Below, in pieces: positions 1-64,000 of a stretch of DNA of 64,000 bases (its first letter is position 1; each line of letters begins with the position of its first letter). The translations under genes were made by a program, and so were the position numbers. Origin of the DNA: a virus; IMG/VR virus record IMGVR_UViG_3300042880_000288, positions 1 to 64,000 of that record; one strand, given 5' to 3'. Below the pieces are notes generated by a model, which was not told where the DNA came from, ran no database searches, and saw nothing but the letters and a program-made list of their open reading frames with translations.

Positions 1-473
1 ATACGGGAACAAATTTAGATGGTACATATGTTAAACCTTCTATAATTGGAACAAGACAAATTAATTTAGATCCAACTTCATATGGTACCGCTTTATCTGG
101 AGTTTTTAATATTGGAGTTTTCAGTGATAAAAGATTATATATTGGAGTATTAAAAGATCTTGAATATACAAGTACTGTTCAAAATCCTGCTCAGTTAGGT
201 TCTTCTCATTTAAGATATATTACCAGCAATGTAAGAGCAGGTGAAAAGGTTCCAAATTTTTTAAGCAACAATACTACTATTCATAATGATCCGTCAACTG
301 GAGTACAAGCATTAAATGTTGACTTTAATACTTTTGAATATCCTTTTGATTGTAATGCAGGTTTAGAAACTGAAATAGGTGGTTTTGCAGTTAGACTTGA
401 TGGTTTAATTGCTTATGTTGATCCTTGTACTACAGATATAAAATCATACATCTGTAAAGGAGGACCAGCTTAA
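1..473 (+). CDS. C-terminal part of a virion (probably fibre or decoration) protein, cut by the window edge
   Basis: An open frame runs from the left edge (codons starting at base 3) to a TAA at 471-473, giving about 156 residues. The visible part is rich in Gly, Thr, Asn and aromatic residues and has alternating hydrophobic positions, as in beta-rich phage fibre or decoration proteins. It ends in CKGGPA. The next gene starts 32 bases downstream and encodes a fibre-like protein, so the two probably belong to one structural cluster. No domain can be named. The start codon lies outside the window. The reading frame is secure because it is uninterrupted and has the same codon style as its neighbours; the function is an inference from composition and position. 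Confidence 0.7.
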   Translation, partial: TGTNLDGTYVKPSIIGTRQINLDPTSYGTALSGVFNIGVFSDKRLYIGVLKDLEYTSTVQNPAQLGSSHLRYITSNVRAGEKVPNFLSNNTTIHNDPSTGVQALNVDFNTFEYPFDCNAGLETEIGGFAVRLDGLIAYVDPCTTDIKSYICKGGPA

Positions 474-505
474 ATTGTATATATGTTTAATTTAAAATAA
501 AAAAA

Positions 506-1729
506 ATGGCAACTCACAAATGTAATCAAAACTGCGGATGCACAGATACATATACTGTAACAGCACCTTGTCCTCCTGCATGTCCTGAAGTATTTAACTC
601 ACAATGTATTGTATATACAGGTACTGATATTCTCTGTAATCAAGATACAGTAATCAAAAGATATGACTATTTAGATACAGTAATTACTAAACTAGTAAAT
701 TATATATGTAATGTACAAGCTCCTATAACTCAGGTTGTAGGATCTACTTATATTGATGTTGTACCAAATACAATTGCAAATACAACTACTTATACAGTAT
801 CTGTTGATGTACCAGCATTACAAGCATATTTTGATACTGTATTTCAAAATGATATACTTTCATCAATTCTTGCAGGACCTGGTATTTTGATATCTCAAAA
901 TCCAATTGTAGGAACAGTTACTATTTCACATCAAGATACATCAACTGTTGTTGATGTAAATAGTGATAATTCTGCTAATACTTTTATTCAAGATGTATTC
1001 TTTACATTTGATACATATGGTCATGTTACAGGTGCTTCAGTAGTTCCTGGAACAGTAATACCTCAAAATACATTTGATAGAGCAACAGTTAATCCTGACT
1101 CAGGTTTTGTATGGGGACCAAACAATGATCCTACTAATATTCAAATTGCTGAAGCAGCAAATGATGCATTAAACTTTGTAGCAGGAACAGGTATTATTCT
1201 TAATGCAAGTACAGTACCTAGTACAGATGCAATTAGAATTACTAATTCTGCACCTGATCAAACAGTAGTATTAACAGAAGGAGCTGGTATTGATGTTACG
1301 GGAACATATCCAAACTTTACAGTTACAAATACAGCACCTAATGTTGATCAAAATGTTTGGGCAACAATAGCTGCTACATCAGGTAGTACTACAGCAAATT
1401 CAACTACAGATACATTAACAGTAGTTGGAGCTAATGGTGTTACAACATCAATTGTAGGAGATACATTAACTATTACTGGTTCTGGCAGTGGAGTTCAAAA
1501 AACTTTTACTTCACTAGGACCATTAGGAGTATTACCAGTTCCCTATAATCATGGTAGAAATACAGTAGGTATTATTGTAGCACTGCATTTAAATACTTTA
1601 CCAAACGGTGTTTTATTAATTCAAGGTGTAGACTATACTTATTCAATAACTAGTACTAATGTAATTGAGATAACAGCATTAACTCCTTTAGCACAAACAA
1701 ATGGTTTGATAATTACTGTTATTGGATAA
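506..1729 (+). CDS. Fibre-like virion protein with Cys-rich N-terminus
   Basis: A 407-residue protein. The first 70 residues are Cys-rich (CNQNCGCTD, then APCPPACPEVF, CIVYTG and an ILCNQDTVI stretch). Similar Cys-rich heads occur on fibre or decoration proteins of crAss-like phages and may anchor to the capsid or tail. The rest is low-complexity beta-type sequence with GAGIDVTGTYPNFTVTNTAP, typical of phage fibres, and a C-terminal segment rich in Ile, Val and Thr (residues about 330-407). There is no signal peptide or enzyme motif. The start at 506 follows an A-rich tract and is the only plausible ATG. A strong terminator follows the stop, so this gene ends a transcription unit. Head fibre and tail fibre cannot be told apart from sequence alone. 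Confidence 0.72.
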   Translation: MATHKCNQNCGCTDTYTVTAPCPPACPEVFNSQCIVYTGTDILCNQDTVIKRYDYLDTVITKLVNYICNVQAPITQVVGSTYIDVVPNTIANTTTYTVSVDVPALQAYFDTVFQNDILSSILAGPGILISQNPIVGTVTISHQDTSTVVDVNSDNSANTFIQDVFFTFDTYGHVTGASVVPGTVIPQNTFDRATVNPDSGFVWGPNNDPTNIQIAEAANDALNFVAGTGIILNASTVPSTDAIRITNSAPDQTVVLTEGAGIDVTGTYPNFTVTNTAPNVDQNVWATIAATSGSTTANSTTDTLTVVGANGVTTSIVGDTLTITGSGSGVQKTFTSLGPLGVLPVPYNHGRNTVGIIVALHLNTLPNGVLLIQGVDYTYSITSTNVIEITALTPLAQTNGLIITVIG

Positions 1730-1772
1730 AAAGAAGTTACAGGTTGTTGGTTTCTGTGACAACAAGGCATTG

Positions 1773-1800
1773 CCCTCACACTTGTGGGGGTTTTGTTTTT
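1773..1800 (+). terminator. Rho-independent-type terminator after the fibre-like gene
   Basis: The 7-bp stem CCCTCAC (1773-1779) pairs with GTGGGGG (1784-1790), with one G-T pair and an ACTT loop. It is followed directly by TTTTGTTTTT (1791-1800). It lies 44 bases after the fibre-like stop codon and 41 bases before the next gene, in the only sizeable gap of this region. It therefore separates the fibre genes from the ring/muzzle/cargo operon. Confidence 0.85.
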
Positions 1801-1827
1801 TACTTACATTTGTTAATGTCAAATATT

Positions 1828-1839
1828 TTTAGTATATTA
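1828..1839 (+). promoter_or_regulatory. Candidate phage promoter element TTTAGTATATTA
   Basis: This AT-rich element lies between the terminator at 1773-1800 and the ATG at 1842, where a new transcript for the ring-muzzle-cargo genes should begin. A near-identical element occurs twice in tandem before the gene at 18293. The motif ends only two bases before the ATG, so if it is a promoter core the transcript would be almost leaderless. It could equally be a translation-enhancing or fortuitous AT-rich tract. Confidence 0.25.
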
Positions 1840-1841
1840 AT

Positions 1842-2423
1842 ATGAAGGAATTTAGGAAACCGGATGTAACTGCTGCAAGGTATAGACCTGAAGCTTATAA
1901 TGTATTGAACAAAAAGTTCTTTGAAAGATTTAAGAAAAAGTATCCGAAATATAAAGAGATGGATAACTTATCTTTAAGAAACATTGTTAAAAGATTTAAT
2001 GAAACAATGTTTAATTTGGTAATAGAAAAAAGAGATGGAGCTCAGTTACCAGAACAAATAGGTTGGTTATTTATTGGTGCTTGTGAAAGTAGTAAGAAAG
2101 AAAATATAGATTATGCCAAATCTAATAAGTATGGAGTACAAGTCACAAATAATAATTGGAATACTGATGGTAAGTTAGCTAAGATATTTTTTACAAATTA
2201 TGCAATTAAACATAAAATTAAAAATAGAGAATATTGGAGTTTTGTAGCTTGCCGTAATTTTAAAAGAGCTGTTGCAAAAGCATTTTCAGAAAACTGGAAT
2301 AATTATATTGTAATAGATTCAACAAAGAAACTTAAATTAAATAATCAAAAGGAATACCTAAAAACCAAATCTGAAAAACTTCAGAGAGAAAATTTAAAAT
2401 CATATAATGAATTTGACATATGA
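1842..2423 (+). CDS. Conserved crAss-like structural-module protein, function unknown
   Basis: A 193-residue basic protein (many Lys and Arg) with no signal peptide or membrane segment. The central block, with DGAQLPEQIGWLFIGAC and a later NREYWSFVACRNFKRAV, resembles a small protein found in the same place in many crAss-like genomes, just before the ring/adaptor genes. I recognise the pattern from memory and cannot run a search. Its stop overlaps the next start by four bases (ATGA), so the two are probably translationally coupled. The gene heads a new unit after the terminator at 1773-1800. A nucleic-acid-binding or head-tail assembly role would fit its charge, but nothing in the sequence proves either. 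Confidence 0.72.
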   Translation: MKEFRKPDVTAARYRPEAYNVLNKKFFERFKKKYPKYKEMDNLSLRNIVKRFNETMFNLVIEKRDGAQLPEQIGWLFIGACESSKKENIDYAKSNKYGVQVTNNNWNTDGKLAKIFFTNYAIKHKIKNREYWSFVACRNFKRAVAKAFSENWNNYIVIDSTKKLKLNNQKEYLKTKSEKLQRENLKSYNEFDI

Positions 2424-3082
2424 CAACTGTAGGGGAATCTATATCAAGAGTTAGAAATATACTAAAAGCTGTTAAGGAAGATCCTTTTTTAACTGACCGA
2501 CAGATATATTATGCAATACAGAAGTATGCAAAGACTCTAATTAAAAGAGAGGACAATCAATTTAGATTAATGAAAATTAGTTCTATTTTCAAAGTTCTTC
2601 CTTATGTTGAACTTATTGATGTAGATAAAGTAGAGGCTGGTTGTATTGGTATATATTCAGAATGTTATTTTAAAAGATCTAAAGATAAATTACCAAGTAT
2701 ACTTGATGGTATGTTTGGGCCATTAATCCGTACTGTATCATCTATTGATGGTGGTATAGAAATGTTTAGAACTGATCCAGGTACTTGGGTTTCTATTACT
2801 AAGTCTACAACATTTAAATATAATAAAAGACCCTACTTCTGGTATCTTAATGGATACTTGTATGTACCTAATGTAGACTGGGATGCTATAAGAGTAGAAG
2901 CAATATTTGAAAATGATGTTCCTACTTGTGATTCAGATGATTGTTTGGTTAAACAAGATCAGCCTCTCAATATACCTGAATATTTATTTTCTGAAGTTGA
3001 ACAATTTGTTATAAAAGAATTTACAACAACAATGCAAATTAATGTTGATAATTCTGATGACAGTCAAAATATATTAAGATAA
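2420..3082 (+). CDS. Probable head-tail connector or ring protein
   Basis: A 220-residue protein with a helical N-terminus (a DRQIYYAIQKYAKTLIKRE stretch, residues about 26-44) and a beta-rich middle with aromatic residues (KYNKRPYFWYLNGYLYVPN, about 134-152). This layout is typical of the small ring/adaptor proteins that stack under the portal in podovirus-type crAss-like virions. The start overlaps the preceding stop by four bases, and the stop overlaps the next start as TAATG. No enzyme motif is seen. The call rests on size, position directly before the larger ring-type protein and muzzle, and general resemblance. Confidence 0.62.
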   Translation: MTTVGESISRVRNILKAVKEDPFLTDRQIYYAIQKYAKTLIKREDNQFRLMKISSIFKVLPYVELIDVDKVEAGCIGIYSECYFKRSKDKLPSILDGMFGPLIRTVSSIDGGIEMFRTDPGTWVSITKSTTFKYNKRPYFWYLNGYLYVPNVDWDAIRVEAIFENDVPTCDSDDCLVKQDQPLNIPEYLFSEVEQFVIKEFTTTMQINVDNSDDSQNILR

Positions 3083-4083
3083 TGGATTTCAATTATACAC
3101 TCAAGTATAGAACATTTGACCAACTATTGGAAGATGTATCTATTGACTTTAATACATTTGCTTTAGAAAATATGATTGAGCCTCAGACTCTAATCAAATT
3201 AGTAAGAAAGTTAAATTATAAATTAGGGTTAAGAATAAATCAAACTAAGGAAGTTATATTAGATGTAAGCCATCATAAAGTAAAACTTCCTGATGACTTT
3301 TATACATTCAATTTTGCTTTTGTTTGTGGAGATTTTATAACACATACTGGTTATGATGGATATGCTTCAGGAACTAATATGCAAGAGATACCATATACAG
3401 ATTGGCAAAAACAAAAAACAGAATGTGGTTGTCCAGTAGATAATACTTGTTGTTTAAATGGTGAGGAAGGTATATGTATTACACATAATCCAGATTCACC
3501 ATATGGTGATACTTCAATTACTCCAAGAAGAGTTTTTTTAAATTGTAAGAAAGAAGCATATGAACTTGTTCAAGTAGTTAATCATTCATCTACAAGAGTT
3601 TATAGAAACTTAATTCCTTTAAGAATGAAGAGCAGTCAAGAAATTGAATGTGACTGTCCAAATTTATATTTTAATACACCTAATGAAGGTTGGATTAAAC
3701 ATGGTTTTTTAAATACTACATTTGAAAATGGTAAAGTCTATTTAAATTATCAAGGAGACTTAGTTGATGATGACGGAAATTTATTGGTTCCTGATCATGA
3801 ACTTTTAAATGATTATTATGAGTATGCACTAAAATTTAGAATACTTGAAAATCTTGCAATGAATGGAGAAGATGTATCTCAAAGATTGCAATTAATAGGA
3901 CCCTTATTAAGAGAGGCTAAAAATGATGCAATGAGTTTGGTTAACACACCTAACTTTAAAGAGATGCATGATTTGTGGTGGACAAACAGAAGAGCTATGT
4001 ATAGTAAATACTATGACATGTTTAAAAGTTATTCTCCTAATAGTGCTTACTATAGATTTATTAATAGAAGTAGAGTTATTTAG
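3082..4083 (+). CDS. Probable ring (tail adaptor) protein upstream of the muzzle protein
   Basis: A 333-residue protein. In crAss-like virions of known structure, a ring protein of this size is encoded immediately before the muzzle gene, as here. The N-terminal 100 residues are helical then beta (KVKLPDDFYTFNFAFV). The middle holds a Cys-rich insertion (ECGCPVDNTCCLNG and IECDCPN). The C-terminal 90 residues are helical (LNDYYEYALKFRILENLAMN, then a Trp/Tyr-rich end). The stop is TAG, one of the few in this block. The gene starts on the last base of the previous stop (TAATG). The family call is by position and overall pattern, not by a diagnostic motif. Confidence 0.68.
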   Translation: MDFNYTLKYRTFDQLLEDVSIDFNTFALENMIEPQTLIKLVRKLNYKLGLRINQTKEVILDVSHHKVKLPDDFYTFNFAFVCGDFITHTGYDGYASGTNMQEIPYTDWQKQKTECGCPVDNTCCLNGEEGICITHNPDSPYGDTSITPRRVFLNCKKEAYELVQVVNHSSTRVYRNLIPLRMKSSQEIECDCPNLYFNTPNEGWIKHGFLNTTFENGKVYLNYQGDLVDDDGNLLVPDHELLNDYYEYALKFRILENLAMNGEDVSQRLQLIGPLLREAKNDAMSLVNTPNFKEMHDLWWTNRRAMYSKYYDMFKSYSPNSAYYRFINRSRVI

Positions 4084-4085
4084 AT

Positions 4086-7000
4086 ATGGCTAAGAAAGCA
4101 GGATTAGGAGATACAACAGAACAGAAGTCAGCTGTATTTAATAAAGGATTAAATAAAGACTCTGACCCTACATATATCCAAGAGGGTATGTGGACATATG
4201 CTCGCAATGTTGTAAACAACACTGTGGAAGGAGACATGGGTAGTATTTCAAATGAAGCATCAAATGCATTATGTGCTATTGCTGGAGCTACAATGCCAGC
4301 AATAGCTCAATACAAATACATCATTGGAGCAATACATTTATTTTCTGATAAGTGGGTAATTTATACTGCAGGTCATGGGCCTTTAACAGGTTCTACTGGG
4401 ACATCAGTTCCTGTTATGTCTGAGATAGGTTTATTAGAAACTGATAGTTGTAATTATAGACCTATTGTTCAAGATTCTTGTTTGGGTTTTGATAAACATT
4501 ATCTTATATCTGGAGCATCAAGAGAAAAAGAAGATTGTTCTTGGCAAGTATATTGGGCTGATGGATTAAATCCTGATAGAACTTTAAATATTGGAGATCC
4601 TAAAACTTGGCCAGCTTCAAATGCAAATTGGTATTTAAACTTGACACCAGCTCCTAATTACAATACTTGGGTAAATTATTATACAGACGGGGTTACTAAT
4701 TTTTTCTGGCCAGGTGTGACTTGGATACAAAATTGTAAACCTAGAGTTCCTATTGGAAAAAATCCATTAGACTGTGAATTTTGTATAGATCTTAATCGTT
4801 TAGATTGTGATAAAATTAGACTTGCTAGATTAATGGAAACACCTTGTATTAAGTTAACACAAGGTAACTATGGTGGTACATTAAGAAATGGAAGTTACTT
4901 TGCAGTTATAGCATATACAATTAAAGGACAAAGAGTAACAGATTATTTTTCTCCTTCTAATATTCAACCTTTGTATAATGTGGTTGATGAGACTTGTTCA
5001 TTAATTATTGAAGTTGCTGCAGATAATGAAAACTTTGATGAATTTGAATTAGTACTTGTACAAACAATTAATGAAGGAGCAGTTGCTAAAAAAATTGGTT
5101 TGTACTCTACGGATACTACTACAATTGCACTTGATCAAATTAAAGTTGATTTAGTTACAGTACCTTTAAATAGAATTCCTATTGTTACTCCTGTTTATGA
5201 AAAGTCAGATCAAATGACAGAAGTAAACAACTATCTTTTAAGAGTAGGTCCCACTACAAGATTTGATTTTAATTATCAACCTTTAGCAAATCTTATTAGA
5301 ACTAAATGGGCATCAGTAGAATATCCTTCTGACTATTATATTAAGGGTGGATATAAACCAAGTTATTTAAGAGATGAGGTATATTCATTCTTTATAAGAT
5401 GGGTATACAATACAGGTGACAAATCTTCATCTTATCATATTCCAGGAAGAGCACCAAGAAATTATACTCCAACAGGTATAAATGATGTACAAGGTATAAA
5501 TGTTATAGCTAATAATATTATTAAAAATAATGCATTAGCAACTGATGATTCTTATTTTGAAATTCAAAATACAGCAACTCTTGATTCAACTATTGGAACA
5601 ATACCTGCTGTAGATAGTTCCGGTTTTTTAGAAGATGGTGGTAGAGTACTATCTGTAGGAGATATGGCTTATTGGCAATCTACAGAATTCTATCCTAATG
5701 ATAGACCTGATATATGGAATTCAAGTTTTTATCCATGGTCTAATACAGGAGGAGTAAATGTTGATCTTTGTGGTTTACCTATAAGACACCATAAGTTTCC
5801 TGAAAATGCAACTGATACTACAGTTGTACATTTTTCACCAGGTCCTGACATAGGTCCTGATGCTCAAAAAACAGTTGTACCAAACATAAGATTGTTAGGA
5901 GTATTTTTTGAAAACATTGCATTACCATTAGATAATGATGGCAATCCTATACCAGGTGTTGTAGGTTATGAAATCTTAAGAGGATCCCGAGAAGGTAATA
6001 GAAGTATTATTGCAAAAGGAATGTTGAATAACTATAAGACTTATGATATTATAGGAGCAGTAGCCGGAAATAAAAAAGGTCTTTATTTAAATCATCCATT
6101 TAATACCATCTATACTCAGTATGGAAGTGCAAGTACTTCAGATCATAATTATGTAGAGAATGATCCTTTCTTTAAAATACCAAAACAAAACCCTCTTGAC
6201 TTTGATCAAGTAGTAAATCAATCACATCCTAGTAATGTAGTATCTTTTCATTCACCGGATACAATGTTTAGATTTATATATCTTAATGCTACTGAATTAA
6301 AACTAGATGGATACATAAGAGGTTTTTCTGAACAATATTTTCAAGAACCTGATAAGCATCCAAAGTTTAAATTATTAAGTAATGCCTCTGCACTTGTTGG
6401 AATACTTGTTGGTGTTGGAGAAGGTATACTTGGTCTTATTGGTAAGATTACATTGAATGCACCTGGTGCTAGTTACACTTCTCAATTTGGTCCTAAAATA
6501 AAACCAAGAACTGGTGGTGCAAGTGGTAGTGAAACTACAAATTTAGTTGTTGCTAGTGGTGTTACTTCTGGTACATCAGTTGCTAATGTAACTTATACCA
6601 ACGATGGAGGTGGTGATACTGATGATAATACTGGTGTAAATCAAACAACAGATACAGATAAAGTAGATGCTAAAAATGATGCAGGAGATCCATCTGGAAC
6701 TGGAGGATTTTTTGAAGATCTAAAAGATTATTTTAGTTTAGGTACTATGTTCTCACAAGGTGTGCAAGGAAACTCCGGTGTAGCAAATATTTTTGATGAT
6801 TTTAATTATACAGCGTTTAGTAGAAAAGGTGGTACATTTACAGCACCTTCAACATCTAGAGACTTAACAGGTTCTGATTATCTTCCAAGTTGGTTGAATT
6901 CAATTTATATAGGGTTAGGTGCATTCAATAAGTTTTTATATTACTTTACACAAGGTGCTAATCTTGCATTAGATATAATTTATGCCGCTATACCATATGT

Positions 7001-9626
7001 ACAATATGCTCAGCAAATGATTGGTCATGGTTTATATGATAGGTTTACTCCTAATCTAATGACTGGATACAAAAGATTTAATCTTGCTGATTCTTTTTAT
7101 ATTCAAGATAATATTGCAGATGTGCCAGCATATCAATCAGGTGGTAGTTTTATAAGATATTCAATTAATAATTTAAAAAGATCTGACCATGTTGTTTTAA
7201 GAACTACAAGTGGTCCTTTGACAACTCCCGTAGGACAAAATATTGGGCCTGACTTATTATATAATTTAGATCAATCATTAGTAACTTTAGGTCAATTAGG
7301 ACTTTTAGATTTTACATGTGGAGGCAATATTACTACTAATCAGATCTTTAGTAAAAAAATTGCTAGTCACTATGGGGCTTTAAAAGTAAGAATAAGAAAT
7401 CAGTACGGTCAATTAAACTCTGTAAAACAATTAGTTATAACAGCGTGTGAACAGAAATTAGGTAATAATTTAAATCCTATAGTTACCATTAACAATAAAG
7501 ATGCTGTAAGAAGAACTCAAATATTCTTTTATGGTGATACATATATAAACAGATTTACTGAAAAAAATAATATGTTTATGTTCTATGATTGGTTATACGG
7601 CCAACCAGATGGATATGAGTATGATTATTTTCAAAGACCTATGATAGGGTTTCCTAGATTTTGGGTAAATAATATTAAATATGACATAGGAAATTTAATA
7701 GACATAACAAACTTTACTAACCCAACACCAAATCAAGGAGCATTACCAAAAGCATTTTATAATCTTGATCATGGAGCAGGATGTTTAGTCAATGCATATA
7801 ATTATACTAATGATGATGAAAATAGTTATCCTGGATTTCTTAAAGTAGAAAAATCATTTTTCTATTTATCAACTTCAGCTGTAAGAGATTTCTTTGTTGA
7901 ATCAGATGTTATAGTAGACTTCAGACAAAATGCTAGTAATGCAGAATTTGATAAACATTATGATCCTTATAGATATACTGATTTGAATGCAATGTTTAAT
8001 ATGAATCCTCAGATTATTGCAAGACCAAATGTATATAGATATGATTACTCTTTAAGTATATTCAAACTAATTACAAGTTATTTTTCTGCAGGTAGTTTAC
8101 AAAGTAGATACTATGATCCTGAAGTAGCTGAGTTGTGTTATGTATATTATCCAGATAGAATTATATATTCACTACCACAACAAGATGAAGCAATTAAAGA
8201 TAGTTGGTTCATATATTTAGCAAATAACTATAAGGAGTTTAAATCTCAAATTAGTAATGTAAAATCATTTGCTAAAAGTGGAATCTTTATAACTTTCAAA
8301 AATGATAGTCCGTTGGCATTCCAAGGTGTGGATGTACTTACAACAGATCTTAATACAAAAATTACAATTGGGGATGGTGGACTATTTAGTCAGCCAGGCC
8401 AAAACATTGTAGTAGCAGATAAACCGTTTGAATATGGTTCTTCACAGAATAGATTATCAGTTCTATCATCTCCTGCAGGATTATATTATATATCACAAAA
8501 TCAAGGAAAAGTATTTTCATATGGAGATGGTCTAAAGGAGATATCACAAACCGGAATGAAATGGTGGTTTAATTTATTTTTACCATATAAACTTTTAGAA
8601 GACTTTCCAGAATTCCCATGGGTTGATAATCCAGTAGCAGGTATTGGTTGTCAGACATTATATGATAATGAAAATTCTGTATTATTCTTTTGTAAAAAAG
8701 ATTGGAAATTAAAAGTAGATAAAGCATTAGTTGAATATGATTCTGTAGCTGATAATTTTTATTTCATTACAAATCCAAACAATAGATATCTATTAGGTCA
8801 TCCAGCATTGTTTGAAAATGCTTCATGGACAATTAGTTATGATCCTAAGATGCAGTTCTTTATTTCATTTCATGATTGGCATCCTGATTTAAATATTACT
8901 ACTAAAACAAATTATCTTACAACTAAAAGAAATGAAGTATGGAAACATGATGCAACATGTCAATCATACTGTAATTTTTATGGTGTACAATATCCATTTG
9001 AAATTGAGATACCTGTAATTACCGGACAATCTGTAACAACTATAAAAAGTTTGGAATATATTCTTGAATGTTATAGAAGAGATATAGATTGTGTAGATCA
9101 ATTTCATGTTCTTGATTTTAATTTTGATCAAGCTATTATACATAACTCAGAACAAGCATCAGGATATTTACATTTAAATCCTTTTCCAAAAAATAATGTT
9201 ACATTGAGTTTAGAGTATCCTAAACAAACAACATCCATAGATGTGGATCCTTCACAAACTCCATTTCCAGGATATGAAATATTATTTTCAAAAGAAGAAA
9301 ATAAGTATAGAATAAATCAGTTTTGGGATGTTACTAGAAACCGTGGAGAATTTCCTAATGGAGCAGGTTATCCACCTACAGGACCATTAATACCAAATAC
9401 AACTGTACTACAAGGAACATATACACAAAATAGAATTTGGGAAACTCAAGCAAATGGGTATATAAGATTACTTAATCAAACTAATTTAGATTACGATAAA
9501 CCATTACTGCAAAGAAAAAAATTCAGACATTATTTAAATTTCATAAATTTAGTTAGAAGAGATTCACAAAATGTAAATATGATTCTTAAAATTGTAAATA
9601 GTAAAAATCAATTTTCTCCTAGATAA
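4086..9626 (+). CDS. Muzzle-like tail-end / stabilisation protein
   Basis: An 1846-residue protein. The N-terminus carries VFNKGLNKDSDPTYIQEG followed by a YARNVV block. This matches the start of the large protein that closes the tail of crAss-like and other short-tailed phages (muzzle or stabilisation protein). The body is Trp/Tyr/Asp-rich beta sequence consistent with propeller-like folds. A hydrophobic patch at residues about 770-795 (ALVGILVGVGEGILGLIGKI) precedes a Gly/Thr/Asp-rich linker (about 800-870). This is unusual for a soluble tail protein and may be a membrane-active or flexible insertion. The gene follows the ring-type gene by two bases, and its stop overlaps the next start as TAATG. 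The identity is from pattern and synteny. Confidence 0.75.
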   Translation: MAKKAGLGDTTEQKSAVFNKGLNKDSDPTYIQEGMWTYARNVVNNTVEGDMGSISNEASNALCAIAGATMPAIAQYKYIIGAIHLFSDKWVIYTAGHGPLTGSTGTSVPVMSEIGLLETDSCNYRPIVQDSCLGFDKHYLISGASREKEDCSWQVYWADGLNPDRTLNIGDPKTWPASNANWYLNLTPAPNYNTWVNYYTDGVTNFFWPGVTWIQNCKPRVPIGKNPLDCEFCIDLNRLDCDKIRLARLMETPCIKLTQGNYGGTLRNGSYFAVIAYTIKGQRVTDYFSPSNIQPLYNVVDETCSLIIEVAADNENFDEFELVLVQTINEGAVAKKIGLYSTDTTTIALDQIKVDLVTVPLNRIPIVTPVYEKSDQMTEVNNYLLRVGPTTRFDFNYQPLANLIRTKWASVEYPSDYYIKGGYKPSYLRDEVYSFFIRWVYNTGDKSSSYHIPGRAPRNYTPTGINDVQGINVIANNIIKNNALATDDSYFEIQNTATLDSTIGTIPAVDSSGFLEDGGRVLSVGDMAYWQSTEFYPNDRPDIWNSSFYPWSNTGGVNVDLCGLPIRHHKFPENATDTTVVHFSPGPDIGPDAQKTVVPNIRLLGVFFENIALPLDNDGNPIPGVVGYEILRGSREGNRSIIAKGMLNNYKTYDIIGAVAGNKKGLYLNHPFNTIYTQYGSASTSDHNYVENDPFFKIPKQNPLDFDQVVNQSHPSNVVSFHSPDTMFRFIYLNATELKLDGYIRGFSEQYFQEPDKHPKFKLLSNASALVGILVGVGEGILGLIGKITLNAPGASYTSQFGPKIKPRTGGASGSETTNLVVASGVTSGTSVANVTYTNDGGGDTDDNTGVNQTTDTDKVDAKNDAGDPSGTGGFFEDLKDYFSLGTMFSQGVQGNSGVANIFDDFNYTAFSRKGGTFTAPSTSRDLTGSDYLPSWLNSIYIGLGAFNKFLYYFTQGANLALDIIYAAIPYVQYAQQMIGHGLYDRFTPNLMTGYKRFNLADSFYIQDNIADVPAYQSGGSFIRYSINNLKRSDHVVLRTTSGPLTTPVGQNIGPDLLYNLDQSLVTLGQLGLLDFTCGGNITTNQIFSKKIASHYGALKVRIRNQYGQLNSVKQLVITACEQKLGNNLNPIVTINNKDAVRRTQIFFYGDTYINRFTEKNNMFMFYDWLYGQPDGYEYDYFQRPMIGFPRFWVNNIKYDIGNLIDITNFTNPTPNQGALPKAFYNLDHGAGCLVNAYNYTNDDENSYPGFLKVEKSFFYLSTSAVRDFFVESDVIVDFRQNASNAEFDKHYDPYRYTDLNAMFNMNPQIIARPNVYRYDYSLSIFKLITSYFSAGSLQSRYYDPEVAELCYVYYPDRIIYSLPQQDEAIKDSWFIYLANNYKEFKSQISNVKSFAKSGIFITFKNDSPLAFQGVDVLTTDLNTKITIGDGGLFSQPGQNIVVADKPFEYGSSQNRLSVLSSPAGLYYISQNQGKVFSYGDGLKEISQTGMKWWFNLFLPYKLLEDFPEFPWVDNPVAGIGCQTLYDNENSVLFFCKKDWKLKVDKALVEYDSVADNFYFITNPNNRYLLGHPALFENASWTISYDPKMQFFISFHDWHPDLNITTKTNYLTTKRNEVWKHDATCQSYCNFYGVQYPFEIEIPVITGQSVTTIKSLEYILECYRRDIDCVDQFHVLDFNFDQAIIHNSEQASGYLHLNPFPKNNVTLSLEYPKQTTSIDVDPSQTPFPGYEILFSKEENKYRINQFWDVTRNRGEFPNGAGYPPTGPLIPNTTVLQGTYTQNRIWETQANGYIRLLNQTNLDYDKPLLQRKKFRHYLNFINLVRRDSQNVNMILKIVNSKNQFSPR

Positions 9627-12600
9627 TGCATAATAAAAAACTATTAAGTCAGGTAATTAAAGATTTAGATAAAGCAAAAGCTCCCTCTAAACCAAAAGAT
9701 ATTGATTATAATTCTCAAATGGGTTATAGAGATGATTCACCTTTTAGAAACAAATCTTCAATGGATATCTATACTCCTGATGGAACAATAGATATGTCTA
9801 ATACGGGAATGCCCTTAATTGCTAATGGTCAATATCTTCCACCTTATTCAGGTACTCATCAGTTCAATACAAATGTTGTTACAGAAGAACCATTAGATCA
9901 GGCTAAAAAAGGATTTGAAATTAAAAGACCTAAAACTAGAAATCTAAAATCTAAAAAATATTCTAGAAGTCTGGAAGCTACTAATGAACTATTTACAGTG
10001 CATGAATTTTTCCAAAAACCCAAATCTAAAAAAAATAAGATTTACAATCCTAATGCTAAATACTATAAGAAAGGTGGTGGAGTAGATCCAGCATTTGAAA
10101 AGAAATTAGAACAGGTTGCTAAAAATCTTAAAGTAAGTAAGGCAGATTTAATTGGAATAATGAAACATGAATCAGGACTAAATCCTGCTGCAGTTAATCC
10201 AAGTACAGGAGCAACAGGTTTAATTCAATTCATGCCAGCTACAGCTAGAGCTATGGGAACTAGTACAGAGGCTTTAAGAAATATGTCTGCAATAGAACAA
10301 TTAGATTATGTAGAAAAATTTTATAAACCTATTGCAGGTAAAGCAAAAGATATTGGAGATTTATACATGTTTACTTTTCTACCAGCTGCCGTAGGTAAAT
10401 CTAATGATTTTGTAATTGGTGCTAAAGGAAGTGGTAATGCAATATGGGGTATAAGTCAAGATGCACTATATAGACAGAATGCAGGATTTGATTTAAACAA
10501 AAAAGGATACTATACTGTAGGAGATGTTAAGACAAAGATCTCTACATTTTCAGGTCAACCCTTAATTAAAGAAAAAGGATTAGATCTAGCTCCAGGGGAT
10601 TTAAAACCAGGTGAAGAAAAAATTACATTTACTTCTAATCCTGTAGAGAAAGAAGAAGTAAAGAATGAACCTCTCTTTCCTTTAGAGTATTACATGCAAC
10701 AAAATGAACTTGCTGCTTCTAGACCTAAAGCAAATCCTTTAATGGCATTAGCACCTAAGAGAGCATTAAATGCAGGAATACAAGCTGAACTTACTCCAGA
10801 TCAAATAAGACAATATGTTGAAGGTGGTTATATAGTAGAAGAATTAGATCCTACTGAATTTCAAAAGGGTGGCGATGTTAATTCAGGAGCAGGGATGAGT
10901 AGCAAATCTAAAGGAAAAACTGCTGCTCAAATTGCTGCTGATAAAGCATTAGATGCAAAATTAAGTAAACTTACGGCTAACAATAAAAAACCTCCAGGAG
11001 CATATAAGAAGGATCCTGTATTTCAACAAGTTGCAGACCAAACTAAAAAGAATGCACTTGCACATCAAGATAGCAAAAAAAAGGTTTTAAATAATTTTAT
11101 AATTAAACCGGTAACTCCATTTAATTATGAATCTCCTTTAGATACATTTGTAAAAAATAATACTCCTAATCTTACAAAAGAGCAGAAAGCTCAAATGAAA
11201 GCTGAAGAAGATAAAGCAGTTCAGGATGCTATAATGTCAAAAGGCATGTTAAATAATACAGGTAAGTTAGATCCTGAAAGAGAAGAGTTTATCAGAAATC
11301 AAGTAAGAGCAAAATATAATAATGCATCTTCTCAGTATTATAAAGATAAAAAAGAAATTGATGCCAAGATAGCAAGGGTTGATCCATCTTCTGTATTAAC
11401 TAAAAAAAGTAAATATAAAGATTATGATGTATTTCAAACTACAGAACAAAAAGCAAAAGAACAAATAGATCAAGCTGCACAAAATTTAATTAATAGTGGA
11501 GCTGCTTTTAACTATTATAAAAAAGATAATTCTGGAAAAGATTATAAAGAGTTAATCATGGATGACTTGATTAAAGCAAATAATAATAATCAAGATCTAG
11601 GTAAGGTTATTGAAAATATTCAAAATAAAAAAGATGAAAGTGATTATAAACTGTTAAAAGACAGTTATGATAAACTTCCTTTTTTTGATCCAAACTTTTC
11701 AAATGAGGATAAAGTCGGTCAAATATGGAGAGGCTTTGCTGCTGATCCATTTAATGTAGTAGAGGAGGCAATATGGGACAAAGATTTTATGCCAGGAAGA
11801 CATACAATATTAAGAGATCCTTCTCATCCTTTATATAATTATTATACTAAAAGAACTCAAATGGATGAAAGTCCATTGTCTCAAGCTTTGCAATATATAA
11901 ATCCTTTTTCATCTGCAGCAGAAGCCAGTGTAGCAATTAATAAAGGTGATTATAAAGAAGGAGCTAAACAATTTGGAGAAGGTATGCTTAAGACAGTTGG
12001 CTTACTTGCCTTACCAGAAGTTATAGCAGCAGGTGGTAGTTATGTATTACCAGGAGCAGCTTCTGTAGGATTACCAGGATTAACTTATACAGCAGCTCTT
12101 GAAGGAATAGGTATGGCATATGGAGCTACACAGTTACCAACAACATATAGGTCAATTGAGAAAGCAGTTAAAAGTGGTAAGAAAGAAGATTGGAGAGCTG
12201 CAGTAAATCAAACTGCTACAAACACATTAGACTTTTTAGGGGCTGTAGATTTCTTTAAAGGAGTTACAACAATACCAGAAGCTGTTACTTATAGAATGTT
12301 ATCAAAAGGTAGTGATGCTACAGGCTTTGGTAAGAATCTTACAAAAGAAGCTGAGAAACTTAAAAATTTATATAATAAGAATCCATTAAATTATGATGCT
12401 AAAGTAGCACAATCAAAAAAAACTTGGGAACAAGCTATGGATCAAGTTAAAGCTAAATATGCAGATAAAGGTTATAATATGACTGCAGATGAAATTTTAA
12501 GTGATCCAGTTAAAGCTCAATATTTAAAAGATGAATTTTTAAAAATTAAAGAAGAAGGTTTAAAGTTTATGAAATCAGATGAAGGAAAAAAAGCTGTAGA

Positions 12601-14122
12601 ACAGATGTTTAAAGAATTTCCTGAATCTAAAAAAATGTCATATGAGTCTAGTATAAAACCTGAAAACTTGGATGAAGTAAAAGAACTAATTTTCAAAAAA
12701 GAAGGTATAGAAAAATTTGTAAACCAAGGTGTTAAAAATTATGATGAAGCTATAAAACCTTTGGAAGAAAATATTGGAAAAGCAAGAAAACAGTATGAGG
12801 ATATAATGGGTAAACCTGATGCAAATGATCCAGATTGGATGAATAAACTAAATAGAGAAAAAAATAAGTTGGATGCTCTTGAACATCAATTAGAAGGTAT
12901 AAAAAACAGTAAAGCTAAGTACGTTGAATATTTTGATAAGAATGATCCACAAAGTTTTAGTGAAATACCATTTGGATTTACTGAAGCCCCTTTTGGAAAA
13001 ATTCCATATACAAATCGGCCACTTGATTTTGAACCTTCATTTAATGGTCAAATATTAAGAAAACATGAAAGTTATATACCTGACACACCTATAATGACAG
13101 ATATAGATTTAACTTATGATGACTATATAAAAGCTTATGAGGACATATCCTATAGAGATCAATCTATTCTACTAAACAAACATGCTGAGGTTAATGCATT
13201 ACAAATTAAATATGAAAATGAGTTAAGAGACTTAATGCAGATGGATCCTGCTGATCCAAATTATGAGAGAATGGTTAGAAGAGTTGATAGTTCTAAGAAC
13301 CGTTATCAAGCTGCTCTTGATGACTCATCAAATGCTCATGCTGCCTATAATTGGCATGAAGACAATGCTGTTGAACTAGGTAATAAATTTTTACCAAATG
13401 AAGGAGAAACAATTCTTGCTCATGAAGTATCTCATACAAACCCACAAGTAAGAGCTTTTGTTAAAGATCAACTTGATACAACTGGTCAAATTAATTGGAA
13501 CAAAGCTAAACCAACGGGATATGTAAGAAAAACAATTGATGGTCAACTTTGGGATATACCATATTTAACACCTGTTGATAAAGTATTAGCAGAAATTGAT
13601 ATATTACCAGCAGGAAAAATGGGGCCCGGTTTTAATATGCAACATTATAATTTTAGAGTAAAACCAAAAGAATTTATACCAAGTACTGCAGATGAAGTTA
13701 GTGGTTCTTTTTTTAGTCATACAGATGGTGGTTTTTTTGGACCTGATGGAATAGATGCAAAAAACTATTTTTTAAATGGTGGTAATGGAAATGAAAAAGA
13801 AGCTTTTTTAGCAGAATTAAAACAATTTATGTTAAAGCAAGGTTATGGCAAAAGAGGTCAATTTACTTTAAAAGATGTTAACGAATTTTGGGGAGATTAT
13901 TTAAAAACTTCTCAAACAGCCAAATCTGATAACTACAGACTTAGACTATTAGATATTGCGGATCCTACAAAAAATACTAGAGAGAGAATAGTAAAAGCCT
14001 TAAATATGCCAAGTGGATATAAAGAGGGAGGAGAAGTTGAATATAACTTAGGTGATGAAGTAGATGAAGCTACTATGAGAAAATTAGAAAAACAAGGATT
14101 TGTATTCCAAAAAATTAGATAA
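9626..14122 (+). CDS. Virion-associated lytic transglycosylase with an HExxH motif (presumed ejected protein)
   Basis: A 1498-residue protein. Residues about 30-80 carry a proline/glycine stretch (IDMSNTGMPLIANGQYLPPY) that I associate with crAss-like virion proteins. Residues about 152-300 form an SLT/GH23 lytic transglycosylase domain: KHESGLNP with catalytic Glu182, then GATGLIQFMPAT. It should cleave peptidoglycan during DNA entry. Residues 388-415 carry the Gly-Gly-flanked motif shared with neighbouring proteins, and a related copy ends the protein. A Gly/Ala-rich hydrophobic stretch lies around residues 795-835. Near the C-terminus is AHEVSHTNP with His1266, Glu1267 and His1270, the HExxH signature of zincin metallopeptidases, but no third ligand can be assigned. 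Both junctions are tightly coupled (TAATG). Confidence 0.85.
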   Translation: MHNKKLLSQVIKDLDKAKAPSKPKDIDYNSQMGYRDDSPFRNKSSMDIYTPDGTIDMSNTGMPLIANGQYLPPYSGTHQFNTNVVTEEPLDQAKKGFEIKRPKTRNLKSKKYSRSLEATNELFTVHEFFQKPKSKKNKIYNPNAKYYKKGGGVDPAFEKKLEQVAKNLKVSKADLIGIMKHESGLNPAAVNPSTGATGLIQFMPATARAMGTSTEALRNMSAIEQLDYVEKFYKPIAGKAKDIGDLYMFTFLPAAVGKSNDFVIGAKGSGNAIWGISQDALYRQNAGFDLNKKGYYTVGDVKTKISTFSGQPLIKEKGLDLAPGDLKPGEEKITFTSNPVEKEEVKNEPLFPLEYYMQQNELAASRPKANPLMALAPKRALNAGIQAELTPDQIRQYVEGGYIVEELDPTEFQKGGDVNSGAGMSSKSKGKTAAQIAADKALDAKLSKLTANNKKPPGAYKKDPVFQQVADQTKKNALAHQDSKKKVLNNFIIKPVTPFNYESPLDTFVKNNTPNLTKEQKAQMKAEEDKAVQDAIMSKGMLNNTGKLDPEREEFIRNQVRAKYNNASSQYYKDKKEIDAKIARVDPSSVLTKKSKYKDYDVFQTTEQKAKEQIDQAAQNLINSGAAFNYYKKDNSGKDYKELIMDDLIKANNNNQDLGKVIENIQNKKDESDYKLLKDSYDKLPFFDPNFSNEDKVGQIWRGFAADPFNVVEEAIWDKDFMPGRHTILRDPSHPLYNYYTKRTQMDESPLSQALQYINPFSSAAEASVAINKGDYKEGAKQFGEGMLKTVGLLALPEVIAAGGSYVLPGAASVGLPGLTYTAALEGIGMAYGATQLPTTYRSIEKAVKSGKKEDWRAAVNQTATNTLDFLGAVDFFKGVTTIPEAVTYRMLSKGSDATGFGKNLTKEAEKLKNLYNKNPLNYDAKVAQSKKTWEQAMDQVKAKYADKGYNMTADEILSDPVKAQYLKDEFLKIKEEGLKFMKSDEGKKAVEQMFKEFPESKKMSYESSIKPENLDEVKELIFKKEGIEKFVNQGVKNYDEAIKPLEENIGKARKQYEDIMGKPDANDPDWMNKLNREKNKLDALEHQLEGIKNSKAKYVEYFDKNDPQSFSEIPFGFTEAPFGKIPYTNRPLDFEPSFNGQILRKHESYIPDTPIMTDIDLTYDDYIKAYEDISYRDQSILLNKHAEVNALQIKYENELRDLMQMDPADPNYERMVRRVDSSKNRYQAALDDSSNAHAAYNWHEDNAVELGNKFLPNEGETILAHEVSHTNPQVRAFVKDQLDTTGQINWNKAKPTGYVRKTIDGQLWDIPYLTPVDKVLAEIDILPAGKMGPGFNMQHYNFRVKPKEFIPSTADEVSGSFFSHTDGGFFGPDGIDAKNYFLNGGNGNEKEAFLAELKQFMLKQGYGKRGQFTLKDVNEFWGDYLKTSQTAKSDNYRLRLLDIADPTKNTRERIVKALNMPSGYKEGGEVEYNLGDEVDEATMRKLEKQGFVFQKIR

Positions 14123-17100
14123 TGGCAAAGTATAGGATTATGGCTTTACCACCTAGTTATAAAAAAGGTGGAGGTAGAAAGAAAAAACAAGTTGCTCAAC
14201 CTGGACAGTGGGCTGATACAAATCCACAAATAGTTCAATCAGGAGAAGAAGGTTTTGATTTACCTACAAGTTCTGCTGCACCAGGAGCAGAGTTTGCCAT
14301 ACAACAAATGAGTCCTGAAGAACAAGCAGCCTATCTTAAAAAAGCAAGGTATGATGAAGCTATGGCTTCCTATAAGCCCTTGGAAGCTGAATACAAAGGT
14401 TTAACAAGACCAAAAGGAAATCTTGTATTAGGTGAAGACTATGATGCTGATCCAACTAAATTTACTAGTTCAGGATACTATCCAATAAAAACAGAGTCTG
14501 GTAATTATGAAATGATTGCTAATAAAGACATAGCAAATTTAATATACCAAAAAGGAGTTAACCCAGATGTATTAAGTAAGACTTTTGGTTTAGGTAGTCC
14601 TGAAGAAATAAAAAAACAGTTTAGTCCCATTTATGAACATGCCTCTGGTATTCATGCTAAAAGAAATAAGGAAAAAATTGATGGCCTTATTAAATCTGGT
14701 ATGACTAAAGACCAAGCAATACAATCTCTTGTTGAACAAGGAGAAGGTAACTTGGAAGGATTAACAAATAGATATGGAAGTTATACTGAAGAGGCTTTTA
14801 ATAAAGCTCAAGAAGATGCTAAAAAAGTATTAGAGACAGCACCTTCATTAAAAGATCAGTATAGTGATTATTTTAAAAAGAGAGATGAGCAGTATGAAGC
14901 TCAGATGGATGATCTTAAAGAAGGTATTGATTATGGTAAAACATTAACTCCATCTGAGACCACACAGAAAACTGCTGGAGCAATATACAATCCACTTACT
15001 AAAACATTTGCACCAACAACTAGTGCATATGATAAAAGTGAAAATAAAAAAGTACTAGTAAATAAAATATTAGATACTAAAAATCAAGAACAAAAAGAAA
15101 GAACTGTTGTCAACAAAGTACTAGATGCAAAGAATTTAACTGATGAACAAAAGAAACAATATTTAGAAGACCCTGTAGCTTTTAGTAACCTATACAATCA
15201 GTATCAACAATATGAAGCTACACCTGAAGTAGTTCAAGGAAGTTATATGAATACAATGGGGCAAAGCATGCCTCATACATCTTTTAGATCTGATTTTACT
15301 ATTAATCCTGTTACCAAGACTTCTTTTCAAATGCCTAATGTAGGATCTAGTTTACCATTATTTGGGGCAAAAAATTATAATAAATATGGAATTCCTGGAT
15401 TAGCTCCTAATAATATAAATATAACTAATGCAAATGTAGATTGGCATGCTGGTGCACCAGTACCAAAAAGTGCTCCTTCTGATGCTGTTAACATGTTAGA
15501 TAAAGAATGGATAGCTGGAGTAGTTGGAGCAACAGCCTTTCCTGCTGTATATTCTGGTGTTCAAACATTATGGAATGCTCCTATTTTAGGTGCTGTAGGT
15601 AGTGAAGCTTTACCAGGTTTAACTCTAGGAAATGTTTCTAATGCTGTAAGTGCTTTTGATTTTGCTACTAAATATGGTCCTGATGCACTAATGCAAGGTC
15701 AAAAAATGTATGAAGAAGGTTATTCAGATGATAGAGCAAAAGCTTTAGCTTATGATATTTATAAAGGAGTTAATTCTGCAATACCTTATACTAAATATTT
15801 AGGAAAAGATCTTGAAAAAATTAATCAAATTAAAAAAGGAAAAGATGCATTGAGTTTTTATGACAATGCAAATAAATCAGCTCAGACTCCTGAGAACGTA
15901 GTAGAAAATACAAAATGGATTAAAGGCTTAGGATCTGTATTAGCTTTACCAAAACAAAAAGGTGGTTCTATACAAATGGAACTTTCTGATGATGAAATAC
16001 AAGATTATGTAAAAAGAGGTTTTATTATTGAAGAAGTAAAAGTTCCAGCAATGCAATCAGGAGGAACTCCTTCTCAACTTTGGTATCAATATACAGGAAC
16101 ACCATGGTCAGAAGCAAAAGCAAAAGGTCTTACTGATGGTTCAGTGGAACAAAATTTAGCTTTAGCCAAAAGACTTGAGTCAGGAGAATTTGGAGAACCA
16201 AAACTATCTACTCAACAATATCAAGATGTTAGATCTGGATATGATCAAATGGTAGAACAAATGGTAGGTCAAGGTAAAACTCTTGATCAATTAGTTCAAC
16301 AAAGAGTAGGTACAAGAGAAGGATTAAAGGCAAGATTTCCAGAATTATTTAAAACTGAATCTAAAAAAACTACAACGGCTGTTACACAAAAATCTCAAGC
16401 ACAAAAAGATGCTGAATTAAAAGCAGCTAGAGAATGGTTAACTGGAAAAGCTAAAGAAATTGGTAATGATATATTTGATGCTATTGGAGATTCTTATTGG
16501 GGTAAGCTAGCTAAAAAAGCAGGATCAGCCACTATAAAATATCTTGAAGCAGAAGCCGCAAAAAATAAAGTAGCCAAAGCTAAACAAGCACAGAAAGTTA
16601 AAGCTGTAGAAAAGAAAGTAGAAAAGAAAGTTCAAAGTACAGTTAAGAAAGTTACTAATCCACTTCCAACTCCAAGTGTAGTTGATGCATTAAATAATGC
16701 TGGTGTAAAATATGAACCAAGAAAACAACCCGTAGTTCCAGAACAAAGACCACAAAAAACTCCTAGTATATTAGATATATTAAATCAGAAAAGTATTTTT
16801 GATTATGATCCTTTAGAAACTTTAAAGAAATATGCTAAGCCTGTTGAGGAAAAGAAACCTGCTCCTATGACCGGATATGATATTAAAGGCATAGTAGATC
16901 AAATACAGAAAGGTCAGAAGATGGGTCCACCTCCTTCACTTACTAGACAGCAATCACAACAACCATTAGGTGATAATAGTATGGCTGCTCAATTTAAAAC
17001 TAATGAGCAAAAAGGTAAAGGAATGAAACCACTTAACTTACCTGAAGTTAAAGATAAATCTATATGGGATAAAGCTAAAGAATGGGGCTCTCAAACATGG

Positions 17101-18234
17101 GAAGATACAAAAGACCTTGCTTCAGATACTTGGGAAGGTACTAAAAATCTTGCAGAAGAATACATAGCAGATCCAATTGTAGAAAGTATATTTGGAGAAG
17201 GTGTTAAAGATGCACCAACTAGTAAAGAAGAATTTCTTGAAACTCCTACAGGACAAAGAGTTGGTAAAAAAGTTCTTGATTGGAATGAATCAAAAGATAA
17301 TTGGATAGATCCTTTTGGTCCTGCTGATTTATCAAAAGAAGAAGAACAACAACTAAGAAGAAAATTAGAAAAAGAAGGAGCTATAGATACTCCAGATGAA
17401 GTTGTAAAACCTAAAGAATCTAAAAAGAAAGTAGTTGAAACACCAAAACCTGATAAATTCTTTGAAGAAATATCAACTGTTAAAGATTCTTATGATGCTG
17501 ATAATACTTTACTTTCATATAGAAATCAATGGGATAATAGTGAAGGGTTTAGATATTTAGCTACTCCAGTTAAAAAAGATAGAAAGTCAACAGATGAATA
17601 TTCAGATGTGATAGGTGTTGGACATTTCTTACTTGATGCTAGTGCTTCTAAATCTAAACCATATAGTCATGAATATAATAAAGCTTTTATAGATAGAGCA
17701 CTTAAGAATAATGACTGGGTTCCTACCTTTACAAATGAGGACGGTGATTATGTTAGATTAAAATATAAAAAACCAAATGAAATTACTAAATCAGATAAAG
17801 TTATTACACCACTTAGACAGATGACATTTGATAATATTGACTTTTCTAAAACACAAACTCCATCAGGATTTAAAAAAGGTATTAATGAAGTCATGACAAA
17901 AGAAGGTAAAGGAACTTATTTATTATTTAAAAATAGAGATGGTTACTCAAGATTCAGTGGTGGATCAGTAGTATTTATATTTAAAGATAAATTTGGTAAC
18001 ACGATTGTAAGAGACTTTGCTGGTTCACTTAATCAAATTGAAAATGAAGGTATTAATATTCAAAAGCAATATAATATAAAACCTGAAGATCTTACTCTTG
18101 GTTATCATGATGTTGGTTCTTTTAGTGCTAAGATAAAAGCAAATGCAGAAGGTAAATTAAAATCAAAACAGTGGGAAGGATTTAATAATGAAGATTGGAC
18201 AGGTGGTGCATTATTAATACCTAAAACCAAATAA
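14122..18234 (+). CDS. Large presumed virion cargo protein, function unknown
   Basis: A 1370-residue protein I cannot assign to an enzyme family. It starts with a short basic motif ending in KKGGG (MAKYRIMALPPSYKKGGG), close to the starts of the next two genes. The first 420 residues are charged and helical. A hydrophobic Gly/Ala-rich segment around residues 465-500 (WIAGVVGATAFPAVYSGVQT) could insert in a membrane. At about 612-648 a Gly-Gly-flanked motif recurs (ELSDDEIQDYVKRGFIIEEV). Residues 830-1110 are Lys/Pro/Gln-rich linkers with short amphipathic repeats (TWEDTKDLASDTWEGTKNLA). The last 250 residues form a compact globular domain (VIGVGHFLLDAS and YHDVGSFSAKI) of unknown fold. Its place between the transglycosylase and the other cargo-type genes suggests it is packaged and ejected. 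Confidence 0.8.
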   Translation: MAKYRIMALPPSYKKGGGRKKKQVAQPGQWADTNPQIVQSGEEGFDLPTSSAAPGAEFAIQQMSPEEQAAYLKKARYDEAMASYKPLEAEYKGLTRPKGNLVLGEDYDADPTKFTSSGYYPIKTESGNYEMIANKDIANLIYQKGVNPDVLSKTFGLGSPEEIKKQFSPIYEHASGIHAKRNKEKIDGLIKSGMTKDQAIQSLVEQGEGNLEGLTNRYGSYTEEAFNKAQEDAKKVLETAPSLKDQYSDYFKKRDEQYEAQMDDLKEGIDYGKTLTPSETTQKTAGAIYNPLTKTFAPTTSAYDKSENKKVLVNKILDTKNQEQKERTVVNKVLDAKNLTDEQKKQYLEDPVAFSNLYNQYQQYEATPEVVQGSYMNTMGQSMPHTSFRSDFTINPVTKTSFQMPNVGSSLPLFGAKNYNKYGIPGLAPNNINITNANVDWHAGAPVPKSAPSDAVNMLDKEWIAGVVGATAFPAVYSGVQTLWNAPILGAVGSEALPGLTLGNVSNAVSAFDFATKYGPDALMQGQKMYEEGYSDDRAKALAYDIYKGVNSAIPYTKYLGKDLEKINQIKKGKDALSFYDNANKSAQTPENVVENTKWIKGLGSVLALPKQKGGSIQMELSDDEIQDYVKRGFIIEEVKVPAMQSGGTPSQLWYQYTGTPWSEAKAKGLTDGSVEQNLALAKRLESGEFGEPKLSTQQYQDVRSGYDQMVEQMVGQGKTLDQLVQQRVGTREGLKARFPELFKTESKKTTTAVTQKSQAQKDAELKAAREWLTGKAKEIGNDIFDAIGDSYWGKLAKKAGSATIKYLEAEAAKNKVAKAKQAQKVKAVEKKVEKKVQSTVKKVTNPLPTPSVVDALNNAGVKYEPRKQPVVPEQRPQKTPSILDILNQKSIFDYDPLETLKKYAKPVEEKKPAPMTGYDIKGIVDQIQKGQKMGPPPSLTRQQSQQPLGDNSMAAQFKTNEQKGKGMKPLNLPEVKDKSIWDKAKEWGSQTWEDTKDLASDTWEGTKNLAEEYIADPIVESIFGEGVKDAPTSKEEFLETPTGQRVGKKVLDWNESKDNWIDPFGPADLSKEEEQQLRRKLEKEGAIDTPDEVVKPKESKKKVVETPKPDKFFEEISTVKDSYDADNTLLSYRNQWDNSEGFRYLATPVKKDRKSTDEYSDVIGVGHFLLDASASKSKPYSHEYNKAFIDRALKNNDWVPTFTNEDGDYVRLKYKKPNEITKSDKVITPLRQMTFDNIDFSKTQTPSGFKKGINEVMTKEGKGTYLLFKNRDGYSRFSGGSVVFIFKDKFGNTIVRDFAGSLNQIENEGINIQKQYNIKPEDLTLGYHDVGSFSAKIKANAEGKLKSKQWEGFNNEDWTGGALLIPKTK

Positions 18235-18248
18235 ACTTATTAAGTTTA
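18232..18248. repeat. Short AT-rich inverted repeat at the end of the 1370-aa gene
   Basis: TAAACTT (18232-18238) pairs with AAGTTTA (18242-18248) around an ATT loop. It begins inside the stop codon. It is too AT-rich and lacks an adjacent T tract for a convincing terminator. A reverse-oriented version lies at 24388-24402. Confidence 0.4.
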
Positions 18249-18263
18249 ACGATTAAATTAAAA

Positions 18264-18282
18264 TTTAGTATATTTAGTATAT
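18264..18282 (+). promoter_or_regulatory. Tandem TTTAGTATA elements before the 1251-aa gene (candidate promoter)
   Basis: TTTAGTATATTTA (18264-18276) overlaps a second TTTAGTATAT (18273-18282), giving two copies nine bases apart. They lie in the 58-base gap before the ATG at 18293, a long gap for this operon. The same core precedes the gene at 1842. Three copies in two of the few real gaps make a phage promoter or regulator site possible. The base composition makes chance a serious alternative. Confidence 0.28.
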
Positions 18283-18292
18283 AGTATAACCT

Positions 18293-21200
18293 ATGAAAAA
18301 ACTAGTAACAATACGGAAAGCTCCAGATGGCAAGGGTCAGTATTTAAATAAAACAGCAAAGTTTTTAAATAAAGCCCAAGGAGGTGGTCAACAAGAAGGA
18401 GGCTATAATCAAAAGATTTTAGAATATGTAGCTCAAGAGATATTACAAAGAGAACAAGATCCACAAGCTGTATATCAAACTCTTATTGAATCTAAAATAG
18501 ATGAAGATACTGCACTTAAACATGTTCAAGCAATCATGCAATATCAACAACAGCAGATGGCTGAACAACAACAAGGTGCTCCACAAGAACAAGCTGGTGA
18601 ACAAGATACAGCTTATACTCAAGCAGCTGAGGAAGTAGAACAAGATCTTGCTGGACAGTATGGTTATTATAATCCTAGTGGTGTTGGACAAGAACTTGCT
18701 GCTGATGAATCTGAAGATCAAATAAATCAAGAAGCTGATGAAGAGGTTTACAACATGGTTATGGGAGATGATCAAGGTGAATACCAAGATGGAGGTACCA
18801 TAGATGATTATATTGTAAATAGATCAATTCCAAATTACCTAGGCTTTGAAGGAGATGACTTAAATGCATTTAATTATGCAAATGGTGGAGCTACAAATAA
18901 AAGAAGCTTTATTAAAAATGTAATGTCAGAACTTAAAAAAGCTAGGGAAGGAATGCAACAAGAAGATCCTTCTGAGCAATTTGATATGACAGATACATTA
19001 ACTTTAGATAGAGGTAAGAAAAAATCTAAATTTGTAGAGGGTCTTGCTAGAGTTACTCAAACTGCTAAAGATAAAGAGAAAGCAGAACAAGCATGGCAAC
19101 AGCAACAACAAATGATGCAACAAGGTCCACCTATGCAACAAGCAGGTGCACCAATGCAAATGCCAATGGGTCAAGATGGTGGTCAGCAACCTTTAACAGA
19201 TACTGAACATCCTTATCATCATTTAGCTATGATGCAAAATGCTAATAACTATATGACTGATAATCCTATGAATGCCATGTTTAGTGCTCAAAAAGGAATG
19301 ACAATGCCTTCTCCAAGAGAGTATAGAAAAATGCATAGACAAGTTTCTAGAATGCTGCCTAACATTTATATGGATCCTGCTATTAAAGGTTCTGAACTCA
19401 ATGTACATAAAACTAATTGGTTAGGAAGACCTAAAGAATATGACATTAAATTCCAAGGAAATCAAGGCATTATGCCAGGATGGGGACATGGTACTCTTCT
19501 ACTAGGGCTTCCAGGTGGAGCTAATATGGGAGTAGGTGGTGGTAGTTGGAATACTTCTTGGGGTTCTAATTGGAATACTGTTAAAGGTATGGTAGAAACT
19601 ACCAAAGTAAAAAGAGAGGGGATTATCCGAGAGATTAATAAAAAAGCTGATCCTCAAACATATGATAAAGACAATAATAATATTCCGGATTTAGTTCAAA
19701 GACCAGATGAAAATGCAGAACCTAATCCTCCATCATGGGATCAAGATAATAACAAAGTTGCAGATGTAACTGAGATAGATCAAATTCTATATCCGGGTCA
19801 ACCAGATAGTACAGTACAACCTAAAGTAGATAATACAAAGGTGGTAGATAAAGATAATAACGGTGTACCTGATTATATTCAGGCTCCACTAAATCAAATG
19901 GGAGGTTTTGCTGATCCAGAATCAGGCTTAACTAGATTTGTATATGGTGGTGATGAAAACATTTTTGATGATGATAGAAATACTATTAATACAGCTGATC
20001 CATACTTTGGAAGAATGTATAGAAATGGTGGTATGCCAACATTTGAAGGTGGTGGTCAATGGGTAACTAAGCCAGATGGTACTACTATATTCTTAAAAGA
20101 TGATGGTACTATTGATAAAACAAAGACAGCAATGTCTGATGATGAGAAAAAAGCTTATGATGAAAATGTATTAAAAAGAAATCAAGAATACTATAATCAA
20201 AATAAAGATAAATTCACAAATCAATCAGAACAACAAAAATTAATTGATGATGCTGTAAACCAAAGAATGGCTCAGTACACTAAGCAATTTGGTAATAACA
20301 TGCAACAACAACAAGGTAGTTATTACAATAATTATGGTCAACGATATAATCCTGGTTATAACTATAACCCAGGTTATAGATCTAATGGTTTCTTAGATCA
20401 AATGTTTTCAGCTAATCTGGCACCTAACTATTTAGGAACTTGGAGTAAACTTAAAGGAATGGAAACTAGTAACGGTATGCCTTTTACTGGTTTTGATGAT
20501 AAAACACATCTTACAAATCTTAAAGTTACTAAGTCAGGTTGGTTATCTGGAAGACCTAAAGAATATGAAATGAGTTTTAGTAAATATATTGATCCTAGAA
20601 CTGCAAATAATATTACTCTAGATCCAAACAAGAATGCTCAAATTCAAAATAATAATCAAGCTAATAATACAAGTGATAATAAAAGTGATAGTGCAACTAA
20701 TAATCAAACTCCAAAAAAGAATCCTGTACAAGACTATTTTAAATATACTGATGAAGAGTGGAACAACATGTCTAACAGAGATAAAAGAAGAGAAAAAAGA
20801 TATATGAGGGAAGATCAGAAATGGTCGAATATGCCAAAGACTGAACTGAATCAATCAACTGAAACTATAGAAGATAAATCTCAAACATCTTCAATACAAC
20901 CAAATGTAAATGCTGGTAGCCCAAGTCAAGGAGCAAATGTAATTCAAAATATTGCATCAGGTAATAATTTAAACTATCAAGATACTAGAAACATGATAGG
21001 TTCAAGTCCTTTGCAAGCAAAACCCAGAGATACTAGAGATCCAGGAAGTCCTCAACAAGGAGCCAATGTTATACAAGGTACTGCATCTGGGAATAATTTA
21101 GATTATAATACTTCTAGAAGTACTGTAGGAACATCTCCATTAGAGGCTAAAAATCAAATGCCTGCTAGTAATTATATTTCAAATAGTCCAGGAGCAAATG

Positions 21201-22048
21201 CTGAAAGAAATTTCATGAATGAAATTCAAAGACTTCAGGATGCACAAAAAATGCAAGGTGTTATGAATCAGTTTCCTGGAGGTAATTTTCCTGGCTTTGC
21301 TTATGGTGGTTATATGCCAGATTACATGGCTTATGGAGGTTATCTACCAACTGCAGAAGGCGGTAATAATCCTGTAGACTATACTATGAATCCAGCATTT
21401 GTAGGTAAATCTAATTTAGATTTAATTAGTACATATGACAACATGGGTCCTGATACAGGATTAAAACCATCAAGTATGTGGAGTGATATGAATTCATTTG
21501 GATTTGCACCACAAGGTGAACAACTTAAAAATGAGTATTTGAAAGATTGTACAGATGCTGATAAGCAAGATCCTACAAGTAAATGTTATGAGGGAATAAA
21601 ATTGAATGAAAAAGATCCTATGTCTATGAATCCAGCAGATTTGAAAAAAGAAATGATGGATAAGCAAGATGTAAAAATGAAATTCAAAAATAAAGATGTT
21701 AAACAATATGATACAGAAGCTTGGATGGCTTTTGGAAATAAACTAGGTAGTACTGTTCCTTGGTTAGCAAATCAATTTGAAATTGGTAAACTTAAGAATC
21801 AAAAACTAGCTAATAAAACTTCTGACAATCTTTATGCAAGTAATGTAGCTGGAGATCCATTTAAGAAAACTGGTCAAACATCACTTACAGGATCAAGTAC
21901 AGGTTTAGACTTTGCAAGAGATCAAGGTCAATTACAGTATGGTCAAACTCAAAGTGGAGGAGCTCTTCAAGTAGGAGGTACAGCATATATGACTGCTGAT
22001 GAAGTAAAAAGATTTATGGAACAAGGTGGTCAAATAGAATTTATTTAA
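18293..22048 (+). CDS. Gln-rich, repeat-containing presumed virion protein
   Basis: A 1251-residue protein of low complexity, with no recognised enzyme domain. It has Gln/Met/Pro-rich tracts at residues about 83-105 and 265-305. A block ending NWLGRPKEYDIKF (about 365-388) recurs in altered form ending RPKEYEMSF (about 740-763). Three DxDxNxxxxD loops lie at about 457-530, and a tandem repeat of about 36 residues at 875-952. Several GG-containing segments end it (AYGGYMPDYMAYGGYLP, then a C-terminal AYMTADEVKRFMEQGGQIEF). The start carries the short basic motif shared with its neighbours. Long disordered stretches fit a protein that unfolds for passage through the tail. The ATG at 18293 follows a 58-base gap with candidate regulatory sites. 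Confidence 0.8.
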   Translation: MKKLVTIRKAPDGKGQYLNKTAKFLNKAQGGGQQEGGYNQKILEYVAQEILQREQDPQAVYQTLIESKIDEDTALKHVQAIMQYQQQQMAEQQQGAPQEQAGEQDTAYTQAAEEVEQDLAGQYGYYNPSGVGQELAADESEDQINQEADEEVYNMVMGDDQGEYQDGGTIDDYIVNRSIPNYLGFEGDDLNAFNYANGGATNKRSFIKNVMSELKKAREGMQQEDPSEQFDMTDTLTLDRGKKKSKFVEGLARVTQTAKDKEKAEQAWQQQQQMMQQGPPMQQAGAPMQMPMGQDGGQQPLTDTEHPYHHLAMMQNANNYMTDNPMNAMFSAQKGMTMPSPREYRKMHRQVSRMLPNIYMDPAIKGSELNVHKTNWLGRPKEYDIKFQGNQGIMPGWGHGTLLLGLPGGANMGVGGGSWNTSWGSNWNTVKGMVETTKVKREGIIREINKKADPQTYDKDNNNIPDLVQRPDENAEPNPPSWDQDNNKVADVTEIDQILYPGQPDSTVQPKVDNTKVVDKDNNGVPDYIQAPLNQMGGFADPESGLTRFVYGGDENIFDDDRNTINTADPYFGRMYRNGGMPTFEGGGQWVTKPDGTTIFLKDDGTIDKTKTAMSDDEKKAYDENVLKRNQEYYNQNKDKFTNQSEQQKLIDDAVNQRMAQYTKQFGNNMQQQQGSYYNNYGQRYNPGYNYNPGYRSNGFLDQMFSANLAPNYLGTWSKLKGMETSNGMPFTGFDDKTHLTNLKVTKSGWLSGRPKEYEMSFSKYIDPRTANNITLDPNKNAQIQNNNQANNTSDNKSDSATNNQTPKKNPVQDYFKYTDEEWNNMSNRDKRREKRYMREDQKWSNMPKTELNQSTETIEDKSQTSSIQPNVNAGSPSQGANVIQNIASGNNLNYQDTRNMIGSSPLQAKPRDTRDPGSPQQGANVIQGTASGNNLDYNTSRSTVGTSPLEAKNQMPASNYISNSPGANAERNFMNEIQRLQDAQKMQGVMNQFPGGNFPGFAYGGYMPDYMAYGGYLPTAEGGNNPVDYTMNPAFVGKSNLDLISTYDNMGPDTGLKPSSMWSDMNSFGFAPQGEQLKNEYLKDCTDADKQDPTSKCYEGIKLNEKDPMSMNPADLKKEMMDKQDVKMKFKNKDVKQYDTEAWMAFGNKLGSTVPWLANQFEIGKLKNQKLANKTSDNLYASNVAGDPFKKTGQTSLTGSSTGLDFARDQGQLQYGQTQSGGALQVGGTAYMTADEVKRFMEQGGQIEFI
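19661..19880 (+). repeat. Three calcium-loop-like DxDxN repeats within the 1251-aa protein
   Basis: The encoded loops are YDKDNNNIPDLV, WDQDNNKVADVT and VDKDNNGVPDYI, starting near 19661, 19735 and 19844. Each has the D-x-D-x-N spacing with a later Asp seen in thrombospondin type 3 and dockerin-like calcium sites. The spacing between copies is irregular, so this is a motif repeat rather than a simple DNA duplication. Confidence 0.7.
20915..21150 (+). repeat. Tandem coding repeat of about 36 residues, two copies
   Basis: Copy one starts at about 20915 and copy two at about 21043. Both encode GSPxQGANVIQ, then a segment with ASGNNLxY, and end with SPLxAK. The copies have drifted by both silent and replacement changes, so the duplication is not recent. 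Confidence 0.75.
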
Positions 22049-22058
22049 TTATACCAAC

Positions 22059-24380
22059 ATGAAGTATAAAGTAAAAATTAAAAAATTACCAGAAGCCCGT
22101 ATGGGTTATCAAGTTGATGGTTCTTTAAAAAATGATATAGTCGGTTTAGGTGGAGCTGATTTTAACTCTATGATGAGCAATAAATCTATGAAGCCTCAAA
22201 AGTCTATTGGTAAAGTACCTAGAGAAGAAGCTAACTTAGAAGCTGAAGGTGGAGAGACTGTATTAGGAGATATCAACTTTGATGGTTTTCCTGAGCACTA
22301 TACTATTAAAGGACCAAGACATGCTCAAGGTGGTGTACCATTAAAACTTCCAGAGGATACATTTATTTTCTCAGACTTTAGAGAAATGAAAATAAATGAT
22401 CCTGACTTACTTGAAAAGTTTGGTAAAGTAGTTAAGAAAGCTCAAAAACAAAAATCTTATACTCCTGCACAGCTAGCTAAACAGTATGACATAAATCATT
22501 ATAGATCAATATTACAAGATCCAGATTCAGACTATCTAGATAGAAAAACTGCTGAATTAATGATCCGTAATTATAACATGAAACTTGGTGCATTAGCTCT
22601 TGCCCAAGAAGCAAAAAAAGGTTTTCCTCAAGGTATACCAATGATAGCTAAACCATTTATGGAGGCTAATGGTCTTTCTGAAGAAGACTTTATACCACAA
22701 GAAGAGGAAGCTGCTCAAGCTGAAATGGCACAAGGACCAATGCAACAAGATGCTCCAATGCCAGGTGGAGAAGGTATGCCAACTCAAATGCCAAATGGAG
22801 CTCCTATAGCTATGCCTCAACCTATGGAAGGTCAACCACAAATGGATCCTAGAGAAATGATGATGTCAGCCCAAATGACTCCAGAAGATATGGGTCAAGC
22901 ACCTATGGCACAATATGGTATGTCAATGGGAGGATTTTATCCTGAGTATGCCTTTGGTGGAGCACAAAAACATGCAGTAAGAATAAAACAATTACCACAA
23001 GCTAAAAAAGGTAATCCTTTACCAAATAGAACAGCTCTTGACAAAAACCGTCTTTCTCAAAATAAAAATAGAACCTATAACAAATCAAAAGAAGGTACAG
23101 GATGGATTGATTTAGGAGGTGGTGAATGGGGTAGAGGTTCTAGAGGAGGTATTGATGTTAAAACACTTGCAGAAAGAGGTCCTGTTGTAAGAGGTGGTGC
23201 AGGTTATAATCAAGAGGATGTTTGTGCTTGGATGAAAACAGAGGGTGGTTCATATTATGGAGCTACAGCAGAACAAATGATTGCTGCAGGTATTGCTCAC
23301 AAAAGTCTTCTTGGTTACTTAAAAGGTTGTGAGGTTGTTGATGAAGAAATGGAATTCTACAAAGAAGAAGGTCCGGGTAAAGAATGTGTATGTAAAGATA
23401 AAGATGGTAATGATGTAGTTACTCCACTTGATAAAGATGGTAAATGTCCTTGTGAAGAAGAAGTAAAAAAATGTTACTGTCTTGATGAGAATGGTCAAAA
23501 AATAGAAGTTCCTTGTGGACCTAATGGTACTGAACCAGATTGTCCTGGAGGAATGAAAGGTATGGCTCAAGGTAGACCACCAGCAAAATACTGGATTCAA
23601 GATACTAGAAATTCAGTGAATGCATTCATGGATAGAATGAGATTAAAGAAATATCTTCCATGGTCTGCAAGAGTTGATCTTGAAGAAGGTAGACCTTACT
23701 GGTTAGATCCTACTAGACAGTATGCTGCACTTGGTGAAAGAGCTGCTACAGAAGTAGAAGGTAATGCAGCTTTTGCAGGACCTCAACAACTTGCTGCCAG
23801 AAATGCTGCTTCTCAAGCTGGAACTTTACAAGGTATTGCAGATATTGGTTCTAATATAAATAATCAAAATGTTAATATAGCCAATCAGTGGGATCAAACT
23901 AAAACAGGTATTAGAAATCAGGAGAATCTTTTAAGAGGTGAAGCTGAGACTAAAGACTTTATGGGTACTACAATTGCTAATCAACAATATGATAATGCAT
24001 TAAATCAGTTGGCAGATAATCAAACATTAGCTGCAAATACAGCTGATACAAATAAATATAAGACAGATGCATTAAATCAAATGTATCCTAACTATCAAGT
24101 TGATCCATCTGTTGGTGGTCAAATGTATTATAATCCAACTCAAAAAGATCCTAATCCAATTAAACCTGAAGATGAAATTGCATATGCACAACAACTTAAA
24201 GGTTCTGGATTAGATGCTGATGTACAAAGAGTAATGATGGCTAATTGGTATAAATCAAGAGGATCTGATAATTCAGTTGCTCCTGATCCAAACATTGTTG
24301 CAGCTATGTATGGTCAGAAAGGTGGGGTTATGTTTAGAGATGGTGGATTCATATACATGGCTTGGCCAGAGTTTATGTAA
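22059..24380 (+). CDS. Conserved crAss-like virion protein with Cys-rich insert
   Basis: A 773-residue protein. The first 170 residues hold a recognisable crAss-like block (REEANLEAEGGETVLGD, RHAQGGVPLKLPEDTFIFSD). A Met/Gln/Pro-rich linker covers about 220-290. At residues about 303-320 the N-terminal motif (KVKIKKLPEARMG) recurs as VRIKQLPQAKKG, as if two proteins were fused or an internal start-like signal were present. Residues about 441-497 contain two related Cys-rich loops (CVCKDKDGNDVV...CPCEE and CYCLDENGQKIEVPC) that may bind metal or form disulfides. The last 250 residues are Asn/Gln/Ala-rich and helical. It ends with a short GG-rich tail (QKGGVMFRDGGFIYMAW). No catalytic motif is visible. 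Position and style suggest an internal virion protein. Confidence 0.8.
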   Translation: MKYKVKIKKLPEARMGYQVDGSLKNDIVGLGGADFNSMMSNKSMKPQKSIGKVPREEANLEAEGGETVLGDINFDGFPEHYTIKGPRHAQGGVPLKLPEDTFIFSDFREMKINDPDLLEKFGKVVKKAQKQKSYTPAQLAKQYDINHYRSILQDPDSDYLDRKTAELMIRNYNMKLGALALAQEAKKGFPQGIPMIAKPFMEANGLSEEDFIPQEEEAAQAEMAQGPMQQDAPMPGGEGMPTQMPNGAPIAMPQPMEGQPQMDPREMMMSAQMTPEDMGQAPMAQYGMSMGGFYPEYAFGGAQKHAVRIKQLPQAKKGNPLPNRTALDKNRLSQNKNRTYNKSKEGTGWIDLGGGEWGRGSRGGIDVKTLAERGPVVRGGAGYNQEDVCAWMKTEGGSYYGATAEQMIAAGIAHKSLLGYLKGCEVVDEEMEFYKEEGPGKECVCKDKDGNDVVTPLDKDGKCPCEEEVKKCYCLDENGQKIEVPCGPNGTEPDCPGGMKGMAQGRPPAKYWIQDTRNSVNAFMDRMRLKKYLPWSARVDLEEGRPYWLDPTRQYAALGERAATEVEGNAAFAGPQQLAARNAASQAGTLQGIADIGSNINNQNVNIANQWDQTKTGIRNQENLLRGEAETKDFMGTTIANQQYDNALNQLADNQTLAANTADTNKYKTDALNQMYPNYQVDPSVGGQMYYNPTQKDPNPIKPEDEIAYAQQLKGSGLDADVQRVMMANWYKSRGSDNSVAPDPNIVAAMYGQKGGVMFRDGGFIYMAWPEFM

Positions 24381-24387
24381 ACATAAT

Positions 24388-24402
24388 AAGTTTATTAAAC
24401 TT
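24388..24402. repeat. Short AT-rich inverted repeat in the 61-base gap before the 1067-aa gene
   Basis: AAGTTT (24388-24393) pairs with AAACTT (24397-24402) around ATT. It is followed by an A/T tract rather than a clear run of T. It may be a weak terminator or a processing site. It mirrors the repeat at 18232-18248 with the arm order swapped. Confidence 0.35.
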
Positions 24403-24441
24403 TAAAAATTTTAATAGTTTTACAAAAGATAAAAAAATAAA

Positions 24442-27400
24442 ATGGCAACGTATTTACAAGGTGTCACAGACTATATTCCTCAGTTCCAACCATTTCAACC
24501 GGACCTGAATTTCTATGCTAGTTTAATGCAAACTAAGCAGTCTCAGTATGATTCAAATTGGAAGGCTTTAAATAAAGTTTATGGTCAATATTTTTATGCT
24601 GATCTTACAAGAGATAACAATGTAAAAAAGAAAGAAGATCTTTTAAAACAAATTGAATTTAATCTTAAAAGAGTTTCTGGACTTGATCTTTCATTAGAGC
24701 AAAATGTAAATCAAGCTACTCAAGTTTTTAAACCTTTTTATGAGGATAAAAATTTGATGAAAGACATGGCTTGGACTAAAACATACAATAGAGAAACAGG
24801 AAGAGCAAATGCATTAAAAGGTTCTGCAAAAGAAGAAGATAGAAAACAATATTGGGATACAGGCCTTAAGGAATTAAACTATAGAAAAGATGAATTTAAA
24901 GAAGCTACAGATGAAGAAGCTATGGGAATGGCCGGAGTCTCTTATACTCCTTATGTAAATACAATGGAGAAAGCTCTTAAGTTAGCTAAAGATGCTGGTC
25001 TTTCTGTAGAGAGTGTAAAGTTTACTGATGATCAAAGATGGATTATTACCCAGAAGAATGGTCAACAACTTATTGAACCTTTAGAAAAATTATTTGAATC
25101 AAGCTTGGGATCAGATCCTGGTATACAATCTGTTTATAAAACTCAAGCATATGTTAATAGAAAAGATTATGCATTCAGTAATGCTGGAGAGTTCAATGGA
25201 GATAAGAATGCTGCAGAGATGAAGTATCTTGAGAATAGTTTTAATATACTTAAGAAACAAAGAGACCTTCAATATAAAAGTATTCAAAAGAACAGTGATG
25301 TTTATGATAAAAGAATCAATGATTTACAAAAATTAATTGATGATAAAAAGGCACCTGTTGGATCTGAAGATAAATTACAAGACTTAAAAGATAACAAAAA
25401 GATAAATGATGATGTCTTAGCTAGAATACAAAAGGAATCTGAGATGTTTAGCAATTCTAATTCAACATCAACTACATCATCTGGTTGGACTAACCCTTAT
25501 AGTGATGTTGCTACTTTAAGATATAAAGTAGATGCCGGTATGGCAAGTACTTTAATGGAGAAAGATTTTGGAGAAGCAGCTCAGATATATGCTTATAGAG
25601 ATGCTAAAACAAGTATTAAAGAAAATCCATATAAAGTTCTTGAGATCAAACATTCTCAAGAAATGCAACAGATTCATACTTCAGGTGCTTATAAAATTCA
25701 AGCACAGCAAATGGCTAATCAGTCAAGAGAAAAAGTAGCTGCTGCTAAAATTCAAGCTGATGCTATCAAAGCTGAAAAAGAAAGAAAAGCTGACTATGAT
25801 AAATGGAGAGTTGAAACAGGTAATGGTGTATATGAAGAATATGAAGTTACAGATGCTCAAGGTAATAAAATAATTGACCCTAATACAAATCAACCATTAA
25901 AAGATTTTAGGGTAGTTGGTAATCCAAATCAAAAGGTTACTACAAAAACAATACCTAATGATAACTTAACTCCAATACCAGATAATAAAAAAGCAAATGT
26001 ATATGATGTAGAAAAACAGAATTTAGCTAATGCTCAAAAAAAGGCTCAAACAGATCAAGCATTAAATACTGTTTTTAATACATTAAATAAATTACAAAAT
26101 AAAATTGGTCCTGGAGATTTAGCTAAACTTATTAATCCTGATTATGCTCTTGCTAAAGATAAAGATCCAATGATGAGCGGTCTGTCAGCTTATATGGATA
26201 ATAAAGGAGGTATTTTGGCTGGAGCAAATCAGTATATGAAAGATCTAATGCTGGTTAGTAAAGGTACAAAAGACTTAATGAAAGTTGAGGATATTCAAAA
26301 AGGTTTTCAAGAAAAAGGTGCTGATTATTTAATGTCATTATCTAAAAAGTATGGTGATACCTATATATCAGGTTTAGTTGAAAGAGTTGATAGTTATCTA
26401 GCGGCCAATGCCCCATACTCTCCAGAGTTTGAAATGGAAAGACAAGCAATGCAGGGTTATGTTAAACCATTGAAAGATTATGGTAAATATGAAAAAGTTT
26501 ATTTTCAATGGAAAGATAAAGCAGATAAAGCAGTAGCTCAACAAATGACTGCTCAAAAAGAAATGATAGCTGCTAAAGAATATAGTTTAAAAATGACAGA
26601 TTCAAGAGGATCAATATTTCAAACTAAAAAAGAATTTCTTGATGCTAATCCAACATATACAAAATTAGCTCAAGAAACATTTACTGGACAAAGTTATGGT
26701 AGTTCAATAAACTCACCTGGATTAGGTATTACTGGTACAGGTGGTAGACAAAGTACTTTTGATGAAGCAACTAATCAAGCATGGAATAAGTATTTACAAC
26801 AAGTAAATAAAATACAACAAAAAGGAGGAATACCTGCAGGTCCTGCTGCTGCTTCTATTAATGGTTTAGTAAACAATGTATTTCAAAATGCCGCTAATAG
26901 TGTTGTAGCTAATCAAAAAGGTGGGGATGGTAGAAGATACTATAATGAAATGATGTCTACTATTTTAAATAGTGGGATTGCATTTGATGGTAAAGATGGT
27001 ATACTAACATATGGTGGTTTTAAACAATCTGCTATTAAAGATGCTAAAGAGGCAGAAACACAGCAAAAGCTATATACTATATTAAATGATTTCAATACTA
27101 GATTTAATGACTTTACAAAACCTCAACCAGCAATAGAAATTGGAGGTGTATTATTTGCAGCAGGTGAAAAAAATAGAGCAGGTAATTTTATTAGACTACC
27201 AAAAGAATTCTTAGATGGATATTATAATCAGGCAGATCCAAAAAAAGGATTCTTATCAAAAGATGAGTATGATGGATTATTGCAAAATGGATTATCAATT
27301 ATGGCCGATAGTGATAAGATTATGAACTCTCTTATTGAAGGTACTTTTACATCACCTCTAGAAGCTGTATTAAAATATAATAAAGAATTAAATTTTGTAG

Positions 27401-27645
27401 ATCCTTTAGGTGGTCATGAGCTTAATTTTACAGTTCCACCTGTCTTAAGTTCAGGTAGTAATCAGTATCAATATCAATCTAAAATAAATGTGTATAATCC
27501 AGAAACAGGTAAGTTAGAAGAATATTCCGGATGGGAACCTACATTTACAAATGGTCAGGATATAGACGGCATTATAAAAGATTGGGAAGATATGTCAGCT
27601 CAAATCAACCTGCAAAATCAAAATATTAAATACGGATTAGAATAA
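24442..27645 (+). CDS. crAss-like virion cargo protein
   Basis: A 1067-residue, mostly helical, Lys/Gln/Ala-rich protein. Its N-terminus (GVTDYIPQFQPFQPDLNFY followed by a QSQYDSNWKALNKVYGQ stretch) is one I recognise as a hallmark of a conserved large protein in crAss-like phages, encoded between the muzzle and the RNA polymerase. A conserved SGLDLSLEQNV block with FKPFYEDKNLMKDMAWTK follows at residues about 80-110. Coiled-coil-like segments occur at about 255-335 and 395-460. No catalytic motif is evident. It starts behind an A-rich leader after a 61-base gap, so it may begin a sub-operon. It is probably packaged with, and ejected before or with, the RNA polymerase; this is inferred from known cargo genes at this locus. 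Confidence 0.82.
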   Translation: MATYLQGVTDYIPQFQPFQPDLNFYASLMQTKQSQYDSNWKALNKVYGQYFYADLTRDNNVKKKEDLLKQIEFNLKRVSGLDLSLEQNVNQATQVFKPFYEDKNLMKDMAWTKTYNRETGRANALKGSAKEEDRKQYWDTGLKELNYRKDEFKEATDEEAMGMAGVSYTPYVNTMEKALKLAKDAGLSVESVKFTDDQRWIITQKNGQQLIEPLEKLFESSLGSDPGIQSVYKTQAYVNRKDYAFSNAGEFNGDKNAAEMKYLENSFNILKKQRDLQYKSIQKNSDVYDKRINDLQKLIDDKKAPVGSEDKLQDLKDNKKINDDVLARIQKESEMFSNSNSTSTTSSGWTNPYSDVATLRYKVDAGMASTLMEKDFGEAAQIYAYRDAKTSIKENPYKVLEIKHSQEMQQIHTSGAYKIQAQQMANQSREKVAAAKIQADAIKAEKERKADYDKWRVETGNGVYEEYEVTDAQGNKIIDPNTNQPLKDFRVVGNPNQKVTTKTIPNDNLTPIPDNKKANVYDVEKQNLANAQKKAQTDQALNTVFNTLNKLQNKIGPGDLAKLINPDYALAKDKDPMMSGLSAYMDNKGGILAGANQYMKDLMLVSKGTKDLMKVEDIQKGFQEKGADYLMSLSKKYGDTYISGLVERVDSYLAANAPYSPEFEMERQAMQGYVKPLKDYGKYEKVYFQWKDKADKAVAQQMTAQKEMIAAKEYSLKMTDSRGSIFQTKKEFLDANPTYTKLAQETFTGQSYGSSINSPGLGITGTGGRQSTFDEATNQAWNKYLQQVNKIQQKGGIPAGPAAASINGLVNNVFQNAANSVVANQKGGDGRRYYNEMMSTILNSGIAFDGKDGILTYGGFKQSAIKDAKEAETQQKLYTILNDFNTRFNDFTKPQPAIEIGGVLFAAGEKNRAGNFIRLPKEFLDGYYNQADPKKGFLSKDEYDGLLQNGLSIMADSDKIMNSLIEGTFTSPLEAVLKYNKELNFVDPLGGHELNFTVPPVLSSGSNQYQYQSKINVYNPETGKLEEYSGWEPTFTNGQDIDGIIKDWEDMSAQINLQNQNIKYGLE

Positions 27646-27651
27646 TAAATT

Positions 27652-30600
27652 ATGGCAGAGGATACTGGAATACCATTTAACCCATTAGATCCATTAGGAC
27701 CTGATGTTGGAAAGGTTGATTTACCTACTATTGACCCAATTGGATTAAGTCCTTTTGAAGGTGATAATATTAATGTGCCTACATTAGAGAATTATAAAAA
27801 TGTGTATGATATACCAGCTGTTAATATATTACCTCCTCAATCCAGATTAGTTAACCAAGCTCCTAATGTAAGACAACTTGCAACTGGAACAGTTCCTGGT
27901 AAGACACCATCTCCTGTTAAATCATCAGCTTCTGATAGAGCAATGGCATGGATGGCTAAATGGAAAGGTCAGAATGCTACTAGGAATGCACAGCCAAAAG
28001 ATAGTTTTGGTAGAATTTATTCTTACAAAGATGCTCCTAATGGAGATGCTTTTATGGAAAGATACCAAGCTTTTGGTCAAGAAAAATTTGATGAGTTAGG
28101 GTTCTCTCCAATTAGAAATAATGAAGCATTATATAATGACAATACTACTTGGTGGCAGAGACATAGTAGAATGATGACTAATTCTTTTTGGCCATTGTTT
28201 TTTAGAGGATTTGTTTCAGGACCAAAAAGTTTAGCTAAAGCTATGACAGGTGATTTTAGTGCTGATCCTGAAGAGGCAGACTTTTATGAAAGAGCTGCTG
28301 CAATTGGTCAAGATAGTACAGGTGGTTTTGGTTCTTTCTTTAATAATACAGCAATGAACTTTGGTTATACTGCAGGTATAATTACTGAAGCAATTGCAGA
28401 AGAAGGTATTGCTCTATTATTAGCTCCTGAAACTGGTGGTGCAAGTGTTGTAGCTGCTACAGCAAATAATATGAGAAAACTAGGTACTGTAGGAAAAACA
28501 ATATCTATGTCTAGAAAGTTACCAAATTTTGCTTCAAAAGGAATGAATCTTAATAGAGCTAGTAGAGCTCAAGCAGTAGCTAGATCATCTGCTGCTTATG
28601 GTAAAGTTTTAAATAATAGTATTAAAGGAATTGGTGGAACTATTAATGGATCTAGAGGTTTTTGGAATGCTGTAAGAACAAATAACATAGTAAAATTTCT
28701 TAACCCTTTAGACAATACAATTGATGCTATAGCTGGTGTTGGTAAAAATTTAGATAACCTTACAGGACTAGCTAAAAGTTATCAAGTTGTAAATAAAACG
28801 GCAGGTGGTTTATATAGAGACATGAGAGCTCTAAATATGGCTTTATCTGAAGCTAGACTTGAAGGTGGTTTAGTTCAAAATTCTACATATGAAAAATTAT
28901 ATAATGATTATTATATGAAGAATGGAGAAACTCCAGATGATGAGATGCAAAGAGCTATGTTACAACAAGCAATTGATGCTGGACAAGAAACATTACTTTG
29001 GAATGTTGCTCTTGTATATGGAACAAATAAAATTACATTCCCTAATATAATGGGACCAAAAGGAGGAATTAAAAACTTCTTAAGAAGCAAGACTGATGAT
29101 ATATTGAACTTAGATTCTAAGGTTGGTAAGATGGTTATTCGTAAGAATAAAGATGTTGTAAAAAAAGGTGGACTTAAAAATAAATACAAAGGTGAGTTTG
29201 TTGAATATAGTTTTAAAGAAACTTTAAAATCTTTTGCAAAAGATCCAATTAGAAAATCTGCAAAAGGTGCATTAGTATATCTTAAAGGAAACATTGCAGA
29301 AGGTTTACAAGAAAATGTTCAGGAAACATTATCAATGGGTCTTGAGAATTATTATGTAAATAAGTTTGAGTCAAATGCATTAAGAGCACATTTATTTAAT
29401 AGGGCAGCAACTGAATACTCTAAGGATAAATCTGAATATATATCTGAAGCATGGAAAAAATTTAATCCTTTTACATCAGAAGGTTTTGAAATATTTGCCT
29501 CTGGTGCATTAATGGGATTATTTGCTTCTCCAATAAATCAATCTGTTGAGTGGGCTTCTATAGCATATAATAAAAACTTTAATAAAGAAGAATACAATAA
29601 ATATATTGAAGCTAAATCAAATTATGCTAAAGGTGTAGCTGCTACAATGAATAGAATGTATTCAGATCCCCAAGCTTTCTTTGAATCAAAAATTTTCAAC
29701 TATGCCACACAAGATCAAATTTTTTCTGCTAAAAAGTTTGGTTCAAGAAAAATAGCTCTTGATGCTTCAGATGAAGCTATTGTAGATACTGTTACAGCAT
29801 TTTTAGAAACAGGTAACTATGATATGCTTAAGCACTACATAGGTGAATATAATAATATGACTGCTGAAGAGATTGAAGAAGATCTTGGGTTAGAAAAAGG
29901 CTTAGGTCAAAAATATAAAGATAGAGTTAATAATGTTTTAGATAAAGCAAATCAAATTGAAGAAACTTATAATGAGATCAATAAAAGATATCCATCTCCA
30001 ATTAATTTAGGTGACTATAAAAAAGGAACTGATGAATATAAACGAGCTGCCATATTTAACTCAGCATGGAACTTAGCAAAAAGGAATGCAGTCTTTTTAA
30101 ATAGTTCATACAAAGACTCTTTAGAAAGGATGTCTTCCATAGTTAATGCTGTATCTTCTGATCCAAGTTTATCTAAAACACTATCTGCAAGGGATATGGA
30201 GATGCTTACTAATGTCTCTAAAATGAAAAGTGAGAGAGACATGTTAAAGGCTGAAATTGATGCTGTAAAAGGTTCAGGAACCGCAAGCAGATTTGATTTA
30301 ACAGGGGCAGGTAAAAAACAGAAAAAACTTGATGCTTTAGATGAGTTCATTAAAGCTTATGATTACTTTCAAAATTATGAAGTATTTGATATTGAAGAAC
30401 AATTAGACTATCTTGAAGCTGAAGGAAAACTAAAAGATATAAAAGATAATGATGGTAATGCTTTATCTGAAAAAGATGCTAGAGAAGAGGCTAAGAAATT
30501 TTTGTTAGCTAAATTAAAAGTAGAACCTAAATCAGAAGAAGCAACTTTACAAGCAAAAACTAATTTAGAAACTGCTTATAAAAATTTCTTAAGAGCATCA

Positions 30601-33600
30601 GCTAATTTAAATGAGGGTACTTATTTTGAAGAGGGTGCTGATAAAGCATTTGAATTATTATTAGACCATTATAAACTTGGAAGAGAGTCTAATATTATGG
30701 CTGACTATATAAACTTACTCCATAATCCAAAAGAATTTGCTGAACATGTTGAAAGAAATTATGAATGGATGTCCCGTCTATATGAAAACAGACAAGACCA
30801 TTATGATAAACTAGTAAATAAACAACTTGCTCATATAGAACTTAATGCTATTCTTAATGCATTAGCTGATAGAAATGTATTCATATCTGAGGAAGATGCA
30901 ATAAATTTCTTGAGAAATCCAAGAATGATCCCTGAAGAATTTTTTGATAATACTAGAAAAGCAGTTATTAGAGAAGGTCATCCAGAGTATGAAGAACTTA
31001 GAACTTTATTTGTTATAGCCTCTGCTACTGCAATCAGAGGAGTTGCTGATCCTACAAATGAAGACTTAGAAAGAAACTTGGATTTCTTAGATGAAGAAAT
31101 GCAAAAAGAAATTGATGCATTACCTCAGATAGAAGTAAAAAGAGGAATCAAAAGTTTAGATACAATGGGAGATCCTTTTGTTGGTATTCAAGCTGTATTT
31201 GATCAATTAGGTAATGACCAATACATTGAAGTTTCTTATTTAGATGCGGCAGGTAAAGAACAAAAACAAATCTTTTATAAAAAAGATGATCAACTTTATT
31301 ATGATAATGATAAAGGTAACAAGGTAGAATTAGATGCTATAACAGCTCAATTTCTTGATGGAGATATCTATACATTAAAATTAGAACCAAAAGATCAAGA
31401 GGCTGTAAAAGAAATAAAAGAAAGGTATGCACAAAGAAGAATAGATTATATCAATAAGATGTCTGAAAAAGTTGCTAATACAGCAGCTGAAGAAGCACAG
31501 AATAGATTTATTCCTTTTACTAGTGCTACTCCATATGAAGATATGGATGTTGAATTAAGAGAACTTTTAGCTGGTGCCTACAATGAATATCTGGATGATA
31601 ATCCAGAGTTGATGGAGAAAGTTGTAGATTTAGATGATTATGCTTATGCTGAGGAAAGAGATTCTTTTATTAGAACAAATAGAATTGCAAAAGAAATAAT
31701 TGATAGATACAATAAAAAGAAATTAGCTGAACAAGCTACTACTCCAACTGGTGAGATTGAAGCACCTGTTATTGAGATAAATGGTCAAATGATTGACTTT
31801 GCTACTTTAACCGATGCTCAAATTAGAAACAAGATTAGATCTTTGACTAAAGCAGCTGACAAGTTAAGTGAAGATATAGAAGCTTTACCTGAAGATAAAA
31901 GAAATAAAGCTGATATAGAAAGATTAGCAAAGATGAGATTTAACATAAATCTTGCTGAAAAGTATCTAGCTAACAGAGTAAAAAATAACAGATCCGCAAA
32001 AATGGAGACTGTAAAAGATATTATCAATAGAGAGATCTTAAGGTTCCAAGATGGTATAACTAAAACTAGCAACAATAGTAAGTATGTAATTGATGATGAT
32101 TTATATACCCGTGTTACCACTGCTATTGAATCACTTAAGAAAGATGCATATAACTATAAGAATATCAATATAGTTTTAGCTGAGTTCAATAAAACAATCG
32201 GCCAAGGAAAATCAGTTGATGACTTTATAGCAGCTCTTAAAACAAGATTACCTATAGGTACAGATGGTATGAGTAAGTATGTATATAAAGTACTTGCCAG
32301 AAATTTAAAACAAGTTATTGAGCCAGAAGATCCTAAAGCTAAAAAATTATCTGCTGATGAACTAAAAAATTATTTAAAAGAACAGATCTCTGAACTTACA
32401 TATGAAGAAAGTAGAATAGGAGGTAACTATTTAGATGCTGAAATAAGAAAATTCCTTGATGAAGGTGAAGCTCAGTTTGATGAAACTAAGATTGATAAAG
32501 CTGCTTTTGATGCAATCTTTGGACCTAATTCAGTACTTGCTAAATTAAAAACTAGACAGGACAATGGTGAAATAAAAATCTATGCTAATAACATTAAGTT
32601 ATTTGATAAAGATTCTAAAATTGCTGGAGAGATTGACTTATTAATAGTTGATAGAGAAGGTGCTGTGTCTATAGTAGATATTAAATCAGGTAATAAAGAT
32701 AAGTGGTCTGGCTTTCATGATGCCGCTAATCCTTATTCTAAAAAGGAAACTTATTTATTACAACAAACAGCATATGCAAACATGTTTTATAACATGACCG
32801 GCATTATGCCAAAAGTTTATTTATTACCTATTGAAATTGAATCAGATCCAAATGTTGACTTAGATGAAAAAACAGGTCTACCAATTGGAGGTAAAATACT
32901 TACTGCAAAATATGCTACGTCTCCAGTACAGTTAGGTGAAAATTTAATTGTATTAGATCCTAATACTGCATATGGTGATGAAACAATTCAAGAAAAAGTT
33001 GATACATTGATTCCAAGAAAAGAATTTGTTCCTGCTGAACCTGCTACAACTCCATTACAAGAAGTAAGTGATGAAGAATTTCAAGATTTTGTTGATAATA
33101 GAAATGTATCACAAAGTAGACTAGATGATATCACCTATAAAATATCTAGAGGTATTGAACTTACAGAGAGAGAATTAGCAATCAGTCAAGAATTTGTAGC
33201 TGATATAAACTTTAAACTAATTCAATTAGCACAACAAGAACAAGAGAATCAAGTGGGTGATGATGCTGAATCTGCTACAGGAAAAGCTGTCTTAGATGAA
33301 GTAAGTAAAGCTCTTACTGAATCTGAAAAAGAAACCAGACAAAGAAACATTGATATATTAAATAGAAGAATAAGTATTCTAGAAAGTAGAGCTCTTGAAA
33401 ATGACAAAAGTTTAGGAGAACTTCAAGATACTCTTGGTTTTTTACAAAATATGTTAGACTCATCTGTTGAAATAGCTGGTCTTGAATTTGAAGCATTAAT
33501 GAATAGTGCTAATAGTTTGTATGAGTTAGCTAATAAATTAAAATCTGCTAAACAAGTAAAAAGGGGAGAAAAGATTAAAGCCAGAGCTGGTCAGTATGAA

Positions 33601-34995
33601 AAGGAAACTAAAGAGAAAGCACGTAAAATTACATTTAAAGAAGCTCAGTTTATTTTAAATACTGTTAGAAAAGTACAAGATGAAATAAGACAACTTGAAG
33701 AGATTAAAAAAGATTTGACTAATCAGATTAATTATTACAATAATCTAAAAACTGATCCATCAATGAGACTTATTAATAAGTCTGAGATTAATCAAAAGAT
33801 TGTTAAGGTTAAACGTAAGATATCTACAATTGAAAAATTAATAAATATCTTAAGAAATGCAATTAGAAAATCATTAGAATATCTTCAAGAGTATTTAAAA
33901 ATCTTTAATAAATATAATACTAAACTTGATAGATTCAGAAAAGATACCGGTTTCCAAGAATTATCAGCTGATGAAATTAGAGCATTGATTGATTCTTTAG
34001 ATCCAAATGATGTATCTACACTAGATAGATATCCTCAACTTAAAAAACAATTTGACACTCTTGTAGATAAAGTTAATAAATCCATGGATGATGTTGAGTT
34101 TACTGATGAAGTCATTCAAGTTGAAAGAGATAGATTAGAAGAATTAGTTGCTGCCCATAAAAAGTATAATGATCAATTAAGATACTTGCAAGAGTTATTA
34201 GAACCAGTTGCTGCTGATGCATTTTATGAAAGTCCTTTGTCTGATAAAAATGCACCTGATGCACCTAAACCAAAAACAGGTGGTACTCCTGCTCAACAAA
34301 GAATTCAAACTAGAATTGAAGAAACTAATAAAGAAATCCAAGATGCTAAAGATGATATGGGTGACACTGTAGGATCATTTAGTCTTAGTGATATAGAAGA
34401 AGCCCCTAGTGGACAACCTGCTGTTAAAACTGAAGGATTTAAAACTCTTTCAGATATGGTAGAAGCTGCTAATGATCTTATTGAATTAAATAAGATCTAT
34501 GATGTAATTACTGACTATACTTTAACAGTAGATGAGTTAGATCAACTATCAGATCTTATTGATCAGAGAACTGAAGCATTACAAACTAATACAGCAACTA
34601 TTACATATAATGAAAATAATATTTCAAAAGGTGATAGATTTATCGTAAAAAATGCTATATTTATTAATAAGGAAATTTTTGCAGAACCAGGAAATTCACT
34701 CTTTATAGAATCTGTTAATGAAAATGGAGTTACAGTATATAAAGTGTTGGGAGGTGAAACAGAAAATCTTACCTTTGAAGAATTAACTAATAATACAACT
34801 CTTGATAACATGTCAAACATCCCACAAGAAGAACCAGTAGTTCTATCTACAGAAGATAAAAATGTAATTAAATCTTCATTAGATGCAGCTAATTCAATTA
34901 CTACAGATGACTTAGATGCAGTTAAAGATTCAATTAAAAATAAATCAATGGATGATTTAGAGAATGATTTATTAGAAACTAATGTTTGTGAATAA
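27652..34995 (+). CDS. Giant virion protein with a PD-(D/E)XK nuclease-like core
   Basis: A 2447-residue protein. The N-terminal 110 residues are Pro-rich. Hydrophobic stretches near residues 230-275 and 605-625 (GFEIFASGALMGLFASPIN) may contact membrane. Most of the rest is charged coiled coil. Around residues 1645-1710 lies a nuclease-like core: GEID with Asp1662, then VDIKSG with Asp1676 and Lys1678, then LLQQTAYANMFY with Gln1704/Gln1705 and Tyr1708. This is the G-x-x-D, D-x-K, Q-x-x-x-Y pattern of RecB/Cas4-type nucleases. It precedes the 4739-aa RNA polymerase gene with a TAATG junction, so the two are probably made in fixed ratio. The nuclease may process host or own DNA after ejection. 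The fold call is by motif only. Confidence 0.82.
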   Translation: MAEDTGIPFNPLDPLGPDVGKVDLPTIDPIGLSPFEGDNINVPTLENYKNVYDIPAVNILPPQSRLVNQAPNVRQLATGTVPGKTPSPVKSSASDRAMAWMAKWKGQNATRNAQPKDSFGRIYSYKDAPNGDAFMERYQAFGQEKFDELGFSPIRNNEALYNDNTTWWQRHSRMMTNSFWPLFFRGFVSGPKSLAKAMTGDFSADPEEADFYERAAAIGQDSTGGFGSFFNNTAMNFGYTAGIITEAIAEEGIALLLAPETGGASVVAATANNMRKLGTVGKTISMSRKLPNFASKGMNLNRASRAQAVARSSAAYGKVLNNSIKGIGGTINGSRGFWNAVRTNNIVKFLNPLDNTIDAIAGVGKNLDNLTGLAKSYQVVNKTAGGLYRDMRALNMALSEARLEGGLVQNSTYEKLYNDYYMKNGETPDDEMQRAMLQQAIDAGQETLLWNVALVYGTNKITFPNIMGPKGGIKNFLRSKTDDILNLDSKVGKMVIRKNKDVVKKGGLKNKYKGEFVEYSFKETLKSFAKDPIRKSAKGALVYLKGNIAEGLQENVQETLSMGLENYYVNKFESNALRAHLFNRAATEYSKDKSEYISEAWKKFNPFTSEGFEIFASGALMGLFASPINQSVEWASIAYNKNFNKEEYNKYIEAKSNYAKGVAATMNRMYSDPQAFFESKIFNYATQDQIFSAKKFGSRKIALDASDEAIVDTVTAFLETGNYDMLKHYIGEYNNMTAEEIEEDLGLEKGLGQKYKDRVNNVLDKANQIEETYNEINKRYPSPINLGDYKKGTDEYKRAAIFNSAWNLAKRNAVFLNSSYKDSLERMSSIVNAVSSDPSLSKTLSARDMEMLTNVSKMKSERDMLKAEIDAVKGSGTASRFDLTGAGKKQKKLDALDEFIKAYDYFQNYEVFDIEEQLDYLEAEGKLKDIKDNDGNALSEKDAREEAKKFLLAKLKVEPKSEEATLQAKTNLETAYKNFLRASANLNEGTYFEEGADKAFELLLDHYKLGRESNIMADYINLLHNPKEFAEHVERNYEWMSRLYENRQDHYDKLVNKQLAHIELNAILNALADRNVFISEEDAINFLRNPRMIPEEFFDNTRKAVIREGHPEYEELRTLFVIASATAIRGVADPTNEDLERNLDFLDEEMQKEIDALPQIEVKRGIKSLDTMGDPFVGIQAVFDQLGNDQYIEVSYLDAAGKEQKQIFYKKDDQLYYDNDKGNKVELDAITAQFLDGDIYTLKLEPKDQEAVKEIKERYAQRRIDYINKMSEKVANTAAEEAQNRFIPFTSATPYEDMDVELRELLAGAYNEYLDDNPELMEKVVDLDDYAYAEERDSFIRTNRIAKEIIDRYNKKKLAEQATTPTGEIEAPVIEINGQMIDFATLTDAQIRNKIRSLTKAADKLSEDIEALPEDKRNKADIERLAKMRFNINLAEKYLANRVKNNRSAKMETVKDIINREILRFQDGITKTSNNSKYVIDDDLYTRVTTAIESLKKDAYNYKNINIVLAEFNKTIGQGKSVDDFIAALKTRLPIGTDGMSKYVYKVLARNLKQVIEPEDPKAKKLSADELKNYLKEQISELTYEESRIGGNYLDAEIRKFLDEGEAQFDETKIDKAAFDAIFGPNSVLAKLKTRQDNGEIKIYANNIKLFDKDSKIAGEIDLLIVDREGAVSIVDIKSGNKDKWSGFHDAANPYSKKETYLLQQTAYANMFYNMTGIMPKVYLLPIEIESDPNVDLDEKTGLPIGGKILTAKYATSPVQLGENLIVLDPNTAYGDETIQEKVDTLIPRKEFVPAEPATTPLQEVSDEEFQDFVDNRNVSQSRLDDITYKISRGIELTERELAISQEFVADINFKLIQLAQQEQENQVGDDAESATGKAVLDEVSKALTESEKETRQRNIDILNRRISILESRALENDKSLGELQDTLGFLQNMLDSSVEIAGLEFEALMNSANSLYELANKLKSAKQVKRGEKIKARAGQYEKETKEKARKITFKEAQFILNTVRKVQDEIRQLEEIKKDLTNQINYYNNLKTDPSMRLINKSEINQKIVKVKRKISTIEKLINILRNAIRKSLEYLQEYLKIFNKYNTKLDRFRKDTGFQELSADEIRALIDSLDPNDVSTLDRYPQLKKQFDTLVDKVNKSMDDVEFTDEVIQVERDRLEELVAAHKKYNDQLRYLQELLEPVAADAFYESPLSDKNAPDAPKPKTGGTPAQQRIQTRIEETNKEIQDAKDDMGDTVGSFSLSDIEEAPSGQPAVKTEGFKTLSDMVEAANDLIELNKIYDVITDYTLTVDELDQLSDLIDQRTEALQTNTATITYNENNISKGDRFIVKNAIFINKEIFAEPGNSLFIESVNENGVTVYKVLGGETENLTFEELTNNTTLDNMSNIPQEEPVVLSTEDKNVIKSSLDAANSITTDDLDAVKDSIKNKSMDDLENDLLETNVCE

Positions 34996-37900
34996 TGAAA
35001 ATTACTTGTGCTCTTAGTAAAGAACATTTACTAAAACTTGCTGCTGTTATATATAAAGATATTGAATCATACCAAGCAGAGAATAAAGCCTATGATGCCA
35101 GAGTTTTAATGAATCAGTTATATGATAAATTAAATAAAGCACAAGGTCAAGAAGTTGCCTTATCTTATATGCAACAGATGCCATTTTTAGTTGGTCAAAT
35201 TGCTTTTAAAGAAAGCACTGAGCTCATTGAAGATTTTGCTATTAATGATCTATTTAAGTTAAATAAAGAATTCAGAAATGAAGATTCTGGAGTTCAATCT
35301 TTATTAAATTTTTTTGGTAAGACAATTGATGCATCTACTCTAAAACTACTTGCAGATGCAGAGTTAAATAATCCTGTTGAGAATGATGGGCCACCAATTG
35401 CTGAAGAACCTCCAATAGAAAAATTTACTGATAAGAGATTAAAAGTTTTAGTTGACAATGCTATATCAACTACCTGGGAAGAGTTTTTAGAAATGGATCC
35501 TAATTTAAAAGTTGATGAAACAATAGAGAATGTAGATCCTGCTAAAACTACTGTATATAATACACTAGATAGACTTAGAAAGTTAACTTCTGGTGGAACT
35601 GCCTTAGATACTATAGTAATGGATGATAACAAGGTTAAACTTAGAGTTTGGTCTCTTAATGCATTTCCTCAAGACTTACTATATCAAAAGACAAAAGATC
35701 TTAAACAAAGAATAAATACATTTCAATCTGGTAAAGCTAAAGATCAAGGTGAAGTAAAACCGGTTACTGAACAATTCATGGTTGTTCTTACAAATGAAAA
35801 AGGTCAGATACTTTATTTTAATGAAGCAGGTGTTGTTACTCCTAAAGAAAATGGAGGTAAACCTGTTTATCAAATGCTAAGAGATGTTAGATTAGAGAAA
35901 GGTGGTGAGTATAGAGTTACAGATATATATGGTAGAGAGGATATGATCCTTGGTTCTGCTCAAACTGCTCAAGCAAGAGTAAAACAAATGGGTTATAAAT
36001 CCATTGATATGTTTGAAAAATCTGAAGGTGTTAAGTTCTCAGATTTTGTAAATCAAATTGAAGAAGAAAGACAAGCAAAGTTTAAAGAGTATTATGATTT
36101 TAGACAGTCCTTAATTGGAATGCCAGCTAATAGACAAATATTTTTACCACTTGTTGATGTAAGTAATGGTGTTAGAAATGGTAGAGTTAGACCAGGAACT
36201 ATGAACATCAATAACTTAAGATCCTTTACTCCTGAACAAGCTGAAGCTATACTACAATCAATTACATTATTAGATACTGATTATATTACTGAAGATAGAA
36301 CACTTAAAGCTAATACATCAGCTGTTCAAATTAATGGAGAAGTATTTGAAGTTGACAGACCAGATATATCAACTGATCTGGCTACAAAAATAGCTAAGGT
36401 GCTTACTTCTAAAGATCTAAGTATTACAAGTAAGTTGGACTTTGTTCAACAGTTTTTAGATAACGCATTAGATGAAGATGTTAGAAGACATTTTATAAAG
36501 TATGATGCTGACCAAAAAAAATTAAGATTTTTATATAGAACATATATAAATGCTCAGTTTAAAGAAATTAAAAAAACAAATCCAAAAGCTGCAAATACAT
36601 GGTTGGAAGTTGATTTAACTGGAGGCCCTGCAGCTGAAGCAAAAATTATTGAAGTTCTTTTGAAAGGTAAAGGAACTTTAAAAAAAGAGAATAATAAAAT
36701 TGTATTGGATAAGAACGGTATTCCTGAAGTGGGAAGATATTATCCAGCTAAAATTAAATACGATAAAGGTTTACTGCAAGACGGTACTTATTTTGATTAT
36801 ATAGAAGATCCAAATAAACCTGGAGAATATATGTTCAGTGTAGGTTCCTATAAAACAGGATTACTTCCAACAATGGATGCTAAAATTGTATTAGGAAAAT
36901 CTAAATCAATTCCTTTGTTTAATAGCTACATGATTTTTGCAATTCCAAATGCATTTTCAGAATCTATTGATCAAATTAAAGATGAGAATGAAATAAAAGG
37001 AGAGCCTTCAGAAATACGTAAGAAGTATAATGAGTTAGTAGATATATTAAAAAATTCTCCTGATCAAAATCCAAGTTTAAAAGCAACAGTTACTGAATTA
37101 GGAAAGATAACACAGACACCTACAGGTAATTATAGAAGTATTGATATTACAATTGAAGGTCAAGAAGGAACTTTTAGATTGTATAGAGTTGTAGATACTA
37201 GTGCTAAAGTTGGAGATGAGATAAGTTTAATACTTAGAGATATTGAAGTACAAGATGGTATGGGATATCCTAATACTATTGTAGGTGTAAGAGATTTTGA
37301 AGGTAGAAGATATGACTTTGGATTCTTACAAGACTCATTCCGTAGTAAAGAATATAATGAACCATCAAGACAACCTGTACCATTAAATACTGAAGCAATA
37401 GAGGAAGCTAAAGAAGAAGAAGAACTTGATGATATAACAGATACACAATCTGAAGTAGGTGAGAGTAAAGATATTCCAATAACTCCTATTGAACCTGGTA
37501 AAGGTAGTATAGGTAGAATACTTGATGAGGATCCGGGGTTTGTTCTTGATAGAAAAACATGGCTGAGTCAATCAGGAATTACTCAAGAGCAATTAAATAA
37601 TGCAAAAGATTGGTGGGAGAATTCATCTTCTGGTAAGCTTTTAAATAAATACATTGAACTCAGTGTAGCAGCAGATTTAGTTAACTCTGATGTATATGCA
37701 AAATTTATTGCTAAAGGAGCATGGCTTTTAGGTTATGCTGATTACAAATTACAGCCAGGTAAACTTGGAGTTATTGCTTTAAATCCCCGTAATGGTGGGA
37801 ACTATGTAGATGTTTATCATGAAGCTTGGCACGTATTTTCTCAGTTATTCATGACTAATGAACAAAGAGTTAAATTATATACAGAGTTTAGAAATTCAGA

Positions 37901-40900
37901 TCCTGCATACAAGGATATGTCCTTCTTTGAAATAGAAGAAAGACTAGCAGAAAACTTTAGAGAGTATGCAAGAAATCCTAAACCTGTTAAAAGTCAACCT
38001 GTTAGAAATACATTATTTAGAAAAATATTAAACTTCCTAAAACAATTATTCGGTAAGGTATCTCCAAAAGATATCATTGATCCAAATATAATGGAAATAG
38101 GAATGGTTAATGAATTGTTTGAAGCTCTTTATTTCAATAATGATAATGTATTAAATAAATTTTCTCCATCCGTAGATAATTTAAAATGGGATGAACTTGA
38201 TAGAGGAGTGGTTGTAAAAACAGAAGAAAAGAATTCTAAGGGTAAAAATATAAAAGTTGAAGTACTGAATGAACAAGATGGTAGAGCTCTTGCAAATACC
38301 ATTGATTCTGTACTATCTGAAATCATTGATGAAAGTTCTAAATTTTATAATAAAAAATCAGGAACTGTAAAAATCTTAACTGATTCCTATAATAAAGGTC
38401 TTGCTTATGATAAGGTTAGAAAGAAGTTCATAGAAGATATTAAACAATGGCAAAAAGAACTTCTTATTAAAGATGCTAAGTTTGATACCTATACCACTTT
38501 AGATCAATTAGATTCAAATGCCTTTGCTGTAATAAGAAGTAAAAAAGGTGATCATAAATATATTTTCTTAAGAGGTCAAGTTGAAAGTTTTAAAAATCTA
38601 ACAGCTGATACTAAACTTGGAGAAAGAGAGAAAGGAAAACTATACAAAGACAATATTGAAATTGTAGCAGATTACTTTGAACATGATTTAATTAAAGATA
38701 GAAAAGGAAGAGGAGCAAGTATAATAATTGTTGATAGTAGACAAGAAGCTGAAGATCAATTTAAAAATTATATTGAAATTGATCCTATTACTAACGAACA
38801 AAAGGCACCTTCAATACAATCAATTAAATTTAATGAAGATAGAGTTGCTGCAAGATTATTTACTCCAGAGCAACAACTTAAATTAGATAACATTAGAATC
38901 TATGAAACAGCACTTAAACACTGGGATTCTATTATTGCTCATCATGAAAATAACTCAACCTTTGATATAATTAAACAAAAATATATCTTACTTGAAGAAG
39001 ACCCAAGTACAAACTCATCATTAGATACTACAAGAGCTAATGAAACTAGGACTGGGGATAAACAAATTGGAGAGTTTACATTACAGGAAATGGCTAATAA
39101 AGAGACTGTATATATATTAAAAAGTCTCTTTAAGAAAGAAAAGAAAGGAACTGGTTATGTTAATGTATATGATAGATTTGGTAATAAACAATTAGCTGAT
39201 TTTAGAACAGTATGGAATGCCGTTGTAAGAGCCACCAATAGTGCAAAAGATCCTCAAAAAATATATGATGCACTTGTAAATGCTGCCAAGTTTTCTCCAG
39301 AACTACAACAGTTAATAGATTATAAGTTGCCTTTACCAAATCAAGTAAATCAATCTTCTTCTGAGTTTGATATTACTACTTCATTCTTTACTGATTTTAG
39401 TAGACCAAAAGTACCATATATTCAATTGTTAGCTTTTGATGATGGTGTAGAATTCTCAACTGAAGTAACAGATGCTGGTATAGATGTAAGTAAAACTTTA
39501 AAGATATTTGAGGCTAAGTTCCGGTCAGATAAAAATGATTCATACATTGAAAAAGATAATAATATATCCAGACTTAATTTAAATGCTGTATTGCAAAATT
39601 TTAGAAATAAAAATAGTGCAAATTTAATTCTTGATGAAGATAAAGCATTTAAGTTTCTTACATCCATTGGATTCTATTTTGATGATCTTACTGCTATTAA
39701 AGATGAATTAAAAGATTTCAATAATAGAAAGTATTATTATATACCAAGAATATTTGAAACAATCAAATTAGTACATGAAGCTAGTTTAGATCCTAACTTA
39801 TCTAAAGAAGGAAGAGAATTAATAAATAAGTTTAGAATGAGTCCATTGAGGGTATTAAGAAGTGGTATACCTGAAAATGTATTGGGTCAGAAAGATTCTT
39901 CTTTATACAAAAATGGGCTTTCACAAAAGACTATTGTTGATAGACTGCTTACATTACAAAGTAAATACGGTAAAACCGGATCTAATTTTAGTGTATTAAA
40001 TCCTGAAAGAAACAGAGTTAATTTACATACTGATGATAACACAGCAACAGTAATAGCTGATGCAATAAATCAAGTAAGTAATAAATCTGATATGTGGACA
40101 AAAACACAGTATAGATTATTAAATTCATTTAACCCTGCAGTTAATGCATTTACTAACAGGTCCCAAATAATGAAAGCTTTATTTGAGCCAAGTAATAAAA
40201 GAAGAACTGACAGATTTTTAGAAATTATTATGGTGGCTGGTACACAGCTTACATTAAATGATGTATTTTTATCAGGAACATCAACTACAAGTTTAGATGG
40301 CCAGGGTAAATTCTTACAAGATTTTCATACATTTCTTAAGTCAGGTTATTTAGAGTTTTTAAGACCAGGTTCTAAATCCTCTTCATTTGGATTCATCTTA
40401 CGTGGAGGTTTCCCTATTGATGTAAAAGGTATGGGTAAGAATAAAGAACAACATCTATATGCAGATATAGATGACTTCCTTACTGCAAACAATAAAGAGA
40501 CTGAAGTAATTGAAAGAATTATCCTACCATATCTTGCAGGTGAACTTGAAAGAATAAATAAATTCAAAGAAAACCCAAAAGCAAAAAATTATATAGGGTA
40601 TAATCAAAAAGTCACTGACTCAGGTAAGAGAGCTGGAGAAGAGTATGCAATATTTGAAGGTATACTTGATGATAAAACTAAATCAGACTTATTAGAAAAA
40701 ATAAACAACTCTGGTATAGATTTAATAAACTATCTTAAAAATGATCCTGATTTAAAATCTAGTTTGATTAAACAAATCAAAGGTTATTTTACTACTAGAA
40801 GTACTGATGTTTATAACAGATTAAATGAAGGTAAATATGTAGATCCTAAACTATATAATAAAGTACCTGGTGATTTGACTAAGTCAGAAAAAGAAAAAGT

Positions 40901-43900
40901 TCTTGCAAAGACTTTCATGTATAATTATTGGATTCATAGTGTTGAGACTCAGATATTATTCTTAGGTGACATATCTCAATATAATCATCTTAAAGAAGAA
41001 TTACATAAGAGAACTTCTGGTTTGATTTCAAATGGTCCAAGATTTAGGACTGATACTGCTGCTCAATTATTTATAAATAATAAAGCTTTATGGGCAAAAA
41101 GTACTTATGCATCTACTTTACCTGCTGAGTATCAAAACTTTGAATACAATGGTACATTTAATACCGCCATCATGGAGGATATTACTAGAGATAGTGAATA
41201 CTTAGATATAATTAAAAAAGGTCTTGAAAAAGATTATGCAAAAAGATATGCTTTACTTCCAACAGCAGAAGCTAAAAAACTTATAGAAGAAAGAGTAGCA
41301 AAAGAAATTGCTAAATATACGGCAGATGAAATCAAAGAAGGTGATGGTCAAGGTTATATTACTGTTGATGCATATAGAACATTAAAAAAATTACAAAACC
41401 GTTGGTCAGATCAGCAAGAAGTTCTATATCAAAAAGTAATTAAAGGAAGTGAGATTACACCAGCAGAATATATTGAACTTTTTCCTCCATATAAATTACA
41501 ATACTTTGGTCCATTAGTAGCACAAACAAAAGATTTTGCTAATGGTACAGTTTTACCAGTTACAGCTTTCCATAAGTTTGCCTTGGTACCTTTAATTCCA
41601 TCATGGGTAAAGGGTTCTGATCTTGAAGTATTGCATAAAGAAATGCTAAGGAATAACATTCAATATGCAACATTTGGTAGTGGATCTAAGGTAGGTGCAG
41701 TAACATCTGATGGTGAATTAGATAAAATTTATGAGCCCGGTTCAGATAATAAAAAATTAAAAAGTAAAATAAACTTTACTAAAAATACTATTAATGTTGA
41801 GTACTTAAAAGAAGTAACCAGTGTACCTAGTAAATTAAAAGGTAAAGTTATATTCTCAACTCAGTTAAGAAAATTAATTCTTGAAGGATTATTTATTAAA
41901 GGAGAACTTGTAAATGGTGCTAACAAAGATATAGTAGAAGGATACACTTCATTGGTTGACTCTTATACTAAATTATTAAAAGAAGAATTATTAACTGAAA
42001 TTGGTTATACAAAAGAGAATGGAGTATATGTTGGTAAGCCTGCTAAATTATTAAAATTAATCAAAGACAATTTAGCTAAAAAAGATTACCCAAGTCACCT
42101 TCTTGATGCATTAAAAACAAATCCTGATGGTTCACTTAAGTATGACTTATCAAATTTTATTGATGCTCAAACTATAGAAAGAACTGTATTATCAATTGCT
42201 GAAAATAGATTTGTTAAACAAAAACTAAAAGGAGAAGCTTTAGTTCAAGTAGCAAGTTCCATGACAAATGGTTTATGGACTGCAGGAAATAAATTTAAAG
42301 CAGGATCTAAGGAAGATGTATTAAAGTATATGGGTACTAATAATCTACCTTTCTATTATCCTGGTGAGGATGGTAAAACAAATGCAATGAAAGTTGCTAT
42401 TGCTTTACAAGGAGACTTCTTCAATTTATTAAACTTAAATGACTTAGATGGTCAACCAATTAAGACAAGAGAAAGACTTAATGAACTGATCAAACAAGAT
42501 GAATGGTTAAATAAAGATAACAACCGTAAAGCTATTACCATGACTGCTGTTAGGATTCCTGTACAAGGACTTAACTCTATGGAGTTTATGGAAGTTTGGG
42601 AGTTCTTGGATCCTTCTGCAAGTAATATTATTATTCCTCCTACAGAACTAGTAGCAAAATCAGGGGGTGATTATGACGTTGATAAGCTTACTACATTCAT
42701 GCCTAACATAGATAAAGATGGTAATGTTTATACTTCAGATAAAAATGCAAAAGCTTTACTTGATTCTATTAATGAAGCAGACAGTAAAGATAAAATGGCC
42801 TTAATCAAGCAAGCTAAAAAAGTAATGGAAAATGACTTGATCACTAGTATCAGATCTATTCTTGAATTACCAGAAAATTATGCAACTCTTGTAAGACCAA
42901 ATGATACTTACATGCTTAAAGATATTGCTGATGAATTAGCTGATGTTGTAGTTGATTATGATAAATTCCAAACAGTAAATAGAAAATTCAAAGAATATAG
43001 AATTGTAAAAGGTAAAAAAGCAATTAGTCCTACTACTACATTAGAACCTTTATATAATATTGATAAGTTTAATGGTAACATGATTGGTAAAGCAGTACTT
43101 GGTATTGGTGCCAATGAGAATGCTTTTAGTCCTTTATTAAATTCTATTGGTGCTAAAATGCCATTGACTTATCAGGAAAGTGAATTTGATCCAAAAATCA
43201 ATAAGTATAAAGATATAAAGGATGGTGAAACTTATAGAACAAGATTACTATTACGTCATAATAAAAATGCTGATGGTACAATTTCATTAGCAGATGTAAA
43301 CTCTGTTGATGCTGTAAATAAAATAGCTGACTTGTTTTCACAAGGTATGAATGGATGGGTTGACGTTGAAAAAGATCAGTGGATCTTTTATATTCAAGGT
43401 AACTTAGAAATATCTCCTGTATTACTGTATTTATTAAAAGCTGGTGTACCTGTGAGAGATGCTGTTATGTTTGTGTCTACTCCTCTTATTAGAGAGTATG
43501 CAAATAAACAAAGACTATTGAAAAGTCCATATGCAACTCTAATGGGTATTGCACCTACTGAACCTCAGTTTGCTCAATATAATGCAGCTAATGAAGTATT
43601 AAGTCCTGCTATAGATGCTTACTTGAAAAGAACTATTGATAAAGCTGTATTCTCAGGTTATAGTTTTGATACTGCATCAATAGCTTACTATGGTTTAGGT
43701 CCTAATGGTAGAAAACAATTAATGACTCAAGAGTTCAAAGGAACTGATGATCAAGTGATTAAAGATCAAATTAATGACTTCTTACAATATGTTGATTCAA
43801 ATGATGTCATGAGAATCAATTTTTATCAGCAAGCAGATAGAAGACAAAATAATAAAGTATACAGTAAACCAAGAGTTTCAAATAAAGAAATTTACAATTC

Positions 43901-46900
43901 AGCTGTACAATTAAGTGATAATAATTTAGATAGCTTTGGTAATTTTGATAAAGCTAAAATTGAACAATTAGTTAAGTCTAAAAATGATACTGATAAATAT
44001 TCTGATTTTTCAATGGCTGCATTCTTGCATTTTATTGAGATTGAAAAATATTTAAAGGGTCTAGGTAATGTAAAAAGATTATCTAAACCAGATACTCAAA
44101 CATTTAAAACTATACAAGAGGTTTTATTAAGAGATCTAAATATTGCATACTTAAATGATTACAGTAAAGTTGATAAAACTACTTTTGATAGATTAAGAAA
44201 TGACAGCATTCTTGCTGCTCTTGCAGATAAAGATATAATAACTCAAGTAATAAGTCCATTGTTTTCATTAAGAAATAGCAAGCAAGTATTAGATCAGATT
44301 GTTTCTACTATCAATACTAAAACAGAAGCTCTCAAAGAAAGATATGGTGGTCTTGGAGCAGACAACATTAGTAGGTTTATTGAAGAGTATAAAAATGCCA
44401 TCAATACATTTATACTACAAAACTTCTTAAGTAACAATATAAACTCTAATGGAGAGATTGTTTTAGTGCCGGATACTTACAAAGGTTTTGAAGTTGTTAC
44501 TAATGAAAATCTTGAAACAGATGTTGAAGTAACTGAGAAGGATGGTAAGAAACTTATTAGAGTTAATCCAAAAAGAATTGAAGCTGACTTTAAAAATAAA
44601 AACTACTTAGTAACCAGTAGCTCTAACAACTCTTACAAGTCAAGAGGCCTTGAAGCATTCCAAGTTGGTGATGATGTATTTGAATCTAAGTCAAGTTACT
44701 ATAGATATGTTATAGAAAGAGAGTATTTAAAAAATAAAGGATTTACTAAAGAAGAACTTAACAGTATTGCTTTATTGAATACTTATAATCCATCTGTAAT
44801 ATTGAGAAGAGGTACATATTCTTTTACAGATCAGTTATTAGAATCTATTCAACAGTTTCCAGAACTTTCTAAATATCCTGTAGTAAACCAATTAAGTTTA
44901 TATGCTTTTTCTAATGAATTTAATGTATTAACTTTAAATGATAAAGGTTTACTTGATGGTGCTCAAGCTGATATATATGCTCAGAATATTAGAGAACTAG
45001 CTAATCCAAAAATCCAAAAGATTGCAAACACTAAGGATAATGAAAAAATAAGTAGATTATTTTACATGCTTCAATTAATGGCAACTTACCAACATGGTTC
45101 AGGTCCTTCAATTGATGGCTTTAATGAAATACTACCTCAAGATTCATACTTAAGTGTTATGAATAATGCTAGTCCTTTATTCACTAAATACTATTTTAAT
45201 GAAGATACTCTTGAATATATTGTTGATGTTCTTACAGCAGATAAATTAAGAATTAAGAACTATACAAGCATGCCAACAAGTAATAATACATTTGTTATTG
45301 AGGCTAAAGCTGAAGGTGCTCAACCATCTATTAAACCAACAACTCCTACTTTAACTGTAAATGATCCTAAAGATTTTACAAATCATTCGGGTGGTGCTGC
45401 TTTATCTGATACTGAATGGGATCAAATAGGTAGAGAGTTTGGGGTAACTAATCATAAACATTATAGAGAGCCTTTAGATTATGTAGATACAAAAGGTGAA
45501 GCTGCTAAAGGAAGTAAAACATTAGATTCTAAAAAATTACAAGCAGCTGGTATTGAACCTACTCATATTAGTCAAAAAGACTATAATGAAGGTGCACAAA
45601 AAGCTACAAAAGCTTTTAGAATGATGTATACTGATTCTGAAAATAAATCAGTAAGAAGTGCCTATATTATTCGTAACTGGTTACAAGTTAAAAATGCTGA
45701 TGCCATATTTGCATTAGGTACTATAAAACAACCTGGTGAAAATGCATCTGATAAAGCTGGTGAAACAAGAATAGCTGCTGTCCCTATTGTTAAAGGTGGT
45801 ACAGGATATGCTGTTCAAATGGCTATTAATGAAGGTAAACCTGTTTATGTATTTGATGGTACTAAAGAAGGATGGTATAAGTATGATTATTCAATTAAAA
45901 ATTTTGTAAAAACTGATACACCAACTCTTACTAAAAACTTTGCAGGTATAGGAAGTAGAACACTAAGTACAAAAGAAGTAATAGACAAATCATTACAAGC
46001 CATCAGAGATGTATATACTCAAACATTTGGGGCTAAACAAAAATCAGATGGTACAACAGTTAAATACAAGTACTATGGTGCTATGTATGATATTGTTGTA
46101 GAGAATGGACTTGGTATAGATGTATTAAACTATAAAGGGAAACCGGCTAAAAAAGCAATTTTATTAGCTTACTTTAATCAAAATCCAAATATAGATCCTC
46201 AAAGTACTGGACCTGATCCAATAGTTTTAAGTGATGAAGAAATAAATAATGATGATACAGGTAACTCAGATCCAACAACAGGTAATACATTTACTTTTGC
46301 TGATGGTTATGAGATTGAAACTCCTTTTAAATTAAACAAAGAACAAGAGGCAGCTCTGTTAAAACTTGAAGAATTCTATAATGATCCTAAAAAATTCAAT
46401 AATGAAATTACATTGATTGGATATGCAGGAACTGGTAAAACTTCAATCATGGCTCTCTTTGATAAATGGTTGAATAAAGGATGGTTTGGACCTAATATAG
46501 TATATACTGCACCAACTCATAGAGCAAATGCTGTTACTAAACTTAAGAATCCTAAAATTAAAGTATTAACTCTCCATTCCTTATTTGGATTTGGTCCTGA
46601 AGTAGACTTTGAAGGAATGGATTATGACGTAAGAGATTTACAATTTGCTAATAATAGAAATGGAAAAATTGATAAAGGTCAAATACTTATTGTAGATGAA
46701 TCTTCTATGATTACTGATGAATTATATGATTTCTTAGGTCAGCAAAAAGATAAGTATGATCTTAAAGTTATATACATGGGTGATCCAGGACAGTTAGGTC
46801 CTGTGCAAAATAAAGGAGGCTTGACATCAAAAGTATTTTCTAATCCCACATCTAGTATTACTTTAACTAAAGTAGAAAGAACAGGAGATAATCCTATACT

Positions 46901-49214
46901 AAAAGAATCAACTGCACTAAGATCTGGAGGTTCTTTATCATATCAGTCTGCAGAAATTAATGGAAAAGGTGTTGAATATATAAATAGTACAGCTAGAGAA
47001 AATCAAATACTTGCTGAAAATCTTAATGAAATGAGAGACTCAGAAAACTATTTGTATTTTAGAATGTTAGCTGCAACAAATCCTGAAGTAGCTAGATTAA
47101 ATAAAGTAGCGAGAGAAATATTATATCCTCAAACCTATCAAGAACAATTAGTAGTTGGTGAAATTCTTATGGGGTATGATAATTTTGGTAGAGATTATAA
47201 AACAGGCCAGTCTTTATTATATAACTCTGGAGATTATATGATTACTCAACTTAAGAAAGATAATAAAGAAGTCTATATAACTAATTATGAAAAACAAGGA
47301 GACAAATTTGTAAATATCGGTTTTGAAGAATTGAATTTTACTGGATACAATGTAACTCTTAAAAATCTATTGGATCCAGAAGCAAAACCATTTGAAGTCT
47401 TTATACCAGATATTGTAGGTAATGATGATGCATCTACTAAACTTGCAGATTCTATTCATAAGTTAAACTATATGGGTAAGATTGCTGGTTATGGACAAGA
47501 TAAAGCTAAATATTTTGAAGCAGCTTCTAATTTATCTAAACAAGTATTATTTATGAATGACGTAAAAGGTTTAACTGATAAGTCTAAAATTAAAAAAGCA
47601 ATAGACTATGGTTATGCTCATACAATTCATAAATCTCAAGGTGGTACTTATACTAAAGTATTTATAAATGATCCTAGTATAACAGGATTAGTAGGATATA
47701 TTAAAGATAGAAGAAGACTTACCGATGATCAAGCACAAACTGTTGAAAGACAATTAAAGTATGTTGCTGTATCAAGAGCTACTGACTATGTATATATTTC
47801 AACTAATAGAAGTGCTGCAGGAAAACCTACTAGTTTTGATGATCCGGCCTCTGGAGATTTTGATACTGTAGGAACATTTAATATCAATGATTTAAATCCA
47901 CCATCTAATCCACCAATATCAGGAGAAAGAAAACCTATTGAACCAATAAATGCTCAAGAAATTGAAGATGGTTTAATCTTACAAAAAGGTGTTCTTACTA
48001 AAGAAGAACAAAAACAATTCTTTCAATTTGGTAAAACAGTTCTAGAAAAGAATGGTTATAATCCTTTTGCACAATATGTTATGGCCTCTGCTGGTAAAAT
48101 GGAATGGAGTCCTGAATTTGTAGTTGATAAAAATGGAAAAGGTGTAGATAGACCAGGAAATTATAATACTGGAATCATTCAAATTAAGAAAAACCTAGGA
48201 GGAAGAGACAGTAAAGAAAAAAGATGGAATTATAATTACTACCTCACTAATTTTGATGGTACTACTATAGCTCCAATACCAAATAATATTATAAGTATAC
48301 TAGAAAAAGTTACAGGTCAAGATATGTCTGACTATGATACAGTTCTAATTAACTTATATCCATTAGGTAGAACACTTGGTTGGCATCAAGATATAACTGA
48401 AGATTATAGAAACATGGATAGAGATATTATATCTGTATCTATTGGAGCAGATGCTGATTTTACTTACAATAAAAGAGATAAATTAAGTTATGCTCCTGCA
48501 GCAGATAGTATTCCTGATGGTGTTGTTAATTTAAAGAGTGGGGATGTTATGAGTTTTGGTGGTAAATCTAGACTTGTTCAACATACTGTAACTAATGTAA
48601 CAGGTCAGACAGATTTAGGAACCATAAATCTTGCTAACTCTAATGTAAATAAATATTTTAATGGTGGTTTAAATTTATCTAACTGGAGAATGAACTTTAC
48701 ATTTAGAGTAGCTGATTCTAAAAATAATAATGGTAAAAGAGGATTAGTTTCTACAGTAATTCCAGGTATTAAAAAGTTTGAAGGACAAATGACCTATGCT
48801 TATGGTCAAAATAAAAGAGCTGGTGTAATAGCTAATACAACATTTGATGCCATATTAACGGGTGAAAGAACAGCTACTACAAGATATGAAACTTCAGATA
48901 ATATTGAATACTGGAAAAAAGCCAAAGTTGGAGATATTATTACATGGAAATCTGATGATGGCCGTACTGTAGATGTAGAAGTAACAAGACCACTACATAA
49001 ATTAGTGGGGTCAGGTAAAACACCAACTGATTGGAGCCAACTTGAAGGCTGGTCAATATCTTATTTTAATGAAAAGGTTAGACCTAAACTTGATAAAGCT
49101 TGGCAAATTGAGTTTAAATTACCTGCACCGCCTGCTGCTGAAACAGAAATTAATGATAACTTTATTGATCCTTTTGAAGATGATCAAGAAAATAATTGTG
49201 CATATCCTTTTTAA
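34995..49214 (+). CDS. Giant virion RNA polymerase fused to zincin, SLOG-like, SF1 helicase, AlkB and ASCH modules
   Basis: A single 4739-residue frame with no internal stop. In order: a helical N-terminus; YHEAWHVF with His942, Glu943, His946 (HExxH zincin motif); a long region leading to SGGDYDVDKL, with Asp2559, Asp2561, Asp2563 forming the DxDxD metal-binding loop of the crAss-like two-barrel RNA polymerase; SGGA at 3465 with a YAVQMAINEGKPVYVFDG block (SLOG-like Rossmann domain); a partial second GIGSR copy at 3651; an SF1 helicase with Walker A GYAGTGKT (3809-3816), Walker B VDES (3900-3903), GDPGQLGPV, HKSQGG and VAVSRA; an AlkB-type dioxygenase with His4464, Asp4466, His4530 and the RxNxTxR motif (Arg4565-Arg4571); and an ASCH-like end (LTGERTATTRY). 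The polymerase call is firm. The protein is probably packaged and may be cleaved into parts. Confidence 0.9.
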   Translation: MKITCALSKEHLLKLAAVIYKDIESYQAENKAYDARVLMNQLYDKLNKAQGQEVALSYMQQMPFLVGQIAFKESTELIEDFAINDLFKLNKEFRNEDSGVQSLLNFFGKTIDASTLKLLADAELNNPVENDGPPIAEEPPIEKFTDKRLKVLVDNAISTTWEEFLEMDPNLKVDETIENVDPAKTTVYNTLDRLRKLTSGGTALDTIVMDDNKVKLRVWSLNAFPQDLLYQKTKDLKQRINTFQSGKAKDQGEVKPVTEQFMVVLTNEKGQILYFNEAGVVTPKENGGKPVYQMLRDVRLEKGGEYRVTDIYGREDMILGSAQTAQARVKQMGYKSIDMFEKSEGVKFSDFVNQIEEERQAKFKEYYDFRQSLIGMPANRQIFLPLVDVSNGVRNGRVRPGTMNINNLRSFTPEQAEAILQSITLLDTDYITEDRTLKANTSAVQINGEVFEVDRPDISTDLATKIAKVLTSKDLSITSKLDFVQQFLDNALDEDVRRHFIKYDADQKKLRFLYRTYINAQFKEIKKTNPKAANTWLEVDLTGGPAAEAKIIEVLLKGKGTLKKENNKIVLDKNGIPEVGRYYPAKIKYDKGLLQDGTYFDYIEDPNKPGEYMFSVGSYKTGLLPTMDAKIVLGKSKSIPLFNSYMIFAIPNAFSESIDQIKDENEIKGEPSEIRKKYNELVDILKNSPDQNPSLKATVTELGKITQTPTGNYRSIDITIEGQEGTFRLYRVVDTSAKVGDEISLILRDIEVQDGMGYPNTIVGVRDFEGRRYDFGFLQDSFRSKEYNEPSRQPVPLNTEAIEEAKEEEELDDITDTQSEVGESKDIPITPIEPGKGSIGRILDEDPGFVLDRKTWLSQSGITQEQLNNAKDWWENSSSGKLLNKYIELSVAADLVNSDVYAKFIAKGAWLLGYADYKLQPGKLGVIALNPRNGGNYVDVYHEAWHVFSQLFMTNEQRVKLYTEFRNSDPAYKDMSFFEIEERLAENFREYARNPKPVKSQPVRNTLFRKILNFLKQLFGKVSPKDIIDPNIMEIGMVNELFEALYFNNDNVLNKFSPSVDNLKWDELDRGVVVKTEEKNSKGKNIKVEVLNEQDGRALANTIDSVLSEIIDESSKFYNKKSGTVKILTDSYNKGLAYDKVRKKFIEDIKQWQKELLIKDAKFDTYTTLDQLDSNAFAVIRSKKGDHKYIFLRGQVESFKNLTADTKLGEREKGKLYKDNIEIVADYFEHDLIKDRKGRGASIIIVDSRQEAEDQFKNYIEIDPITNEQKAPSIQSIKFNEDRVAARLFTPEQQLKLDNIRIYETALKHWDSIIAHHENNSTFDIIKQKYILLEEDPSTNSSLDTTRANETRTGDKQIGEFTLQEMANKETVYILKSLFKKEKKGTGYVNVYDRFGNKQLADFRTVWNAVVRATNSAKDPQKIYDALVNAAKFSPELQQLIDYKLPLPNQVNQSSSEFDITTSFFTDFSRPKVPYIQLLAFDDGVEFSTEVTDAGIDVSKTLKIFEAKFRSDKNDSYIEKDNNISRLNLNAVLQNFRNKNSANLILDEDKAFKFLTSIGFYFDDLTAIKDELKDFNNRKYYYIPRIFETIKLVHEASLDPNLSKEGRELINKFRMSPLRVLRSGIPENVLGQKDSSLYKNGLSQKTIVDRLLTLQSKYGKTGSNFSVLNPERNRVNLHTDDNTATVIADAINQVSNKSDMWTKTQYRLLNSFNPAVNAFTNRSQIMKALFEPSNKRRTDRFLEIIMVAGTQLTLNDVFLSGTSTTSLDGQGKFLQDFHTFLKSGYLEFLRPGSKSSSFGFILRGGFPIDVKGMGKNKEQHLYADIDDFLTANNKETEVIERIILPYLAGELERINKFKENPKAKNYIGYNQKVTDSGKRAGEEYAIFEGILDDKTKSDLLEKINNSGIDLINYLKNDPDLKSSLIKQIKGYFTTRSTDVYNRLNEGKYVDPKLYNKVPGDLTKSEKEKVLAKTFMYNYWIHSVETQILFLGDISQYNHLKEELHKRTSGLISNGPRFRTDTAAQLFINNKALWAKSTYASTLPAEYQNFEYNGTFNTAIMEDITRDSEYLDIIKKGLEKDYAKRYALLPTAEAKKLIEERVAKEIAKYTADEIKEGDGQGYITVDAYRTLKKLQNRWSDQQEVLYQKVIKGSEITPAEYIELFPPYKLQYFGPLVAQTKDFANGTVLPVTAFHKFALVPLIPSWVKGSDLEVLHKEMLRNNIQYATFGSGSKVGAVTSDGELDKIYEPGSDNKKLKSKINFTKNTINVEYLKEVTSVPSKLKGKVIFSTQLRKLILEGLFIKGELVNGANKDIVEGYTSLVDSYTKLLKEELLTEIGYTKENGVYVGKPAKLLKLIKDNLAKKDYPSHLLDALKTNPDGSLKYDLSNFIDAQTIERTVLSIAENRFVKQKLKGEALVQVASSMTNGLWTAGNKFKAGSKEDVLKYMGTNNLPFYYPGEDGKTNAMKVAIALQGDFFNLLNLNDLDGQPIKTRERLNELIKQDEWLNKDNNRKAITMTAVRIPVQGLNSMEFMEVWEFLDPSASNIIIPPTELVAKSGGDYDVDKLTTFMPNIDKDGNVYTSDKNAKALLDSINEADSKDKMALIKQAKKVMENDLITSIRSILELPENYATLVRPNDTYMLKDIADELADVVVDYDKFQTVNRKFKEYRIVKGKKAISPTTTLEPLYNIDKFNGNMIGKAVLGIGANENAFSPLLNSIGAKMPLTYQESEFDPKINKYKDIKDGETYRTRLLLRHNKNADGTISLADVNSVDAVNKIADLFSQGMNGWVDVEKDQWIFYIQGNLEISPVLLYLLKAGVPVRDAVMFVSTPLIREYANKQRLLKSPYATLMGIAPTEPQFAQYNAANEVLSPAIDAYLKRTIDKAVFSGYSFDTASIAYYGLGPNGRKQLMTQEFKGTDDQVIKDQINDFLQYVDSNDVMRINFYQQADRRQNNKVYSKPRVSNKEIYNSAVQLSDNNLDSFGNFDKAKIEQLVKSKNDTDKYSDFSMAAFLHFIEIEKYLKGLGNVKRLSKPDTQTFKTIQEVLLRDLNIAYLNDYSKVDKTTFDRLRNDSILAALADKDIITQVISPLFSLRNSKQVLDQIVSTINTKTEALKERYGGLGADNISRFIEEYKNAINTFILQNFLSNNINSNGEIVLVPDTYKGFEVVTNENLETDVEVTEKDGKKLIRVNPKRIEADFKNKNYLVTSSSNNSYKSRGLEAFQVGDDVFESKSSYYRYVIEREYLKNKGFTKEELNSIALLNTYNPSVILRRGTYSFTDQLLESIQQFPELSKYPVVNQLSLYAFSNEFNVLTLNDKGLLDGAQADIYAQNIRELANPKIQKIANTKDNEKISRLFYMLQLMATYQHGSGPSIDGFNEILPQDSYLSVMNNASPLFTKYYFNEDTLEYIVDVLTADKLRIKNYTSMPTSNNTFVIEAKAEGAQPSIKPTTPTLTVNDPKDFTNHSGGAALSDTEWDQIGREFGVTNHKHYREPLDYVDTKGEAAKGSKTLDSKKLQAAGIEPTHISQKDYNEGAQKATKAFRMMYTDSENKSVRSAYIIRNWLQVKNADAIFALGTIKQPGENASDKAGETRIAAVPIVKGGTGYAVQMAINEGKPVYVFDGTKEGWYKYDYSIKNFVKTDTPTLTKNFAGIGSRTLSTKEVIDKSLQAIRDVYTQTFGAKQKSDGTTVKYKYYGAMYDIVVENGLGIDVLNYKGKPAKKAILLAYFNQNPNIDPQSTGPDPIVLSDEEINNDDTGNSDPTTGNTFTFADGYEIETPFKLNKEQEAALLKLEEFYNDPKKFNNEITLIGYAGTGKTSIMALFDKWLNKGWFGPNIVYTAPTHRANAVTKLKNPKIKVLTLHSLFGFGPEVDFEGMDYDVRDLQFANNRNGKIDKGQILIVDESSMITDELYDFLGQQKDKYDLKVIYMGDPGQLGPVQNKGGLTSKVFSNPTSSITLTKVERTGDNPILKESTALRSGGSLSYQSAEINGKGVEYINSTARENQILAENLNEMRDSENYLYFRMLAATNPEVARLNKVAREILYPQTYQEQLVVGEILMGYDNFGRDYKTGQSLLYNSGDYMITQLKKDNKEVYITNYEKQGDKFVNIGFEELNFTGYNVTLKNLLDPEAKPFEVFIPDIVGNDDASTKLADSIHKLNYMGKIAGYGQDKAKYFEAASNLSKQVLFMNDVKGLTDKSKIKKAIDYGYAHTIHKSQGGTYTKVFINDPSITGLVGYIKDRRRLTDDQAQTVERQLKYVAVSRATDYVYISTNRSAAGKPTSFDDPASGDFDTVGTFNINDLNPPSNPPISGERKPIEPINAQEIEDGLILQKGVLTKEEQKQFFQFGKTVLEKNGYNPFAQYVMASAGKMEWSPEFVVDKNGKGVDRPGNYNTGIIQIKKNLGGRDSKEKRWNYNYYLTNFDGTTIAPIPNNIISILEKVTGQDMSDYDTVLINLYPLGRTLGWHQDITEDYRNMDRDIISVSIGADADFTYNKRDKLSYAPAADSIPDGVVNLKSGDVMSFGGKSRLVQHTVTNVTGQTDLGTINLANSNVNKYFNGGLNLSNWRMNFTFRVADSKNNNGKRGLVSTVIPGIKKFEGQMTYAYGQNKRAGVIANTTFDAILTGERTATTRYETSDNIEYWKKAKVGDIITWKSDDGRTVDVEVTRPLHKLVGSGKTPTDWSQLEGWSISYFNEKVRPKLDKAWQIEFKLPAPPAAETEINDNFIDPFEDDQENNCAYPF

Positions 49215-49223
49215 TTAAATAAA

Positions 49224-52200
49224 ATGGCAAAAAATTGTAGAGATACTGAAAAATTTAAAACAGCTGAGGCATCTACTAAAGCTTGGTTTAAAACAAATGG
49301 TTTATTAGATAGATTTTTAAGAATCCCTGAAGGTAAATTAGTAAAGTTTAGAGAGGCTAATGCAGCTTTATCTAAAAAAGCTAATAATGAAATGAATATT
49401 CCAGGTAGACTCTTTACAGAACTTGAAGGAGGTACAAGAGCTTTACCAAACATAATGATGTTCCATAAGATAGATGCTTTTAAAGGTAAATTCTATCCGG
49501 GAAATAACTATTTAAAACCAGAATATTTACCAAGAGAAACTAGACCACTCTATGAAACTGTTGCCATTGATGAAGAAGCAGTTAGTGCTGAAAGAGCAGA
49601 CAAGTTATTTAATGCATTAGGTCAAAAATATGAGGCAGCCTTTGGTATACCATATGTTATGGTATCAGAATATGAGGCTAATATGATATTACAAAATAGC
49701 AATACTCCTTATAACAATCAACCAGGTTTCTTTTATGGAGACAAGGTTTATTTTGTTAAAGGTAAAGCTACTATGAACACAATGGTTCATGAATTCTCAC
49801 ATCCCCTTATAAAAGCTATTGCATTAAATAACCCTAAACTATTTAACAATCTATATGAAACTTTACTAAAAAGTGATACAGGTCAAGATATAGTGAATCA
49901 ATTAGTAGCTGAAGGTAAATTACAACCTGAGACTTCAAGATTTAAAGAAGAAGCCTTGGTTAGAGCAATGGAAAAAGATGCTGCTGAGAAGTTATCTAAT
50001 GTAGTTAAAAGTGACAGTGCCTTTAAGGAGTTCATAAACATGCTAATGTATGCTATTAAAAAGATACTTGCTGGCATGACTAAGATGGTTAGTCCTAAAA
50101 AATTAACTACTACAACTACACTTTCTGAACTAACTGATATGATGTTATTTGAAGACTTTCAAATGGAATCTATTAAGTTTGATAATACTGATTTTGCAGA
50201 CTTTGCATCTGAGTATGATGCTTTACTTGGTGCTTTACAAAACTCCACTGCTAAACAATTACAAGAAGCTATCAACAGAGCCTATACAGAAAGTACTTTC
50301 CAGTTAACCCAGTTAAGAAATGCTCCTTGGAAACTAAAAGAAGATTTAAGTAGAATTGGTGGAGAAAAAGTATTGAGATCTATCAGAGATCATTTGAAAA
50401 GATATCAAACTGTTTCTGCAGACTTATCTGATATTTCAGTAGATGAAATTTTAGATGCCATGGAATCTCAGCAAGAAGAGTTTAGAATAAGAGGTATTGC
50501 ACTTATTAATTCTATAAATGAAGCTAAGATATTCTCAGAAAAAATAGAACAGATATTGCAAGAAATGCAGACTAATAAGAGACATCTTACTGCTGCTGGT
50601 ATAGCCAAAGTACAATATTTTAGTGAGTATATTCAGAGGCAGAAAGAGTTTCTTACTGATGTAGAAAAAATATTAGGCCGGGGTAGGGACAATGAGTTTG
50701 TAAAAGAACTTAGATCAACTATCAATATTATCAATGATGCTTCTGACTTAATCAAAGAACTGAAGACAGATGTAGTCACAGAAATATTTGTGGATAATAC
50801 TGAGTTCATGCAAGAAGAAATGGATAGAAAGATTTCTGAAAGAATTAGGCAGATAGCTAAGGCAGATAATCTATCAGAAGCCCTGACAGAAGAACTTGTA
50901 AAAGAAATTACCAGTCTACCTAATGTAAAAAAATATGACATTGACTTAAAGAAATATCCTCTTAATCCTAAGAGAGCTCAAGTATTGGCTAATGAATTAA
51001 AAGAATACTTCTTTAAAAGATTAAATAGAGATGCTATTGAAAAATATTTAAGTGGTGAAACTGAAGACCTAACATTCTTTCAGGCTTGGTTAAACCCATA
51101 TCTATCTATGGATGATCCTTTAGGATCTTTTGTAAGATATATGAAGACTAAATTATCTGAGGCTGAGAACAAAAGTTTATCTCAAGCAAATGACATTGCT
51201 AATACTCTAGTTCCTTTATTAGATGCTGTAGGTTATAGTCCAAATAATACAGGCCAACTAGGTAAGATGTTATTACAAACAGATAAGACTGGTTACACTG
51301 ATTCTAATGGTGAGTTTGTTGAGTTTGAATTATATACTTTCTTAGATCAATTTATTAATTGGAGAAGAGATAAAGCTGAATTACAACACAACTTTGATAA
51401 AGCAAGAGAGAGTGGTGATAAAGAAAAGATTAAATCTGCACTACAAGCACTATGGGAGTTTGAAGAAAAGTACATGCACCGTAAGTATAAACAAGAGTAC
51501 TATGACCTTCAAAATATTTGGAAACAAGATAACACAGTTAGAAACCCAATCACAGGATTAGATGTTAGTGTTTCTGCTTCACTATCTACAGAAGCATTCT
51601 TAGAAAGACAATCAGGTTTGGATAAACTCAATCAATACAAACACGAGGCTTATACTGAAATGGATGACCTTTATGAGTTTACTGAATCAGATGCTGCAAA
51701 GGCAGAGTATGAGCAATTATATCAGATAACTAATGCAGATGGTACAAATAAAACCGGTGATGAACTTCTAAAAACTCTTGTAAGAAGAAAGTATAGATAT
51801 GAATCTAAAAGATTTTATGAGTATAGTTTGAATGAAGAAAGAGTTCAAAGAGACTACGACAATTATGTTCAGGAGTTAGCAGTTAGAGGTATAACCAAAG
51901 ATGCTAAACCTGAAGAGTGGAAAGCAGAAATGAAGAAGTTTATTGATAAAAACTTCCGTATTGCATATTCTGAAGATTATTATAGATCTAAGGAAGATCT
52001 TTTTACACGACTTACAGATATAACTAATAAGTATAAATCCCCCCTGGCAGATAAAATGAGAGATCTTTATCTAGAAAGATGGAGACTTACAAATGCTATT
52101 ACAGATAAGAATGGTACAACTAATGCCTTACAATATACTAATGCTGTATTAGAAAAAATTAAAGATCTAGAAGAAGAGATTGTTAAGCTTCAAGATCAGT

Positions 52201-55028
52201 TTGATACAGGAAGTGGTTTGAGTAAAGAGAATCTAGTAAAACTCAAAACCTATGATGAAAGAAGTGCCAATGGTGAAACTCTTACTGATGATGAGATGTT
52301 GGAATATAACTCTCTTATTGCAACTAAGAATAACATTGGTATGCCTCCACTAATACTGAAAGAGTATAAAAAAATACTCAGAGAAATTCAGGGTCTTACA
52401 AGTAAAGTTCCTACTGAATATTACATGGCTGCATTTTATGAAGCACTTGGTGATACTGAAGTATCTGAAAGTATAAATACAGAAAATGCTGATACATGGG
52501 TTAACTCTGCAGATTTGTATGATGCAATGTCAAAAAATGATAAGTTTAGAGAATGGTTCCTTAGAAATCATTACCAAAAAGTAGGTTATAATCCTACTAC
52601 TAAAGCTTGGGAAATGATGTATTATAGAACTAAAGCTTGGACAGATGTAATACCGTCTGATATAAAACATTATAAGACTACTGTTCTTAAAGATGCTGCC
52701 ACAGGAGAACCTATTGTTATAAGAGGAGTTCCTGCAGGTAGATATTATAATCAAAGAATTAAAAAAGAATGGAGAACTGGTTATGATGCATCAACTGGTA
52801 ATATTAATTTAAAAGTTGGTGTTGAAATAGATAATAAAGGTAACTTCTTACCTAGAGCAGATGCAACTGATAAAAAATATATTAATCCTGAGTATGAAGC
52901 TTTAGATAAAAATGGTGCCGAGTTTAAACTACTTGATGCAATTAAGAAAGAATATTTAAAAGTACAAGAAGGTAAGCCGGCAAGTTCTAAATTGTATTTA
53001 GATTTAGCTAGATTTAGACAGTGGACAAATGTTGAACTTGTACAATCTGGTAAAGCAAAAGATGATTTAGGAAGTAAACTATCTGGTATAGGTGATTTTA
53101 TGAAATCATTTGTTACTAAGTCTGCAGATGATCCAGAAACACAACCTGGATTTAATGTTGATTCAGAAGCCATGTTAATTGAAACAGATTTACAAGGTCA
53201 ACCAATTACTAAAATACCTGTGAGAGGTTTATATAGATTGAAAAAAGAATCTGTATCTCAAGATGTATTGAGAGCATTCTATACTTACTTGCATTCACTT
53301 AATGAGCACGATGCATTGATAAAAGAAGAACCACTTGCTAAAGCTATTAGTGATGTAATGAATGATCCAAGTAATGCAATTAAAAAAACAAATACATTTA
53401 GTAAGAATATCCATAAGAGTACAGGTAAGTTAGCTTTATTAAATGCTAATACAAATAGAAGAGCTCAAGCAATGGATTATTTTATTGATAAAACTTTCTA
53501 TGGTCAGGCTTATTCAGGATTTGAACAAGAAAACCCTATTCTTACAAAAGCTGCAAACTTCTTAATGAAGAATGCAAGTAGATCCTTTATTGCAATGGAT
53601 ATGGTTTCTGCTATGAAAAACAGGTTTGGTGCTGTTATACAAAACAGTATTGAAGCTGCTGCAGCTACCTATTATAACCCTATGGCATTTGCTAAAGGTA
53701 GAGCTTGGTCTGCTACTGCTATGATTGAAATGCAAAAAGATATCTATGCAAAGGGCCCTAAAGGATTGAAGATGCAATTAATTGAAAACTTTAGTCCTAT
53801 TCCTGATAAAACTAAACAAGACTTTGGTAAATCAAGTTCTAGAACTTTTATTAAAGATTTCTTTGATGGTTCATGGATGTATGACCCAAGAAGATTCTTG
53901 GATGTTGAAGCATCTCTGCAGATATTTGGTGGTATGATGTACTTCCAAAAGGTAGAACAAAAACAACCAGATGGTTCTCCAAAACAAATAGATTACATTG
54001 ATGCATTTGAGTTAGATGCAGATAGAAAATTAAAACTTAAAGATGGGATAGATCCTGAATGGTCTCCTAATCCTATTGAACATACTTTTGCTGAAGGTGA
54101 AACATTTGAATCTTTAGCTAAAAAGTATAACATGACTGTAGAAGAACTGCAAGCTAAAAATAAAGTAAAAACTCTTGATGGTTTTCAACCGGGAGATACT
54201 ATAATTATTTCTAAAGCCTCTAAGTTCAACAACATGAAATTAAAAATTCAAGGTGTTGTTAAAAGAACTAATGGTGGTATGGAAGAATTAGATTCTCCAC
54301 AAGCAGATCAGTTTTTATTGTTTAGATTATTTACTTTCTATAAGAAGTATGCAACTCAAATGTTCTTGAATAGATTTCAAGCTGATATGTCTAAAGGTAA
54401 TAGATGGGGTCATGTATATAATTGGGATTTAGGAACTACTACCCGTGGATACTATGTAACAGGGGTTATAGGTGCTATGAAATTCTTGAAAACAGGTATG
54501 GCTTATTTACCTATAATGACTGATGAAGAAAAAGCTGCATTTAGGAAGATAGCTACTGAAGGTGTCTTACTTATGATCATGGCTCTTGCAACTATGTTCT
54601 TATATGGATATGATGAAGGTGATGAGGATAGATTTGAAAAAATGAGACAGAGAGAAGAGGAGTTTGGAAAACTTGGTTGGTTATCAAACCATATGTTATA
54701 TCAACTTATAACAGTTCGTAGAGAGAATGCTGCCTTTGTTTCACCTCAAGAATGGTTACAGTATGGAAATGTTACATCTATAGCATTTGGACCTACTGTT
54801 AAACTTTACTTGAAAATATTAGCAGATTTGTACTACATAGCAACTGGTGATGAAAAAGCAGTTTATAAATCTGAAGTAGGACCTTACCCTTGGCAAATGA
54901 AAGATGAAGATGGTACCTTTGATTATAAACTATGGAATCATTTATTTAGTTTGTATGGTATTAAAGGTAAAAACTATGACCCTATTCAGGCAATTAAGAG
55001 TGATGAACAATTCCAAAATCTAAGATAA
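49224..55028 (+). CDS. Giant virion protein with HExxH motif, LysM domain and C-terminal membrane segment
   Basis: A 1934-residue protein. An N-terminal domain ends in MVHEFSHPLIKAI with His189, Glu190 and His193, a zincin signature. A likely third ligand is Glu248 or a nearby residue, which I cannot settle. The middle (about 320-1250) is charged and largely coiled coil. Residues about 1420-1560 hold a conserved hydrophobic helical block (SFIAMDMVSAMKNRFG). Residues about 1620-1663 match a LysM domain (HTFAEGETFESLAKKY, then PGDTIIIS), which binds peptidoglycan or chitin-like sugars. Residues 1780-1797 form one strong membrane helix. It follows the RNA polymerase gene by nine bases with an A-rich leader. 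An ejected protein that bridges cell wall and membrane fits this layout; that role is inferred. Confidence 0.85.
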   Translation: MAKNCRDTEKFKTAEASTKAWFKTNGLLDRFLRIPEGKLVKFREANAALSKKANNEMNIPGRLFTELEGGTRALPNIMMFHKIDAFKGKFYPGNNYLKPEYLPRETRPLYETVAIDEEAVSAERADKLFNALGQKYEAAFGIPYVMVSEYEANMILQNSNTPYNNQPGFFYGDKVYFVKGKATMNTMVHEFSHPLIKAIALNNPKLFNNLYETLLKSDTGQDIVNQLVAEGKLQPETSRFKEEALVRAMEKDAAEKLSNVVKSDSAFKEFINMLMYAIKKILAGMTKMVSPKKLTTTTTLSELTDMMLFEDFQMESIKFDNTDFADFASEYDALLGALQNSTAKQLQEAINRAYTESTFQLTQLRNAPWKLKEDLSRIGGEKVLRSIRDHLKRYQTVSADLSDISVDEILDAMESQQEEFRIRGIALINSINEAKIFSEKIEQILQEMQTNKRHLTAAGIAKVQYFSEYIQRQKEFLTDVEKILGRGRDNEFVKELRSTINIINDASDLIKELKTDVVTEIFVDNTEFMQEEMDRKISERIRQIAKADNLSEALTEELVKEITSLPNVKKYDIDLKKYPLNPKRAQVLANELKEYFFKRLNRDAIEKYLSGETEDLTFFQAWLNPYLSMDDPLGSFVRYMKTKLSEAENKSLSQANDIANTLVPLLDAVGYSPNNTGQLGKMLLQTDKTGYTDSNGEFVEFELYTFLDQFINWRRDKAELQHNFDKARESGDKEKIKSALQALWEFEEKYMHRKYKQEYYDLQNIWKQDNTVRNPITGLDVSVSASLSTEAFLERQSGLDKLNQYKHEAYTEMDDLYEFTESDAAKAEYEQLYQITNADGTNKTGDELLKTLVRRKYRYESKRFYEYSLNEERVQRDYDNYVQELAVRGITKDAKPEEWKAEMKKFIDKNFRIAYSEDYYRSKEDLFTRLTDITNKYKSPLADKMRDLYLERWRLTNAITDKNGTTNALQYTNAVLEKIKDLEEEIVKLQDQFDTGSGLSKENLVKLKTYDERSANGETLTDDEMLEYNSLIATKNNIGMPPLILKEYKKILREIQGLTSKVPTEYYMAAFYEALGDTEVSESINTENADTWVNSADLYDAMSKNDKFREWFLRNHYQKVGYNPTTKAWEMMYYRTKAWTDVIPSDIKHYKTTVLKDAATGEPIVIRGVPAGRYYNQRIKKEWRTGYDASTGNINLKVGVEIDNKGNFLPRADATDKKYINPEYEALDKNGAEFKLLDAIKKEYLKVQEGKPASSKLYLDLARFRQWTNVELVQSGKAKDDLGSKLSGIGDFMKSFVTKSADDPETQPGFNVDSEAMLIETDLQGQPITKIPVRGLYRLKKESVSQDVLRAFYTYLHSLNEHDALIKEEPLAKAISDVMNDPSNAIKKTNTFSKNIHKSTGKLALLNANTNRRAQAMDYFIDKTFYGQAYSGFEQENPILTKAANFLMKNASRSFIAMDMVSAMKNRFGAVIQNSIEAAAATYYNPMAFAKGRAWSATAMIEMQKDIYAKGPKGLKMQLIENFSPIPDKTKQDFGKSSSRTFIKDFFDGSWMYDPRRFLDVEASLQIFGGMMYFQKVEQKQPDGSPKQIDYIDAFELDADRKLKLKDGIDPEWSPNPIEHTFAEGETFESLAKKYNMTVEELQAKNKVKTLDGFQPGDTIIISKASKFNNMKLKIQGVVKRTNGGMEELDSPQADQFLLFRLFTFYKKYATQMFLNRFQADMSKGNRWGHVYNWDLGTTTRGYYVTGVIGAMKFLKTGMAYLPIMTDEEKAAFRKIATEGVLLMIMALATMFLYGYDEGDEDRFEKMRQREEEFGKLGWLSNHMLYQLITVRRENAAFVSPQEWLQYGNVTSIAFGPTVKLYLKILADLYYIATGDEKAVYKSEVGPYPWQMKDEDGTFDYKLWNHLFSLYGIKGKNYDPIQAIKSDEQFQNLR

Positions 55029-55029
55029 A

Positions 55030-55170
55030 ATGGCAAAAGCAACAACAGGAACAGTAAAAGCATACATTAAACCAAAAGTTTCCCGTCCAGGGGTGCATGC
55101 TAAAACCAAAACTTCTAAGTCAAAGAAGTCTAGGAACTACAAGAAGTCTTATAGGGCCCAAGGTAGGTAA
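55030..55170 (+). CDS. 46-residue highly basic protein
   Basis: The gene starts one base after the stop of the 1934-aa gene (TAAAATGGC) and ends at TAA 55168-55170. The product is about one-third Lys and Arg, with Ser/Thr/Gly/Tyr and a tail of the SKSKKSRNYKKSYR type. It has almost no hydrophobic core, so it is probably disordered and binds nucleic acid or an acidic partner. The tight spacing, shared ATGGC start context and shared codon style argue that it is real despite its size. I recall similar short basic genes after the giant genes in other crAss-like phages but cannot confirm this here. It closes the + strand block, facing the convergent - strand genes. Confidence 0.75.
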   Translation: MAKATTGTVKAYIKPKVSRPGVHAKTKTSKSKKSRNYKKSYRAQGR

Positions 55171-55180
55171 GAAAAAAAAG

Positions 55181-55212
55181 AAGGGAGAGAGCCTATTACA
55201 GCTCTCCCCCTT
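55181..55212 (-). terminator. Hairpin between the converging gene blocks
   Basis: AAGGG plus GAGAGC (55181-55192) pairs with GCTCTC plus CCCTT (55201-55212) with one A-C mismatch and an eight-base loop. On the - strand it is followed by CTTCTTTTTTTTC (rev. comp. of 55169-55181), so it should end - strand transcription. On the + strand no T run follows. The stem overlaps the last codons of the zinc-finger gene. Confidence 0.75.
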
Positions 55213-55450
55213 CATTGTTATAGAAGTCTAAGACTTCATATTGGTTTTTAAAGTTTATCACTTTAAAATTCTTTTCTTCAAAATCATATCTAACTACAGA
55301 TAATGTTTTCAATGCTTTATGAAAAGAACATGCTTTACATACAATACATTTACCTTTTGCACTTTTAATCTGATATTTTCTTGTATTATCCTTGAATTTC
55401 TCTAATGGTTTATCAATACCACAGTGAAAACATTTAAGAGTCTCCATCAT
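55196..55450 (-). CDS. Small treble-clef/zinc-ribbon-like protein
   Basis: A protein of about 84 residues, last gene of the - strand block. CFHCG near the start and CIVCKAC about 27 residues later give the C-x2-C ... C-x2-C layout. They are joined by a KPLEKF-type segment, as in small phage zinc fingers related to HNH-associated treble clefs. No HNH catalytic residues follow, so it is more likely a binding protein. The frame is open upstream to a GTG at 55465, but the two consecutive ATG codons at 55450 and 55447 are better starts because they shorten the overlap with the upstream gene. The stop codon lies within a terminator hairpin. Confidence 0.68.
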   Translation of the reverse strand: MMETLKCFHCGIDKPLEKFKDNTRKYQIKSAKGKCIVCKACSFHKALKTLSVVRYDFEEKNFKVINFKNQYEVLDFYNNEGGEL

Positions 55451-55616
55451 CTTCACAACAGTCACATTTCTCCTCAGTGTCTAAGACACCATACTCATTA
55501 TCATACCAGTCTCTGGCATCTTTTTTATTTGGCTCATCTATATCTCCACTTGCCATAGCTTCAGCTCCTGCCATGTAAGCTTCAATCATCTTTTTTCTAA
55601 ATGTTACTGGATGCAT
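55434..55616 (-). CDS. Short hypothetical protein with acidic Cys-containing tail
   Basis: About 60 residues starting MHPVTFRKKMIEAYMAGAEAMASG. Phage genomes carry many tiny proteins of this FRxKMIEAxxAG type, of unknown function. The tail is acidic with four Cys or near-Cys positions (EEKCDCCEDDGDS). The frame is open back to a GTG at 55715, but that start would overlap the MazG-like gene by 119 bases and is not an ATG, so I reject it. The ATG at 55616 overlaps that gene by 20 bases. An alternative ATG at 55589 avoids overlap but would lose the conserved-looking start. Confidence 0.55.
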   Translation of the reverse strand: MHPVTFRKKMIEAYMAGAEAMASGDIDEPNKKDARDWYDNEYGVLDTEEKCDCCEDDGDS

Positions 55617-56004
55617 CTGTGTCAACTTTAATAAACTTACTGATATCTGGACGGTAATATCCAGGGCCCTTAAGAATCTTTCCATCTTCTCTGAGAACAG
55701 GTTTTCCATCTTCACCTAATTTACTCATGTTACTAGACTGTATTTCATTAAATACATCTTCTATAATGTGTTGCATACCATGTTTAAGAATTGTACCACA
55801 TAGAATATATAATTGATCACCAAGAGCATCTGCAATTTCTACTAGAGATTTGTTATAACATGCTTCAAGATATTCATCATTTTCTTCTTTCATAAGAGTA
55901 TGTCTTAAATCATACTCTGCATTAGATAATAATTGTGGCCACTTACCATCTTTTTGACCAAATGCTTTGTGGAACTCTGCCACTGCTTTTAATTGTTTTT
56001 CCAT
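55597..56004 (-). CDS. MazG-like nucleotide pyrophosphohydrolase
   Basis: About 135 residues from ATG 56004. The frame is open to an upstream ATG at 56031, but that would place the start inside a terminator hairpin (56022-56047), so I use the second ATG. The helical pair KEENDEYLEA and EIADALGDQLYILCGT gives the ExxE ... ExxD magnesium-binding pattern of the MazG/dUTPase-like all-alpha superfamily, which hydrolyses nucleoside triphosphates to monophosphates. A phage enzyme of this kind may clean or rebalance the nucleotide pool, or counter nucleotide alarmones. The C-terminal 40 residues (about 97-135) are less typical and end in a polar tail. The stop is TAG. Confidence 0.78.
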   Translation of the reverse strand: MEKQLKAVAEFHKAFGQKDGKWPQLLSNAEYDLRHTLMKEENDEYLEACYNKSLVEIADALGDQLYILCGTILKHGMQHIIEDVFNEIQSSNMSKLGEDGKPVLREDGKILKGPGYYRPDISKFIKVDTDASSNI

Positions 56005-56021
56005 ATTGTAAAGATAAAAAA

Positions 56022-56047
56022 AAGGGAACACATTTCTGCATTCCCTT
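56022..56047 (-). terminator. Terminator between the 431-aa gene and the MazG-like gene
   Basis: AAGGGAA (56022-56028) and TTCCCTT (56041-56047) form a perfect 7-bp stem. On the - strand it is followed by a run of eight T. It lies just upstream of the MazG-like ATG, so expression of the downstream genes needs read-through or a promoter near the hairpin. Confidence 0.85.
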
Positions 56048-56060
56048 AATTAGTATTAAC

Positions 56061-56081
56061 CCTTGGTGTTATAAGCCAAGG
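56061..56081 (-). terminator. Second short hairpin directly after the 431-aa gene
   Basis: CCTTGG (56061-56066) pairs with CCAAGG (56076-56081) around a nine-base loop, three bases after the stop codon on the - strand. It has no T run of its own and probably acts with the stronger hairpin next to it. Confidence 0.45.
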
Positions 56082-56084
56082 CTC

Positions 56085-57380
56085 CTAGAAATCAAAATCA
56101 AAAGACTGTTTATCTTTTTCTTCTGTTTCAGTTTCATTAAAATCTAAATCAAAACTAAAATCATCATCAACTGAAGTGTTTAATGGTTCTTCAACAACTA
56201 CTACAGACATCTTTGTAGTTTCATTAAGTTCAACTGTATCAACTACAAAATCAATTTGGGGAAAAATGTCCTCTGTTTTTTCAGGACTAACTTCCTCTTC
56301 ATTTTTACTAGCTAAATAATCTTCTATAGTTGCAACAGGCTCCGGTTTTTCTATTGGAACTAGTAATGAATCTAACACAGCATCATCATCCTCATCAATA
56401 TCAAATGGAACTTCTATGTCTTCAACAACATCTGCAACTACTTCTTCAGACTGGTGCAAATCTATATCAAAATCAGACCCATTTGTACCACTTTCTTCTT
56501 CTGCTTTAGCATATCTAATGTCTTCATCTATTTGATCTGCTTCTAAATCTGCCTCAGCTTCTGCTTGAGCAATAGCATCAAGTAAATTAATCTGATTAGG
56601 ATCTACATCTTCTTGAGGTGGTGTACTTAAAACAGGAACTGGTGTACTTATTTGTTGAACTGGTGCACTAAAATCACAAATAGTTCCTATAAAGTAATGT
56701 AGGATTCTTTGATCTTCCATCCAAGTTTTAGGATGTGATGACTGAAGTGCATGAGTTATAAAATTATAGAATGCCCACAAACTATCTGTATTAGCAAATA
56801 CATGTATTGGTTTCTTCATTTGATCTCTTACCAGACTAGCTTGTTCAGTAGTAAGAATTTCATATTCAGCAAACAATACTCCTAATAGCTGAGACTGTTT
56901 TCTTTTATTCAATGTTACAACTTCCATAGCAGCTTTATCAGAAACAAGTTGATTATAATACATATGTGCATTAGCCACATAATCATCAATAGTAGCTTTT
57001 ACTTCTGCATCTGCAGTACCTGTATGTTTTCTAACCCAACTACCAACTTCACCAGAAATCATAGTAGAACCAGTTTTTAAACTATAAGCACCAACTACAC
57101 ATTTAAACTTTACTTGTTTATTATAACTGTTTGTCCATGCAAACATCATAGTTAATTCAGGATCTGAATTATAATTTAATCTATAAATTCCTTGAGCAAT
57201 TTGCCCATCAGCAGTACATCTGTACTCCTCATCTACAATACCAAACCCTGCATTAGCAAGGGCTGTATAGGCATAATCAATAACAAATTGGTGACTTATA
57301 ACAGTATAAGTAGCACCATGATTAGGTAATGGAACACTAACTAAGTGTCCCTTTGTACAATTTGAAATTTTCTTTGGCAT
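56085..57380 (-). CDS. Replication-module protein with SSB-like acidic tail (possible DUF932 relative)
   Basis: A 431-residue protein. Residues 1-240 form a globular domain (VPLPNHGATYTVISHQFVID, then MMFAWTNSYNKQVKFKCVVGA) that resembles the DUF932 type of phage/plasmid proteins; this match is by eye only. Residues 245-431 are extremely acidic and low-complexity and end in KQSFDFDF. An acidic tail with a terminal Phe is the hallmark of bacterial SSB and of T7 gp2.5, where it recruits replication partners. The gene sits one base after the DNA polymerase gene. A single-stranded-DNA-binding or recombination-mediator role fits, but the N-terminal domain does not look like a standard OB fold. Its end is marked by two hairpins. 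Confidence 0.72.
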   Translation of the reverse strand: MPKKISNCTKGHLVSVPLPNHGATYTVISHQFVIDYAYTALANAGFGIVDEEYRCTADGQIAQGIYRLNYNSDPELTMMFAWTNSYNKQVKFKCVVGAYSLKTGSTMISGEVGSWVRKHTGTADAEVKATIDDYVANAHMYYNQLVSDKAAMEVVTLNKRKQSQLLGVLFAEYEILTTEQASLVRDQMKKPIHVFANTDSLWAFYNFITHALQSSHPKTWMEDQRILHYFIGTICDFSAPVQQISTPVPVLSTPPQEDVDPNQINLLDAIAQAEAEADLEADQIDEDIRYAKAEEESGTNGSDFDIDLHQSEEVVADVVEDIEVPFDIDEDDDAVLDSLLVPIEKPEPVATIEDYLASKNEEEVSPEKTEDIFPQIDFVVDTVELNETTKMSVVVVEEPLNTSVDDDFSFDLDFNETETEEKDKQSFDFDF

Positions 57381-57381
57381 T

Positions 57382-59283
57382 TTAAAATAAACTTAATTGA
57401 TTTATAATAGGTTGTAAGCTTTGTATTTCTTTTCTTACTTTTTCAATATAAAAATCATAATTGATTTCATATTCATCTATAGGAAGTTTTACATGTGCAT
57501 TTAGCACCTGTTGCATCCATTTTCCGGCTTCAACCTGAATTTCTCTATTATCAGAATTATTCTTCTTAATAATTTTAGAACCAGACTTACATATATAATA
57601 TCTTATAGTATGCTGCAGTTCTTTTACTGTATACTCTCCATCTTTTACAAAATGTTGGAAAAACTTCCAGTCTCCTCTAATCTTGACACCACCACAAAAA
57701 TCAAATATATCAGTGCAATTCCTAATATATGTTTCAGGTTCAACCCCTTCTACAAAATATGCATGTAATGCTTTAGGTACAACTAAAAAACTTTTGTTTT
57801 TATGAAGTGCAAGGTCTGCAAACTCAAATCTACCTTTACACTTAGACTTACCATCTTCAGTGATAGCTATATAGTTATTGACATCACCAAGTATTAATTT
57901 AGTATACTTATCATGTTCTAACTGTAGATTAGTCATTTCTTCCCACCTCTTGCAGATTTCCATATATTTAGCTTCATACTTTCTAGGTATCATAGTCTCA
58001 AGACCATCTGTATTCTGCATTAAAGGAACAGCATCTGGAATTTCTTCACAAATCATTTCATACAACATTGTAAGACTTAGCTGACCATTAATTGTAATCC
58101 TCATGGTAAACTGTGGATCATATAGAAAACTATTCTCATCATTGCTGAGTCCATAAGTTGAATTAAGAATAATCTTATATACATAATTCTTGGGATCTTT
58201 CTTTGGGATCTTTTTTCTTTCTTCAAAAAACCATTCATACAGTTCACAAAATTCTTGTTTAGGTAAATGTGCAGGAGCCCATTTATTTCTAATAGCTAGA
58301 TTAGGATAAAAACTTACAACATCTGAAGTCATAATTATCATGTCTTCATTAGATTCATAAACTTTAGTTTCTCTAGCACCATGGACACCACCAAGACCAA
58401 AATCTGTTTTTACTCCTTTGTAGTTTACAGAATACTTAAAGCCTCCTTTTGTTTCATTAGGAAATATTACTGCCTCTTTAAATTTTTCTAATAACTTTTG
58501 AAATGGAGCTGTAGTAAATTGAATATAAGGTAGAATTATATGTTTGACTTCAATCTTATCCCGCAAAGTTCTAAGTTTTCTAAGTTGTGCTTTTTTAATC
58601 CCAGTCTTTTTACTGAGAAAATACATAAAAAGTTCTTTAGATATCCTTGGTTCTGATGCAGAATATAAGTCAATTTCATATTCATTAGTAAGATCTCTTC
58701 TCAAATCAATTTGGCTTTTACTTAATTGCATAATAGCTTTAGTTGACTTGACATCATTTATACAATACTTTAAAATATTGTTTATTTGTCCCTCATTTTC
58801 AATCTCAGTAGTATGATGTATTGGCATGTCCACTATATTCTTCCAATCCATACTAAACTGAATCCACTTTAGTGAACTTCTTTTAGCTGGATTATCCCAG
58901 TGGTTAAGTTTAAATACATCTAACTGCTTAATTGTCAAATCTCTAGGTCCAAATTCAGGAAAATTTCCTTGGTTCTGATTAGAGATTGTTTGTTGTGCTA
59001 TTTGATATAGCTTTCTAGCAACTTCATCACCACTCATTATTTTGAGTTGGTCTGCATTTCTAATAACATATTCAGTTATTTGACTGTCAAAAGCCAAACC
59101 ATTAAAACTAACATGCCATTCTCCATGTGTTGCATTTCTATACAGGAAGTTAGCAAAATCTTCAGTATCATTTCTACTTTTATGAATGATAAAAATTTCT
59201 TGATGTTCAGATTTTACATCTTCAAAGACTCCCATGAAACAATTACTAAGAGTTTCATAGTCCATTACCCAATGTGTTCTCAT
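57382..59283 (-). CDS. DNA polymerase family B with 3'-5' exonuclease
   Basis: 633 residues. Exonuclease motifs: MDYETL (Asp8, Glu10), SFNGLAFDSQ (Asn61, Asp66) and YCINDVKS (Tyr173, Asp177), so proofreading should be intact. Polymerase motifs: SDVVSFYPNL (Asp321, motif A), YKIILNSTYGLS (Lys370, Asn374, Tyr377, motif B) and QNTDGLE (Asp426, motif C). Motif C has Asn where many family B enzymes have the first Asp of DTD. The enzyme is short for the family, as in crAss-like phages. The last five residues, QLSLF, match the bacterial beta-clamp-binding peptide. The start overlaps the preceding stop as ATGA. It is the replicative polymerase of the phage. PolB rather than PolA marks the subgroup of crAss-like phages. 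Confidence 0.93.
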   Translation of the reverse strand: MRTHWVMDYETLSNCFMGVFEDVKSEHQEIFIIHKSRNDTEDFANFLYRNATHGEWHVSFNGLAFDSQITEYVIRNADQLKIMSGDEVARKLYQIAQQTISNQNQGNFPEFGPRDLTIKQLDVFKLNHWDNPAKRSSLKWIQFSMDWKNIVDMPIHHTTEIENEGQINNILKYCINDVKSTKAIMQLSKSQIDLRRDLTNEYEIDLYSASEPRISKELFMYFLSKKTGIKKAQLRKLRTLRDKIEVKHIILPYIQFTTAPFQKLLEKFKEAVIFPNETKGGFKYSVNYKGVKTDFGLGGVHGARETKVYESNEDMIIMTSDVVSFYPNLAIRNKWAPAHLPKQEFCELYEWFFEERKKIPKKDPKNYVYKIILNSTYGLSNDENSFLYDPQFTMRITINGQLSLTMLYEMICEEIPDAVPLMQNTDGLETMIPRKYEAKYMEICKRWEEMTNLQLEHDKYTKLILGDVNNYIAITEDGKSKCKGRFEFADLALHKNKSFLVVPKALHAYFVEGVEPETYIRNCTDIFDFCGGVKIRGDWKFFQHFVKDGEYTVKELQHTIRYYICKSGSKIIKKNNSDNREIQVEAGKWMQQVLNAHVKLPIDEYEINYDFYIEKVRKEIQSLQPIINQLSLF

Positions 59284-59510
59284 ATTACTTTTTTAAATAA
59301 ACCATTAGCAATTGGATCAAGTAGTTTATTTGTGGATAGTTCTACTTTTGTTATTTTAGGCATTTTTGGTTCACACTTGCTGCAATGACTAATCATTTCA
59401 TGATGAGTAGATCCACAACACTGACATGCAATTGGAAAATGAAAATAAGTCCTAGTTAAATTATTATTTAACTTACATATGTCACAACGACCATATTCTC
59501 TATCACCCAT
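59280..59510 (-). CDS. Small Cys-rich zinc-binding protein upstream of the DNA polymerase
   Basis: 76 residues with Cys9/Cys12 (CDIC), Cys29-Cys32 (CQCC) and Cys43/Cys46 (CSKC), enough for one or two zinc sites of ribbon or knuckle type. It overlaps the polymerase start by four bases (ATGA), so translation of the two is coupled and it may be a polymerase accessory or regulator. Its ATG follows a 93-base gap holding a terminator for the previous gene, so a promoter should lie in 59511-59556, although I see no standard Bacteroidota promoter there. Confidence 0.7.
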   Translation of the reverse strand: MGDREYGRCDICKLNNNLTRTYFHFPIACQCCGSTHHEMISHCSKCEPKMPKITKVELSTNKLLDPIANGLFKKVI

Positions 59511-59556
59511 AAGACTTGTGTTCAGTTAAGCTGTTCCCCCATTTAAGTAAATAAAA

Positions 59557-59585
59557 AAAGAGGGTGTTTGGTACCCACCCTCTTT
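59557..59585 (-). terminator. Terminator after the 115-aa gene
   Basis: AAAGAGGGTG (59557-59566) and CACCCTCTTT (59576-59585) form a perfect 10-bp stem with a nine-base loop. On the - strand it is followed by a T-rich run (complement of the A tract at 59553-59559). It is the strongest hairpin of the - strand block and splits it into two transcription units. Confidence 0.88.
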
Positions 59586-59603
59586 CTGGTTTTTTGGTAT
59601 TGT

Positions 59604-59951
59604 TTAAGCTTGCTCAGCCATAAACTTCTTATAATCAAACTTTGCATTAACTGCAAACATTTTGATTAATTCTTCCATAGCCTCAGTATCTTCAATATAA
59701 AATTCTTGAAACACTTCTACTTTGTGTCTCTCCTGTTTCATACCTTTTGTACCAGCTATTGCCTGTCCATACTCATCTAGTTTGGGCAGCATATGCAATG
59801 TAGTTTTTTTAATCTTAGAGATTATTACAAATACTTTTGTTCCTGGATCAAAAATACATTCCACATATGGGCATGTATCATTAATAGGAATCATTCTAAA
59901 AGTTTGTTTTTCTTGCCAAGTTGCTTGGACAAGCATCATTGATTGTGTCAT
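59604..59951 (-). CDS. Conserved hypothetical protein of the replication block
   Basis: 115 residues, no Cys cluster, signal peptide or membrane segment. The middle looks beta-rich (VECIFDPGTKVFVIISKIKK) and the C-terminus helical (EELIKMFAVNAKFDYKKFM). I do not recognise the family. It lies 26 bases after the 188-aa gene and is followed by the strongest terminator of the block, so it is the last gene of the transcript that carries the ATPase-side genes. The real-gene call rests on codon style, spacing and terminator position. Confidence 0.65.
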   Translation of the reverse strand: MTQSMMLVQATWQEKQTFRMIPINDTCPYVECIFDPGTKVFVIISKIKKTTLHMLPKLDEYGQAIAGTKGMKQERHKVEVFQEFYIEDTEAMEELIKMFAVNAKFDYKKFMAEQA

Positions 59952-59977
59952 TTGTTGGTTTTTTAATTAAATACAAA

Positions 59978-60544
59978 TTAATCTATAATTTCTAAATTCT
60001 GCAAGTCTGCAACTGAAATTTGTAGATTTTCTTTTTCTAAATCAGGCTTGTCACATAACTCACCCACACTACTTAACAAACTTACAGGAACATCTAATAG
60101 TTCTGCATATCTGTCATACCATTTTTCTGGAAATAAATAACTATATACATAGACATAGTTACCTCCATGTTTGTCAAAATAATCAAGAATTTTGCGCTTT
60201 AAATTCATATTAAGTTTACTGTAATTACCACTAACTATATTATCCCAGTCAATCCCCATATCAGAGAAATCAAATGTAAATACACTAGTGTTATCATCAG
60301 CCTTCACATAATCACATAACCTAGTATGTGTTAATAAAACATCTTTTTCAAATTTTAAATATTCAATGTCTTTTCTATTCTCATACACACATATAAACTT
60401 CATATCCTCGGTGCTGTAGTTTTTTCCCCAAGACAAATAAGTCTCTGTTGGAATAGCAGGTGCCCCTCTTTTTATGCCCAAGAGCGGATATATAAATATC
60501 TTGGACTTTTGAAAATATTTGCCATAAAGCGCATTAATAACCAT
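59978..60544 (-). CDS. Conserved crAss-like hypothetical protein
   Basis: 188 residues. The N-terminus MVINALYGKYFQKSKIFIYP with LLGIKRGAP resembles a protein I associate with crAss-like replication modules, next to the PD-(D/E)XK nuclease gene; the recollection is not checked by a search. The body is aromatic-rich with an acidic stretch (VFTFDFSDMGIDWDN). There is no catalytic signature. It starts four bases after the stop of the nuclease gene, so it is certainly in the same operon and may partner it. Confidence 0.68.
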   Translation of the reverse strand: MVINALYGKYFQKSKIFIYPLLGIKRGAPAIPTETYLSWGKNYSTEDMKFICVYENRKDIEYLKFEKDVLLTHTRLCDYVKADDNTSVFTFDFSDMGIDWDNIVSGNYSKLNMNLKRKILDYFDKHGGNYVYVYSYLFPEKWYDRYAELLDVPVSLLSSVGELCDKPDLEKENLQISVADLQNLEIID

Positions 60545-60548
60545 AAAC

Positions 60549-61565
60549 TTACAATTTAATATTACCTACTGCTAAGTCATATGGTAGGTCATATCTTTTC
60601 TGTATATAATGCCATTTGGCAATTTCTAATACAGATTTAAAATCACTTTTCCATTGACTCATTGTTTCTACAGAGACTTGGAAAGGATAAACTAAATTGT
60701 ATTTGTCAATTACAATAAAAGTTACTTGAACCTGCCAGTCTCTGGCATCCGGTTTATCTTTCAAGAATTTATCTGAAGCTAGAATAGTATAGATAACTCC
60801 TTGTATCCAATACTTGTAATATTCTACAGCATCAGGAAAATCTTGAATAGACTTACCTGTTGTTTTGAGGTCATTGATAAAAATTATCTTTGCCTCTTTA
60901 TCAACAACAACATTGTCAAGTACTCCGTGTAAACCAAAGGGTAATTTTTCATGGTCAACCTTAATATGCAACTCATTATAGGTCTCAATGTGAGTGTCTT
61001 CCTCAGTTATATCTAGTGCTAATAGTGTTCTCACATCACTATTACTCTTTAGTATTTCAACCTGTGCTTTGCAGCCATCCAAAGTAGGTTCATCAACTAT
61101 TGATTTGTCTAGACTATTTTTAAGGAATTCAAAATACTCTTTGTGTTCATCAGTAAGTATCTTGTCAAGTCTTTGCTGATCAGTTTTAAGATTCTGATAA
61201 AGGTTTGCTGTAAGTAGTTGTGTGAGTATATCTTGTGGGTAGTCCTCCAAAATTAAGGAATTATTTTCATATCCAAGATGTATCCTAAAAATATTATCAA
61301 TAATTTTTCTAGGATTGTCACTAGGTAGTTTTCCCGGTAGGGATATAAATTTATCATTATATTTCTCTTTCTCAAATAAAAGGCAGTGAAGGACACTACC
61401 ACCTACAAGGTGAGCATCCTTACTGTCTTCCCTCTGGTTGAGCACATAATGATTGTAGAATAAAGCAGGTGAAAAAAGTAACTTATTCAACCCACTATAA
61501 CTAAAATAAAACTTTTGTTTGTAAAATCTCTCTAGTTCATCAGAACCATTCAAAGTCTGTATCAT
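60549..61565 (-). CDS. RecE-like PD-(D/E)XK exonuclease
   Basis: 338 residues. FSYSGLNKLLFSPALFYNHY and GGSVLHCLLFE (His60) are the N-terminal motifs of the RecE/exonuclease VIII-like PD-(D/E)XK group. The catalytic core is GVLDNVVVD (Asp217), then INDLKTTGK (Asp232, Lys234), followed by a KYWIQGVIYTILA helix carrying the conserved Gln. It should resect double-stranded DNA, giving single strands for phage recombination or genome processing. The start overlaps the 455-aa gene by 26 bases, which implies translational coupling. Its likely single-strand partner would be one of the acidic-tailed proteins of this block (inference). Confidence 0.87.
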   Translation of the reverse strand: MIQTLNGSDELERFYKQKFYFSYSGLNKLLFSPALFYNHYVLNQREDSKDAHLVGGSVLHCLLFEKEKYNDKFISLPGKLPSDNPRKIIDNIFRIHLGYENNSLILEDYPQDILTQLLTANLYQNLKTDQQRLDKILTDEHKEYFEFLKNSLDKSIVDEPTLDGCKAQVEILKSNSDVRTLLALDITEEDTHIETYNELHIKVDHEKLPFGLHGVLDNVVVDKEAKIIFINDLKTTGKSIQDFPDAVEYYKYWIQGVIYTILASDKFLKDKPDARDWQVQVTFIVIDKYNLVYPFQVSVETMSQWKSDFKSVLEIAKWHYIQKRYDLPYDLAVGNIKL

Positions 61566-62907
61566 TCTTTTCTTCTGTTGGATTAATAGTTAGTTCTTCT
61601 GGGACCCCTGGAATTTCATTTAATTCAGATTCGGAAACAGGATTTGACTGTTCTAACTCTATTAACTCTGACTTGAGGTCATTTCTCTCAATTCTTAGTA
61701 ATGCAGTTTCTATGTCATCATCAGAGATTTCAAGGTCACTTTCAACCCTTTCAACCCCTAAAGCAACCCCCGCAACCCCTGGTATTGAATTTAGGTCCTC
61801 TAAATTAGCATGTAATTCAACAACCTCTTCTTCAACTTGACCCTCTGGTACAAAGTCTTCTATATTTTTATAGACATAGTTTTTATTTAACAAAGCAAGA
61901 GTTGCTTCATCAACAGTAATAGTTTTTACTTTAAAGTAATCAGTACCACCAGTTGATTCAATCTCATGAACATATTTCTTCATAATAATATCAATCTTAT
62001 CTGTATCAACAACACCCTTGTCAATCAAAGACTTCATTATATCATCTATATCTGTATTCATATAACTATCTTTACCTAGATATCCAAGTAAAGATTTAAA
62101 GTTAACATGCTTTTTAGTATGACAGTTGTACATTTGATTATGATACTCTTTAAACAATAACTCTAAATAGAGTAAGCTATCTATATAGTTAGAATTAGCC
62201 ATTATCTCCATTGCCAAGATATGATTGTCATTATCAGAGCTCTTAAACATGTCAGATAATTGATCAAACATTACTGAATCTATGATAACTGCATCTGCAC
62301 CATTAATATGTTTAAGTAATGCAGCCTCTGTTAAAATAGTAGTATTTAATACCTTAGGAAAATATTCAGCATAGCTATTACTTACTTGATAAAAAGTATT
62401 AGAACTTCTCAATTCTATAGTTACTTCTGGATTTTTCATAGCTTCAATAAATACTTTTTCATTTCTAATTTCACTAGAAGAACTATAATCCATATAAACT
62501 CTGTCCTCAGTATAAAATTCAAGTGCTGTATCTACATTCTCTACATAATAATCATCCATTTTGTCTCTAACAGTTTCATAAATCTGTCTAAACATTTCTG
62601 TAGGCATGCTGTATAACCATCTTGTGTCACACATCTTATGAACTGTTGCAGTACCTGCAAATATATGTGTTGCAATATCTATATCTCTGACAGATTTAAT
62701 ACCATATTGTATAGTTAAATCTTTTAGTTTTACCCTAGGAATATTCACTCCTGGTAAAAAATATAATTTGTCTCCTTTTGTAGGGACATAATCTCCATTG
62801 GATACTTGTAAATCAGCCCTTGAATCAGGAGAACCAAAAAGTGGTTCAACAGTTATCTTGACCTCATCTGAAACTACTTCAATGTCAAAAAACAAATAAT
62901 TTTTCAT
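61540..62907 (-). CDS. 455-aa replication-module protein with acidic aromatic C-terminus, function unknown
   Basis: The N-terminus (YLFFDIEVVSDEVKI) begins like an exonuclease motif (FDIE), but no second or third acidic motif follows, so I do not call a nuclease. Residues 60-350 form a mixed globular region. Residues about 350-455 are acidic and end in DTDFEWF. An acidic tail with terminal Phe again recalls single-strand-binding proteins and resembles the end of the 431-aa protein. The stop (TGA) lies inside the start region of the RecE-like gene, with 26 bases of overlap. It begins a unit after the hairpin at 62923-62944. The family is not recognised beyond a general impression that crAss-like phages carry such a gene here. 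Confidence 0.72.
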   Translation of the reverse strand: MKNYLFFDIEVVSDEVKITVEPLFGSPDSRADLQVSNGDYVPTKGDKLYFLPGVNIPRVKLKDLTIQYGIKSVRDIDIATHIFAGTATVHKMCDTRWLYSMPTEMFRQIYETVRDKMDDYYVENVDTALEFYTEDRVYMDYSSSSEIRNEKVFIEAMKNPEVTIELRSSNTFYQVSNSYAEYFPKVLNTTILTEAALLKHINGADAVIIDSVMFDQLSDMFKSSDNDNHILAMEIMANSNYIDSLLYLELLFKEYHNQMYNCHTKKHVNFKSLLGYLGKDSYMNTDIDDIMKSLIDKGVVDTDKIDIIMKKYVHEIESTGGTDYFKVKTITVDEATLALLNKNYVYKNIEDFVPEGQVEEEVVELHANLEDLNSIPGVAGVALGVERVESDLEISDDDIETALLRIERNDLKSELIELEQSNPVSESELNEIPGVPEELTINPTEEKNDTDFEWF

Positions 62908-62922
62908 TGTCTTAAGTTTAAA

Positions 62923-62944
62923 AAGGGGAGTATTACCTCCCCTT
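62923..62944 (-). terminator. Second of two terminators after the AAA+ ATPase gene
   Basis: AAGGGGAG (62923-62930) and CTCCCCTT (62937-62944) form a perfect 8-bp stem with a six-base loop. On the - strand it is followed by TTTTTAAA. It lies 16 bases before the ATG of the 455-aa gene, so a promoter must overlap or precede it, or transcripts read through. Confidence 0.85.
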
Positions 62945-62978
62945 ATGTTTGTTTTAATTTGCTATAGGACTTGTAAAA

Positions 62979-63000
62979 AAGGGAAAAAGTTTTAACCCTT
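62979..63000 (-). terminator. First of two terminators after the AAA+ ATPase gene
   Basis: AAGGG (62979-62983) and CCCTT (62996-63000) enclose an A/T-rich segment that can extend the stem (AAAA with TTTT) with a small bulge. On the - strand a run of T follows. It begins two bases after the stop of the ATPase gene. With 62923-62944 it makes a tandem terminator. Confidence 0.65.
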
Positions 63001-63002
63001 AA

Positions 63003-64000
63003 TTATTTTACAGCCATCTTCACCACGTCTTGATTCATCATCAATGAACTAAACTTAACTTTGTTACCATTAACAATTTCCTTAACCATGTAATATCTAA
63101 GGTCATTAGTAAATGCTTCACAGTCAGTAGTAAGTTTAGCTATCCTGTCAATAATAGGTTTACCTATACTTCCTTTGTCAGCCAAAGTCAATGAATAGTT
63201 AATTACCCTTGTTGCAATTACACTAGAAATATCAGCACGGAAATCATCATCTTTACCAACTGCATTAGTAAGAGAGTTCATTACATACTGCTCATCTTTA
63301 GTTAGGATATCTGCAGGACTAATTATTCTATCAAGTTTGTTATTGATGAACATAGTAAACATTGAACTAAAATCTACACCAACAGAACCCTCACCAATCA
63401 TTTGAATCAATGGAAGATCATCCTCAAACTTAGGTACAGAACTAATAGCATTGAAGAAAGTAGTAATAGATCTTGGATTAACTCTTTGAGTTACCAACTC
63501 TGGGTGCATCAACATAAAGTTAATACATCTACCATCTATGTTTGCTTTCTCTGCCCACTTAGCCCATACATCAGCATCATATTTCAACTCAACAGATATA
63601 AATCTAGTCTTCTGAGCAACATCTAAAGAAGTTACATTATAATCACCATTGTCTGGATTAGTAGTCAAGATAACATGCCAATTCTTTGGTAACTTCCAAG
63701 AAACATATTCCTGTCTATCTAGAATCTCCATGGTTGCTTGCATAAATCTTGCATCAGCTCTAGTATAATCATCAAGAATCAAGAAACCACCTTCACCTTT
63801 ACCCTGAATCCATTCAGGAGCAGCATGTGACATTCTCTTGCCCACAACTTTGAATTTATTTGCAGTAGCTGCAGCTATCTGAGATTCATTAATCCAACCT
63901 TCTTTACCTTCTGCATTTCTAATTTGAAATTCTTTTACAGGAAACCCAACCAAGTCACCTAATTCTTCTAACTGAGATAAATTCAGCTTTACAACATCCA
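63003..64000 (-). CDS. MoxR-type AAA+ ATPase, N-terminus beyond the window
   Basis: The frame is open to the right edge; the TTG at 63953 is internal, since codons continue through 63998 (reading DVVKLNLSQLEELGDLVGFP at the edge). Visible motifs: GGFLILDDYTRA (Walker B, with D-D in place of D-E), WHVILTTNPDNGDYNV (sensor 1), then an Arg-rich segment and a helical lid region. The Walker A lysine lies upstream, outside the window. The pattern fits MoxR/dynein-like AAA+ ATPases that remodel proteins or DNA complexes. crAss-like genomes often carry an AAA ATPase in the replication block. Its substrate is unknown. Two terminators follow it. Confidence 0.82.
   Translation of the reverse strand, partial: DVVKLNLSQLEELGDLVGFPVKEFQIRNAEGKEGWINESQIAAATANKFKVVGKRMSHAAPEWIQGKGEGGFLILDDYTRADARFMQATMEILDRQEYVSWKLPKNWHVILTTNPDNGDYNVTSLDVAQKTRFISVELKYDADVWAKWAEKANIDGRCINFMLMHPELVTQRVNPRSITTFFNAISSVPKFEDDLPLIQMIGEGSVGVDFSSMFTMFINNKLDRIISPADILTKDEQYVMNSLTNAVGKDDDFRADISSVIATRVINYSLTLADKGSIGKPIIDRIAKLTTDCEAFTNDLRYYMVKEIVNGNKVKFSSLMMNQDVVKMAVK

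What the first reader, a model, noticed from the sequence alone, without database searches (positions are those of the whole stretch)
34995..49214. A 4739-residue multi-enzyme virion RNA polymerase
One uninterrupted frame joins a zincin motif, the DYDVD polymerase loop, a SLOG-like domain, an SF1 helicase, an AlkB dioxygenase and an ASCH-like domain. Virion RNA polymerases and giant proteins are known in crAss-like phages. This set of modules behind the polymerase, on one polypeptide, suggests a complete takeover kit delivered at entry. I cannot say whether the same fusion is already catalogued.
Basis: partly seen in the sequence, partly recalled or inferred. Interest (0 to 1): 0.88.

Follow-up and report, generated by a model that had tools for sequence, protein, structure and literature searches.

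The report
Phage RNA polymerase in cysteine-coupled protein train
A gut-crAssphage-like virus carries a giant injected RNA polymerase whose tail is a swappable set of enzymes, and it and its two partner proteins carry almost no cysteines except one at each end where the proteins would join, as if they were coupled like railway wagons for passage through the phage tail.

Summary
The 4739-aa frame is real, and an independent contig repeats it with 0 mismatches in 14,220 nt. It is a Crassvirales-type virion RNA polymerase (profile match to 6VR4, E=1.5e-48) with an N-terminal zincin motif and a C-terminal SLOG-like, Dda-like SF1 helicase, AlkB-type and ASCH-fold tail. Zincin-polymerase-helicase order is already deposited in crAss-like phage cr118_1, so 'uncatalogued fusion' is only partly right. 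Two things go further. (1) In relatives the conserved ~3,430-aa polymerase core carries a hypervariable tail (about 70-1,510 aa; 52 distinct tails) of exchangeable modules: helicase, AlkB, NADAR, ART, cpYpsA-SLOG, kinase, RNase H. Modules up to 81% identical sit on cores 23% identical. (2) The polymerase (B) and its neighbours A and C are nearly cysteine-free, except one Cys at each terminus facing a gene break. In 70 genomes, 234/234 break-facing ends have it and 118/119 outer ends do not. Gene fusion abolishes it, fission adds it, it moves with the break, and it persists when A lies on the opposite strand; three fully fused A-B-C chains (5,005-5,636 aa) have no Cys. It held in 110 further loci. 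Best reading: disulphide couplings make three giant cargo proteins one threadable, redox-releasable train. Chemistry untested.

The parts
27652..34995 (+). Protein A (2447 aa), upstream partner, gp67/gp47-type virion RNAP-associated protein; only Cys is 2nd from the C-terminus (codon 34987-34989)
   Evidence: A-type homology
34995..49214 (+). Protein B, 4739-aa virion RNA polymerase; only two Cys: residue 5 (35007-35009) and residue 4735 (49197-49199)
37680..38099 (+). Zincin-like region, HEAWH at 37818-37832
   Evidence: local homology to cr118_1/cr1_1 and to the C-terminal part of A in crAss001/Dulem41
41232..43604 (+). RNA polymerase catalytic region, DYDVD at 42669-42683
   Evidence: profile A3 vs PDB 6VR4 E=1.5e-48; invariant DxDxDK
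45405..46064 (+). SLOG/DprA-like module (weak assignment), shared with L058, L019, L071
46239..47816 (+). Dda-like SF1 helicase; Walker A GYAGTGKT at 46419-46442
48189..48707 (+). AlkB-type 2OG-Fe(II) oxygenase with HxD and RxxxxxR
48774..49130 (+). ASCH-fold module (GERTATTR motif)
49224..55028 (+). Protein C (1934 aa), downstream partner, gp65/gp49-type RNAP-associated protein; only Cys at residue 5 (49236-49238)

Best explanation
This is a Crassvirales-type virion RNA polymerase (B) packaged with two other giant proteins (A and C). The three act as one physical unit. They are almost cysteine-free so that they can be threaded through portal and tail without stray disulphides, and a single cysteine is kept on each side of every break in the chain so that A-B and B-C are coupled head to tail, most likely by disulphides that are reduced in the host cytoplasm. 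Gene fusion is the permanent version of the same coupling. The C-terminal tail of B, after the polymerase core, is an exchangeable cargo bay; in this phage it carries SLOG-like, SF1 helicase, AlkB-type and ASCH-fold modules, probably acting on nucleic acid or nucleotide-based defences at entry. Shown: domains, tail exchange, cysteine pattern. Inferred: virion location in this phage, disulphide chemistry, ejection as a train, cargo function.
For: RNAP identity. Cysteine rule: 233/234 break-facing ends with Cys within 10 residues, 118/119 outer ends without, 66 interior Cys in 473,313 residues over 70 genomes; the one missing case is start-codon choice and the one extra case is itself a C1|C2 break. 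Natural experiments: A+B fused (cr118_1, cr1_1, cr50_1, Fpv3) no N-terminal Cys; B+C fused (cr11_1, Lbo-JY46) no C-terminal Cys; C split in two adds a pair (L080, L155); A-B-C fused: 5472, 5005 and 5636 aa with zero Cys. The break lies before the zincin here and after it in crAss001/Dulem41, and the Cys follow the break. crAss001 gp47 lies on the opposite strand from gp50/gp49 and still obeys, which excludes a translational-coupling sequence signal. 110 further loci: B C-end 77/79 when C is separate and 0/8 when fused; convergent A 12/12. Virion presence of homologues: phi14:2 by MS/MS, crAss001 gp47/gp49/gp50 by MS, with tail constrictions under 50 A requiring partial unfolding (PMC10172136). 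Single-chain N4-like vRNAPs are reported Cys-free, explained by passage through the tail (PMC3715699, PMC3915230). Tail exchange: 28 module pairs >10 points above core identity, e.g. 80.6% against 22.7%.
Against: No disulphide has been observed here; Bayfield et al. report disulphides for tail and portal-vertex proteins, and the main text gives none for the RNAP proteins. Many members live in anoxic gut, where oxidation needs a catalyst. Terminal Cys could instead bind metal or another partner. Genomes are related, so counts are not independent events, although breaks were gained, lost or moved several times. L191 and L196 have a large preceding ORF without a C-terminal Cys, possibly not the A gene. 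BC chains and some B proteins keep interior Cys (up to 14 in cr271_1).
Confidence: 0.62

Rival explanations
1. The terminal cysteines are a shared packaging or anchoring signal (for example binding a capsid or portal protein, or a metal), not couplings between A, B and C.
For: Cys lie in short, variable termini; crAss001 virions hold cargo near the portal (PMC10172136).
Against: Fully fused A-B-C chains keep no Cys and outer ends lack it; a signal for another partner should survive fusion or sit at outer ends. Both sides of each break carry one.
Confidence: 0.2
2. The pattern reflects nucleotide constraints at gene junctions, such as translational coupling, rather than protein function.
For: The window's A|B junction overlaps by one base and B|C nearly touches.
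Against: Both TGT and TGC used, 240/42, offsets -10 to +6; holds when A is on the other strand; other overlapping junctions in the same operon lack it.
Confidence: 0.03
3. The protein is simply a large crAss-like RNAP with a decaying or randomly accreted C-terminal tail without function.
For: Tail length and content vary widely; some relatives have under 100 aa.
Against: Catalytic motifs intact; modules recur and are exchanged as units at high identity; the frame stays open through up to about 1,500 residues and always ends in the Cys.
Confidence: 0.12

Closest known systems
Cellulophaga phage phi14:2 gp66 virion RNA polymerase (PDB 6VR4), with gp67 and gp65
   Same: Homologous catalytic region (E=1.5e-48), same A-B-C order, same terminal Cys pattern (gp67 -1; gp66 3 and -2; gp65 3), virion proteins by MS/MS
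   Different: 2180 aa, no zincin found in gp66 and no helicase/AlkB/ASCH tail
crAss-like phage cr118_1 gp14 (Besingivirus, 4946 aa, annotated 'exonuclease V')
   Same: Zincin, RNAP, Dda-like helicase in the same order on one chain; C-terminal Cys
   Different: A is fused into the same chain (no N-terminal Cys); no AlkB or ASCH found
Bacteroides phage crAss001 gp47/gp50/gp49 cargo
   Same: Three giant RNAP-associated virion proteins; terminal Cys at every break
   Different: A is on the opposite strand, zincin in A, no enzymatic tail of this kind found
N4-like (Schitoviridae) virion RNA polymerase
   Same: Giant, injected, reported devoid of Cys
   Different: Single chain, unrelated T7-like catalytic fold, no break and no terminal Cys
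Polyvalent proteins of phages and conjugative elements (Iyer et al. 2017, PMC5512222)
   Same: Long multi-enzyme, mosaic proteins delivered with the DNA; ART-PolyVal domains occur in relatives' tails
   Different: Not described for crAss-like RNAPs there (no crAss mention); here the tail is hung on an RNA polymerase

Membership tests
Crassvirales-type virion RNA polymerase | Homology to phi14:2 gp66 including DxDxD catalytic loop | tested here: met
   E=1.5e-48; DYDVD 2559-2563
Crassvirales-type virion RNA polymerase | Encoded with two other giant RNAP-associated proteins | tested here: met
   A and C homologues
Crassvirales-type virion RNA polymerase | Packaged in the virion and active on early genes | not testable with these tools
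   known for phi14:2; no data for this phage
Order Crassvirales | crAss-type TerL, portal, MCP and transcription block | tested here: inconclusive
   PHROG TerL, portal, MCP and DNA polymerase matches; IHF genes and a tree not tested
SF1 Dda-like helicase | Walker A/B and UvrD C-terminal domain | tested here: met
AlkB-type 2OG-Fe(II) oxygenase | HxD...H...R metal and 2OG site | tested here: met
   (HQD 4464, RMNFTFR 4565); activity not testable
ASCH superfamily | ASCH fold | tested here: met
ASCH superfamily | GxKxxxxR motif | tested here: not met
   GERTATTR: Lys replaced by Arg in all three aligned members; the motif itself is from memory
SLOG superfamily | Rossmann-like SLOG fold | tested here: inconclusive
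   DprA-like PHROG match; Foldseek not significant, cpYpsA-like 3imk at prob 0.44; hhalign to cpYpsA tails negative
Zincin metallopeptidase | HExxH | tested here: met
   HEAWH 942; third ligand and activity not tested
Polyvalent proteins | Multi-domain mosaic architecture in an injected protein | tested here: inconclusive
   mosaic shown, ART-PolyVal in relatives; injection inferred

The most novel reading that the evidence does not exclude
Crass-like phages build a redox-releasable molecular train: three nearly Cys-free giant proteins joined end to end by one disulphide per gene break, so that RNA polymerase and its swappable enzyme cargo are pulled through the tail as one thread and uncoupled in the reducing cytoplasm; gene fusion and disulphide coupling are interchangeable in evolution.
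Probability: 0.55. Interest if true: 0.95.

Novelty: new variant of a known kind. Interest (0 to 1): 0.86.

Why it matters
How a phage pushes ~0.7-1 MDa of polymerase-associated protein through a tail with constrictions under 50 A is open. A near-exceptionless sequence rule now predicts which residues join which proteins, in cultured phages (crAss001, phi14:2, DAC15, Fpv3), so one non-reducing gel or existing mass-spectrometry data could test it. It would be a new way to link ejected proteins, and a possible design for threadable, self-releasing protein cargo. The exchangeable tail also marks a place to look for new counter-defence enzymes that act at the moment of entry.

Tried and rejected
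Mis-assembly: rejected. Pfam, PHROG and PDB sequence searches for the ASCH module found nothing convincing; only the predicted fold did. SLOG: PDB profile search, Foldseek and hhalign against cpYpsA gave no firm support. G-alpha hits at 1978-2059 are weak, lie in the conserved polymerase core and were ignored. Translational-coupling explanation of the Cys: rejected (convergent A, codon mix). In the 110-locus test my first criterion for 'A fused' (zincin beyond residue 1450) misclassified 8 loci; gene order resolved them, so that part is not strictly blind. PADLOC hits to the helicase are generic RecD/UvrD-type matches, not evidence of a defence system. The 2020 phi14:2 RNAP paper was not held, so a prior mention of the Cys there cannot be excluded; searches of held papers found none.

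Full report
THE OBSERVATION. The frame 34995-49214 is open for 4739 codons. The record is a 120,701-bp IMG/VR virus genome. A second contig repeats the gene with 0 mismatches in 14,220 nt. Two giant genes flank it: A (27652-34995, 2447 aa) and C (49224-55028, 1934 aa). TerL, portal and MCP matches lie elsewhere in the record and a DNA polymerase in the window.

WHAT THE PROTEIN IS. A profile of 38 relatives over the catalytic region finds exactly one PDB entry below E=0.01, 6VR4, the phi14:2 RNA polymerase, at 1.5e-48, with the DxDxD loop aligned. The zincin HEAWH is at residue 942. Behind the polymerase come a SLOG/DprA-like segment (weak), a Dda-like SF1 helicase, an AlkB-type oxygenase with its metal and 2OG residues, and a domain whose predicted structure matches ASCH/DUF984 and E. 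coli YqfB best. Its GxKxxxxR motif (recalled from memory) has Arg for Lys, so catalysis like YqfB's is not assumed.

ALREADY KNOWN. Giant crAss-like RNAPs are described (PMC7886860, PMC10136315). cr118_1 carries zincin-RNAP-Dda helicase in one 4946-aa chain; cr50_1's RNAP is annotated 'DNA helicase' and cr109_1's 'DprA-like'; cr11_1 has an 'RNAP associated protein fused to zincin protease'. Among the loci examined here, the full SLOG-helicase-AlkB-ASCH set appeared only in this phage and its identical contig.

A SWAPPABLE TAIL. Window residues 1 to about 3430 are conserved (about 30-47% identity in most loci) in some 70 IMG/VR contigs, but what follows ranges from 68 to 1509 aa. Fifty-two distinct tails hold AlkB-type oxygenase (8), Dda-like helicase (7), DUF7831 (4), NADAR (3), cpYpsA (3), ART-PolyVal (2), AAA_33 kinase (1) and RNase H (1). 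Modules are shared out of proportion to the cores: L055 and L080 share about 150 residues at 80.6% though their cores are 22.7% identical; 28 such pairs exceed the core by more than 10 points. This resembles polyvalent proteins (PMC5512222) and suggests cargo under diversifying exchange, plausibly counter-defence. Function is inferred.

THE CYSTEINE RULE. All four Cys of the window's A-B-C set (9120 residues) are at termini: A second from its end; B fifth from its start and fifth from its end; C fifth from its start. Over 70 genomes, 233 of 234 ends facing a break have a Cys within 10 residues, 118 of 119 outer ends have none, and the interior has 66 Cys in 473,313 residues. The missing case disappears with the start codon that its homologues use. 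The extra case, L080 C1, is followed by C2, which begins with a Cys. Other large virion proteins beside them, of gp45 and gp46 type, do not show it, with one partial exception listed under things noticed.

NATURAL EXPERIMENTS. Where A and B are one gene (cr118_1, cr1_1, cr50_1, Fpv3) the N-terminal Cys is absent; where B and C are one gene (cr11_1, cr271_1, Lbo-JY46) the C-terminal Cys is absent. Where all three are one gene, three chains of 5472, 5005 and 5636 aa contain no Cys and a fourth (5002 aa) has two internal ones. Where C is two genes (L080, L155) a new pair appears. The break precedes the zincin in the window type and follows it in crAss001 and Dulem41, and the Cys go with the break. 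In crAss001, DAC15 and others A lies on the opposite strand and still obeys, so no junction DNA signal can explain it. Break-facing C-termini are acidic on average and their partners slightly basic, and in 91 of 115 pairs the C-terminus is the more negative.

TEST ON 110 FURTHER LOCI. With C separate, 77 of 79 RNAP chains end in a Cys (both exceptions look like interrupted genes; in L189 the next piece ends in Cys); with C fused, 0 of 8. Convergent A proteins: 12 of 12. At the N-end, 34 chains lack a Cys: 25 are fused by zincin position, 8 are preceded only by the short Cys-free gp46-type gene, and one is a start-codon question (L115). Two loci, L191 and L196, remain unresolved. A few of these contigs are phages already seen as GenBank records (for example L094, identical to crAss001), so the set is not wholly independent.

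MECHANISM. N4-like vRNAPs, single chains, are reported Cys-free and this was ascribed to the need to pass the tail and the oxidising periplasm (PMC3715699, PMC3915230). crAss001 cargo must pass constrictions under 50 A partly unfolded (PMC10172136). The simplest reading is that Cys are purged everywhere except where a disulphide is wanted, across each break, making A-B-C one thread that falls apart in the reducing cytoplasm. The sequence rule is shown; the bond, the thread and its timing are inferred. Held literature gives no mention of it, but the 2020 phi14:2 paper could not be read.

VERDICT. Observation confirmed; interpretation partly supported. The protein is a new variant of a known kind. 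The coupling rule is the surprising part and is directly testable in cultured phages.

Noticed in passing
L039:7386-26528: A 6381-aa RNAP chain that matches the window core twice (residues about 5-3146 and again 5271-5902), suggesting two polymerase regions on one chain, or a chimeric contig.
   Followed up: partly
L090:1332-3353 and L208:2051-3847: gp45-position proteins of Leptolyngbya phage Lbo-JY46 and Flavobacterium phage Fpv3 have a single Cys at residue 5 (MKKKC...), unlike gp45-type proteins elsewhere; a possible further coupling.
   Followed up: no
L191:3309-7541 and L196:3416-8056: Large genes before an RNAP that has an N-terminal Cys lack a C-terminal Cys; either not the A gene or true exceptions to the rule.
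   Followed up: no
L083:12471-24061 and L088:6233-17098: In cr108_1 and cr116_1 the RNAP gene is interrupted inside the DxDxD motif, by a gap or by a small Cys-rich ORF; likely self-splicing introns.
   Followed up: partly
L085:4535-4780, L083:32617-32886, L093:23958-24227: Some of these phages are annotated with a thioredoxin-like protein; relevance to disulphide control is unknown (may serve ribonucleotide reductase).
   Followed up: no
window 9626-18234 and 24442-27645: Three further giant proteins in the same gene block (1498, 1370 and 1067 aa) contain no Cys at all.
   Followed up: no
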